Source: an uncultured Ruminococcus sp.
GTDB taxonomy: Bacteria > Bacillota > Clostridia > Monoglobales > Monoglobaceae
Length of the DNA stretch: 42,630 nt
NCBI GenBank assembly: GCA_902797885.1
Contig: CADBUP010000153.1
Location: 1 to 42,630, forward strand
Direction: 5' to 3'
The notes below the pieces were generated by a model. It was not told where the DNA came from. It saw only the letters and a program-made list of their open reading frames with translations, and did no database searches. Both the position numbers and the translations under genes were made by a program. Positions 1 through 42,630 of the stretch are shown in pieces; the stretch's first letter is position 1, and each line of letters starts with the position of its first letter.

Positions 1-1022
1 CCGCCGAGACAAGTTGCCGCGCCGCCGAAAGGTTCAATCTCGGTCGGGTGGTTATGCGTCTCGTTTTTAAACATAACAAGCCAATCCTCTTTAGTCCCGT
101 CCTCCATGTCAAGCTTTACATTTATGCTACAGGCATTGATTTCCTCTGATTCATCAAGGGCGGTGAGCCGTCCCCGTTTTTTGAGTTCCTTGACCGCGAT
201 TGTAGCAATATCCATAAGGCAGATATTTTTAGCCTTTCTTCCTTCATATACATACTCACGCGATTTTTTATAATCATCATAAGCGCCTTTAATTATCGAA
301 TCATCGATTTTAACATCATCAAGGATAGTAGAAAACGTGGTGTGCCGGCAATGATCCGACCAGTATGTATCTATCATTCTTATCTCGGTAACGGTCGGAT
401 TTCTCTTCTCTGTATTTTTAAAATATTCACGGCAGAATCTGATGTCGTCAAGGTCCATAGCAAGACCCATATCGGCTATCATATTCTTTAAACCGTTTTC
501 ATCCATATCGATAAAACCGTCTATAACCTTAACATCCTCAGGAACAGCGCTCTTGTCATTCAGGGTCTCGGGCTTGTCCATTGATGCACGTCTTGATTCA
601 ACCGGGTTGATACAGTATTCAGCCGCCGCCTCAACATCCTCATCCGAAACATCACCGAGCAGAACTATAACCTTTGCGGTACGAACCGTCGGCTTCTCTC
701 CGCCCGTCATAATCTGAACACATTGAGCCGCACTGTCGGCTCTCTGATCAAACTGACCGGGAAGGTATTCCATCGCGAAGAACTTTCCCTCAGTTATCTC
801 TATATTTTCAAAAGCTATGTTGTCGACCTGTGGCTCAGCAAATACAGTATCGCGCGTCAGCTCGATTTCTGCATCAGTCATTCCTTCTATGTCATATCTG
901 TTAATAACACGAACCGATTTAAGTCCGCCAAGTCCGAGATTCTCTTTGAGGTCACGGCAAAGCGCTCCCGCTTCGATGTCAAACCCTTTCTTTTTTTCAA
1001 CATAAAGTCTTTTTATCGCCAT
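1..1022 (-). CDS. purL: Phosphoribosylformylglycinamidine synthase, single-chain form (5' part, cut by window edge)
   Basis: Catalyses the fourth step of de novo purine synthesis in the cytoplasm, converting FGAR plus glutamine and ATP to FGAM. About 340 codons are visible; the 3' end lies beyond base 1. The first ~80 residues resemble the PurS-like N-terminal domain of the large one-chain enzyme. The signature SDHCRHTTF is present, and the last visible residues read ETHNHPTEIEPF, the ATP-binding motif of the family. I infer the long form of about 1200 or more residues. The start is ATG at 1022 with AAAGGA about 10 nt upstream. It lies downstream of ridA and is separated from it by a strong hairpin, so it probably has its own expression. 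The family call is firm; the full length cannot be seen. Confidence 0.95.
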   Translation of the reverse strand, partial: MAIKRLYVEKKKGFDIEAGALCRDLKENLGLGGLKSVRVINRYDIEGMTDAEIELTRDTVFAEPQVDNIAFENIEITEGKFFAMEYLPGQFDQRADSAAQCVQIMTGGEKPTVRTAKVIVLLGDVSDEDVEAAAEYCINPVESRRASMDKPETLNDKSAVPEDVKVIDGFIDMDENGLKNMIADMGLAMDLDDIRFCREYFKNTEKRNPTVTEIRMIDTYWSDHCRHTTFSTILDDVKIDDSIIKGAYDDYKKSREYVYEGRKAKNICLMDIATIAVKELKKRGRLTALDESEEINACSINVKLDMEDGTKEDWLVMFKNETHNHPTEIEPFGGAATCLG

Positions 1023-1053
1023 TTCTCACGTTTCCTTTCAAATTAATTAAAAC

Positions 1054-1077
1054 AGGAGTTGGTCTAAACCAACTCCT
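1054..1077 (-). terminator. Intrinsic terminator after ridA
   Basis: A perfect 10-bp inverted repeat (AGGAGTTGGT / ACCAACTCCT) with a 4-nt loop lies 9 nt after the ridA stop codon. On the minus strand it is followed by a T-rich stretch (GTTTTAATTAATTT), as expected for a rho-independent terminator separating ilvA-ridA from purL. On the plus strand no T tract follows. Confidence 0.75.
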
Positions 1078-1086
1078 TAAAAATGC

Positions 1087-1467
1087 TTACACTACCGCTA
1101 TAACTTCAACCTCTGCAAGCGCGCCCTTCGGAAGTTCGCGTACCGCAACGCACGAGCGTGAAGGCTTGCCCGTGAAATACTTTCCGTATATTTCGTTAAA
1201 CACCGCAAAGTCCGCAATATCCGCAAGGAAGCAAGTCGTCTTAACCGCCTTTTCAAAGCTGCTTCCCGCTTCCTTTAAGACAGCACCGAGATTTTTCATA
1301 ATCTGCTCGGTCTGTTCCGCTATGCCGCCGTCCGCTATATTTCCGGTTTCGGGGTTAATAGCAATCTGTCCCGATGTATAGACCATTCCGCCTACAACGG
1401 TCGCCTGTGAATATGGACCTATGGCCTCAGGCGCGTTTGATGTGTGAACTTTTAAAATTTCTGCCAT
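1087..1467 (-). CDS. ridA: RidA family reactive enamine/imine deaminase
   Basis: A 126-residue cytoplasmic protein of the RidA/YjgF/YER057c family. Members hydrolyse reactive 2-aminoacrylate and 2-aminocrotonate to ketoacids and ammonia. The sequence carries family landmarks: IGPYSQA near residue 16, YTSGQI near 30, and PSRSCVAV near 102, where R104 matches the substrate-binding arginine of E. coli RidA. I chose ATG at 1467 because AAAGGTGG lies 8 nt before it; an in-frame GTG four codons upstream sits inside that ribosome binding site. The gene lies 26 nt behind ilvA, whose product generates exactly the enamine intermediates RidA removes, so co-transcription makes sense. Length is normal. 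Confidence 0.93.
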   Translation of the reverse strand: MAEILKVHTSNAPEAIGPYSQATVVGGMVYTSGQIAINPETGNIADGGIAEQTEQIMKNLGAVLKEAGSSFEKAVKTTCFLADIADFAVFNEIYGKYFTGKPSRSCVAVRELPKGALAEVEVIAVV

Positions 1468-1493
1468 TTTTATTTCCACCTTTCAAAAAATTG

Positions 1494-2690
1494 TCAGCCT
1501 ACTATTTTATATCCGTTTTCGGAAAGCTTCTTAATAATTTCATCAAGATGCTCTTGATTTCTGGTTTCAATCGAAATACGAAGCACGCATGAGTTAATAT
1601 CAAGGTCAACGTCGGTTCTTGTATGATTAACCGAGATAACATTTCCGCCCGTCTGAGAGATAATCTCAGAGACGCCGAGAAGCTGTCCGGGCTTGTCAAC
1701 GAGCTCGATAACAAGTTCAGCAAGTCTGCCCGCCTTCTGGAGGCCTCTTTCTATAACCCTCGACAGGATAGTAACATCGATATTACCGCCGGAAACAACG
1801 CATACCACTTTCTTTCCCTTAACGGGAACCTTATTGAAGATGGCCGCCGCAACCGAAACAGCGCCCGCGCCTTCAGCAATCATCTTCTGTTTTTCAATAA
1901 GCTCAAGGATTGCGGTCGCAACCTCATCATCGGTGACGGTAACAATCTCATCGACATACTTGCTGCAATAATCATATGTATGCTCGCCGGGAGTCTTGAC
2001 CGCGATACCATCGGCAATAGTCTTAACCGTATCAAGTGTTTCGATTTTCTTATCGCAGAGCGCATTAAGCATAGACGGTGCGCCGGCCGCCTGAACACCA
2101 TAAACCTTAACCTCGGGGCGAAGCGACTTAATAGCAAAAGCAACGCCGCTTATAAGTCCGCCGCCGCCGACCGGAACCAAAACCGCGTCAACATCTGACA
2201 GTTGGTCAAGAATTTCAAGGCCGATTGTTCCCTGACCCGCGATAACCATTTCATCATCAAACGGATGAATAAACGTCATATCTCTTTCTTCAACCAGAGA
2301 AACAGCCTTCTCATACGCGTCGTCATAGGTACCCTTTACAAGGCAAACCTCCGCGCCATAGCTCTTTGTCGCCTCAATCTTAGAAATAGGAGCGTTATCG
2401 GGGATACAAATAAGAGATTTAATACCGTTCTTAGCCGCCGCAAGGGCAACACCCTGTGCATGGTTGCCCGCAGAACAGGCGATAACGCCCTTTGCCTTTT
2501 CTTCATCGGTCAGCTGAGATATCTTGTAATATGCCCCTCTTACTTTAAATGAGCCTGTAACCTGTAAATTTTCGGTTTTAAGATATAAATCCGCATCAGG
2601 GCAGAGTGTGGTCGAATGAATCAAGTCAGTTCGGCGCGCCACCTCTTTGAGAACAAACCCTGCATGATAAACCTTATCGAGTGTGAGCAT
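1494..2690 (-). CDS. ilvA: Threonine ammonia-lyase with C-terminal ACT domain
   Basis: PLP enzyme of fold type II, converting threonine to 2-oxobutyrate and ammonia. There are 398 residues: a catalytic domain with the PLP lysine in TGSFKVRGA (K49), a glycine-rich phosphate loop (VPVGGGGLISG) and, from about residue 325, one ACT domain (LVIELVDKPGQLLGVSEII). The single ACT domain and about 400-residue length fit the TdcB-like/short IlvA group; biosynthetic and catabolic roles cannot be separated by sequence alone. Start is ATG at 2690, with AAAGGTG about 10 nt upstream; the longer frame would need a TTG inside that site. A good promoter (2727-2755) precedes it and ridA follows in the same direction. 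Confidence 0.93.
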   Translation of the reverse strand: MLTLDKVYHAGFVLKEVARRTDLIHSTTLCPDADLYLKTENLQVTGSFKVRGAYYKISQLTDEEKAKGVIACSAGNHAQGVALAAAKNGIKSLICIPDNAPISKIEATKSYGAEVCLVKGTYDDAYEKAVSLVEERDMTFIHPFDDEMVIAGQGTIGLEILDQLSDVDAVLVPVGGGGLISGVAFAIKSLRPEVKVYGVQAAGAPSMLNALCDKKIETLDTVKTIADGIAVKTPGEHTYDYCSKYVDEIVTVTDDEVATAILELIEKQKMIAEGAGAVSVAAAIFNKVPVKGKKVVCVVSGGNIDVTILSRVIERGLQKAGRLAELVIELVDKPGQLLGVSEIISQTGGNVISVNHTRTDVDLDINSCVLRISIETRNQEHLDEIIKKLSENGYKIVG

Positions 2691-2726
2691 ATCTAAAACA
2701 ACACCTTTCAAAATATTAATACTTAC

Positions 2727-2755
2727 AGTATATCACATAAATCAAATTAAGCCAA
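2727..2755 (-). promoter_or_regulatory. Sigma-A type promoter of ilvA-ridA
   Basis: On the minus strand TTGGCT (2750-2755) and TATACT (2727-2732) are separated by 17 nt, with TGA directly before the -10 (extended -10). It sits about 37 nt upstream of the ilvA start codon. No T-box or leader peptide is visible in the short leader. Confidence 0.7.
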
Positions 2756-2841
2756 TCGTCAGAGCGCAGATAAAACGACAATTTTATGAACAAACTTTGT
2801 ATATTTTTTCAAATAAATTACCAAAGTTCGTCTTTTAAACA

Positions 2842-2873
2842 GCTTTACCGCTGCCAAATGACAGCGGTAAAGC
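2842..2873 (-). terminator. Terminator-like hairpin after pckA
   Basis: A perfect 12-bp stem (GCTTTACCGCTG / CAGCGGTAAAGC) with an 8-nt loop lies 23 nt past the pckA stop. On the minus strand it is followed by TGTTTAAAAG, a modest T-rich tail, so termination is likely but not textbook. Confidence 0.65.
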
Positions 2874-2896
2874 AAGCATAATAAATCTTAACTTGA

Positions 2897-4501
2897 TTAT
2901 TTCTGAGGACCTGCTGAAACCAAAGCCTTGCCGTGTTCGTTTCCTTCGTATTTAGCGAAGTTCTTAATGAATCTGTCAGCCAAATCCTTAGCCTTTGTCT
3001 CCCACTCAGATGCGTCAGCATATGTGTCGCGAGGATCAAGGATACCCGAATCAACACCTGGAAGCTCAGTCGGAACTTCAAAGTCGAAGTACGGAATCTT
3101 CTTAGTAGGAGCGTCATTGATAGCACCGCTCAAAATTGCATCGATGATACCACGGGTATCACGGATTGAAATACGCTTACCTGTACCGTTCCAGCCGGTG
3201 TTAACCAGGTATGCCTTTGCGCCGCTCTTCTGCATCTTCTTAACAAGCTCTTCTGCATACTTTGTCGGATGAAGCTCTAAGAAAGCCTGTCCGAAGCAAG
3301 CCGAGAAGGTAGGTGTCGGCTCTGTGATGCCGCGCTCTGTACCTGCGAGCTTTGCGGTAAAGCCCGAAAGGAAGTAATACTGTGTCTGTTCCGGTGTGAG
3401 GCTTGAAACAGGGGGAAGTATGCCGAAAGCGTCAGCCGACAGGAATATTACATTCTTAGCAGCCGGAGCTGTCGAAATCGGGCGAACAATATTCTTAATA
3501 TGGTCGATAGGATAAGATACACGAGTGTTTTCTGTAACACTCTTATCGTTAAAGTCAATCTTGCCGTCCTTGTCAAGTGTAACGTTCTCTAAGAGAGCAT
3601 TGCGCTTGATTGCGTTATAGATGTCAGGCTCTGAATCCTTGTCAAGGTTAATAACCTTTGCATAGCAGCCGCCCTCAAAGTTGAATACGCCGTTGTCATC
3701 CCAGCCGTGCTCGTCATCGCCGATAAGGAGACGTTTCGGGTCTGTTGACAGAGTGGTCTTACCTGTACCCGAAAGGCCGAAGAATATAGCTGTATTCTCA
3801 CCGTTTACGTCGGTGTTAGCCGAACAGTGCATTGAAGCAATGCCCTTAAGCGGCAGATAGTAGTTCATCATTGAGAACATACCCTTCTTCATCTCACCGC
3901 CGTACCAGGTGTTAACTATAACCTGCTCGCGGCTTGTGATGTTGAACATAACAGCCGTTTCCGAATTAAGGCCGAGTTCCTTATAATTCTCAACCTTAGC
4001 CTTTGAAGCGTTGTATACAACGAAGTCAGGCTCAAAGTTTTCGAGTTCTTCAGCGGTCGGCTTAATAAACATGTTTGTAACAAAGTGAGCCTGCCAAGCA
4101 ACCTCAACAATAAAACGGATAGCCATACGTGTATCCTTGTTAGCGCCGCAGAATGCGTCAACAACGAACAATCTCTTGTTAGAAAGCTCTTTTATAGCTA
4201 TGTCCTTAACTGCGTTCCAAGCTTCCTGACTTGCAGGATGGTTATCATTTTTATATTCGTCAGAAGTCCACCAAACGGTACCCTTTGAATTCTCATCCTC
4301 TACGATGAACTTATCTTTAGGAGAACGACCTGTATATACGCCGGTCATAACGTTAACTGCGCCAAGCTCGCTTTCCTGACCCTTTTCATAGCCTGTAAGC
4401 TCGGGTTTAGTCTCCTCCTCGTACAACATCTCATAAGAAGGATTGTACACAATCTCGGTAGTTCCGGTAATTCCATACTTACTTAAATTGATTTCTGCCA
4501 T
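2897..4501 (-). CDS. pckA: Phosphoenolpyruvate carboxykinase (ATP)
   Basis: Interconverts oxaloacetate plus ATP with PEP, CO2 and ADP in the cytoplasm. In fermenting anaerobes it often runs in the PEP-carboxylating direction, but that is inference here. The 534-residue length is standard. Visible motifs are YTGRSPKDK near 56, the kinase-1a P-loop GLSGTGKTT at 242-250, and the kinase-2 metal motif GDDEHGW at 261-267. ATG at 4501 is preceded by AGAGGTAAGG. The gene is monocistronic: its own promoter lies 92 nt upstream and a hairpin follows. Confidence 0.97.
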
Positions 4502-4592
4502 CTTATCCTTACCTCTTTCTTTTTAATTCTATGCCGATGTGAAAATCAGCCTTAATGTCCGAAAAATACCTTCTTCAAACATTATTACAGAT

Positions 4593-4621
4593 ATTATACA
4601 TTACTTTTTTTAAAAAAGCAA
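4593..4621 (-). promoter_or_regulatory. Sigma-A type promoter of pckA
   Basis: Minus strand TTGCTT (4616-4621), a 17-nt spacer, then TATAAT (4593-4598), giving a leader of about 85 nt to the pckA start. The rest of the 309-nt gap (4502-4810) is AT-rich. It holds no recognisable gene, and no clear terminator follows adhE. Confidence 0.75.
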
Positions 4622-4810
4622 TATCCAAATCAAAAAATTTTTCTCAAAAATCGCTTTTCAGTCAAATTTTGTGCATTTTTTCACAAACTTTTATCAAACC
4701 TCAATCATAGTCCAACACATTTATCCACTAATTGAGTAATTCTCTCTCGTTTTTGTTTACCGTTATCATCTGCGGAGCAGCAACAGAATCCGCGATCGGT
4801 TTATCTCGCC

Positions 4811-7429
4811 CTATACGTTTTTGTGTTCGCCGTTATAGGCGTTCAAATACATCTGCTTAATCTCGCTCATAAGCGGATATCGCGGATTTGCACCTGTGCA
4901 CTGATCGTCAAACGCCTGTTCGGTCATCTCGTCAAGCTTTTCCGAAAATTCCTTTTCGTCAATGCCGTACTCTTTTATAGTTTTCTTTATTCCAACCTTC
5001 TCTTTAAGGTCATTTATAGCCTTAATAAGACCCTCTAACTTCTCTGACTCGTCCTTTCCCGAAATTCCGAGCGCGTCTGCCACTTCTGCATATCTTTCAA
5101 GCGTATGCGGATGGTCGTATTGCGAAAAGCTTCCCATCTTCGTCGGTGCCGAAGCGGCATTGAACCGGATGACCTCTTCTATCATCAAGGCGTTAGCCAC
5201 ACCGTGCGGAATGTGATAAAACGCACCCAGCTTATGAGCCATCGAATGGCACACGCCGAGGAAGGCGTTTGCAAAAGCCATACCTGCCATAGTCGCGGCG
5301 TTCGCCATCTTCTCTCTTGCCTCTATATCCGTCTGACCGTTTTCATACGCTCTCGGCAGGTACTTAAATATAGTCGAAAGAGCCTTAATCGCAAGCCCGT
5401 CGGTATAATCGGTTGCCATAACCGATGCATACGCCTCAAGCGCGTGAGTCACCGCATCTATTCCCGACGCCGCGGTCAAGCCTTTCGGGGCAGACATATG
5501 AAGGTCGGTATCAACTATAGCCATATTCGGCATAAGCTCATAATCGGCAAGGGGATATTTAACCCCCGTTTCATCGTCTGTGATAACAGCAAACGGCGTC
5601 ACCTCGGAACCCGTTCCGGCAGAGGTCGGAACAGCAATAAAATACGCCTTTTCGCCCATCTTCGGGAAGGTATACACACGCTTTCTTATATCCATAAAAC
5701 GCATAGCCATATCCATAAAGTCAGCCTCGGGATGCTCATACAAAACCCACATAATCTTTGCTGCGTCCATAGCCGAGCCGCCGCCAAGCGCGATTATGCA
5801 ATCAGGTTTAAACGCCGTCATTTGCGCCGCTCCTTCTCTTGCGCAGCTCAGGGTCGGATCGGGTGCAACATCAAAGAATGTTATATGCTCTATTCCCATT
5901 TCATCAAGCTTATCACAGATAGGCTTAGTATAACCGTTATTGTACAAAAAGTTGTCTGTAACAATAACGGCACGCTTCTTGTCCATAACGTTTTTCAGCT
6001 CGTCAAGGGCAACCGGCAGGCACCCCCTCTTGATATACACCTTTTCGGGCGCTCTGAACCACAACATATTTTCCCTTCTTTCCGCAACGGTTTTTATATT
6101 CAAAAGATGCTTTACACCGACGTTTTCCGAAACTGAATTTCCGCCCCAAGAGCCACAGCCGAGTGTCAGCGACGGAGAAAGCTTAAAGTTATACAAATCA
6201 CCGATTCCGCCCTGTGACGATGGCGTGTTGACAAGTATACGACAGGTTTTCATCCTGCTCTCAAATTCAGAAAGCTTTTCCTTTTCGGTTATTTCATTTA
6301 TATATATAGACGAAGTATGTCCGTATCCGCCGTCGGCAATAAGCCTGTCGGCTTTAGAAAACGCGTCGGATATATCCTTCGCCTTATACATCGCAAGCAC
6401 GGGCGAAAGCTTTTCGTGTGCAAACTCCTCCGACATATCGGTGCTTTCGACCTCGCCTATTAATATTTTTGTATTTTCCGGAACGCTTATTCCCGAAAGC
6501 TCAGCTATCTTATGCGCGCTCTGTCCGACTATCTTTGCGTTAAGCGCACCGTTTATGATAATAGTCTTTCTCACCTTATCAAGCTCATCGGGGTTTAAGA
6601 AGTAACACCCGCGCTGAGCGAATTCCCGTCTTACCTTTTCGTATACTTCCTTGTGAACAATAACCGATTGCTCGGAAGCACAAATCATTCCGTTATCAAA
6701 CGTCTTTGAATGAATAATTGAGTTCACGGCGAGAACAATGTTTGCACTCTCGTCAATTATAGCCGGGGTGTTTCCCGCACCGACGCCTATCGCTGGCTTA
6801 CCGCTGGAATACGCCGCCTTGACCATTCCCGGTCCGCCCGTTGCCAAAATAATGTCCGCTTCACTCATAACAAGACTTGTGAGTTCAAGGCTCGGTGTGT
6901 CAATCCAGTCTATGATTCCCTCGGGCGCTCCCGCCTTGACCGCCGCCTCAAGCACAACTCTCGCCGCCGCAATAGTGCTCTTCTTCGCCCTCGGATGCGG
7001 CGAAATGATTATTGCGTTTCGCGTTTTAAGCGCAAGAAGCGTCTTAAAAATCGCGGTTGATGTCGGGTTTGTTGTCGGTATGACCGCCGCTATAATTCCG
7101 ATTGGCTCGGCTATTTTTCTGATTCCGTACTCGGTATCTTCTTCTATTATGCCACAGGTCTTTGTTCGCCTGTAGGCGTTATATATATACTCTGACGCAT
7201 AGTTGTTTTTGATTACCTTATCCTCAACAACTCCCATTCCCGTTTCTTCAACAGCCATTTTAGCAAGCGGAATCCTCTGTTTATTTGCGGCGCTCGCTGC
7301 CGCAAGAAAAATCTCATCCACCTGCTTTTGTGTATAACGGGCAAATCTGCTCTGTGCCTCTCTTATCCGCACAAGCGCATTTTTAAGCGCCTCTGCACTC
7401 TCTATGTTATTGCGTTTTGTCTCAGTCAT
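4811..7429 (-). CDS. adhE: Bifunctional acetaldehyde-CoA/alcohol dehydrogenase
   Basis: Reduces acetyl-CoA to acetaldehyde and then to ethanol with two NADH; members form spirosomes in the cytoplasm. The 872-residue protein has an N-terminal aldehyde dehydrogenase domain (about 1-440; catalytic C250 in NGMICASEQ) and a C-terminal iron alcohol dehydrogenase domain (about 455-872). The latter has GGGSAMDAAK at 549-558 and metal ligands D658, H662, H728 and H742. ATG at 7429 is chosen because GGAGG stands 6-7 nt before it; an upstream in-frame extension of 23 codons lacks a site. A LysR gene lies directly upstream on the same strand, with an inverted repeat in between, which suggests activator control. 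No Rex box was recognised. Confidence 0.97.
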   Translation of the reverse strand: MTETKRNNIESAEALKNALVRIREAQSRFARYTQKQVDEIFLAAASAANKQRIPLAKMAVEETGMGVVEDKVIKNNYASEYIYNAYRRTKTCGIIEEDTEYGIRKIAEPIGIIAAVIPTTNPTSTAIFKTLLALKTRNAIIISPHPRAKKSTIAAARVVLEAAVKAGAPEGIIDWIDTPSLELTSLVMSEADIILATGGPGMVKAAYSSGKPAIGVGAGNTPAIIDESANIVLAVNSIIHSKTFDNGMICASEQSVIVHKEVYEKVRREFAQRGCYFLNPDELDKVRKTIIINGALNAKIVGQSAHKIAELSGISVPENTKILIGEVESTDMSEEFAHEKLSPVLAMYKAKDISDAFSKADRLIADGGYGHTSSIYINEITEKEKLSEFESRMKTCRILVNTPSSQGGIGDLYNFKLSPSLTLGCGSWGGNSVSENVGVKHLLNIKTVAERRENMLWFRAPEKVYIKRGCLPVALDELKNVMDKKRAVIVTDNFLYNNGYTKPICDKLDEMGIEHITFFDVAPDPTLSCAREGAAQMTAFKPDCIIALGGGSAMDAAKIMWVLYEHPEADFMDMAMRFMDIRKRVYTFPKMGEKAYFIAVPTSAGTGSEVTPFAVITDDETGVKYPLADYELMPNMAIVDTDLHMSAPKGLTAASGIDAVTHALEAYASVMATDYTDGLAIKALSTIFKYLPRAYENGQTDIEAREKMANAATMAGMAFANAFLGVCHSMAHKLGAFYHIPHGVANALMIEEVIRFNAASAPTKMGSFSQYDHPHTLERYAEVADALGISGKDESEKLEGLIKAINDLKEKVGIKKTIKEYGIDEKEFSEKLDEMTEQAFDDQCTGANPRYPLMSEIKQMYLNAYNGEHKNV

Positions 7430-7569
7430 CGTATTCCTCCTTACGCATATTTTTGATATTGAATATATCGGCCGTACAAAACGTTTGGTTTTATACACCC
7501 TTTATTATTTCACCTTTATCATTCTACCATTCTTATATGCGTTTGGGAATTGCTTATTTTTTAATCAGT

Positions 7570-7663
7570 ATTATACATATCGATAACACATATAACGATT
7601 TAACATATTTTAATTCCATAAACCCGCTTAAGCTGTGAAACACGATGCATAAACTATGGAATT
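7570..7663 (-). promoter_or_regulatory. Putative adhE promoter with upstream LysR-type inverted repeat
   Basis: A TATAAT -10 (7570-7575, minus strand) has no good -35. Upstream stands a perfect 9-bp inverted repeat, AATTCCATA (7612-7620) and TATGGAATT (7655-7663), with 34 nt between the arms. A third copy of TATGGAAT lies at 7687-7694 inside the 3' end of lysR. A weak -35 with dyads about 50-100 nt upstream of the start site is typical of LysR-activated promoters. The regulator assignment is inference from adjacency. The arms are too far apart, and lack a T tract, to be a terminator. Confidence 0.45.
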
Positions 7664-7675
7664 CCCGTTTGATTT

Positions 7676-8611
7676 TTAGTGAATATTATGGAATATTTTT
7701 TTCTTTGACTTATATAGCTCACTTATAAATAGGTTATCAAGCTCTGTCAGCTTGTAATCCTTTTTTCTGATAAGAACATCTCTGTATACGCGCTTATTCT
7801 CTCCGCAAGGGCGCTGAACCAGTCCATAACGTTTAAGTAAGCTTTCAGACGTTGGTGCCATCCACATAAAAGTTTTAGGATTCTCAGAGAGAAGTTCAAG
7901 CTGACTCGCGCGTTCATAGACAAATATACGAAAGTTTGTGTTATCGGGGAGTTCTTCTTTTTTCACCTCGTTAAGCGAAAGCGAAGGCACGAACGGGTCG
8001 GCATGAGCCACCTCTATATATCCCTCTAAATCATTGTGCGAAATCTTCTTTTTCGCCGCGAGAGAACTATCCGACCTCACCACAAGCATATAATTAAATT
8101 CGGCAACAATCTCATATGCTATTTCCTTTTCGTCAAGCATAGATGTATAATACCTGTCATAATTCTCGGCATATCTGATTATTCCGAGCTTATAATCGTC
8201 GGACATAATATTTTTTATCGTGCGCATTGAGTTTGTCTCTTTATAATAAAGCTCTATCCGAGAGTCGCTGTCCAGCTTTTCCGAAAAGCGTGTAAAAGCG
8301 TCGGCTATGTAGCTTGTCCGCGTAACGGAGACGGAAAAACGTTTCTTTCCGACAGAACCCTTGCTAAAAAGCTCCTCTACCGTATCAATCTGCTGCATAA
8401 TATTTTTTGCATAGCGAATAAACACCTCTCCGTCAGAGGTCAAGACCATTCCTCTCGCCGACCTCTCGAAAAGCGTCACTCCGAGCGATGTTTCAAGTCC
8501 TTTGATCGCACGGCTCAGATTCGGCGGTTCAACATATAGCTTCTCCGCCGCCTTGTTTATTGAGCCGCATCTCGCCACTTCAACGGCGTATTTTAAATGT
8601 AGTATATTCAT
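7676..8611 (-). CDS. LysR family transcriptional regulator
   Basis: A 311-residue DNA-binding regulator. The N-terminal winged helix-turn-helix (about 1-60: LKYAVEVARCGSINKAAEKL, then PPNLSRAIKGLE and LFERSARGM) is canonical. Residues 90-300 form the periplasmic-binding-like effector domain; the ligand cannot be named. ATG at 8611 follows GAGGTGAG. It lies only 35 nt behind the DUF2344 gene, so it may be read from the radical SAM transcript, and it is immediately upstream of adhE in the same direction. Regulation of adhE is the simplest hypothesis. Confidence 0.9.
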   Translation of the reverse strand: MNILHLKYAVEVARCGSINKAAEKLYVEPPNLSRAIKGLETSLGVTLFERSARGMVLTSDGEVFIRYAKNIMQQIDTVEELFSKGSVGKKRFSVSVTRTSYIADAFTRFSEKLDSDSRIELYYKETNSMRTIKNIMSDDYKLGIIRYAENYDRYYTSMLDEKEIAYEIVAEFNYMLVVRSDSSLAAKKKISHNDLEGYIEVAHADPFVPSLSLNEVKKEELPDNTNFRIFVYERASQLELLSENPKTFMWMAPTSESLLKRYGLVQRPCGENKRVYRDVLIRKKDYKLTELDNLFISELYKSKKKIFHNIH

Positions 8612-8646
8612 AGCATACTCACCTCAATGCAAAATCTAATCGTGAA

Positions 8647-9318
8647 TCATCGAAACAGTTCAAGCACATCGCCGCTCCTGCAGAATATCTTTGTTCTGCA
8701 TATATCCGCGTCGTCGGCGCACATATTCTCGTCGCCCTCGCATATCTTTGCGGCAACAATCTCGGGTTTTAAGTTTCTTTCTCCGCCCGCGTCCAATACC
8801 AGCCTAAGCGTAAGCGTCCGTTCCGTTTCATCAATGACCTCCCACGCCCTTATATATTCCATTATATTTATCGGTTTTTCAACCTTCTTTTTGTTGCGTT
8901 TCATAACGATTACTTCATCTTTGCCGAAAAACTCTTTAATCTTTTCCGTATCGATTTTTTTATCTGAATACAGTTTCATCGTATACTCGGCGCATACAAT
9001 GTCCGCCGCCTTAAAAATCAGATCGCCCACGCTTAAAACTTGTATATCCGGCGGAAGATTTTTGTTAAGTCTCTCTTTTATTTCCTCATCGGTCACCTTT
9101 CCGTCCTCGAATGATATATCCGCGAACTCCCCCTCGCCGGTCACCCCGACGGGAAGCGGAAGTGCAAACGTCATTCTTTGATGCGGGTTAAACCCCTGAG
9201 AATATTCAACCGGAAGTCCGCTTCGCATTATTGCACGCTGAAAGCACCTCATAAGGTCAAGGTGCGAGATGAACTTTGCCATATTCAGTTTTGAAAATTT
9301 AAGCCGTCTCTTACTCAA
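8647..9318 (-). CDS. DUF2344 / TIGR03936 radical-SAM-linked protein
   Basis: A 223-residue cytoplasmic protein of unknown biochemical role, almost always encoded next to a B12-binding radical SAM protein. Landmarks are FSKLNMAKFISHLDLMRCF at the start and SQGFNPHQRMTFALPLPVG near residue 45. I place the start at TTG 9318, which overlaps the upstream gene by 8 nt: GGAGG stands 11 nt before it, while the closer GTG has no room for a ribosome binding site. The overlap indicates translational coupling. In many Clostridia the next gene is rng (RNase G) followed by rplU; here a lysR gene follows instead. Confidence 0.85.
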   Translation of the reverse strand: MSKRRLKFSKLNMAKFISHLDLMRCFQRAIMRSGLPVEYSQGFNPHQRMTFALPLPVGVTGEGEFADISFEDGKVTDEEIKERLNKNLPPDIQVLSVGDLIFKAADIVCAEYTMKLYSDKKIDTEKIKEFFGKDEVIVMKRNKKKVEKPINIMEYIRAWEVIDETERTLTLRLVLDAGGERNLKPEIVAAKICEGDENMCADDADICRTKIFCRSGDVLELFR

Positions 9319-11155
9319 AGCAAACACCCCCTCCGAACTGTGCCGCTCCGCAGCCCGCACATTTCTCACGGCAGGACGGAGTTGTTTTTTCCTCGTATGC
9401 ACGCTTGTGTTCCGCTATGAAAAAGCTCTTGTTTACACCAATATCAGCGTAATCCCACGGCAGTATTTCATCATAGCCTATTCTTCGGTATGCGTAAAAT
9501 TCGGGGTCGATTCCGTTAATTTCAAACGCTTTCATCCACTTTTCATAGTCAAAGAAGTCCGTCCAGCCGTCGAACTTACAGCCAAACTCGACCGCCGATA
9601 TAAGAACCTCGCCGAGACGTCTGTCGCCTTTCGCAAAGACCGCCTCTAAAAAGCTGACCTGACTTGAATGCCAGTTATAAATTATCTTTCGGTTGGTTAT
9701 GCTCTTACTCAGCATCGACGCCTTCCGCTCAAGTTCAGAAATTCTGTTCTGCGGCTCCCATTGAAACGGCGTAAAAGGTTTCGGCACAAACAGCGACGTA
9801 CTAACCGTCACGGTTACCGACCTTCCCTTTCTCTTTTCGGGCGGAACCTGATAAAAAGCGTCTATTACCTTGTCAGCAAGGTCACCGATTCCCAGCACAT
9901 CATCATCCGTCTCGGTGGGCAGCCCCATCATAAAATAAAGCTTAACCCTGTTGTATCCGCCCTCGAATGCGATGCTTGTGGTTCTGATAAGCTCTTCCTC
10001 GCGGACGTTTTTGTTTATAACGTCGCGAAGCCTTTGCGTCCCGGCCTCGGGCGCAAAGGTAAGACCGCTCTTCTTGACCTTTTGAACCTTTTCCATAAGC
10101 TCCATAGAGAAGTTGTCAACTCTAAGCGACGGGAGCGACAGATTTATTCGCTTATCGACAGTTATCTTTAAAAGCTCGTCTATTAATTCAAACAGACAGG
10201 TATAGTCGCTCGTGCTGAGCGAGGACAGCGTCATCTCCTCGTATCCCGTTGCGTCAATCGCGTTTCTTGCTGCACCGACAAGGCGCTTAACCGAACGCTC
10301 TCTGACCGGCCGATAAATATACCCGGCCTGACAGAAACGGCAACCTCTTATACAACCGCGGAAGAGTTCAAGCATTATCCTGTCATGAACCACCTCCATA
10401 AACGGAACTATCAGCTTTTCCGGGATATATGTGTCATCAAAATTGAGTATAATTCTCTTTTTCACCTTCTTTGGGGCACAGTCTCGGTTCGGTTCAAACG
10501 ACTTTATTGTATTATCGTCATTATATTCGACATCATAAAATGACGGAACGTAAATTCCCTCTATTTTCGCTATTGTTTCAAGGTATTCTTCACGTGTTCG
10601 GCCGCTTCCGCGCCACTCTTTGTATGCCTGCATTATCTCACGCATAATATCCTCGCCCTCACCGAGAATAAAAAAGTCAACCAAGTCGGAAAGAGGTTCG
10701 GCATGATAGGCACAAGGCCCTCCGCAGCACACAAACGGGTCACCGATTTTCCGCTCACGCGTCCTCAGCGGGATTCCGGCCAGTTTCAGCATATTCACAA
10801 TGTTAGAATAGCTCATCTCATACTGAAGCGTAAAGCCGACCATATCAAATTCTCTCACCGGCGTATAGCTTTCAAGCGACAGGAGTGGAATCCCCTCCTT
10901 CTTCATTTCCTGTTCCATATCATCCCACGGGGCAAAAACACGCTCACAGACAGTATCCTCCCACTCGTTCATCATATGATACAAAATCTTTATGCCGAGA
11001 TGTGACATTCCCACCTCATAAACATCCGGGAAACAAAACGCAAACGACATCATATCCGAGGTCATTTCCTTATGAATACTGTTAAACTCGTTGCCTATAT
11101 ACCGCGCCGGCTTCTGAACGCGTTTAAGACAAGCTTCAAATTTCTTCTTGTACAT
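9311..11155 (-). CDS. B12-binding-domain radical SAM protein, TIGR03960 family
   Basis: A 614-residue protein with an N-terminal Rossmann-like cobalamin-binding region (about 15-170, including the stretch around GEGED) and a radical SAM core whose 4Fe-4S cysteines are C268, C272 and C275 (CIRGCRFC). The C-terminus has a cysteine cluster (CREKCAGCG). Members pair with the DUF2344 protein; the substrate is not established, though the usual rng/rplU neighbourhood suggests RNA or ribosome modification. ATG at 11155 follows AGGAG by 6 nt; another ATG 5 nt upstream is out of frame and soon stops. If the domain binds cobalamin, the cell needs the vitamin, which bears on the ECF system at 33-39 kb. 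Confidence 0.9.
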   Translation of the reverse strand: MYKKKFEACLKRVQKPARYIGNEFNSIHKEMTSDMMSFAFCFPDVYEVGMSHLGIKILYHMMNEWEDTVCERVFAPWDDMEQEMKKEGIPLLSLESYTPVREFDMVGFTLQYEMSYSNIVNMLKLAGIPLRTRERKIGDPFVCCGGPCAYHAEPLSDLVDFFILGEGEDIMREIMQAYKEWRGSGRTREEYLETIAKIEGIYVPSFYDVEYNDDNTIKSFEPNRDCAPKKVKKRIILNFDDTYIPEKLIVPFMEVVHDRIMLELFRGCIRGCRFCQAGYIYRPVRERSVKRLVGAARNAIDATGYEEMTLSSLSTSDYTCLFELIDELLKITVDKRINLSLPSLRVDNFSMELMEKVQKVKKSGLTFAPEAGTQRLRDVINKNVREEELIRTTSIAFEGGYNRVKLYFMMGLPTETDDDVLGIGDLADKVIDAFYQVPPEKRKGRSVTVTVSTSLFVPKPFTPFQWEPQNRISELERKASMLSKSITNRKIIYNWHSSQVSFLEAVFAKGDRRLGEVLISAVEFGCKFDGWTDFFDYEKWMKAFEINGIDPEFYAYRRIGYDEILPWDYADIGVNKSFFIAEHKRAYEEKTTPSCREKCAGCGAAQFGGGVCFE

Positions 11156-11233
11156 ACATTTCTCCTATTTTTATATTCTGCCGCCGGTGCGGCAAAATGA
11201 ATTTTCAGGCATTTCGCCATAAAGCGTTTTCTA

Positions 11234-11261
11234 TATATAATATAATACACCACATTGCCAA
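11234..11261 (-). promoter_or_regulatory. Possible promoter of the radical SAM gene
   Basis: Minus strand TTGGCA (11256-11261) is followed by a run of TATATA; the register giving 16 nt puts the -10 at 11234-11239. The AT-rich stretch allows several registers, so only the general location is supported. The leader would be about 70 nt. Confidence 0.4.
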
Positions 11262-11327
11262 AAGTTTCAAGCATAAAAGCGGACAAAGTTTAATAAAATT
11301 TATTAACAAGTCAAATGAGGTGATAAG

Positions 11328-11669
11328 ATGTCTGCTCGCCAACACAAAAATAATCGTCTGTCTTCCGAAGAAGGCGGCGGTATATTTTCGACCGTTATAC
11401 GTCAGGTTCTTGCGGTCATAATCTGTGCCGCCGTAATCTTAGGTATGCGGGGCAGTCAAAATCTAAGGCTTCGGGGGTACGCCGAGGCATTGGGCCGCGC
11501 GCTTCGCTATGATTCACGCTGGCAGGAATCCGCCCGCGAGGCAATGGGTTTTATTAAAAACATTCTTCCGTCAGACAGCCAATCCGAATCTCCGCGGAAC
11601 GACGCAAATCCCTCCGGTGTTCCGCCGCTGCCCGACGCTTCCGAAAACGGCGGTGTAAGTTTTCAATGA
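11328..11669 (+). CDS. Small single-pass membrane protein, SpoIVFA-like but lacking the LytM domain
   Basis: A 113-residue protein with one membrane segment (about residues 22-40, VIRQVLAVIICAAVILGMRG) after a short hydrophilic N-terminus. A helical stretch follows (about 45-80), then a Pro/Ser/Asn-rich tail. ATG at 11328 has GAGGTGATAAG before it. The gene overlaps spoIVFB by 4 nt (ATGA), the place normally held by spoIVFA, whose product holds SpoIVFB in check in the outer forespore membrane. SpoIVFA has one membrane span followed by a LytM/M23 domain; that domain is absent here with no frameshift visible. Position and membrane topology support a reduced SpoIVFA; sequence similarity is too weak for certainty. 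Confidence 0.6.
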   Translation: MSARQHKNNRLSSEEGGGIFSTVIRQVLAVIICAAVILGMRGSQNLRLRGYAEALGRALRYDSRWQESAREAMGFIKNILPSDSQSESPRNDANPSGVPPLPDASENGGVSFQ

Positions 11670-12526
11670 AAAATTTTAAACTTAAGCTAACTAAACATTT
11701 ATATATCAATATATTATTTTTCCCGTTTCTCGCCGCAAGTATACTCGGTCGGTATGCGATTCCTTTCGGACTTTCGTATCTGTGTGCTATTCTTCACGAA
11801 TTTGCGCACGTTTTAACGGCGCGCAGGCTGAATGTCGGGATTTCTTATATTGAAATCCAACCCTTCGGCGTGTGCTGTCGCCTGAAGTCCGAGGTAATCC
11901 AAAATCCTGTCTCAGAAATAGCCATTGCGCTTGCCGGGCCGCTTTCAAACTTGGCCGCGGCGGCAATCGCTCACTATCTTCCGGCTTCAAGCGAATACAC
12001 GGCGTACTTTATAAACTGTAATATCGCCATGGCGATAATCAATCTTGTCCCCGCTCTCCCCCTCGACGGCGGAAGAATTTTTCGCGCCGCTCTGACCCTT
12101 GCCGTGGGCTCGCTTCGCGCATATAATATAACCGTTCGGTTCAGCCGCCTTCCTGTTGCGCTGATTCTCGCCGCGGCAATATACAGTCTTCTTACTTCAC
12201 AATTTAATTTTTCGCTCATCCTAATCGGAGCATTCCTTCTCGGAAGCCTGTGTCAGGAACAAAAAAATATCTCACACAGAACCCTGCATGAGATACTTGA
12301 TTATAAAACAAAGTTAACGCCGAACCGTATGTGCCGCTCGGTTGTGCTTACCGCCCGCCGCTCAACACCGGCAAGGCAAATCCTGCGCCGGCTTTCATAT
12401 GACAATTATCACATAATTCACGTGACCGATGACGATATGCGCATAGTCAGCACCCTCACAGAAGGTCAGCTGTTAAACGCCCTCACCGACCGTGGGGTTC
12501 GGGTCACTCTCGGCGACATCAACTGA
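11666..12526 (+). CDS. spoIVFB: SpoIVFB-like M50 intramembrane metalloprotease
   Basis: A site-2-type zinc protease; the B. subtilis homologue cleaves pro-sigma-K in the mother cell late in sporulation. The 286 residues match the family length. Zinc ligands are H44-E-F-A-H48 (HExxH) and D134 in LPLDGGR, close to the B. subtilis positions. Several hydrophobic segments cover about 12-200, and residues 215-286 look like the regulatory CBS domain. The start is fixed by the ATGA overlap with the preceding small membrane protein. The last 54 nt overlap, tail to tail, the 3' end of the adenine deaminase gene. In many Clostridia spoIVFB runs in the same direction as the radical SAM/DUF2344 genes; here it is divergent from them. 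Confidence 0.85.
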   Translation: MKNFKLKLTKHLYINILFFPFLAASILGRYAIPFGLSYLCAILHEFAHVLTARRLNVGISYIEIQPFGVCCRLKSEVIQNPVSEIAIALAGPLSNLAAAAIAHYLPASSEYTAYFINCNIAMAIINLVPALPLDGGRIFRAALTLAVGSLRAYNITVRFSRLPVALILAAAIYSLLTSQFNFSLILIGAFLLGSLCQEQKNISHRTLHEILDYKTKLTPNRMCRSVVLTARRSTPARQILRRLSYDNYHIIHVTDDDMRIVSTLTEGQLLNALTDRGVRVTLGDIN

Positions 12527-14182
12527 CACCCGCTCCTGCTTGTTCACGTCAACATAACCGAGCGTTGTGATTTTAAGCGACGGTATCACCGCAAGGCTCA
12601 CAAACGCCATTGTCATAAGCGGGGCTGAATTCTCGGGTATGCCCAGTTCTTTCATTGCCGCTCTTAGTGCTTCGTCAAGCCTTGCCGCCTCCTCGGCGGA
12701 ATTATCGGACATAAGCCCCGCAATGGGCAGCGGAACATCCGCAATGGGCTTTCCGTCCGCAACCGCGGTACAGCCGCCCTCCATGTCGATTATGTGGTTT
12801 GCCGCATACGCCATATCTGCTTCGTTGGTTCCTATAACTATAATGTTGTGCGAATCGTGCGAAACCGATGAGGCGATAGCACCTCTTTTTAATCCTATTC
12901 CCGAGATATATCCCACGCCGATATGCCCGGTACCATTATGCCTTTCTATTACCGCAATTTTAAGTATATCTCTGTCTACGCTTATTCCACGGATTTCGGT
13001 TATCTCTTCTTCGGTCAGAAGTTCACCCTTAATCGTCTTTATAACGCGGCATTTTCCGCACGGAGCATTAAAATCCGCGGCGGATAACTTTTTCACATTA
13101 AAAGTATTTCTGACTGCGGCGTCAAGCCTTGAATCGATTTTTATACTCGGCTCAATCAAAAGCTTTCCGTTCTCGGCGGTTTTTATTCCGCCGCAATATA
13201 CCGTTTCGACTCTCACATCGTCAAGACTGCTAAAAACGGCTAAATCCGCCTTATACCCCGGCGCAACCGCCCCGATGTTCTTAAGTCCGAAACATTCCGC
13301 CGCTTGAATGGTCGCCATTCGTATTCCGACAATCGGAGACTTTCCGAGTCTGACCGCACGGCGTATAATCGCGTCTATATGTCCGTCATTAATTAAATCA
13401 GCAGGGTGTTTGTCATCGGTGACCAAAAGACAGCGGCGATTATACGGCTCATCGAACAGGTCAATCAATCCCTCAAGATTTCTCGCCGCCGTTCCGCGGC
13501 GAATCATCAGCCATTGCCCGCGGCGGATTCGCTCCGCCGCCTCATTAAATTCAGAACACTCATGGTCGGTCTTGATTCCCGCGGATATGTATGTGTTTAA
13601 ATCTCTCCCCGTGAGCATAGGGGCGTGACCGTCAATATTCTTGTTAAGTAAGACCGCGTCCCGAAGCTTTTTATGAACGGCTTTATCTCCGCCGATTACC
13701 CCCGGATAGTTCATTACTTCAGCAAGCCCGAGCACCCTCGGATTTGAATAATACGGATACAAGTCCTCGGCCGAGAGTATGGCTCCCGACTCATCAAAAT
13801 TCGTTGCCGGAACACAGGAGGGGAGCATAATATAAACGCTCAGCGGAAGTCCCTCACTCGCCGAGAGCATATAGTCGATTCCGTCCGTTCCGCAGACGTT
13901 CGCGATTTCATGAGGGTCGGCAACAACAGCCGTTGTTCCGTGAGGGAGGCAGACACGCGCGAATTCAGCGGGGGTAAGCATTGTGCTTTCGATGTGAATA
14001 TGACCGTCGATAAAGCCGGGGCATATGTACCTTCCCGACACATCATCAGCACGGTCGGCGTCAGAATCAGTATAAAAATTACCTACACCGATAATGCGAT
14101 TGTCTTCTATCAGCACATTTGCTTCCTCAATTTCGTCCGTGAACACATTTATAACCTTTCCGTTTTTAATTAATGTTCGCAT
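12473..14182 (-). CDS. ade: Adenine deaminase (Ade, amidohydrolase superfamily)
   Basis: Hydrolyses adenine to hypoxanthine and ammonia for purine salvage. The 569-residue protein starts with the beta-sandwich region followed by GFIDGHIHIEST, the first metal motif. It continues with ADPHEIANVCG and a C-terminal domain including SHDSHNIIVIG and the glycine-rich GGCTAVADG, all characteristic of the Ade (COG1001) family. ATG at 14182 is preceded by GGGAGGTG at good spacing; a 17-codon upstream extension has no such site. It has its own promoter (14217-14245). No purine riboswitch fits in the 90-nt gap to the GH10 gene. The 3' end overlaps spoIVFB on the other strand by 54 nt. Confidence 0.93.
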   Translation of the reverse strand: MRTLIKNGKVINVFTDEIEEANVLIEDNRIIGVGNFYTDSDADRADDVSGRYICPGFIDGHIHIESTMLTPAEFARVCLPHGTTAVVADPHEIANVCGTDGIDYMLSASEGLPLSVYIMLPSCVPATNFDESGAILSAEDLYPYYSNPRVLGLAEVMNYPGVIGGDKAVHKKLRDAVLLNKNIDGHAPMLTGRDLNTYISAGIKTDHECSEFNEAAERIRRGQWLMIRRGTAARNLEGLIDLFDEPYNRRCLLVTDDKHPADLINDGHIDAIIRRAVRLGKSPIVGIRMATIQAAECFGLKNIGAVAPGYKADLAVFSSLDDVRVETVYCGGIKTAENGKLLIEPSIKIDSRLDAAVRNTFNVKKLSAADFNAPCGKCRVIKTIKGELLTEEEITEIRGISVDRDILKIAVIERHNGTGHIGVGYISGIGLKRGAIASSVSHDSHNIIVIGTNEADMAYAANHIIDMEGGCTAVADGKPIADVPLPIAGLMSDNSAEEAARLDEALRAAMKELGIPENSAPLMTMAFVSLAVIPSLKITTLGYVDVNKQERVSVDVAESDPNPTVGEGV

Positions 14183-14216
14183 ATTCCGCACCTCCCGAAG
14201 CTTATTATTGTATTGA

Positions 14217-14245
14217 ATTTTATCACAAAACAACTGTCAAGTCAA
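14217..14245 (-). promoter_or_regulatory. Sigma-A type promoter of ade
   Basis: Minus strand TTGACT (14240-14245), 17-nt spacer, TAAAAT (14217-14222), with TGA directly before the -10. The leader to the ade start is about 30 nt. Confidence 0.7.
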
Positions 14246-14272
14246 GCTATACGGATATGTTTTCAGCTATTA

Positions 14273-15595
14273 TTATATAAAAAGTTTTTTAAACTGTGTT
14301 GCTCCTTTTTTTAGTTTAACGGTCTCCTTAACTTTTTTATCTCCAAAGCGAATCGTGATGTCATACTCGCCGAAGAAGCCCCTGAACGCGGCAAGTCCAT
14401 CAACCGCGGGAACGGTAAGTTCGGTTGTCCACTCTGTGTTAATAAGCTTATTTAAAGTCTTATATGCGGCCTTTTCGTTATAATCACCGTCAATCAGACC
14501 TGTTGAAGGAAGATTCTCGTCAAACGCAACCCTCTTAGTAGTTAGAACTCCGTCATCGGGCATATTCCACCATGTGATTCCCGTAACGGACGGGTGCGAG
14601 AAGCACACCTTATAAAGCCGCTCAGCCGCAAGAGCCTGAAGCTCCTCGTCAACCTCGCCCCCGAATTTTGACGGAATACTTACCTCGGAAACATTTATCG
14701 GTTTTCCGAGCGTCGCATATGTATCGAGGACGTCATAGAGCATTTCTGAGTTATAGACCTTTTGAGGGCCGTTATCGCCTAAGTGACACTGCATACCGAT
14801 TTCATCGATTCTTGCGCCACGGTTTAACAAATCCTTGATATTCAAATAATATCCGCTGTACTTACCGCAGAATTCGGTAAAGGATGCCTGAACTGTGTCG
14901 TTCAGAATGAGCGTATTGTTCGGGAAATATCTGTTTGCCAAATCAAAAATCCAAAGGCAATAGTCATCTTCGGGAACAATATACTTTGCGTTGGGATTTC
15001 TTCTGTCTCTCATATACACATCATAAATACGCGACGGCTCGTTCACAACGTCAAAGCGTTCAAAAACGTCCTTGTACCTCTCTGAAATTTCTTTAAACCT
15101 TTTTTCTATATACGGCTTTAATTCAGAAAAGTCATCGGGAAGCCATCTCGGAATAAACTCATGCCAGAAAAGCGGATGTCCCTTCATTCTGATGTTATGC
15201 TTTAAGCAAAATTCCATTACTTTATCGGCGGGCGGCCGTCTGTAGACCTCTGTTTTTGTGTCGGCGTCATATCTGAGAAGTCCTTTTTCCGGTTCTGTTC
15301 CCTCCCAATAAAGCGGTACAGCCGCACTATTAAAAAGCTTGCAGAATTTTTCCTCAAAAAGTCTGTTTCTTTCTTCGTCGTCATATTGACCGAGCATAAA
15401 AATATTTGCCCCAAAGTTAAAGTCAATATTCTTTAGCTTAACTTCAACATTGGCATTCTCTATTTTATTTCCCTCTTTGTCAAACAGAAGTAACTCAAAG
15501 TTACCTTTTCGATTTCTTTCTATATCCTTATCGGCACGCTGATTAAAAACACTCTCACCGTCTTTTATTGCCTTATACACTACGTTTTCTTGCAC
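14273..15595 (-). CDS. Intracellular glycoside hydrolase family 10 (endo-xylanase-like)
   Basis: A retaining beta-glycosidase of the GH10 (beta/alpha)8 fold, predicted to act on xylan or xylo-oligosaccharides. The 440 residues contain GHPLFWHEFIPRWL (139-152), the acid/base glutamate E186 in DVVNEP, and the likely nucleophile E304 in NVSEVS. About 60 residues precede the barrel and about 75 follow it as a beta-rich tail (PAVDGLAAFRGFFGEYDITI). There is no signal peptide, so it is probably cytoplasmic and works on imported oligomers. The start is GTG at 15595, since AAGGGGG lies 8-9 nt before it. It is divergent from an AraC regulator that likely controls it. No transporter for its substrate is adjacent. 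Confidence 0.85.
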   Translation of the reverse strand: MQENVVYKAIKDGESVFNQRADKDIERNRKGNFELLLFDKEGNKIENANVEVKLKNIDFNFGANIFMLGQYDDEERNRLFEEKFCKLFNSAAVPLYWEGTEPEKGLLRYDADTKTEVYRRPPADKVMEFCLKHNIRMKGHPLFWHEFIPRWLPDDFSELKPYIEKRFKEISERYKDVFERFDVVNEPSRIYDVYMRDRRNPNAKYIVPEDDYCLWIFDLANRYFPNNTLILNDTVQASFTEFCGKYSGYYLNIKDLLNRGARIDEIGMQCHLGDNGPQKVYNSEMLYDVLDTYATLGKPINVSEVSIPSKFGGEVDEELQALAAERLYKVCFSHPSVTGITWWNMPDDGVLTTKRVAFDENLPSTGLIDGDYNEKAAYKTLNKLINTEWTTELTVPAVDGLAAFRGFFGEYDITIRFGDKKVKETVKLKKGATQFKKLFI

Positions 15596-15626
15596 TATAA
15601 ATACCCCCTTCAAGGTTTTTTATTTA

Positions 15627-15655
15627 ATTTTATCAGTCTGTTTTTAATAAATCAA
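15627..15655 (-). promoter_or_regulatory. Promoter of the GH10 gene
   Basis: Minus strand TTGATT (15650-15655), 17-nt spacer, TAAAAT (15627-15632). It lies back to back with the araC promoter at 15678-15706, leaving about 22 nt between the two -35 elements, where a regulator could act on both. Confidence 0.55.
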
Positions 15656-15677
15656 CCTACAATTCGTTCAAAATAGG

Positions 15678-15706
15678 TTTACTTTTCGTAAGTTATATGT
15701 TATCAT
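15678..15706 (+). promoter_or_regulatory. Promoter of the AraC regulator divergent from GH10
   Basis: Plus strand TTTACT (15678-15683), 17-nt spacer, TATCAT (15701-15706), about 30 nt before the start codon. Confidence 0.55.
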
Positions 15707-15736
15707 ATATTTATCAAGGAACCGGAGGATGAGAAA

Positions 15737-16492
15737 ATGTTTTTTACCTGTGATAATCTATCTGTTGAAATAGTTGACGTTCTTGAATTCTATCATGAGA
15801 ACACCCACAATGTCGGAAGCCGCCGCTTTAACTCGCTCTCTCTTCGTCTCTCCTCCGACACCGAGATAATCACCGGCGGCACAAGCCGGCATATATCGGA
15901 AAACACAATCGGGTTCTTCCCGTCACACCGTCCATACAAAAGAGTATCGAAAAACGAACATTTAATATCAATAAATTTTATACTGTATAATCAAAGCTTT
16001 GATGAGCTTGAATTCCTCAAGCCGAAAAATGCCGGCGAACTAAGCCGCCTGTTTATCGACATCCTTGAAATTTCAAGAAAGAAATCGTGCGGCTATAGGT
16101 ATGAACAATTAAAGATTTTTTATGAGATAATGCGCCTTCTGTATATTGAAGCCGTAAGTGACACAATAAATCCTCAGGACGAGGGTATGAATGACATAAA
16201 AAAATATATAGACTCAAATTTTTGCGAGCCGAGCCTGAGCGTTGCTGACCTCGCAAGGTCAGTATATATGAGCGAGGTCACCTTCAGAAAAAAATTTCAC
16301 GCCGCATTCGGAAAGTCCCCGAAACAGTATATCATCGATAAACGAATTGAATATGCCATATCTCTGTTATGCTCACAAAATCTAAAAATTTCCGAAATAG
16401 CGAAACTGACCGGCTTCACAAACGAAAAATATTTCAGCACCCTCTTTCGCCGAAGATATTCTATGCCGCCGTCGCAATATGTGAAAAATTAA
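15737..16492 (+). CDS. AraC family transcriptional regulator
   Basis: A 251-residue regulator. The N-terminal ~140 residues form a sensor region without a clear ligand signature. The C-terminal ~100 residues carry two helix-turn-helix motifs: LSVADLARSVYMSEVTFRKKF, then ISEIAKLTGFTNEKYFSTLF, ending with the usual MPPSQYVKN. ATG at 15737 follows GGAGG. Being divergent from the GH10 gene, it most likely responds to a plant-polysaccharide-derived sugar and controls that gene. It converges with etfBA with only 21 nt between them and no terminator visible. Confidence 0.9.
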   Translation: MFFTCDNLSVEIVDVLEFYHENTHNVGSRRFNSLSLRLSSDTEIITGGTSRHISENTIGFFPSHRPYKRVSKNEHLISINFILYNQSFDELEFLKPKNAGELSRLFIDILEISRKKSCGYRYEQLKIFYEIMRLLYIEAVSDTINPQDEGMNDIKKYIDSNFCEPSLSVADLARSVYMSEVTFRKKFHAAFGKSPKQYIIDKRIEYAISLLCSQNLKISEIAKLTGFTNEKYFSTLFRRRYSMPPSQYVKN

Positions 16493-16513
16493 TATAATCT
16501 ATTTTGTTTTATT

Positions 16514-17890
16514 TTAAAATTCAGCGACTATTCCATAGTCGGCGTAATCGAAAATACGCGCGTCTTTATCGGGATTGATTGCGATTATCGTTCCGCTGTC
16601 CTCTATCGCACAGGTATGATGAACGGCGCCGCTTATCCCGACAGCAATATAAATCTTCGGTGCAACCTGTCTTCCGGTCAGCCCCACCTGTCTCTCATAC
16701 TGCATTTTTCCCATATCGACAAGCCCGCGTGAGGAACAGACCTCCGCGCCTATTTTATCCGCAAGAGAATAAAGCTTATCTATTTTATCCGAAACACCGC
16801 GGCCGCCCGAAACGATAATATCCGCGCTCGTCGATTCTGTTCTGACCGTTGCCATCTGCGGCTTTGTGACACATTTTATTTTAGCTGTGATATTTCCGCT
16901 CCGCGCCGGGCGGTACATATATAATATTTCGCCGTCCGTTTCAATGCTTGTGCAATCGGCACAAAGTCCCGTTTTCAATATTGCCGCGGCAATAGGGGCG
17001 TTATTTCTTCCCCAAAAATCCGAATTCCACAAAATTGCATCAGGCATATCTTTTTCAGCCATAGCGGCAATCTCTCTCGGGTCAAGCTCATCCGTTACGG
17101 TCAGTTTTTCCGCCATGGGGCGCGCGATTTCAGCCGCTTTTTCCCCCACCGCCCAAACATTTTTAAGCCTCTCTCCGCTGTACCGTTGCTTTTCTCTTCT
17201 ATCGTCATCGCGGCGGCTCTTTAAGTCTTCAATCAAAGGCAGAAATTCATCAAACGAAATAAACTTACAGCTTCGCCTTCCACGCTCGTTTTCAAAGGTC
17301 TTTAAGACCCTTGTCGGAGAACCGTCAAGGCCACAGCGATTCGGGTCACAATTTATATCTGAGTTATCCCAATGTTCAACCTCTCCCTCTCTCGAAAAAA
17401 TACTCGGAAAGCGGAGAAAATATCCTCTCTCGACCGTCACAAGAGCGGGCGTATCAATACGCACCTCTCCCATACGGGTCTCGGCAATCATTTTTCTTTC
17501 ATTCGTCTTATCCGTTTTATCCGTCTTAATTTTAATTGTGCCGGCTATCAGAGAAATACCTAAGTTTTGTGAAAGCATCGGCCCGACCTGAGCGGTGTCG
17601 CCGTCAACACTCTGCCTTCCGCAAAGAATCATATCGGCATCAAGCTTTTTTATCGCCCTCTCAAGTATATAGGCGGTCGCAAGGGTGTCGGAACCCGCAA
17701 AAATCTTATCGGATAAGAGTATCACTCTGACCCCAAGCCGTGTCAGCGGCTTTAAAGCCTCCGCAGCGGATTCGGGACCCATTGATAAAACCGTTACATC
17801 ACTTGACAGGGTAAGCGCACATTCCAAAGCAGATTCGTCAAACGGATTTATCTCTCCGCCACACACCTTGACGCAAACAACTGTTTTCAT
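16514..17890 (-). CDS. Fused electron transfer flavoprotein, beta-alpha (EtfB-EtfA)
   Basis: One 458-residue chain holds both ETF subunits, usually two genes totalling close to 600 residues. Residues ~1-200 are EtfB-like (INPFDESALE, VTVLSMGPE, AGSDTLATAYIL, ILCGRQSVDGDTAQVGP); the first nucleotide-binding loop is shortened. Residues ~245-458 are EtfA-like, ending in the FAD-binding domain (RQVGLTGRQVAPKIYIAVGISGAVHH, then INPDKDARIFDYADYGIV). It should carry electrons from a flavin oxidase; the GlcD-type oxidase and Fe-S protein upstream in the operon are the obvious partners. ATG at 17890 follows GGAG. An unusual 82-nt gap with a hairpin separates it from the FGGY kinase gene. The fusion is seen in the sequence; bifurcation is inference. 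Confidence 0.85.
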   Translation of the reverse strand: MKTVVCVKVCGGEINPFDESALECALTLSSDVTVLSMGPESAAEALKPLTRLGVRVILLSDKIFAGSDTLATAYILERAIKKLDADMILCGRQSVDGDTAQVGPMLSQNLGISLIAGTIKIKTDKTDKTNERKMIAETRMGEVRIDTPALVTVERGYFLRFPSIFSREGEVEHWDNSDINCDPNRCGLDGSPTRVLKTFENERGRRSCKFISFDEFLPLIEDLKSRRDDDRREKQRYSGERLKNVWAVGEKAAEIARPMAEKLTVTDELDPREIAAMAEKDMPDAILWNSDFWGRNNAPIAAAILKTGLCADCTSIETDGEILYMYRPARSGNITAKIKCVTKPQMATVRTESTSADIIVSGGRGVSDKIDKLYSLADKIGAEVCSSRGLVDMGKMQYERQVGLTGRQVAPKIYIAVGISGAVHHTCAIEDSGTIIAINPDKDARIFDYADYGIVAEF

Positions 17891-17915
17891 AGGAACAACT
17901 CCTCTCTAAAAAGAC

Positions 17916-17968
17916 TAAGGCTGATATAAAATCGTTCACATCCCTGCGGATAATTTTAATCAGCCTTA
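17916..17968 (-). terminator. Hairpin between FGGY kinase and etfBA (attenuator or partial terminator)
   Basis: TAAGGCTGAT and ATCAGCCTTA pair perfectly over 10 bp. Directly inside, TAAAAT can pair with ATTTTA, giving a long stem with one bulge. On the minus strand the stem is followed by GTCTTTTTAG. It sits in the only large gap of the operon, so it probably lowers or regulates etfBA expression or stabilises an RNA end. Confidence 0.5.
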
Positions 17969-17972
17969 TATC

Positions 17973-19445
17973 CTAATATTCTCCGTTATATATATCCTCT
18001 AAGGCCCTTTGAACAGCCTTATACTTATTGAAAACAACGTGATATTTCTCGGTATTTTCAAGGTTCGGAATTGCCTGAGACACTATCTCGTTACAGATTT
18101 CAACCGCCTTCCGACAGCTTTCAAAAACCCCGGCAGAAACACCGGCAAGCATTGCCGAGCCGAACGAGGAATCGGCATATTTCATCTCAACAAGTCTCAA
18201 GTTCAGCGCGTCCGAAATCATCTGCCGCCAAAGCGGACTCTTGCCGCCGCCGCCGATTATTACCGCGCTGTCGTTATGCGGAATATTTATATTTTCAAGC
18301 GTCCGCATACAATCAAGCATAGACATAGCCACGCCCTCTAACACCGCCCGTGTAAAATGCGCCTTTGTATGAGACGCGCGAACGCCGACAAAGTCAGCGC
18401 ACAAATTCGGATTTGCATACGGAGTAAGCTCACCGTTGAGATACGGATGGAATATAAGTCCGTCAGCGCCTATCGGAATTCTCTCTGCCATCATATCAAG
18501 CTCTCGGTAATCGCCGCCGAATGTATCCCTAAACCATCGGTACGACGCCGCACAGGACTTTGTTGCCGTTCCCGGATAGAAAAGACCGTCTGTTATATGC
18601 GAATAATTTATCAGATTGGTGTCAGGATATGGCCTGTCAGTAATGACGCATATTCTGCCTGCGGTTGCAAGCTTAAGCGTCATCTGACCCTTGCTTACCG
18701 CTCCTGCGGCAAACACCTCCATAACCGTATCGGTCGTTCCGCAAAGCACAGGCGTTCCTTCGGCAAGGCCGCTCAGCTTCGCCGCCTCGGACGTAACCCT
18801 TCCGACTATATCGGCCGGCTTTACAAGCTTTGGCATCATCCGTGTGTCTATATCAAGAATTCCGCAGAGCTCTTCGCTCCACTCCATCTTGTTTATATCA
18901 AACATCATTGAGCCTTCGGCCTCGATGTAATCGGTCACATAGTCGCCGGTAAGACAATGTCTGACATAGTCCTTAGCAAACATAATCCTCTTTGTTTTTT
19001 TCCAGTTCTGCGGCTCGTTATTTTTAATCCACATCAGTTCGGGAAGAGACCATATAGTATCGGGCTTGTGCAATACCTGTATGTCGATTATGTCCGAAAA
19101 ATTTTCTTTAAGATATTTGACCTCGGCCATACTTCTCGTGTCCGTCCAATAAATTGCAGGGCGGATAACATTAAAATTCTCATCCATTATAACAGCGGTA
19201 TGAGTCGCCGCGTCAAGCGAAACAGCGCAGATATTCTCCGCTGAAACGCCGCTCTTTTTAAGAACGCCGCTTATGTTTTTGACCGTTGCATCGACCCAAT
19301 CTCTCGGATTCTGCTCCGCATACCCCGGTTTGGGGTAACTCGTCGGATATTCACAAGTACTTGTCGCACAGATTTTTCCGTCAGAATTAAGCAAGGTCGC
19401 CTTTGAAGCGCCGCCGCCGAAATCAATACCCAATAAATACTTCAT
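17973..19445 (-). CDS. FGGY-family carbohydrate kinase (xylulokinase-like)
   Basis: An ATP-dependent sugar kinase of the ASKHA fold, 490 residues, the usual FGGY length. It starts with LLGIDFGGGASKATLLNSDG (phosphate-1 loop), has DAATHTAVIMDE and YWTDTRS, and an ATP-site glycine cluster IIGGGGKSPLWRQM near 410. Overall it is closest to xylulokinase-type members, but the neighbours do not point to plain xylose use. A ketose or polyol is the likely substrate, perhaps the product of the FucI-fold isomerase encoded first in the operon. ATG at 19445 has GAGG 8 nt upstream and begins 17 nt after iolB. Confidence 0.88.
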   Translation of the reverse strand: MKYLLGIDFGGGASKATLLNSDGKICATSTCEYPTSYPKPGYAEQNPRDWVDATVKNISGVLKKSGVSAENICAVSLDAATHTAVIMDENFNVIRPAIYWTDTRSMAEVKYLKENFSDIIDIQVLHKPDTIWSLPELMWIKNNEPQNWKKTKRIMFAKDYVRHCLTGDYVTDYIEAEGSMMFDINKMEWSEELCGILDIDTRMMPKLVKPADIVGRVTSEAAKLSGLAEGTPVLCGTTDTVMEVFAAGAVSKGQMTLKLATAGRICVITDRPYPDTNLINYSHITDGLFYPGTATKSCAASYRWFRDTFGGDYRELDMMAERIPIGADGLIFHPYLNGELTPYANPNLCADFVGVRASHTKAHFTRAVLEGVAMSMLDCMRTLENINIPHNDSAVIIGGGGKSPLWRQMISDALNLRLVEMKYADSSFGSAMLAGVSAGVFESCRKAVEICNEIVSQAIPNLENTEKYHVVFNKYKAVQRALEDIYNGEY

Positions 19446-19462
19446 TTTTCATACCTCGAATG

Positions 19463-20251
19463 TTATTTGTTAAGGTGAGCGTGTTCCTCATCTGTTGTCA
19501 TATAAAAACCTCTGTCCTCACCCGCCATAATCCACAGATAATAGTTGTCATATCCCGGCGCGGTATGGAATGGGTGATAACCTCTCGGAATTTCAACAAA
19601 ATCACCGTTTTTAACGGTATAGGTTTCGTCGATGTCACCCTCCATTGTATATACACGCTGAATTCCGAAACCTTGCGGCTTTTTGAATTCATAGTAATAG
19701 ATTTCTTCAGTCTCGGCCTCGGTCGGCATATTGTCATCATCATGCTTGTGCGGAGGATAGCTTGCCCACTGGCCGCCCTTAACAAATGCCTCGCCTATAT
19801 AAAGCATTTTTGATTTTACTCTCTCATCAAGAATAAAGTGGGCCTCTCTTTCCCATCCCGGCTTACCCAGATTCTTGATAATAACGTCCTCAGGGTTAAT
19901 TATAGCCGGTTCAAATGTTTCACAGCAGGGCGACTTTGATACGCAAATTTGAACCTCGCCCCTTGCCTTGATTGAATACGGAGTGTTCGCCGGTACATAA
20001 ATACAGGTTGCCGCCCCGCCAAACACGTCTTTACGCCTTCCGACGTTTTCAAACTTAAAGTTCTCGCCGTATACATCACACTTACCGCCGAGAATAACCA
20101 GCGCATACTCCTTATCCTTCTCGCGGTATGATTTTACATCACCGTCCGCAAGACGAAGCATATCAATTTCCACCTTTTGACAAGCGCTGTTTTCTCTTTT
20201 ATAAATTTCAGACTTGCCGAACTTTTTATTCCAGTTTCTCTTATAGTTCAT
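19463..20251 (-). CDS. iolB: 5-deoxy-glucuronate isomerase family protein (IolB-like)
   Basis: A bicupin of the KduI/IolB family, 262 residues. IolB converts 5-deoxy-D-glucuronate to 5-dehydro-2-deoxy-D-gluconate in myo-inositol breakdown. Seen here: the metal-site motif YPPHKHDDD near 180, EEIYYYEF, and the second cupin end GYHPFHTAPGYDNYYLWIMAG. ATG at 20251 is preferred because AAGGAG lies 10 nt upstream; a GTG three codons earlier is adjacent to that site. It overlaps the PfkB gene by 11 nt. The next two inositol steps (IolC-like kinase, IolJ-like aldolase) are encoded immediately upstream, but iolG, iolE and iolD are absent from the window, so the true substrate may differ. Confidence 0.85.
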   Translation of the reverse strand: MNYKRNWNKKFGKSEIYKRENSACQKVEIDMLRLADGDVKSYREKDKEYALVILGGKCDVYGENFKFENVGRRKDVFGGAATCIYVPANTPYSIKARGEVQICVSKSPCCETFEPAIINPEDVIIKNLGKPGWEREAHFILDERVKSKMLYIGEAFVKGGQWASYPPHKHDDDNMPTEAETEEIYYYEFKKPQGFGIQRVYTMEGDIDETYTVKNGDFVEIPRGYHPFHTAPGYDNYYLWIMAGEDRGFYMTTDEEHAHLNK

Positions 20252-21146
20252 TATATCCACGCTCCTTCAAGAAATTTTTAACCTCATCAAACCCGGGTAC
20301 GCTCTCACGCGCGCCCACACCTGTACATTTAAGCGCCGATACCGCGCTTGAAAAAATACAGCATTTTTTATAATTATAACCCATCTCCGCCGCAAATGCA
20401 AACGCCCCGTGAAAAACGTCGCCCGAACCGTTTGAGTCCACAGCGTCAACCGGGAAGGCAGGGTAATGCCACACCTCGGTTCCGTCATACATAACGCCGC
20501 CTTGCTTTCCGTCGGTGATGATGACTACCTCGGGCGAATACTTCTCATACAGAAGCCTTGCCGCGTCCTCAATGTTTTCGGCATTTGTGTGCCCTAAGGC
20601 AAATTCCGCCGACGGAATCAGAATATCGGCATAAACAAGAAGCCTTTCGACTCCGTCATACAATCCGCCGGCATCATACAAGACCTTTGTCCCGTTCTCA
20701 GCCGCAGCTTTCGCGGCGTCAACAGCGGCGTCAAGGTCGTTTCCGTCAACCATCAATATATCAGATGCCGCGACGGCCGACCTTTGTTCATCCGAAAGCA
20801 CAAGCGGCGGAAGCATTCCCTTATCAAAAACACAGGTTCTCGACGCCGTCTTTTTGTTCAGCCATATAAAAGAAGTAAACGCCGCTCCTTCCAAAAGATT
20901 TATAAGGCTTGTGTCAACGCCGTAGCGTTTCATATCATCGACCAAAAACTGACCCATCGCGTCCCTGCTTAAATTCCCGATAAACGCGGCTTTTGCGCCG
21001 AGCCTCGCCGCGGCGCAAAGGCCCGTTGCGCACGGTCCTCCGCCGCTTATCTTAACCGCATCGGCACGCATTTTTGTATCCTCTCTCGGCATATCCGAGA
21101 GAGTTATCAGCGTGTCATACACATTTGCTCCGATTCCTATAATCAT
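20241..21146 (-). CDS. PfkB-family carbohydrate kinase
   Basis: A ribokinase-fold sugar kinase of 301 residues. It has the N-terminal substrate motif ISGGGPCATGLCAAARLG (33-50) and the C-terminal anion-hole motif DSNGSGDVFHGAFAFA with catalytic D243. Between iolB and a class II aldolase it occupies the slot of IolC (5-dehydro-2-deoxygluconokinase), but the family is too broad for a firm substrate call; IolC is often somewhat longer. The ATG overlaps the aldolase stop (ATGA, 4 nt), so the two are translationally coupled. Confidence 0.85.
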   Translation of the reverse strand: MIIGIGANVYDTLITLSDMPREDTKMRADAVKISGGGPCATGLCAAARLGAKAAFIGNLSRDAMGQFLVDDMKRYGVDTSLINLLEGAAFTSFIWLNKKTASRTCVFDKGMLPPLVLSDEQRSAVAASDILMVDGNDLDAAVDAAKAAAENGTKVLYDAGGLYDGVERLLVYADILIPSAEFALGHTNAENIEDAARLLYEKYSPEVVIITDGKQGGVMYDGTEVWHYPAFPVDAVDSNGSGDVFHGAFAFAAEMGYNYKKCCIFSSAVSALKCTGVGARESVPGFDEVKNFLKERGYNEL

Positions 21147-21970
21147 ACTCTGTTCCTTGCTCCCAAAAGGTCAATCTTAGTAAGTGCAAATTTCTTTACG
21201 CTTTCGATTGCATCCTTCATAAACAAATCTATCGCCACTAAGTCTCTCGATGTTTCAAAAACCTTATCGAGGAACGAATAACAAACATCCGTACCAAAGT
21301 TAATCTTTCTGATTCCGGCATCAACCGCCGCCTTTAACTGGTCATCGGGAACACCGCTTCCGCCGTGAAGAACGAGGTGAACGTCTGTTGCCTTATGTAT
21401 ATCCGAAATTCTCTGAATATCCAGCTTCGGCGCTTTTTTATATCTTCCGTGAGCTGTTCCAACCAAAATAGCAAGAGCACATACTCCCGTCTTATCAACA
21501 AACTCAACCGCCTCATCGACCTTTGTGAACTCCTGCATCTCGGCGTCGTTTACGCTTCCGATATGACCAAGCTCGCCCTCAACGGGAATTCCCACAGCAT
21601 CGCACATCTCAACAACCTCTTTTGTCGCCTTCTTATTCTCTTCAAACGGAAGATTAGAGTTATCAATCATAATTCCGCTCGCGCCGTATCTGAGCGCTCT
21701 TATAACCTCTGTCTTGCCGGCGCCGTGGTCAAGGTGGAAGCAAACAGGAACGCTCGCCCTCTTAGCGGCAGCCAAAACAATCGGAGATACAAAGTATCCC
21801 TCTTCGTTAGTAAAAAGTCTTGAATAACTCTGGATAATCACAGGCGATTTTGCTTCCTCCGCCGCTCTGATGATTCCCATAACCGTCTCCATATTATACA
21901 CATTGAATGCAGGGATGGCATATCCGCCTTCCTCCGCCATGTCAAGAATCTGTTTTAAGTTTATAAGCAT
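21143..21970 (-). CDS. Class II ketose-bisphosphate aldolase (FbaA/IolJ/GatY type)
   Basis: A zinc-dependent aldolase of 275 residues, expected to cleave a ketose phosphate to DHAP and a three-carbon aldehyde. The catalytic D81 and zinc ligand H82 lie in FHLDHGAGK; other family motifs are VEGELGHIGSV, VGTAHGRYK (zinc His) and VLHGGSGVPDD (zinc His, DHAP phosphate loop). Length fits IolJ, GatY and short FBA members. The start overlaps the end of the Fe-S gene by 10 nt, with GAGGAGG inside the latter's last codons. Next to PfkB and IolB-like genes, an IolJ-like role (yielding malonate semialdehyde plus DHAP) is plausible. Confidence 0.88.
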   Translation of the reverse strand: MLINLKQILDMAEEGGYAIPAFNVYNMETVMGIIRAAEEAKSPVIIQSYSRLFTNEEGYFVSPIVLAAAKRASVPVCFHLDHGAGKTEVIRALRYGASGIMIDNSNLPFEENKKATKEVVEMCDAVGIPVEGELGHIGSVNDAEMQEFTKVDEAVEFVDKTGVCALAILVGTAHGRYKKAPKLDIQRISDIHKATDVHLVLHGGSGVPDDQLKAAVDAGIRKINFGTDVCYSFLDKVFETSRDLVAIDLFMKDAIESVKKFALTKIDLLGARNRV

Positions 21971-23049
21971 TCTGAGATAACCTCCTCTACCGTCTTTAAG
22001 TCAATACCGTCAGGCTTAACCGAAAGCATCATCTCATATTCGGCCGGACACTCGGTTACAACGGTCTCCGCACCCATATTTCTTGCGTTAATCCAGCGTG
22101 ACTGTGCCACTTCTTTCATAACATCGGGCATATACTCATTCATAATAAGGTTTCCGGCAAGCATAGTATCCTTTCCGAATATAAGCATTTCGCGGTTCTC
22201 TCCGCACGCCTTTATAATATCTCTTATCGGTTCAACCTCGTCAAGATCTCTCGAAAGCAATGCCGAATCCTGAATCGTGTACGCCTTATTTGACTTTTTA
22301 ACCTTGAGTGTTCCGTTCTTAATCAGCTCAGCCATGTATGAAGTGAAGGTAACAACGTTTGCGCTTAAATCGATACCCCACTCTTTATATTCGCGAAGGA
22401 ATACCTTAGCATCCGCAGGGTCATAGCATACAACGGTCTTAAAGTTAAGCACCTTTGCACAGTTTTCCATAACTCCCTTTGATTCTGCCGTCTTTCCGAT
22501 CAGGGTTTCAATCGCATATCCGCTGTCAGGCTCGTTCTTCAAAACCGTGAAGCTTACCCCCGCCTTTTTCAAAAGCCTGATTGCTTCTATCGCCGACTTC
22601 GGGCTTTTATATATCGCATCTCTGCCCAGGAACAAAAGTGTATCGGCCGTCTCGGGAAGCGAGTCGATTTCCGCTTTAAGCTCTGAATCAACCTCGGCTA
22701 TGCCATAGACGTTTCCTGTATTTTGAAGATTCTCAATCAGCTTCATTATGTAAGGAGGGGTCTTACCCTTCATAATCAATTCGCTTCTGACTTCCTTTAC
22801 CACCTTAACCGGATCCCAGCCGGTCACACACTCTTTTGTGCAGGCGCCGCAAAGAGCACATTCATAGACGTTATCGGCAACACCCTCGAGCGGCTCTGCA
22901 TCTCTCTCAACGAGTGAAAGAGCAAGCATTCTCGCACGGGCGGTATTTCTCTCCTGGCCTGTCACGTTTCCTATCGGACAGATATGTCTGCACATCCAAC
23001 AGAAACGACAGCTATCGATAATTTCTTTACTTTTTTGTGAAATAAGCAT
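21961..23049 (-). CDS. Two-cluster Fe-S protein of the GlcF/HdrD-like group, CCG motifs lost
   Basis: A 362-residue electron-transfer subunit. Two 4Fe-4S sites are clear: C14-C17-C20-C24 and C64-C67-C70-C74. The C-terminal half has the overall layout of the GlcF/LutA/HdrD cysteine-rich repeats, ending in GAETVVTECPAEYEMM, but I find no CCG motif in either repeat; the expected position of the last one reads LIFGKDTMLAG. So the ferredoxin part is intact while the special cluster-binding half looks degenerate. It lies 14 nt behind the FAD oxidase gene and most likely carries that enzyme's electrons to the fused ETF. Confidence 0.85.
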   Translation of the reverse strand: MLISQKSKEIIDSCRFCWMCRHICPIGNVTGQERNTARARMLALSLVERDAEPLEGVADNVYECALCGACTKECVTGWDPVKVVKEVRSELIMKGKTPPYIMKLIENLQNTGNVYGIAEVDSELKAEIDSLPETADTLLFLGRDAIYKSPKSAIEAIRLLKKAGVSFTVLKNEPDSGYAIETLIGKTAESKGVMENCAKVLNFKTVVCYDPADAKVFLREYKEWGIDLSANVVTFTSYMAELIKNGTLKVKKSNKAYTIQDSALLSRDLDEVEPIRDIIKACGENREMLIFGKDTMLAGNLIMNEYMPDVMKEVAQSRWINARNMGAETVVTECPAEYEMMLSVKPDGIDLKTVEEVISECL

Positions 23050-23063
23050 ATTTAAGTACCTCC

Positions 23064-24488
23064 TTACAGTCCAAGTTTAAACGGATTCATAATTCCGTTC
23101 GGGTCAAGTGATTTCTTCAGTCCTTCAAACACCTGCATAGCGGGTCCGTACTGTTCCTTCATAAGCCGGCCAAGCTTGATTCCGACACCGTGATGATCGT
23201 TTACAACGCCGCCGTTAGCAAGAGCGGTTCTTACGCCGCAGCTCCAGATAGCGTTATGAAGTCTGAGCGCCTCATGCGGATCTTCGGGAACATCATCGAT
23301 TATAAATCTGTCATAAATCATACAACCCCACTCATACCAGTGCGAGAAATGTGCTATAAACCGCGCCATCGGGAAGTTGGTTTCAACGGCCTTCTTCATT
23401 TCCCAATAAATTTTTTCAATCTTATCATAAGGTGCGATTGTATCCATTGTTCCGAAAAGCTGAGGAAGATCCATCATATTTCCCGGATAGAAGAAAGTTA
23501 TCTTCTCCTTCCACCACTTTTCGCCGTATTCAGAGCCTAAATCCTCCGCTCCGTACTTAGCAAAGGTCTCCATCATAATCTTGTGTTCAACATCTACTAT
23601 TTCCTTAACGCCTTCAATCGCGATGTTCATAAACGCGCCCTTTTTCTCAACGCCGACAATTTTCTTGATTAGAGTTGAGGTTTCGGCTTCATCATAAAGA
23701 CGCATAACCGATGGTTTAAACTTCTGAAGAAGCTCCTTGCCCGCTTTAAAAGCGTCGGTCATATTATGGAACAAAAATCCTCTGAACTGACGTGATTCGG
23801 GCTGGTCATATATTCTCATCTGAGCCTTTGTCATAACACCGAGAGTACCCTCAGAGCCAATGAATATCTGATTGAGGTCGGGACCCGCCGCGTGCTTCGG
23901 CGCAGGAGATGTGTTGATTATATCACCGTTCGGAAGAACCACCTCCATACCGAGTACCATATCGTCAATCTTTCCGTACTTGGTTGAAGAAACGCCGATA
24001 CCTCTGTGCGCAAGAAATCCGCCGACCGTTGAGCAGGTAAGCGAACTCGGATAGTGCATTGTCGCATATCCCTTCTCATTCGCCGCCCATTCGATGTGCT
24101 TATAAATAGAACCCGTTCCGCATTCTATGTACATACTGTCGGTGTTAACGTCATAAATCTTATTCATACGCTTGGTATCGAGAAGGATACCTCCGGCAAC
24201 GGGAAGCGCGCCGCCCTGCGTTCCGCCGCCGCCGCCCCATGTGGTAACGGGAAGCTTATAATAATTCGCTATCTTAAGCACCGCCGAGGTTTCCTTTGCA
24301 TCCTTCGGCGAAACGATTATATCAGCCTCGGGCATTCTCTCGCCCCTGTCCGCCCACATTCTCGAAAGCCAGAAATAATCGACTCCGTGAGTAAGCTTGT
24401 CAATCTCACGCGTCGAACAATTCTCTCTTCCGACAGCGTCCTCAAATTCAGATAAAATCATATCCATCATAAAACTGTTTAACTGCAT
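23064..24488 (-). CDS. FAD-linked oxidase of the VAO/GlcD family (AGPS-like)
   Basis: A 474-residue flavoprotein with an N-terminal PCMH-type FAD-binding domain (about 45-220: VSPKDAKETSAVLKIANYYKLPV, TTWGGGGGTQGG, then GSEGTLGVMTKAQMRI). The FAD-oxidase C-domain ends with NDHHGVGIKLGRLM and SLDPNGIMNPFKLGL. The histidine-rich NDHHGVG is reminiscent of alkyl-DHAP synthases as well as D-lactate/glycolate dehydrogenases. With the following Fe-S protein and the distal ETF fusion it resembles ETF-linked lactate dehydrogenases such as the Acetobacterium LctBCD complex. The likely reaction is oxidation of a 2-hydroxyacid or a related alcohol; the substrate is unknown. ATG at 24488 follows GGAGG. 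Confidence 0.88.
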   Translation of the reverse strand: MQLNSFMMDMILSEFEDAVGRENCSTREIDKLTHGVDYFWLSRMWADRGERMPEADIIVSPKDAKETSAVLKIANYYKLPVTTWGGGGGTQGGALPVAGGILLDTKRMNKIYDVNTDSMYIECGTGSIYKHIEWAANEKGYATMHYPSSLTCSTVGGFLAHRGIGVSSTKYGKIDDMVLGMEVVLPNGDIINTSPAPKHAAGPDLNQIFIGSEGTLGVMTKAQMRIYDQPESRQFRGFLFHNMTDAFKAGKELLQKFKPSVMRLYDEAETSTLIKKIVGVEKKGAFMNIAIEGVKEIVDVEHKIMMETFAKYGAEDLGSEYGEKWWKEKITFFYPGNMMDLPQLFGTMDTIAPYDKIEKIYWEMKKAVETNFPMARFIAHFSHWYEWGCMIYDRFIIDDVPEDPHEALRLHNAIWSCGVRTALANGGVVNDHHGVGIKLGRLMKEQYGPAMQVFEGLKKSLDPNGIMNPFKLGL

Positions 24489-24532
24489 AATTTTTCCTCC
24501 TTATTTATCTGTTATTTTCCGTTATTTTCTGA

Positions 24533-25936
24533 TTACTCTTCTATCGGGTCATAGTCAAGCCCCGGAATATACTTACAAAATTCTTCAAGTATCTCGGCAT
24601 AGTTTCCGTATGCCTCTGTCATATGGTGAATGTACGGGCCGTTTATCAGTTTTTTCTCTATGCCCGGTAAATCCTTAAATTCCGCCCAAAGGTACGTGCC
24701 GAATGTATGCGGGCCGTCGGTTGTCTTAAACTCGCCGCCGAGAAGAGTATACTTACCCTCATCGCCCTGGAAACGCGCGATTGTATACCTTCCGTCTTTC
24801 GCCTTAAACGACGGTTTTGTGTTAAACAGCCTTGCCTTCTCATTCTCAGCCTTTATCGAATACGGGAACGGGCCGCAATGCCACAAAAGCTCGGCGTTCT
24901 TGTTCTCGGGGTGTCTTGTCGTGAACTCGCCGAACAGCGGAGCCGCCTTTCCCCTTGAAGCACATCTCAAAAGCGCACAGGTGATTGCACCGTGAACATC
25001 CGATTCGCACGCAACAATATATCCCATATCATAGAGAATACTCATAGCGAGACATGGGTTTGAGCCGAGGGCAAGAGGCATAGCCGTCCAGCACTCTGAT
25101 GCAAGAACATCCGCACCCGTTTCTTCAAACACATCAATATAAGCATAAACAAATGCGGCGAGCTTCCTTATATCATCGTCGGACATTCCCGAAACATCAT
25201 ACTTTGACTTAATTTCTTCAATATCCTTTGAAAGTTCGCTTGCCTTACCTATTAAGACCTTTCCGAACTTTTCCTCAAACTGAGCGATATTATAGTTATT
25301 CATATTAATTCCGAACTTTTCAACGAGCTCAAGTTCGTTATACATAACGCTTTTAAACGGGGTAAGTCTCGTTCCGACCTGAGTGACATTAAGATTTTTA
25401 AAATTCTTAACCATTGTGACAACTGAAAGGAACTTTTCAAAGCCCTCTTTGAAAATATTGCTGTCCACCGGACAATTTTCTATGTAAGAAAACGGAATGT
25501 GATACCTGCGAAGCTGCTTGCTTATCGCGAACAGTCCGCACTGTGAATCGGTATAACGCGTACCGTCCGCTTCAAAAACAGTATCCTGCGGCCCCCACAA
25601 AAGAACGGGAACCCCCATCGCTTTCGCAAGCCTTCCGCACGCCTCTTCGTTTCCGAAGTTACAGTTAATAATAAAAATCGCGTCAACTTTTTCTTCTTTT
25701 AAATAGGAACAGACCTTATCACAGTCGGCATTGTCATAGAAGATACCCATATCGTTGAGCCATTCAAGGTCAACATACTCGGTATTTTCATCCCGAAAAT
25801 TATTTTTTATATAATCTAAAACAATGTTTTTTCTTTCCACACCCTTTGCAGGCTCAAAAATGCCCTTGCGTGTGGCAAAATCGCCCAAATTCCTGATATC
25901 CGGAATCAGTCCGATTTTTATTTTATAGTCTAACAT
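24533..25936 (-). CDS. L-fucose/L-arabinose isomerase-fold protein
   Basis: A 467-residue protein whose C-terminal part matches the fucose/arabinose isomerase fold: ECWTAMPLALGSNPCLAMS, then IVACESDVHGA with a probable metal-binding glutamate and aspartate, and a late histidine in YIHHMTEAYGNY. The N-terminal half (IGLIPDIRNLGDFA, VDAIFIINCNFGNEEACG) forms the Rossmann-like domains of these enzymes. It should interconvert an aldose and a ketose, but it is shorter than FucI (about 590 residues), so the substrate should not be assumed to be fucose. It is the first gene of the operon; ATG at 25936 follows GGAGG, and one operator copy overlaps the leader just before that site. Confidence 0.8.
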   Translation of the reverse strand: MLDYKIKIGLIPDIRNLGDFATRKGIFEPAKGVERKNIVLDYIKNNFRDENTEYVDLEWLNDMGIFYDNADCDKVCSYLKEEKVDAIFIINCNFGNEEACGRLAKAMGVPVLLWGPQDTVFEADGTRYTDSQCGLFAISKQLRRYHIPFSYIENCPVDSNIFKEGFEKFLSVVTMVKNFKNLNVTQVGTRLTPFKSVMYNELELVEKFGINMNNYNIAQFEEKFGKVLIGKASELSKDIEEIKSKYDVSGMSDDDIRKLAAFVYAYIDVFEETGADVLASECWTAMPLALGSNPCLAMSILYDMGYIVACESDVHGAITCALLRCASRGKAAPLFGEFTTRHPENKNAELLWHCGPFPYSIKAENEKARLFNTKPSFKAKDGRYTIARFQGDEGKYTLLGGEFKTTDGPHTFGTYLWAEFKDLPGIEKKLINGPYIHHMTEAYGNYAEILEEFCKYIPGLDYDPIEE

Positions 25937-25948
25937 TTAAGCACCTCC

Positions 25949-25963
25949 TGAAAATAATTTTCA
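25949..25963. promoter_or_regulatory. Operator copy 1 (palindrome in the operon leader)
   Basis: TGAAAATAATTTTCA, a 15-bp palindrome around a central A, placed in the leader of the minus-strand operon immediately before its ribosome binding site. Same core as the two copies below. Confidence 0.6.
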
Positions 25964-25988
25964 TAAATCGGTTATTTATTTTACTGAT

Positions 25989-26017
25989 ATTATAGCATAT
26001 GGTGAAAATATTTTCAA
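25989..26017 (-). promoter_or_regulatory. Promoter of the eight-gene sugar/redox operon
   Basis: Minus strand TTGAAA (26012-26017), 17-nt spacer, TATAAT (25989-25994), with TGC before the -10 (extended -10). The perfect palindrome at 26003-26016 overlaps the -35 and half of the spacer, so a bound repressor would exclude RNA polymerase. Confidence 0.8.
26003..26016. promoter_or_regulatory. Operator copy 2 (perfect 14-bp palindrome)
   Basis: TGAAAATATTTTCA is identical on both strands and lies across the -35 region of the minus-strand operon. AT-rich TGAAA...TTTCA dyads are known targets of RpiR-family regulators. It lacks the central CG of a CcpA cre box. Confidence 0.7.
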
Positions 26018-26055
26018 CCCCTTTATTTAATTTTTTTAAAAAATTTTTTTAGTAT

Positions 26056-26084
26056 TTGACAAATTATAAATAAAATAGTATAAT
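26056..26084 (+). promoter_or_regulatory. Consensus promoter of rpiR
   Basis: TTGACA (26056-26061), 17-nt spacer, TATAAT (26079-26084): both hexamers match consensus exactly. Operator copy 3 lies just downstream. Confidence 0.85.
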
Positions 26085-26090
26085 ATATTC

Positions 26091-26104
26091 AAAAATAATT
26101 TTCA
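26091..26104. promoter_or_regulatory. Operator copy 3 (near-palindrome at the rpiR start site)
   Basis: AAAAATAATTTTCA, one base different from copy 1 over the shared 14 nt, covers the expected transcription start of rpiR between the -10 and the ribosome binding site. It suggests autorepression. Confidence 0.55.
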
Positions 26105-26118
26105 TTTTGAGGTAATTT

Positions 26119-26955
26119 ATGAAAAAGACAGCATTAAAAATAAAAATGCTCTATCCCGAGATGGGAAAGGCCGAGAAAAAAATTGCCGATTGGATAATTG
26201 AAAATCCAACGGGGCTCATTCCGCTTTCTATAACAGAGCTGGCGGAAAAATGCGGCTGCGGAGAGGCAACAATCGTCCGCTTTGCAAAGCGGCTTGACTT
26301 CGGCGGTTATCAAGAACTTAAGATTTCTCTCGCCCGAGAGGAAGGTTCAAGCGATATGACCGACGGAATCACCGCAGAGGATTCATGCTTTGAAATCTTT
26401 GAAAAGGTTTCAAACGACATATATTGTTCGCTTGAGCTGACAAAAAAAGCGATAGATAAGGACGCTCTTGAACAAGCGGCGAAAAAGATTTTAACTGCAC
26501 AGCAGATTTTAATATACGGTCTCGGAAATTCAGCAGCGGTCGCACTTGACTTTGAGCATAAGCTTCTCCGCGCCGGTCTGCGCGCCGCGGCATTCTCCGA
26601 TAATCATATGCAGGCCATAACCGCTTCGCATCTCACCGACAGGGATGTTGCCATCGGCATATCACATTCCGGCTCATCAAAGGATATAGTTGACGCGCTT
26701 AAAATCGCGCGGCTTCGCGGGGCAACCGCAATCTCTATAACAAACAAGGGTAAATCACCTATCACAAAGGTTTCGGACATCACTCTGTTTACCGCCTCAA
26801 ACGAGACAAAATACACGATATTGGGATTGAACTCAAGAATATCACAGCTTTCGATAATCAGTTCAATCTATTATTATATCGTATATCACCGCGAGGGTAT
26901 ATCATCTGAGGCTATCGAAATGACCGAAACAGCACTTCAGAATAAAAAATATTGA
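26119..26955 (+). CDS. RpiR/MurR family transcriptional regulator with SIS domain
   Basis: A 278-residue regulator: an N-terminal helix-turn-helix of the HTH_6 type (about 1-77, including LSITELAEKCGCGEATIVRFAKRLDFGGYQE, split here by normal helices) and a sugar-phosphate-binding SIS domain (about 115-250: LIYGLGNSAAVALDFEHKL, GISHSGSSKDIVDAL). Such proteins sense phosphosugars and usually repress neighbouring catabolic genes. ATG at 26119 follows GAGG. It is divergent from the sugar/redox operon, and three palindromic sites lie in the shared 182-nt region, so it probably controls both directions and responds to a phosphorylated intermediate of that pathway. Confidence 0.92.
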   Translation: MKKTALKIKMLYPEMGKAEKKIADWIIENPTGLIPLSITELAEKCGCGEATIVRFAKRLDFGGYQELKISLAREEGSSDMTDGITAEDSCFEIFEKVSNDIYCSLELTKKAIDKDALEQAAKKILTAQQILIYGLGNSAAVALDFEHKLLRAGLRAAAFSDNHMQAITASHLTDRDVAIGISHSGSSKDIVDALKIARLRGATAISITNKGKSPITKVSDITLFTASNETKYTILGLNSRISQLSIISSIYYYIVYHREGISSEAIEMTETALQNKKY

Positions 26956-26973
26956 TAAGGAGCTGATCTTTAT

Positions 26974-27873
26974 ATGAATTTCATACCTCTTTCAAAATAC
27001 CTTGATTCCTTTCATAAGGTTTATGAGCTGCCCGGATGCGACTGTTGTATCTATGAAAACCACAACAACGTTTTCAGACGCAAGTATGGCTTCTCGGACG
27101 CAAAAAAGACAACGTTCAAGGATTTATACTTTATGCATTCGGCGGCAAAGCTTATCTGCTGTACCGCTATTGTCCGGCTTTCGGAAGAAGGCAAGCTCTC
27201 CTTAAGCGACAGGGCTGACAAGTACATTCCCGGCTTTGGAAACGACTCAACCGTTGAACAGATGCTTAGAATCTATTCAGAAACACTTGATTTTGAACAG
27301 CATAAGTTCAACCATAAAAATTTAAGCAGGATTGTTGAAGCATTGACTGGACTTCCGCTTGACGAGTATCTGCACAGGTATATTTTTGAGCCGCTTCATA
27401 TGAAAAACACCTCGTTTTCCATAAACGATTCCAACCGGAAGCGAATCAGTACACAATACTTTTTAACCGATGACGGAGAGAGACTTAAGTCCGATAAAAG
27501 CTTTGAGGCTCTGCTTTCCAAAAACGAAGGCTGTATAATCACAAGCGTAGGCGACTATGCGCGTTTCGCTGAAACTCTGTGCAACAAGGGCGTGTCAAAG
27601 CACGGCTTTCGGCTGCTTTCCGAAGAGGGAACGCTCAATCTTATAAACAACATTATATATAATGAAACAACAGAAAAAAATTGCTTTGTCTGTATCGGAT
27701 ATAACGGAAGCCTTGTATCAATCGATATAGATAATAAGGTGACAATAATATACGCTCAGCACGTCAAAAACTGCGGAACTCTTCAAATGGAGATTTACCC
27801 AAAGCTTCGCGAGCTGGCTTATGACTGTTTGGGCGTACATAAATGGTCTAAAGGCTTTAACGTTTTTCCTTGA
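26974..27873 (+). CDS. Beta-lactamase-fold serine hydrolase (class C/esterase group), catalytic Tyr not conserved
   Basis: A 299-residue protein of the serine beta-lactamase/penicillin-binding-protein-like family (PF00144). The SxxK motif is present as S56-A-A-K59, and the following helix (LSEEGKLSLSDRADKYIPGF) is typical. The second catalytic motif, normally YxN before an (I/L)(I/V)E helix, aligns here with residues 109-114, which read QHKFNH, so the general-base tyrosine is missing. No signal peptide is visible, unlike true beta-lactamases. It may be a binding protein or use altered chemistry. It starts 18 nt after rpiR with AAGGAG upstream, in one transcript with rpiR and the DMT transporter, so it is probably linked to the same sugar system. 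Confidence 0.75.
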   Translation: MNFIPLSKYLDSFHKVYELPGCDCCIYENHNNVFRRKYGFSDAKKTTFKDLYFMHSAAKLICCTAIVRLSEEGKLSLSDRADKYIPGFGNDSTVEQMLRIYSETLDFEQHKFNHKNLSRIVEALTGLPLDEYLHRYIFEPLHMKNTSFSINDSNRKRISTQYFLTDDGERLKSDKSFEALLSKNEGCIITSVGDYARFAETLCNKGVSKHGFRLLSEEGTLNLINNIIYNETTEKNCFVCIGYNGSLVSIDIDNKVTIIYAQHVKNCGTLQMEIYPKLRELAYDCLGVHKWSKGFNVFP

Positions 27874-27927
27874 TAAAAAAACTTAAACAAACCTGAAACA
27901 CAATGATAAGGAGCATAATTTAATTAA

Positions 27928-28815
27928 ATGGGTTATATATTTTTACTTACAGCTCTCGTCGCAGGGGCAACAAAGGGATATTGCGGCAAAAAGACAAGCG
28001 GTTTTGTAAACGAATATAAGGATGCTATGCTTGCAAACTCGATAAGGATGGTTTTCTGTACACTTATCGGACTTTGTATGGTTATTTTTACAAGCGGAAT
28101 AGGCGACTTACATATAAACAGTACGGTTTTTCTGATAACCCTCCTTTCGGGAACGGCAAATTCAGCCTTTGTTGTTTTCTGGCTCATATCGGTTAAACGC
28201 GGTGCTTATATGATGCTTGACGTGTTTTGTATGTTAGGAATACTGATTCCTCTTATCGGCTGTGCTATATTTTTCGGCGAAGCCATTGAGCTTAATCACA
28301 TTATCGGTATAGCCGTTCTGCTTGTCGCGGTATGTATTATGTGTTCTTACAACAATTCAATTAAGAGTAAGATGACTCTCGCTTCATTTATCCTGCTTCT
28401 GCTCTGCGGAATATCAAACGGCTTTTCGGATTTTTCGCAAAAGCTTTTCGTAAAGCTGACCGATAACGTTTCGATAGCTGTATTTAACCTATATACATAT
28501 TTGTTCTCAGCCATAATACTTATTGCCTGCTACTTCTTCTTTGCCGGCCGCTCTGAGAGCAAGACCGTTCCGAACATCAAGCCAATCTTTATTTATATAC
28601 TCATTATGTCGGTTTGTCTGTTTCTGTACTCATACTTTAAGACCCTTGCCGCACAGCACCTGTCATCGGCACAGCTCTATCCCCTTGCGCAGAGTGGCTC
28701 GCTTATATTATCTACAATAATGTCAGCCGTACTCTTTCACGAACGTTTAAACTGGAAGTGCATTGTCGGCATAGCGATGTCATTCGGGGCTTTGATTATT
28801 ATTAACGTATTATAA
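27928..28815 (+). CDS. EamA/DMT superfamily transporter
   Basis: A 295-residue integral membrane protein with about ten hydrophobic segments arranged as two halves (1-135 and 150-295), the drug/metabolite transporter layout. The substrate is unknown; as the only transporter near the divergent sugar operon it might move the substrate or a by-product. An in-frame stop directly precedes ATG 27928, so the start cannot be earlier. AAGGAG lies about 14 nt upstream, a rather long spacing. Co-transcription with rpiR and the serine-hydrolase gene is likely; a group of hairpins follows the gene. Confidence 0.82.
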   Translation: MGYIFLLTALVAGATKGYCGKKTSGFVNEYKDAMLANSIRMVFCTLIGLCMVIFTSGIGDLHINSTVFLITLLSGTANSAFVVFWLISVKRGAYMMLDVFCMLGILIPLIGCAIFFGEAIELNHIIGIAVLLVAVCIMCSYNNSIKSKMTLASFILLLLCGISNGFSDFSQKLFVKLTDNVSIAVFNLYTYLFSAIILIACYFFFAGRSESKTVPNIKPIFIYILIMSVCLFLYSYFKTLAAQHLSSAQLYPLAQSGSLILSTIMSAVLFHERLNWKCIVGIAMSFGALIIINVL

Positions 28816-28820
28816 AAAAA

Positions 28821-28839
28821 AGACCGCCTGCGGCGGTCT
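28821..28839 (-). terminator. Hairpin 1 after the DMT transporter (minus-strand terminator signature)
   Basis: AGACCGCC / GGCGGTCT, an 8-bp perfect stem with a TGC loop, preceded on the plus strand by eight A residues. Read on the minus strand it is a stem followed by eight T residues, a strong terminator. On the plus strand no T tract follows; hairpin 2 starts at once. Confidence 0.6.
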
Positions 28840-28840
28840 G

Positions 28841-28865
28841 AAACCCACCTGAAAATGGTGGGTTT
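28841..28865. repeat. Hairpin 2 (AAACCCACC / GGTGGGTTT)
   Basis: A perfect 9-bp inverted repeat with a 7-nt loop, without any T tract on either side. It sits between two terminator-like hairpins. Its role is unknown; it could be one end of a small inserted element. Confidence 0.5.
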
Positions 28866-28877
28866 GTCAGTAATCTG

Positions 28878-28904
28878 AAGCCGCTCGATTGAGTGGCTTT
28901 TTTT
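28878..28904 (+). terminator. Intrinsic terminator of rpiR-hydrolase-DMT
   Basis: AAGCCGCTC / GAGTGGCTT (9 bp including one G-T pair, 4-nt loop GATT) followed by a run of T residues ending at 28904. A good plus-strand terminator separating this transcript from the yabP group. Confidence 0.7.
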
Positions 28905-29025
28905 ATTTTGATAAAGATGTTCCTCTTTTATCATTAACCTATAAACTTATGAATATAAATAAAACAAGCGCGGAGAATGTCCGCAGAGAAAATGATTGCC
29001 GCATTGCGGCGGAATGGAGAGAACC

Positions 29026-29301
29026 ATGGACGAAAACACAAGAACACATTCGGTTAAAATCGATAACAGAAAGCAGATAACGGTAACAGCGGTTGACGAT
29101 GTTGAAAGTTTTGATGAAGAAAAGGTTGTCATCCTGACCGAAATGGGTACAATGACCATAACAGGCGCCGACTTTAGGATAAGCCGGCTTAACGTTGATG
29201 ACGGTCAGCTTATAATTGACGGCGAGGTTGACGAAATTCAGTATAGTGACACTATCCGCGAGGAAAACAGCCGCGGCTTCTTCGGCAGACTGTTTAAATA
29301 A
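29026..29301 (+). CDS. yabP: Sporulation protein YabP
   Basis: A 91-residue YabP/YqfC-family protein, made in the mother cell in B. subtilis and conserved in spore formers; the molecular role is unclear. Family features are TVTAVDDVESFDEEKVVILTEMG and ITGADFRISRLNVDDGQLIIDGEVDEIQY, ending in GFFGRLFK. I prefer ATG 29026, with GGAGAG just upstream, over an earlier in-frame ATG at 28996 that lacks a site. It begins the conserved yabP-yabQ-divIC-yabR order. The RNA-binding yabO/rqcP gene that often precedes it is not present. The 120-nt gap before it holds no clear sigma-A promoter; a sigma-E promoter could not be fixed. Confidence 0.88.
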   Translation: MDENTRTHSVKIDNRKQITVTAVDDVESFDEEKVVILTEMGTMTITGADFRISRLNVDDGQLIIDGEVDEIQYSDTIREENSRGFFGRLFK

Positions 29302-29331
29302 CTTCACTACAAAACGAGGTGACGTGAATTT

Positions 29332-29796
29332 ATGAATATAACCTTCGGTCCCGACCTGACTTACTTTTTACGTTCCTTTGCGCTTGGACTGATTCTCGGT
29401 TTTTTATACGATATACTGAAAGCCAAACGCAGAATAGTCAAAACGAGTGACATAATCATAAATATCGAGGATATAGTATTTGCTGTTATATCCGGATTTC
29501 TGCTGATTTTGCTTGCATACCTAAAAAATAACGGAAGGCTCAGAATATACAGCATAATAACTACGGCTGTATCCTTTGCCGTATACAGAGCGGTTTTAAA
29601 AGATAAAGCGGTTAGCGTTCTGACCAACATATGGCGTGTTGTTTCAAAAGCGTTCTTATATCTTATAAAGGGCGTTATGTTTCCCATACGCTTTATTTTC
29701 AGGCGCATATTTAAGCCACTTTTTGTCACGATTAAAGCATCCTTTCACCGTATTGTTGACAGACCGCATAAATTTAGAATAAAAAGACGGTCATAA
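29332..29796 (+). CDS. yabQ: Spore cortex biosynthesis protein YabQ
   Basis: A 154-residue membrane protein, required for cortex formation in B. subtilis and located in the membranes around the forespore. Three hydrophobic segments occupy about 8-28, 44-62 and 73-90, followed by a very basic tail (FRRIFKPLFVTIKASFHRI to RIKRRS). The N-terminal LRSFALGLILGFLYDILKAKRR is typical of the family. ATG at 29332 follows GAGGTGACG. It is 30 nt behind yabP and very probably co-transcribed with it. Confidence 0.85.
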   Translation: MNITFGPDLTYFLRSFALGLILGFLYDILKAKRRIVKTSDIIINIEDIVFAVISGFLLILLAYLKNNGRLRIYSIITTAVSFAVYRAVLKDKAVSVLTNIWRVVSKAFLYLIKGVMFPIRFIFRRIFKPLFVTIKASFHRIVDRPHKFRIKRRS

Positions 29797-29824
29797 AATG
29801 TTGATTTATTTATATTTACGGTCA

Positions 29825-29853
29825 TTGACAAATTTATTTCGATAGTATATAAT
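29825..29853 (+). promoter_or_regulatory. Consensus promoter of divIC-yabR
   Basis: TTGACA (29825-29830), exactly 17 nt, TATAAT (29848-29853): a perfect housekeeping promoter inside the 150-nt gap. It would uncouple the essential division gene from the upstream sporulation genes. The leader is about 85 nt long. Confidence 0.85.
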
Positions 29854-29946
29854 ACATATATGATGGTTTTTTATATATTTTGTATAAAATTCTTTTCTTT
29901 ATGAATAATAATTAAAGCCGTATGTCGGCGAAAGGGTGACGTAGCA

Positions 29947-30327
29947 TTGGGCAAGCCGGATAACGAAAGAGCCGTCAAGGCGCGTCCTGCCGCAAAGGTT
30001 TCATCAAAGGTTACATCCACGTATACTCATAAGAGAAACGTCAAAAAGCTTGTAATATGGGCGGCGTTTGGAATTATCGGAATATCCCTTGTCTGGACGC
30101 TTATTTCACAGCAATTTACCATAAGCTCACAGAACAAGGAAATTAACGCTCTTGAATCACGTGTTCAAGAGGTTCAACAACAGTCCGACAATCTTAAACA
30201 ACAGGTTGATAACCTTGAAAACCCTGAGTATATCGAGCGTATCGCCAGAGAACAGCTTGGGCTTGTACGGCCGAACGAGAGAGTCTTTGTTGATTCAAAT
30301 AAAAGTGAAGATAATAACAGTAAATAA
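29947..30327 (+). CDS. divIC: Septum formation initiator DivIC/FtsB family
   Basis: A 126-residue single-pass membrane protein of the divisome, which forms a complex with FtsL and DivIB/FtsQ. The layout is a basic cytoplasmic N-terminus, a membrane segment at about 38-56, a coiled coil (NKEINALESRVQEVQQQSDN, about 66-95), and the family end motif YIERIAREQLGLVRPNERVF. The start is TTG 29947, about 10 nt after AAAGGG; a GTG 9 nt upstream is followed by an in-frame stop. It has its own consensus promoter. The place between yabQ and yabR is the same as in B. subtilis. Confidence 0.9.
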   Translation: MGKPDNERAVKARPAAKVSSKVTSTYTHKRNVKKLVIWAAFGIIGISLVWTLISQQFTISSQNKEINALESRVQEVQQQSDNLKQQVDNLENPEYIERIAREQLGLVRPNERVFVDSNKSEDNNSK

Positions 30328-30373
30328 TATATACATATGAGGAGAAATCCTCCGGGAAGGAAAAAGTTTTAAT

Positions 30374-30847
30374 ATGCAGGTTGAAGTAGGAACAGTTTTA
30401 GAAGGTAAAGTCATCGGAATCGCAGCTTTCGGCGCTTTTGTCGAGCTTCCGGACGGAAAGACCGGACTTGTACATATTTCAGAAGTATCAACTGAATATG
30501 TAAGTGATGTCAAGGACCACCTTAAAGAAGGACAAAAGGTAAAAGTAAAGGTCATTGGCACAAATAACGGTAAAATCAGTCTTTCGATTAAACAGCTCAT
30601 GGCCGAAGAATCACCGTCAAAGCATGAAAAACGTGACAAAAAACACTCCGGCCGTAAGCAAGGCGCAAAAAGACGTGAAAATGATTTTCACAAGCCGCCG
30701 GAAGAATTTGCATTCGGCAAGCGTTCTTCCGATATGAGTTTTGACGATATGCTTCAAAAATTCAAGCAGGACAGCGACGAGAAGTTTCAAGACTTAAAGA
30801 GAAGTAATGACAGTAAGCGAAGCGGCGGTTATAAGCGTTCTTATTAA
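30374..30847 (+). CDS. yabR: S1 RNA-binding domain protein (YabR-like)
   Basis: A 157-residue protein with one S1 OB-fold domain at about 1-73 (VGTVLEGKVIGIAAFGAFVEL, TGLVHISEVS, VKVKVIGTNNGKISLSIKQ) and a long, highly charged Lys/Arg/Ser-rich tail that is probably disordered and RNA-binding. Homologues follow divIC in many Firmicutes, and the general-stress/ribosome-associated protein group is related. ATG at 30374 follows GGAAGG; a small GAGGA/TCCTC hairpin lies just before this site. Confidence 0.85.
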   Translation: MQVEVGTVLEGKVIGIAAFGAFVELPDGKTGLVHISEVSTEYVSDVKDHLKEGQKVKVKVIGTNNGKISLSIKQLMAEESPSKHEKRDKKHSGRKQGAKRRENDFHKPPEEFAFGKRSSDMSFDDMLQKFKQDSDEKFQDLKRSNDSKRSGGYKRSY

Positions 30848-30899
30848 TCTAAACTGTTATCGGCATAAACGAATTAGAATTTAATATGAGGTGAAAGCT

Positions 30900-31358
30900 A
30901 TGGCTGTTGTAATATGGCTCGCCGCGGCATTCCTTTTAGGAGTTATCGAGGCTTGTACAACCGCTTTGGTTTCTGTTTGGCTTGCGCTCGGCGCGGTGGC
31001 CGCTGCAATCGCCGCGGGGATCGGAATAGAAACCACCGGTCAGACAGTTGTTTTTCTTGTTGTGTCACTTATTCTGTTACTTTGCACAGCGCCGATATGC
31101 AAGCACTTCAGGCAAACACAGAAAATACCCACAAACGCCGATATGCTGATAGGTAAAATCGGTGTAATAATTGAAGATACCGACCCTATTTTAGGAAAGG
31201 GCGAGGTTAAAGTCTGTGGACAAACCTGGTCTGTTCAGGTTCGCGGCGGAAAGAATATCAAAGCCGGAACGAAAGTTAAGGTTGAGGATATTGCCGGCGC
31301 TCATCTGGTCGTTTCTGAAATCGATTCTGCTGAACTTAAAGAAAGCGAGGATAATTAA
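30900..31358 (+). CDS. NfeD-like membrane protein
   Basis: A 152-residue protein with hydrophobic helices at about 2-50 and 50-72, and a C-terminal OB-fold domain (GKIGVIIEDTDPILGKGEVKV, then VKVEDIAGAHLVVSEID), the NfeD1b layout. These proteins form a membrane unit with the SPFH protein encoded next to them. ATG at 30900 is chosen because GAGGTG lies 6 nt upstream; a GTG three codons earlier is part of that site. Its stop codon is immediately followed by the start of the SPFH gene with no spacing at all. Confidence 0.88.
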   Translation: MAVVIWLAAAFLLGVIEACTTALVSVWLALGAVAAAIAAGIGIETTGQTVVFLVVSLILLLCTAPICKHFRQTQKIPTNADMLIGKIGVIIEDTDPILGKGEVKVCGQTWSVQVRGGKNIKAGTKVKVEDIAGAHLVVSEIDSAELKESEDN

Positions 31359-32291
31359 ATGCCATTATTAATCGGAGTTTTAATATTATTAATCGTTGTA
31401 ATAATTTCAAACATTAAAATCGTTCCTCAGGCGCACGCATATATCGTTGAAAGGCTCGGCGCCTTTCATGCCACGTGGAGCGTAGGTCTGCACTTTAAGA
31501 TTCCTGTAATCGAAAAGGTTGTTAAAAAGGTCAGCTTAAAGGAACAGGTTGTGGACTTTCCTCCTCAGCCCGTTATCACTAAAGACAATGTAACGATGCA
31601 GATTGATACGGTCGTATACTTTCAGATTACCGACCCCCGTCTCTATACCTATGGCGTTGAGCTTCCTATGTCAGCAATCGAAAATCTCACGGCGACAACT
31701 CTCCGTAACATCATAGGCGATATGGAGCTTGACGAAAGCTTAACATCGAGGGATATAATCAACACAAAAATGCGTTCGATTCTCGATGAAGCGACAGACC
31801 CCTGGGGTATCAAGATAAACCGCGTTGAGCTTAAAAACATTATTCCCCCTGCCGGAATCCGTGAAGCAATGGAAAAACAGATGAAAGCAGAGCGCGAACG
31901 CCGTGAAGCAATTCTTCGTGCCGAGGGCGAAAAGAAGTCGGCGGTTCTTGTTGCTGAGGGCGAAAAGGAATCCCGAATTCTACAGGCGGAGGCCGAAAAG
32001 CAGTCACAGATACTCAAGGCAGAGGCCGAAAAAGAAGCAGCTATCCGCATAGCCGAGGGTGAAGCTCAGGCAATTCTCGATGTCCAAAAGGCAACCGCCG
32101 AGGGTCTTAAAATGCTCAATGATGCCGCTCCGTCCGACCCTGTTATCGCGATAAAGGGTCTTGAAGCCTTTGCTAAGGCGGCTGACGGAAAGGCAACAAA
32201 GATTATTATTCCGTCAGAGCTTCAAAGCCTTGCGGGACTTGTGACTTCCATTAAGGAAATCGCGGATGTTAAAAGCCAAGATAATAAATAA
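31359..32291 (+). CDS. SPFH/band 7 domain protein (stomatin/paraslipin type)
   Basis: A 310-residue membrane-microdomain scaffold. An N-terminal hydrophobic anchor (about 1-20) is followed by the band 7 domain (IVPQAHAYIVERLGAFHATW, VITKDNVTMQIDTVVYFQI). A long coiled coil follows at about 165-245, with repeated AEGEK/AEAEK units that are nearly direct repeats at DNA level. It is the classical partner of NfeD and is encoded with zero spacing behind it. Roles in membrane stress or protease control are known for relatives; nothing here specifies one. Confidence 0.9.
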   Translation: MPLLIGVLILLIVVIISNIKIVPQAHAYIVERLGAFHATWSVGLHFKIPVIEKVVKKVSLKEQVVDFPPQPVITKDNVTMQIDTVVYFQITDPRLYTYGVELPMSAIENLTATTLRNIIGDMELDESLTSRDIINTKMRSILDEATDPWGIKINRVELKNIIPPAGIREAMEKQMKAERERREAILRAEGEKKSAVLVAEGEKESRILQAEAEKQSQILKAEAEKEAAIRIAEGEAQAILDVQKATAEGLKMLNDAAPSDPVIAIKGLEAFAKAADGKATKIIIPSELQSLAGLVTSIKEIADVKSQDNK

Positions 32292-32329
32292 GAATTAATG
32301 TATTAATGAATTGAAGAAAAACTTTGTTA

Positions 32330-32360
32330 GGTTGTAACAGGATTAAATCCTGTTACAACC
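32330..32360 (+). terminator. Long hairpin between the SPFH gene and yebC
   Basis: A perfect 14-bp stem (GGTTGTAACAGGAT / ATCCTGTTACAACC) with a 3-nt loop. Only AACAATTTTC follows, so termination may be partial. It probably marks the end of the nfeD-SPFH transcript. Confidence 0.55.
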
Positions 32361-32414
32361 AACAATTTTCATAAAACATATGATAGAATATGAAAGAATT
32401 TTTAGGAGGTACTT

Positions 32415-33155
32415 ATGTCAGGACATTCCAAATGGGCTACAATTAAAAGAAAAAAAGGAGCAATCGATGCAAAACGCGGTAAGATTTTCACAAAAATCGG
32501 CCGTGAGCTTATGGTTGCCGTAAAGGAGGGCGGTCCCGACCCGGATTCAAACTCAAAGCTTCGCGATGTTATCGCAAAGGCAAAGGCAAACAATATGCCG
32601 AATGATAACATTCAGAGAAGCATTAAAAAGGCTTCCGGCGAGGGTAATGCAAACGATTACTTTGAAATGGTATACGAGGGCTACGGTCCCTGCGGAATCG
32701 CGGTTATTGTCGAAACCCTTACCGATAACAAAAACAGAACCGCCGGGGATCTTCGTCATTACTTTGACAAAAACGGCGGAAATCTCGGCCAGACCGGCTG
32801 TGTCGGCTTTATGTTCGACCGTAAGGGTCTTATCGTTATCGAAAAGGCTGACGGAATCGATGAGGACACCCTTATGATGGACGCTCTTGACGCGGGCGCG
32901 GATGACTTTAATGTTGAGGATGATTGTTATGAAATTATGACCTCGCCTGAGGCTTTTAGCGCGACACGCGACGCGCTCGACAAGAAGGGCTATACTTTTG
33001 TTCAGGCGGAAATAAACTACATTCCTCAGACCACGACCACCATCGATAACGAAGAAGACGCGAAAAAGATGGAGCGTCTTATCGATATGCTTGAAGAAAA
33101 CGATGATGTCCAGAATGTTTACCACACCTGGGAGATGCCCGATGACGCTGAATAA
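32415..33155 (+). CDS. YebC/PmpR family protein (TACO1-like)
   Basis: A 246-residue member of the universally distributed YebC family, often annotated as a transcriptional regulator; some members are linked to translation of difficult peptide stretches. The start [20 protein letters not shown] and the inner motifs [14 protein letters not shown] and [14 protein letters not shown] are diagnostic. ATG at 32415 follows AGGAGG. It is apparently monocistronic, between the hairpin at 32330 and the promoter at 33214. Confidence 0.93.
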
Positions 33156-33213
33156 TCAAGGATAAAATATATCCCGATTTTCGATTTTTGTAAAATTTTA
33201 TTCATTTTAGGTA

Positions 33214-33242
33214 TTGCCTGAGGATAAATGTTATGTTATACT
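33214..33242 (+). promoter_or_regulatory. Promoter of the SLH/DUF4430/ECF unit
   Basis: TTGCCT (33214-33219), 17 nt, TATACT (33237-33242), with TGT before the -10 (extended -10). The leader is only about 20 nt, so there is no room downstream of this promoter for a cobalamin riboswitch. Confidence 0.7.
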
Positions 33243-33270
33243 ATGAGCAGTAAAAAATAAGGTGATTAAG

Positions 33271-34890
33271 ATGAATAAAATCAAAAAAAGCATTTCTTTT
33301 ATTTTAATATTTCTCATATCAGTATCTGTATCCGTCAGCGGTTTCTGCACAGCGGATACAGATATTATATTAAATGAAGCCTCGGATTATATCAGGACTA
33401 TGGTTCCCGACCCGACCGTATCTTCAATCGGCGGGGAATGGGCGGTTTTCGGCCTTTCACGTTATAACCGAGAATCATCAAAAGAATATTCCGATATCTA
33501 TTATCAAAACCTAAAAAACTATTTAAAAAGTCACGACGGTGTTTTGGGCAGTCGAAAATACACCGAATATTCGCGCGTTATTCTTGCACTGACCGCAATA
33601 GGCGCCGACCCGTCAAATGTTGACGGAATAAACCTTTTAACGCCGCTCGGTGATTATAACAAGGTCACATTTCAAGGCCTGAACGGCCCTATATGGGCGT
33701 TAATCGCACTTGACAGCGGAAATTATCGAATTCCTTCAAACCCCGCGGCAGAGATTCAAGCCACAAGAGATATGTATATAAGTACAATACTTTCGGCTCA
33801 GAATTCCGACGGAGGATGGTCTTTTTCCAAAGGTTCCTCCTCTGAGGCGGATATTACCGCAATGGCGCTTTGCGCCCTCTCGCGCTATACCGACCAAACC
33901 AACACAGCGTCAGCAATTGAAAAGGCGCTGTCGTTTCTGTCATCGATTCAAAATTCCGACGGCGGTTATTCAAGCGGCGAAATTGAAAACTCGGAAAGCT
34001 GTTCACAGGTTTTAACCGCTCTCTGTCAGCTAAAAATTTCCGTCTCTGACCCGAGATTCGTCAAAAACGGAAAAACCGTTTTTGACAGTCTTTTGTCATA
34101 TTTAGGAACAGACGGAGGATTTTTTCATTCAAAGACCGACAAAAGTTCAAATCAAATGGCGACCGAACAGGCCTTTTATGCTCTGACCGCATTAAAAAGA
34201 TTTAATGAGGGTAAGTCCGCTCTCTTTGATATGAGTGATTCTCCACGTTCCGACGGCTTCGGCGGGGATTCCGCTTTGGGGTTACCTAATAAAAATTCGG
34301 ACGTAAAGCCACAGCCGATAAAGTATAGCATAACCTTTTCCGACATCGATGGCTGTGCCGAAAGAGAAAGGATAGCCGCTCTCGCGTCAAGGGGAATAGT
34401 GAGTGGTAAAGGAGATAACATATTTGACCCGAATTCAACAATGACAAGGGCAGAGTTTTCTGCAATAATCACACGCGGACTCGGTCTTTCTTCAGGCGGC
34501 CAAACGGTCTTCAATGACGTAACCGAAAATGATTGGTACTATCCATATGTTTATACCGCCTATAAATACGGAATAATAAACGGTGTATCCGCCTCTGAGT
34601 TTAATCCGAACGGAACGATAACTAAACAAGAGGCGGCCGTTATGGTCTGCCGTGCGGCAAAGCTCTGCGGAATGAAAACCGATTACGGCGAAAATTCCGT
34701 TCGAGACATATTAGCGGCGTTTACCGACTATACTGCGGCTGATGATTGGTCGCGCGGAGCGCTTGCGTTCTGTTATGACAGCAAGATTCTGTCTGACAGC
34801 GACATAGAAATAAATCCTCTGCACTTTGTCACAAGAGCCGAAATTTCGGAAATGCTTTATAACATGCTGGCATCTGCAGAGCTGTTATAG
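33271..34890 (+). CDS. Secreted alpha/alpha-toroid protein with three SLH domains (transcobalamin alpha-domain-like)
   Basis: A 539-residue exported protein. A signal peptide covers about 1-28. Residues ~30-315 are prenyltransferase/squalene-cyclase-type repeats (QNSDGGW 177-183, QNSDGGY 227-233, TDGGF near 280), the alpha6/alpha6 barrel fold shared by the alpha domain of intrinsic factor and transcobalamin. Residues ~353-539 are three S-layer-homology domains (FSDIDG, FNDVTENDWYYPYV, FTDYTAADDWSRGAL) that attach it to the cell wall. ATG at 33271 has AAGGTG 6 nt before it. It stands first in a four-gene unit with DUF4430, EcfT and EcfAAS. I infer a wall-bound ligand-capturing receptor, most likely for a corrinoid, not a cyclase; terpene-cyclase acid motifs were not seen. 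Confidence 0.85.
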   Translation: MNKIKKSISFILIFLISVSVSVSGFCTADTDIILNEASDYIRTMVPDPTVSSIGGEWAVFGLSRYNRESSKEYSDIYYQNLKNYLKSHDGVLGSRKYTEYSRVILALTAIGADPSNVDGINLLTPLGDYNKVTFQGLNGPIWALIALDSGNYRIPSNPAAEIQATRDMYISTILSAQNSDGGWSFSKGSSSEADITAMALCALSRYTDQTNTASAIEKALSFLSSIQNSDGGYSSGEIENSESCSQVLTALCQLKISVSDPRFVKNGKTVFDSLLSYLGTDGGFFHSKTDKSSNQMATEQAFYALTALKRFNEGKSALFDMSDSPRSDGFGGDSALGLPNKNSDVKPQPIKYSITFSDIDGCAERERIAALASRGIVSGKGDNIFDPNSTMTRAEFSAIITRGLGLSSGGQTVFNDVTENDWYYPYVYTAYKYGIINGVSASEFNPNGTITKQEAAVMVCRAAKLCGMKTDYGENSVRDILAAFTDYTAADDWSRGALAFCYDSKILSDSDIEINPLHFVTRAEISEMLYNMLASAELL

Positions 34891-34900
34891 GGGGACGCCA

Positions 34901-35803
34901 ATGAAACTAATGAAACGATATAAGGCTGTCGGCATCGGCGCGCTGATAATATTTATTCTCGGTTTCGCCTTTTGGCGGGGCGGTGATTCGCCTTCGCTCC
35001 GTCCCGATGGGCCGTCATACCGGAACGAGACGGCTCAACCGTCCGAAAATAAATCGGACAAGCCAAACGATAAAGATGATAAAAATGATTTTAAGGCTTC
35101 GAATAATTCCGAAACCGGGCAAGACTCCGAAAGCGTAAAAAAGCCGGACGAACCCGCAACCGAAGAAAACAAACCGGTTTCCCACAACGGTGCACATTTA
35201 ACCGCTGATGAAAAGGAAAGACTTGCCGAACAAATGGCTGAGGGCGGAAAAAGCCACAGCTCATCTTCTATCGAAGAACCCGAACAATACGACAATTCTT
35301 CTTCAGGCAGCGCTGAACCGGATTCATCGGCTGTTCCGCCGCCTTCCGATTCCTCGGACTCCTCCAAAATTACTGATACCGAACTCACCTGTACTCTTTC
35401 GGTCAGATGCGACACCGTACTGAAAAACATTGCATGGCTTGACCCCGCCAAGCGCGGAATCGTTCCGTCCGACGGAGTAATCTTTCCCGAAACCGAGGTG
35501 ACCTTCTCGGACGGGGAAAGCGTCTTTAATATTCTTCTCCGTGAAATGAAGAAGAACAAAATTCATTTGGAATTTGTAAACACGCCCGTCTATAACAGCG
35601 CCTATATTGAGGGAATAGGAAACATCTATGAATTTGATTGCGGAGAACTTTCGGGCTGGCTGTATAAGGTCAACGGAAACTTTCCGTCTTACGGCTGTTC
35701 GCGTTATAAATTAAAACCCGGCGACAAGGTTGAATGGGTATACACCTGTGATTTGGGAAACGATGTCGGCGGATATTCGGCAGGAGGTCAGAAAGATGAA
35801 TGA
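34901..35803 (+). CDS. Membrane-anchored DUF4430 protein (transcobalamin C-domain-like)
   Basis: A 300-residue protein: an N-terminal membrane anchor at about 9-25, a long Ser/Asp/Glu/Pro-rich linker (27-160) that could span the wall, and a DUF4430 domain at about 161-287. Diagnostic strings are SGWLYKVNG (251-259), YGCSRYKLKPGDKVEWVYTCDLG and the preceding helix SVFNILLREMKK. The domain is related to the beta domain of transcobalamin/intrinsic factor, which covers bound B12. ATG at 34901 follows GGGGG, 10 nt after the SLH gene stop. With the toroid protein it could form a split two-domain receptor passing ligand to the ECF transporter encoded next. The ligand is inference. Confidence 0.85.
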   Translation: MKLMKRYKAVGIGALIIFILGFAFWRGGDSPSLRPDGPSYRNETAQPSENKSDKPNDKDDKNDFKASNNSETGQDSESVKKPDEPATEENKPVSHNGAHLTADEKERLAEQMAEGGKSHSSSSIEEPEQYDNSSSGSAEPDSSAVPPPSDSSDSSKITDTELTCTLSVRCDTVLKNIAWLDPAKRGIVPSDGVIFPETEVTFSDGESVFNILLREMKKNKIHLEFVNTPVYNSAYIEGIGNIYEFDCGELSGWLYKVNGNFPSYGCSRYKLKPGDKVEWVYTCDLGNDVGGYSAGGQKDE

Positions 35804-36683
35804 GTTTAAGCGTTTTCATCCGATTGTCAACTTTTTTTATTTTGCTTCGGTGATTGGCTTTTCTATGTTTTTTATGCACCCTGTCTGCCTTTTAATAAGT
35901 CTTTTATCGGGGATAGCTTATACGCTCATGCTCCGCGGCCCTTCCGCCCTGTGCGGAATTAAGATTTATCTTCCGCTTATGCTTGTCACGGCAGCGGCAA
36001 ATCCCGTATTTAATCACAAGGGTGTTACCATCCTCGCATATCTGCCGAGCGGAAATCCGCTTACGCTTGAATCCATTGCCTATGGCATTGCGGCCGCCGC
36101 GATGCTTGCTTCGGTTTTGTGTTGGTTTTCGTGCTTTAATAAAATTATGACAAGCGACAAGCTCATCTACCTTTTCGGAAGGACAGTACCGTCACTTTCG
36201 CTTGTGTTATCTATGGTTCTTCGGTTTGTTCCGAGATTTAACGCACAGCTCAAAAACGTTCGGAATTCACAAAAATGTATAGGCCGCGATATTTCAGACG
36301 GCTCCCTCATAGACCGCGTGCGAAACGGAATAAAAATATTATCGATTATGCTCATATGGAGCTTTGAAAGCTCGATCGATACCGCTGACAGTATGAAAAG
36401 CCGCGGCTTCGGTCTGCAGGGCAGGACCGCGTATTCGCCGTATCGCTTTGACCGGCGTGACGGAATAACACTGACGTTTATTCTCATTTTTTCAACCTTC
36501 GTGTTAAATGCCGCGGCCGGCTCCGGCGCAATGTACTTCACGTACTTTCCGTCTATGCAGGGCGGTGAACCGTCATTATATCAAACGGCGGTATTTATCG
36601 CATATCTTCTTCTGTGTATTACACCGATTATAATTGAAATCCGGGAGGCGTACCGATGGAAAAAATCAAAATCAGCGATTTAA
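35796..36683 (+). CDS. ecfT: ECF transporter transmembrane component EcfT
   Basis: A 295-residue membrane protein with several hydrophobic segments in the first ~140 residues (VNFFYFASVIGFSMFFMHP, LPLMLVTAAANPVF), cytoplasmic coupling helices including DSMKSRGFGLQGRTAY, and further spans near the C-terminus. The SRGFG string is the conserved EcfT coupling motif that contacts the ATPases. ATG 35796 follows AGGAGGT and overlaps the end of the DUF4430 gene by 8 nt. Its own 3' end overlaps the ATPase gene by 28 nt, so the whole unit is translationally coupled. Confidence 0.9.
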   Translation: MNEFKRFHPIVNFFYFASVIGFSMFFMHPVCLLISLLSGIAYTLMLRGPSALCGIKIYLPLMLVTAAANPVFNHKGVTILAYLPSGNPLTLESIAYGIAAAAMLASVLCWFSCFNKIMTSDKLIYLFGRTVPSLSLVLSMVLRFVPRFNAQLKNVRNSQKCIGRDISDGSLIDRVRNGIKILSIMLIWSFESSIDTADSMKSRGFGLQGRTAYSPYRFDRRDGITLTFILIFSTFVLNAAAGSGAMYFTYFPSMQGGEPSLYQTAVFIAYLLLCITPIIIEIREAYRWKKSKSAI

Positions 36684-39073
36684 GCTTTGTCTATCCGAAA
36701 AGCAATGTTGCCGCGTTAAATAACATAGACCTCTCGATAAACAGCGGAGAATTTACCGTAATCTGCGGACGCTCCGGCTGTGGAAAATCAACGCTTTTGC
36801 GTCAGCTAAAGCCGATTTTATCCCCTGTCGGAAGCCGAAGCGGAAACATATTGTTTGACGGAAGGAACATAAACGAGCTTTCGGAGGCTGAACAGGCTTC
36901 GGAAATCGGATTTGTTCTTCAGAATCCCGAGAGCCAGATTGTATGTGACAAGGTCTGGCACGAACTTTCTTTCGGCCTTGAAAGCCTATCCTGCCCTGAT
37001 GACGAAATTCGTCTTAGAGTTGCTGAAATGGTATCATTCTTTGATATGGAAGATAATCTTAACTCAAATGTAACCGAGCTTTCGGGCGGACAGAAACAGC
37101 TTTTAAACCTTGCCTCCGTTATGGTGATGCAGCCGCAGGTTTTAATTCTTGACGAACCCACGAGCCGCCTTGACCCAATCGCCGCACATAACTTTCTCGA
37201 AGCGGTTTCACGGATTAACAGGGAGCTCGGCACAACGATAATAATAAGCGAACAGCGGCTTGACGAGGTTCTTCCTCTGTGCGACAAAGTCGTCGTTATG
37301 GAAAACGGAAGGATATTGACAGTCGGAACTCCGCGCGAGGTCGGCGCCGAGCTTAACAGCCGGCACAGTGATATGCTTGATGCCCTTCCGTCACCAATGA
37401 AGATTTCGTATGCGGCGGGGGACGGCTCAGAAACGCCTGTGACAATCCGAGAAGGCAGAGAATGGCTGACGCGGATTCCCGTTAAGAACAAAATATCATC
37501 TTTATCAGCCGATTCGGATTCACCCGATGATTATGTTCTGTGTATCGATGAAGCGTGGTTCAGATACGAAAAAAATGATGCTGATATTCTGAAAGGAATT
37601 TCTTTTAAGCTCCGCAGAGGCGAATTATATGCGTTAATGGGCGGAAACGGAGCCGGAAAGACCACCGCTCTTTCGTTAATATGCGGAATCAACACCCCAT
37701 ACCGCGGCAAGATTAAAATTACGGCCGGAATGAAAACAGCGGCTCTTCCGCAAGAACCGCAAACACTTTTAAGCCAAAAAACAGTCCGCCTTGACCTATC
37801 TGAAATGCTTCCTAAAAATCTGTCGCACTCAGATGCCGAACGACTCCGTCAAACGGCTGAGCTTTGCGGCCTTCGCGAACTTTTGGACAGACACCCCTAT
37901 GACTTATCCGGAGGGGAGCAGCAGCGTTCCGCTCTCGCTAAGGTTCTTCTTTCCGAACCCGACATTCTGATTTTGGATGAACCGACTAAGGGTCTGGATG
38001 CACATTTTAAGAAGGAGCTTTCAGCTATACTTAATGAACTTAAACGCCGCGGCGTAAGCATACTTATGGTTTCACACGATATCGAATTCTGTGCTGAATA
38101 CGCCGACCGCTGTGGTATGCTTTTCGACGGCCGGATTGTGTCAGAGAATATACCGAAAAAATTCTTTTACGATAACGCCTTCTATACTACATCAGCAAGG
38201 CGAATGGCACGCGGAATCATACAAAACGCTGTTACCAACGAAGATATTATCTATGCAATAGTCGATAATAACAGTCAAGAATCATCGTCCGAAAAAAACA
38301 TCTTTGAAAAACCTGAAGCTGAAATCGAAAATAACTGTAACAAAGATTTACTGCCGCAGGCAGCTCCTCTCCGACACAAAATACCGAAAAAGACATGGTT
38401 TGAGTCAATTATTGTACTCCTGCTTATACCTCTGACCGTTTTCTTCGGTATGGCTTATCTTCAAGACAGAAAGTATTATTTTATAAGTCTGTTGATAATC
38501 CTTGAGGCAATGCTTCCGTTCGCTGTGGTGTTTGAGGGCAGACGTCCTCAGGCACGTGAGCTTGTTGTGATTAGTGTTTTATGTGCCATCGCGGTGATAG
38601 GCAGAGCCGCGTTTGCATTTATTCCGCAATTCAAGCCCGTCGCGGCAATCGTAATCATCGCCGCCGTCTGCTTCGGCGGCGAAACGGGATTCCTTGTCGG
38701 TGCCATATCCGCGTTTGTCTCTAACTTCTTTTTCGGTCAGGGACCGTGGACGCCGTGGCAGATGTTTTCCTTCGGAATAATAGGATTTATCGCCGGTGTG
38801 TTATATCAAACGGGGATTCTTCGCAGGAGGCGCACGAGTCTATGCCTGTTCGGTTTTCTCTCCGCCGCCTTTATATACGGCGGAATTATGAACCCGGCTT
38901 CTGTAGTTATTTGGCAGAGCAGTCCCACAAAGGAAATGTTTGTTTCGGCATACGCTATGGGGCTTCCCTTTGATCTGATACACGGAGCGTCAACCGCAAT
39001 ATTTTTATGGCTTGGCGCTATCCCTATGTGCGAAATGCTTGACCGTATTAAAACGAAATATAATATGTTATAA
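36656..39073 (+). CDS. Fused ECF ATPase-ATPase-S component (EcfA-EcfA-S, 805 residues)
   Basis: One chain carries three modules. ATPase 1 (about 1-250): GRSGCGKST 38-46, LSGGQKQ 142-148, Walker B ending LILDEP. ATPase 2 (about 293-530): GGNGAGKTT 329-337, LSGGEQQR 417-424, LILDEPTKGLD, switch H474. The S component (about 580-805) has about six spans and the strings GRAAFAFIPQFKPVAAIVII and NFFFGQGPWTPWQMF, typical of a vitamin-type ECF S-family. In ATPase 1 the switch residue is Q200 (ISEQRLDEVL), not His. With EcfT it forms a complete importer; upstream surface proteins suggest cobalamin as substrate. ATG 36656 follows GGGAGG. Its stop codon shares the palindrome TTATAA with that of the convergent araC gene. 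Confidence 0.9.
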   Translation: MEKIKISDLSFVYPKSNVAALNNIDLSINSGEFTVICGRSGCGKSTLLRQLKPILSPVGSRSGNILFDGRNINELSEAEQASEIGFVLQNPESQIVCDKVWHELSFGLESLSCPDDEIRLRVAEMVSFFDMEDNLNSNVTELSGGQKQLLNLASVMVMQPQVLILDEPTSRLDPIAAHNFLEAVSRINRELGTTIIISEQRLDEVLPLCDKVVVMENGRILTVGTPREVGAELNSRHSDMLDALPSPMKISYAAGDGSETPVTIREGREWLTRIPVKNKISSLSADSDSPDDYVLCIDEAWFRYEKNDADILKGISFKLRRGELYALMGGNGAGKTTALSLICGINTPYRGKIKITAGMKTAALPQEPQTLLSQKTVRLDLSEMLPKNLSHSDAERLRQTAELCGLRELLDRHPYDLSGGEQQRSALAKVLLSEPDILILDEPTKGLDAHFKKELSAILNELKRRGVSILMVSHDIEFCAEYADRCGMLFDGRIVSENIPKKFFYDNAFYTTSARRMARGIIQNAVTNEDIIYAIVDNNSQESSSEKNIFEKPEAEIENNCNKDLLPQAAPLRHKIPKKTWFESIIVLLLIPLTVFFGMAYLQDRKYYFISLLIILEAMLPFAVVFEGRRPQARELVVISVLCAIAVIGRAAFAFIPQFKPVAAIVIIAAVCFGGETGFLVGAISAFVSNFFFGQGPWTPWQMFSFGIIGFIAGVLYQTGILRRRRTSLCLFGFLSAAFIYGGIMNPASVVIWQSSPTKEMFVSAYAMGLPFDLIHGASTAIFLWLGAIPMCEMLDRIKTKYNML

Positions 39074-39868
39074 GTCAATCGGGGTTTTTCTGTATTTAAG
39101 CGGAGAAATCCCGACCGTCTTTTTAAACACACGCCGAAAATAATCGGCGGATGCAAAGCCGAGTTCCTCACCTATTTTTTCTATTGATTTATCGGTGTTG
39201 ATAAGCATAATACACGCCTGATTAATCGCAATCCTATTTTTAAATTCTATCGGCGTCATTCCCGTTGCCTTTTTAAACTTCACATAAAACCACGGCTCGC
39301 TCATATACACGCTCTCGGCGCAGTCTGAAACGGTTATTTTTTCTTTGTAATTAAAGGTTATAAAATTAATCGCGTTCTTTATTCTTTTATCTTCAAGCTC
39401 ATTGGGTCTTTTTAGCTTCGCCTTTGAGATAACCCGGCTTAAAATATCATAAAAGATACTCAAAGCATTCAGTTTTTCAGCCCACTCGCCTTCAAAGCAT
39501 CTGTATGCGGTTTCAAACTTCTCTCGGGTTTCTTTTAAACAGCCTATATTTATTTTTTGAATCAAGTCGTTTCCCGGCAGCAAATAATAGGAAAGTGCGG
39601 AAATATTAAAGTGAAATGTAATAAAATAAACATCGTTTCCTATCCATTTTGAGATATATTTTGTTCCGACCGGAATGAAAAAAATATCCCCGGGTTTTAC
39701 AAAAAAGGTTGCTCCGTCCACCGGATTAACCTCTGCTTCACCGCTTATAATCAGAGCAATATTATTATATGGCCGCGGAATTCCGCTGAAATCATCAATC
39801 TGACCGTTAGGATTTCTATAGTTTGCAACTCTGAAATACTTCAGTTCCGAAAAGCCCGTTATATCCAT
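39068..39868 (-). CDS. AraC family regulator with N-terminal cupin
   Basis: A 266-residue regulator: an N-terminal cupin-type sensor (NIALIISGEAEVNPVDGATFFVKPGDIFFIPVGTKY in part) and a C-terminal double helix-turn-helix (ITVSDCAESVYMSEPWFYVKFKK; IEKIGEELGFASADYFRRVFKK, ISPLKYRK). ATG 39868 is preferred, with GGAG 10 nt upstream; the GTG three codons earlier touches that site. It has a perfect consensus promoter and is divergent from the SDR operon, which it very likely controls in response to a small carbon compound. Its 3' end overlaps the ECF gene by 6 nt. Confidence 0.9.
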   Translation of the reverse strand: MDITGFSELKYFRVANYRNPNGQIDDFSGIPRPYNNIALIISGEAEVNPVDGATFFVKPGDIFFIPVGTKYISKWIGNDVYFITFHFNISALSYYLLPGNDLIQKINIGCLKETREKFETAYRCFEGEWAEKLNALSIFYDILSRVISKAKLKRPNELEDKRIKNAINFITFNYKEKITVSDCAESVYMSEPWFYVKFKKATGMTPIEFKNRIAINQACIMLINTDKSIEKIGEELGFASADYFRRVFKKTVGISPLKYRKTPIDL

Positions 39869-39906
39869 CCGATTCACTCTCCAATAGAATAGTTCTGTTT
39901 TTCCAT

Positions 39907-39935
39907 ATTATACTCTCTTTTATTTTGCTTGTCAA
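39907..39935 (-). promoter_or_regulatory. Consensus promoter of the AraC regulator
   Basis: Minus strand TTGACA (39930-39935), 17-nt spacer, TATAAT (39907-39912); both hexamers are perfect. The -35 overlaps the plus-strand -35 of the SDR operon. Confidence 0.8.
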
Positions 39936-39957
39936 TAGTATAAAATGTAGTTAAATT
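39929..39957 (+). promoter_or_regulatory. Weak promoter of the SDR operon
   Basis: Plus strand TTGTCA (39929-39934), 17 nt, TAAATT (39952-39957). The poor -10 fits a promoter that needs its AraC activator. Confidence 0.45.
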
Positions 39958-39987
39958 TAGAAGTTAATTATACAAGGAGTGGTATAA

Positions 39988-40743
39988 ATGGATTTTGAAA
40001 ATAAAACAGTCATAATTACCGGCGGAGCATCGGGGCTTGGCTTTCTCAGCGGAAAATGCTTTTCCAAAGAAGGCGCAAATATTGTTCTTGTTGACATTAA
40101 CAAAGACGCTCTTGATGAAAAGGTCAATGAAATAAAAGCGGCCGGCGGCAAGGCAATAAGTGTTGTTGCCGATGTCAGAAATTATGAACAGGTATGTAAT
40201 GTACGCGACACCGCGGTCAAGGAATTTTCAAGCATAGATGTTATGATAAACTGCGCGGGCGGCGCTGAGATGCGTATGCTTGACGCGTATCACTACGGAG
40301 AATTCAAGGATGTTCCGATAGACGTTTTTGACTGGGGCATCGATGTGAACCTAAAAGGCCAGTTTTACTTTGACCACGCGGTTTTGAAGCAGATGGCCAA
40401 ACAAAACAGCGGCGTTATTATCAATATCGGCTCAATCACAGGTGAAGAGGGTTGTGCCAGCAACGTGGCATACTCCACCGCTAAAAGCGGTGTAATGAAC
40501 GGTCTTACGAAGTCGCTTGCTCTGTACGGGGCGAAATACAACGTTCGCGTATGCTGTGTTTCGCCCGGTCCGGTTCTCACAAGGCCGGGAATGGCGGGAA
40601 TGAACACACTTCTCGGCCGTGCGGCAGATCCTCAGGAAATCGTGGACTTAATTATGTACCTTGCGTCTGACAAGGCGGCATTCATAACAGGCATAAACGT
40701 TCTTGCCGACGGCGGCAGAAATATTATGAGAGGTAAAAACTAA
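39988..40743 (+). CDS. Short-chain dehydrogenase/reductase (SDR)
   Basis: A classical NAD(P)-dependent SDR of 251 residues. The cofactor motif is TGGASGLG (11-18), and D36 after the second strand favours NAD. Catalytic residues are S149, Y162 and K166 (GSITG, YSTAK), with N121 and the NCAGG motif also present. The C-terminus ITGINVLADGGR is typical. It is the first gene of an operon under the divergent AraC regulator; AAGGAG precedes ATG 39988, and its stop overlaps the next start (TAATG). The likely reaction is oxidation of a hydroxyl on a cyclic or sugar-like compound, supplying the substrate of the following dehydroquinase-fold enzyme. Confidence 0.9.
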   Translation: MDFENKTVIITGGASGLGFLSGKCFSKEGANIVLVDINKDALDEKVNEIKAAGGKAISVVADVRNYEQVCNVRDTAVKEFSSIDVMINCAGGAEMRMLDAYHYGEFKDVPIDVFDWGIDVNLKGQFYFDHAVLKQMAKQNSGVIINIGSITGEEGCASNVAYSTAKSGVMNGLTKSLALYGAKYNVRVCCVSPGPVLTRPGMAGMNTLLGRAADPQEIVDLIMYLASDKAAFITGINVLADGGRNIMRGKN

Positions 40744-41495
40744 TGAGTAAATCTTTTTTTGATTATGATAAACCGCTTATAACAACTATGATACAGACCG
40801 ATTCGCCCGAAAAGGCTCTTAAAACCGCAAGGCTCGCCCTTGACGCTGGCGCTGACGCAATCGGTATTCAGTTTTGTCAGTTTAAACCCGAATATCAAAA
40901 TTCAGCGGTATATAGGGATTTATTTAATGCCCTCGGCGACGTCCCTACCTATGTTACATATTACCGCGGCGGAAAAAATACAGGAAAGTCAGATGATGAG
41001 CTTGCAGAAGGGATGCTTGAGCTTTCAAAGTGCGGTGCAAGCCTTGTCGATGTAATGGGTGATTTGTTCTGTAAAGACCCCGACGAGCTTACGGTTGACC
41101 CGACGGCAATTGAAAAGCAGAAGCAGCTTATCGATAATATACATAAAAACGGCGCTAAGGTTCTTATGTCATCACATACATATAAGTTCCGACCGGATTA
41201 TAGGGTGTTGGAAATTGCAAAAGCGCAAGTGAGCCGCGGTGCGGATTATGTGAAAATTGTGACCGGTGCATATAATATGCAGCAGCAGATCGAAAATTTA
41301 AGAATAACCGATATGCTGAAACAGAACCTGAACGTTCCGTTCCTCTTCCTCTCACTTGATGAATGTCATATTCATAGGATGATAGGAACACAGCTTGGCT
41401 GTGGAATGTGCCTCACCGTGTATGAGCACGATGAGCTGGCAACACCGGCTCAGCCTTTGATTAAAAATATGAAAACCGTTTTAGAAAACTTCTAA
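40743..41495 (+). CDS. Type I 3-dehydroquinate dehydratase-fold protein with altered substrate residues
   Basis: A 250-residue (beta/alpha)8 protein of the AroD/DHQase I family. The Schiff-base lysine K171 (DYVKIVTGA) and catalytic histidine H145 (LMSSHTYKF) are kept with the same spacing as H143/K170 of E. coli AroD; R75 lies in the right region (YVTYYRGG). But the substrate-binding E-x-R-x-D motif after strand 2 reads IQFCQF, so the conserved Glu and Arg are gone. This argues against an ordinary shikimate-pathway enzyme and for a related Schiff-base lyase or aldolase on another substrate. It overlaps the SDR gene by 1 nt and is followed by a quinone oxidoreductase gene; the catabolic AraC context supports this view. 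Confidence 0.75.
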   Translation: MSKSFFDYDKPLITTMIQTDSPEKALKTARLALDAGADAIGIQFCQFKPEYQNSAVYRDLFNALGDVPTYVTYYRGGKNTGKSDDELAEGMLELSKCGASLVDVMGDLFCKDPDELTVDPTAIEKQKQLIDNIHKNGAKVLMSSHTYKFRPDYRVLEIAKAQVSRGADYVKIVTGAYNMQQQIENLRITDMLKQNLNVPFLFLSLDECHIHRMIGTQLGCGMCLTVYEHDELATPAQPLIKNMKTVLENF

Positions 41496-41528
41496 ATATA
41501 TTTAAATATAACATAAGGGAGAAATCAA

Positions 41529-42512
41529 ATGAAAGCAATACTTGTAAATGATGATCAAAGCTTAAGATGGGATAATGTTCCCGACCCGATAGTAAAACCC
41601 GAAGATGTTCTTGTTAAAATCGAGTACGCCGCCCTTAACCGCGCCGATTTGATGCAGCGCGAGGGTGACTATCCGCCGCCCGAGGGCTGTCCCGACTGGA
41701 TGGGCCTTGAAATTTCGGGTGAAATCATTGAAATCGGCGATGTTGCAAAGGAAAAATCGAATTGGAAGCTCGGCGATAAGGTTTGTGCACTTCTCGGCGG
41801 CGGCGGTTATGCGGAATATGTAAACGTTAAATATGATATGCTTATGCCCGTACCCGAGAACTGTTCAATGGTTGAAGCCGCCGCTATCCCCGAAGCGTTT
41901 GCAACGGCATATCTAAACCTGTTCTGGGAGGGTAAAATCAAAGAAGGCAACACCCTGCTTATGAACGCCGGTGCGAGCGGCCTTGCAAGCGTTATCATTC
42001 CGATGGCGAAAGCTTTTGGCGTGAGGGTAATAACGACCGTTCGCAAGGATAACCTCGCGGAGTCTATCAAGCATTTAAACGCCGATGTTGTTGTAAACAC
42101 CTCTAAAGAAGATATAGTTGAGGTGTTAAAGAAAGAACTTGCTGACGGTCACGGCGTGGACGTTGCCATTGACTGTCTCGGCGGCGAAATAATGGGAAAG
42201 TGCATACACTATTTAACCCACGGTGCACGCTGGATTATGATTGCGGCTCTCGCGGGACAGAAAACCGAAATTGACCTTAAAAACATCTATGTCAGAAATG
42301 TGAGAATCGTCGGAAGCACCCTGCGTTCAAGAACACCCGAGGTTAAGGCTCAGATTCTTGCAAATTTAGTCAAGGATGTCTTCCCGAAGGTGTCACAAGG
42401 ACTCGTTAAACCTACGATATACAAGGTTCTTCCCATAACCGAAGCCGAAGCGGCTCAGGATATTCTCTACCGCGGTGAAAATGTAGGCAAGGTTGTGCTT
42501 AAAGTAAATTAA
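41529..42512 (+). CDS. NAD(P)H:quinone oxidoreductase, PIG3/QOR type (MDR superfamily)
   Basis: A 327-residue zinc-independent medium-chain reductase. The N-terminal NRADLMQREGDYPPPEGCPDWMGLE is the signature of the PIG3-like group; the cofactor motif is NAGASGLASVIIPMAKAFG and the basic R following strand 2 (TTVRKDN) suggests NADPH. Zinc-binding cysteines are absent. It may reduce an enone or quinone made by the two enzymes encoded before it. ATG 41529 follows AAGGGAG, 33 nt after the dehydroquinase-fold gene. Confidence 0.88.
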   Translation: MKAILVNDDQSLRWDNVPDPIVKPEDVLVKIEYAALNRADLMQREGDYPPPEGCPDWMGLEISGEIIEIGDVAKEKSNWKLGDKVCALLGGGGYAEYVNVKYDMLMPVPENCSMVEAAAIPEAFATAYLNLFWEGKIKEGNTLLMNAGASGLASVIIPMAKAFGVRVITTVRKDNLAESIKHLNADVVVNTSKEDIVEVLKKELADGHGVDVAIDCLGGEIMGKCIHYLTHGARWIMIAALAGQKTEIDLKNIYVRNVRIVGSTLRSRTPEVKAQILANLVKDVFPKVSQGLVKPTIYKVLPITEAEAAQDILYRGENVGKVVLKVN

Positions 42513-42523
42513 TAAACTTCTAA

Positions 42524-42547
42524 CAGCTCTGCCAAATGGCAGAGCTG
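42524..42547. terminator. Hairpin after the SDR operon
   Basis: CAGCTCTGCCA / TGGCAGAGCTG is an 11-bp perfect inverted repeat starting 12 nt after the stop of the last gene. No T tract follows on the plus strand; on the minus strand TTAGAAGTTTATT follows. Probably a weak terminator or RNA-end stabiliser. Confidence 0.45.
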
Positions 42548-42630
42548 AGCGTGTCGATAAACTCCGATAAACGAAAAATTTCATTTTTATTAAAACGCCG
42601 TCCCCGGATTCCGCCATGCCTACCGCGACG
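42548..42630. other. Unassigned right-edge segment
   Basis: No supported gene. The last ~38 nt are clearly more GC-rich than the AT-rich stretch before them. Two minus-strand frames stay open from the window edge (one ends in TAG at 42520-42522), but neither is recognisable, so the 3' end of another gene or a repeat is possible. Confidence 0.3.

Follow-up and report, generated by a model that had tools for sequence, protein, structure and literature searches.

The window that we analyzed is a stretch of 42,630 nucleotides from an uncultured Ruminococcus sp. (contig CADBUP010000153.1). On its minus strand, from position 25936 down to 16514, lie eight co-directional, tightly packed open reading frames (ORFs) with gaps of at most 82 bases and several overlaps. 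The initial annotation had described an eight-gene operon here. The first gene (24533..25936) encodes an aldose-ketose isomerase of the AraA/FucI fold, a distant relative of the sulfoquinovose isomerase SftI/SqvD. Then come a VAO/PCMH-type FAD enzyme from the alkyl-DHAP-synthase (ADPS) branch, which we will call GlcD (23064..24488; FAD_binding_4 and FAD-oxidase_C in Pfam); a GlcF/HdrB-like electron transfer subunit of the two-[4Fe-4S] ferredoxin type (21961..23049; Fer4_8 in Pfam); a class II DHAP aldolase of the FBA/GatY type (21143..21970; 294 bits to PF01116); a PfkB sugar kinase, likely a ketose 1-kinase (20241..21146; PF00294); and a KduI/IolB-family isomerase, probably for an aldehyde-acid (19463..20260; PF04962). 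The last two genes encode a xylulokinase-like FGGY kinase (17973..19445; 386 bits to TIGR01312 vs. a cut-off of 380, with XylB as the top match in the PDB) and a fused EtfB-EtfA electron transfer flavoprotein (16514..17890; two stretches that match PF01012, and PF00766). The profiles bear out the two kinases and the single class II aldolase of the initial annotation. Its oxidase, Fe-S protein, and ETF are present as families too, but the ETF is one fused protein and GlcD is not of the lactate dehydrogenase type.

Divergent from the operon is an RpiR-family protein (26119..26955, plus strand; HTH_6 and SIS in Pfam), which adjoins the operon in 32 of the 80 loci described below and is probably its regulator. 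Two probable accessory genes follow on the plus strand: a serine hydrolase of the beta-lactamase fold (26974..27873; PF00144), which also adjoins the operon in loci L058, L061, L068, and L126, and an EamA/DMT transporter (27928..28815; PF00892), which is found again in L058 and L068. The planctomycete loci have a different EamA transporter downstream of the operon. On the other side, a GH10-domain protein (14273-15613, minus strand) and a divergent AraC regulator (15737-16492, plus strand) adjoin the operon; these are not conserved with it elsewhere.

We scanned the genomes of 84,980 species with the isomerase and kept 80 loci, many of them on cut contigs. The isomerase and GlcD occur together in 62 of the 80, and the other components were found in most or many of these 62 loci, with many contigs cut: the Fe-S protein in 56, the aldolase in 53, PfkB in 52, IolB and FGGY in 46 each, and the ETF in 38. 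There are at least six gene orders, and the blocks Ald-PfkB, FucI-Ald-PfkB, and GlcD-FeS-(IolB-FGGY)-Etf recur across several of them. Because so many isomerase loci also hold GlcD, in many gene orders, the gene set is not a chance arrangement; the neighborhood analysis that the initial annotation had called for thus shows a conserved system. The hosts include Clostridia, Erysipelotrichaceae and other Bacilli (Bacillota), Planctomycetia, and a metagenome-assembled genome labelled Cloacimonadota. Within the order of the source genome, ten genomes have the isomerase at 48% identity or above, and the whole set follows wherever the contigs are long enough; there, GlcD is 87-91% identical and the isomerase 48 to 77% identical. 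Over the wider set, GlcD is 81-91% identical in most loci with the full operon and 60-72% identical in the most distant ones.

The joint conservation of two isomerases and two kinases with a single aldolase would fit the use of two sugars from one plant or host disaccharide, a 6-deoxyhexose and a uronate, by two isomerase-kinase pairs that share a promiscuous DHAP aldolase. Glycan-degrading genes adjoin many loci (GH2, GH3, GH31, GH43, GH10, and a GH110-type beta-barrel protein), but they are too varied to indicate a substrate, and no single glycoside hydrolase accompanies the operon consistently. Also, the FucI gene is missing from both L168 and L179, and L179 has no PfkB gene either. We consider this arrangement unlikely, though possible.

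The initial annotation knew of no pathway that uses this set, and our search of open-licence papers likewise found no published pathway with this combination of genes. The eight genes appear to comprise an undescribed route that cleaves an unusual sugar to a pair of three-carbon pieces, with an ETF system handling one member of the pair.

The isomerase has no match in Pfam, and searching the PDB with its sequence gave nothing relevant. The sole named family that it matches is SftI (NCBIfam), at 111 bits vs. a cut-off of 700, which places it outside the sulfoquinovose isomerases SftI/SqvD. Its AlphaFold model (pLDDT 93) predicts a whole-length member of the L-fucose isomerase/arabinose isomerase superfamily, and aligns to the arabinose isomerase AraA with Z 34.6 (VIA) over 442 residues and to the fucose isomerase FucI with Z 28 over 434 residues. 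The FucI fold that had been proposed is right at the level of AraA/FucI, although the model is closer to AraA. Residues E281, E311, D313, H353, and H437/H438 are invariant across 24 relatives; judging by the ligands of AraA, they are where a metal site would be expected.

The architecture of isomerase, ketose kinase, and DHAP aldolase is that of sulfoglycolysis (sulfo-EMP and sulfo-EMP2), and the isomerase-kinase-aldolase block resembles those pathways (PMC9594981, PMC11968277) but fails the test for a sulfoquinovose isomerase. In particular, sulfo-EMP2 (SqvD/SftI, SqiK, SqiA, and SqvB/SftX) shares with the operon an isomerase of the FucI superfamily, a ketose kinase, and a PF01116 aldolase that forms DHAP (PMC9594981). 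In some relatives, the operon includes an aldose 1-epimerase (mutarotase family) and a DUF4867 protein, which corresponds to SftX/SqvB (PMC11968277), and this counts for a pathway that resembles sulfoglycolysis. Degradation of sulfoquinovose itself, by a variant of sulfo-EMP, would also account for SftI and sulfofructose kinase being the named proteins closest to the isomerase and to PfkB, respectively; the top PDB matches for PfkB are the sulfofructose kinase YihV and ribokinase, tied. But of the residues that we take to contact the sulfonate in sulfofructose kinase (K27, N109, and R138), only the lysine is aligned in PfkB in a pairwise alignment, and the Asn and Arg are not. Furthermore, PfkB contrasts with the PfkA-family kinase of sulfo-EMP2, we recognized no sulfoquinovosidase beside the loci, and the additional genes of the operon (IolB, FGGY, and GlcD/FeS/ETF) have no counterpart in sulfo-EMP2, so that IolB and FGGY would be left without a role. 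Given the score of the isomerase as well, we think that sulfoquinovose is very unlikely to be the substrate.

The aldolase has the motifs HLDHG, GELGH, GTAHG, and LHGGSG, and its PDB matches include YdjI and AgaY. The initial annotation equated IolB, PfkB, and the aldolase with the lower myo-inositol route (IolB-IolC-IolJ), which would here need 5-deoxyglucuronate from another source. The families are indeed those of the iol operon (KduI/IolB, PfkB, and an FBA-type aldolase), the IolB protein scores 235 bits against TIGR04378 (cut-off 205), and type A loci have the order Ald-PfkB-IolB. But the subfamilies differ: PfkB scores just 94 bits against the IolC profile TIGR04382 (cut-off 300), which is not the score of an IolC-type 5-dehydro-2-deoxygluconokinase, and the operon's IolB falls in a clade apart from those of inositol operons (see below). 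In other gene orders, IolB and PfkB are not adjacent. The absence of iolD and iolE, which had been noted for the window, extends to the source genome (98% complete): the best profile hits in it are 235 bits for iolD (cut-off 715) and 36 bits for iolE (cut-off 290), and it has no MMSDH-like aldehyde dehydrogenase. We rejected the lower inositol route on these grounds and consider it most improbable.

As for the IolB-like protein, passing TIGR04378 does not separate inositol from uronate operons, because proteins from Uxa operons also pass, and clostridial iol operons have IolBs at just 110-118 bits. Across the phylum, the scores are bimodal, with 324-376 bits for the IolBs of a Bacillus-type inositol operon and 200-244 bits for the operon's IolB and many others. 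At least ten IolB-like proteins from the latter group are encoded in operons with tagaturonate reductase (683 bits vs. 359), where their neighbors include an altronate dehydratase-type protein and TRAP transporters; no UxaC-like gene was seen near them in the stretches that we read. (IolB-like ORFs adjoin tagaturonate reductase in L164, L165, L167, L170, L176, and L225, so TIGR04378 names proteins of hexuronate operons too.) In E. coli, KduI has been proposed to be a hexuronate isomerase (PMC3578941). The proteins of hexuronate operons that TIGR04378 names probably isomerize uronates, and its equivalog cut-off probably over-calls. The IolBs of our operon group in a separate clade (54 of 55 rows, with support of 95/81), and the remaining row is from an operon whose contig is cut. 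This clade is distinct from the IolBs of both Uxa operons and clostridial iol operons. The closest studied contexts of this branch are uronate operons (UxaB/UxaA). Judging from its sequence relatives, the operon's IolB is likely an isomerase for an aldehyde-acid, and a uronate-type acid is one candidate.

These relatives also raise the possibility that the operon replaces UxaC-UxaB-UxaA: a hexuronate would be isomerized, 1-phosphorylated, and split into DHAP and tartronate semialdehyde, IolB would convert the latter to hydroxypyruvate, FGGY would phosphorylate it, and GlcD/FeS/ETF would reduce the product to 3-phosphoglycerate, possibly with bifurcation. Kinase-aldolase steps would thus stand in place of the reductase-dehydratase-KDPG steps of Uxa/Uxu operons, with which our operon shares an IolB of the same wider branch. 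Consistent with this, UxaC and UxaB/UxuB-type genes were not found in the source genome. Among 51 genomes of the order, 10 have the operon, and 2 of these encode UxaC together with UxaB/UxuB, as do 27 of the 41 that lack the operon (Fisher p = 0.013; p = 0.043 inside the genera that hold the operon), but this is suggestive only, as the genomes are incomplete and related and the counts are not independent. For UxaC alone, the association in these 51 genomes was not significant (p = 0.10). The lack of UxaC beside the IolB relatives in the Uxa operons that we read, the stereochemistry of FBA-type aldolases, which fits glucuronate or galacturonate, and the affinity of ADPS-type enzymes for DHAP-like phosphates also agree with a hexuronate, as does a TRAP transporter inside the related gene set of L179, which suggests that this relative uses an acidic substrate. 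However, two of the operon genomes retain the canonical pathway, the lactate racemase and LctD of some relatives (see below) are left without explanation, and a test for the absence of KDPG aldolase failed, as the source genome contains a gene of this family. In open-licence papers, we found no name for a kinase or a 1-phosphate of tagaturonate or fructuronate. On balance, we view a dedicated hexuronate pathway as possible but doubtful.

In its 6-deoxysugar reading, the initial annotation took GlcD for a lactate-type dehydrogenase, and this label is wrong. Among solved structures, GlcD is closest to alkyl-DHAP synthases (E = 4e-41), with LDHD behind them (1e-33). It has the RLxD arginine and the HHG motif of the ADPS branch (as RLYD and DHHG), and it lacks the HxGDGNxH/EHG metal site: where LctD-type proteins read GHAGDGNLH and GEHG, GlcD reads SHWYEWG and DHHG. 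In LDHD, the manganese ligands are His398, His405, and Glu442 (PMC10589216). The LctD-type genes of L094 and L115 do have HxGDGNxH and EHG. By its motifs, GlcD is an ADPS-type flavoenzyme without the metal site of D-2-hydroxyacid dehydrogenases, and because this site is missing, we rejected a role as lactate dehydrogenase. Separate pairs of an ADPS-like flavoenzyme and an Fe-S protein, with the flavoenzyme 33-34% identical to GlcD, occur in mixed contexts in L212-L216; the pair in L215 adjoins a glycerol-3-phosphate-oxidase-like gene and glycerol kinase.

The Fe-S protein is a Fer4 dicluster protein, with CxxCxxCxxxC motifs at 14-24 and 64-74. The PDB matches of the ETF include CarE/CarD, Bcd-Etf, and LctBC, which are ahead of mitochondrial ETF; the best matches are bifurcating ETFs, and it is plausible that an oxidation is coupled to the ETF. 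(In L126, a nitrite/sulfite reductase-type Fe-S protein is encoded at 12088-13011, directly 3' of the operon's ETF; this is a single case.) The LctBCD system of the Acetobacterium type, with LarA, is similar in that it combines a VAO flavoenzyme with an ETF, and some relatives have true LctD and LarA within the operon or at its end, but our operon has a GlcD without the manganese site, a separate Fe-S subunit, and fused ETF subunits. Together with a dedicated Fe-S subunit and a fused ETF that may be bifurcating, an ADPS-type flavoenzyme might catalyze a redox step on a sugar-derived three-carbon piece, in place of an NAD-dependent aldehyde dehydrogenase or keto-acid reductase. We find this conceivable rather than probable. 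Because AdhE and a ProA-like protein (window 4811-7498 and G000:C59) are the only proteins of the source genome with an aldehyde dehydrogenase domain, the flavoenzyme could fill the missing aldehyde dehydrogenase step. Against this, we know of no ADPS-type enzyme in anaerobes that oxidizes aldehydes to acids.

A link to lactate comes from relatives of the operon. In L097, a lactate racemase (LarA; 595 bits vs. an equivalog cut-off of 460) is encoded between the Fe-S protein and FGGY. In L115, this same place holds four genes, for EtfB, a long EtfA, an LctD-type dehydrogenase, and LarA, and in L094 the same four follow the Fe-S protein and continue until the locus ends. L099 and L108 have lactate permease genes next to them. 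Because of these genes, an acid of the lactate class is likely an intermediate or product. The 6-deoxysugar route via lactate that had been suggested is thus supported by the relatives' genes, though not by GlcD. Overall, what stands of the first interpretation is a conserved and undescribed gene set with a link to lactate, while the lower inositol reading and the lactate-type GlcD do not.

We tentatively favor, with less than even confidence, a catabolic pathway similar to sulfoglycolysis, whose substrate would be a substituted hexose or a disaccharide made up of two of them. From the families and neighborhoods we infer an order of steps. The AraA/FucI-fold enzyme would convert the aldose to a ketose, PfkB would phosphorylate it at C1, and the resulting ketose phosphate would be split by the class II aldolase into DHAP and a three-carbon 2-hydroxy-aldehyde. 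GlcD, the Fe-S protein, and the fused ETF might then oxidize this aldehyde to a 2-hydroxy acid of the lactate class, which in some relatives may be racemized and oxidized by true LarA and LctBCD or exported via lactate permease. By analogy, IolB and FGGY would be a second isomerase-kinase pair, whose aldehyde-acid (uronate-type) partner would feed the same aldolase. This fits the contiguity, across several gene orders, of the isomerase, aldolase, and PfkB as one block and GlcD-FeS-IolB-FGGY-Etf as another. Against it, the assayed relatives of the operon's enzymes are too distant to fix a substrate, and lactate genes were found in only about seven of the 62 loci, from about two lineages, among 414 non-core ORFs of at least 200 amino acids.

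A 6-deoxy-hexose and a hexuronate are the candidate substrates, as is a disaccharide that combines them; sulfoquinovose and inositol are disfavored. The lactate genes favor a 6-deoxyhexose, while IolB, the TRAP transporter, and the missing Uxa genes favor a uronate; the disaccharide would employ all eight genes. Since FBA-type aldolases make 3S ketoses, D-gluco or D-galacto substrates (glucuronate, galacturonate, D-quinovose, or D-fucose) suit the operon better than L-fucose or L-rhamnose. Operons for these two L-sugars have the same logic of isomerase, kinase, and aldolase, including an FGGY kinase, but they use FucA or RhaD instead of a PF01116 aldolase, and PfkB, IolB, and the flavoprotein genes are extra here. 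L-rhamnose as the main substrate is also disfavored because the source genome encodes the rhamnose isomerase RhaA elsewhere, so this role would be redundant.

The operon is widespread in gut bacteria of herbivores, poultry, and termites, but databases list its components under inositol, xylose, and glycolate names, and it is therefore misassigned in metabolic models of these communities. To resolve its function would show which abundant sugar of the gut it is for, provide the first role of a bacterial ADPS-type flavoenzyme that is coupled to an ETF, and correct the annotation of IolB in uronate operons. If the proposed redox step is correct, then it would conserve energy as reduced ferredoxin in a DHAP-forming sugar pathway that is common to gut Clostridia, Bacilli, and Planctomycetes.

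Finally, pairs of NagA with divergent NagB-like proteins, which are below the Pfam threshold or have no Pfam match, are encoded in L097 (6687-9746), L098 (5934-8813), and L052 (11431-13444). These pairs recur near the isomerase and near some of the uronate operons.
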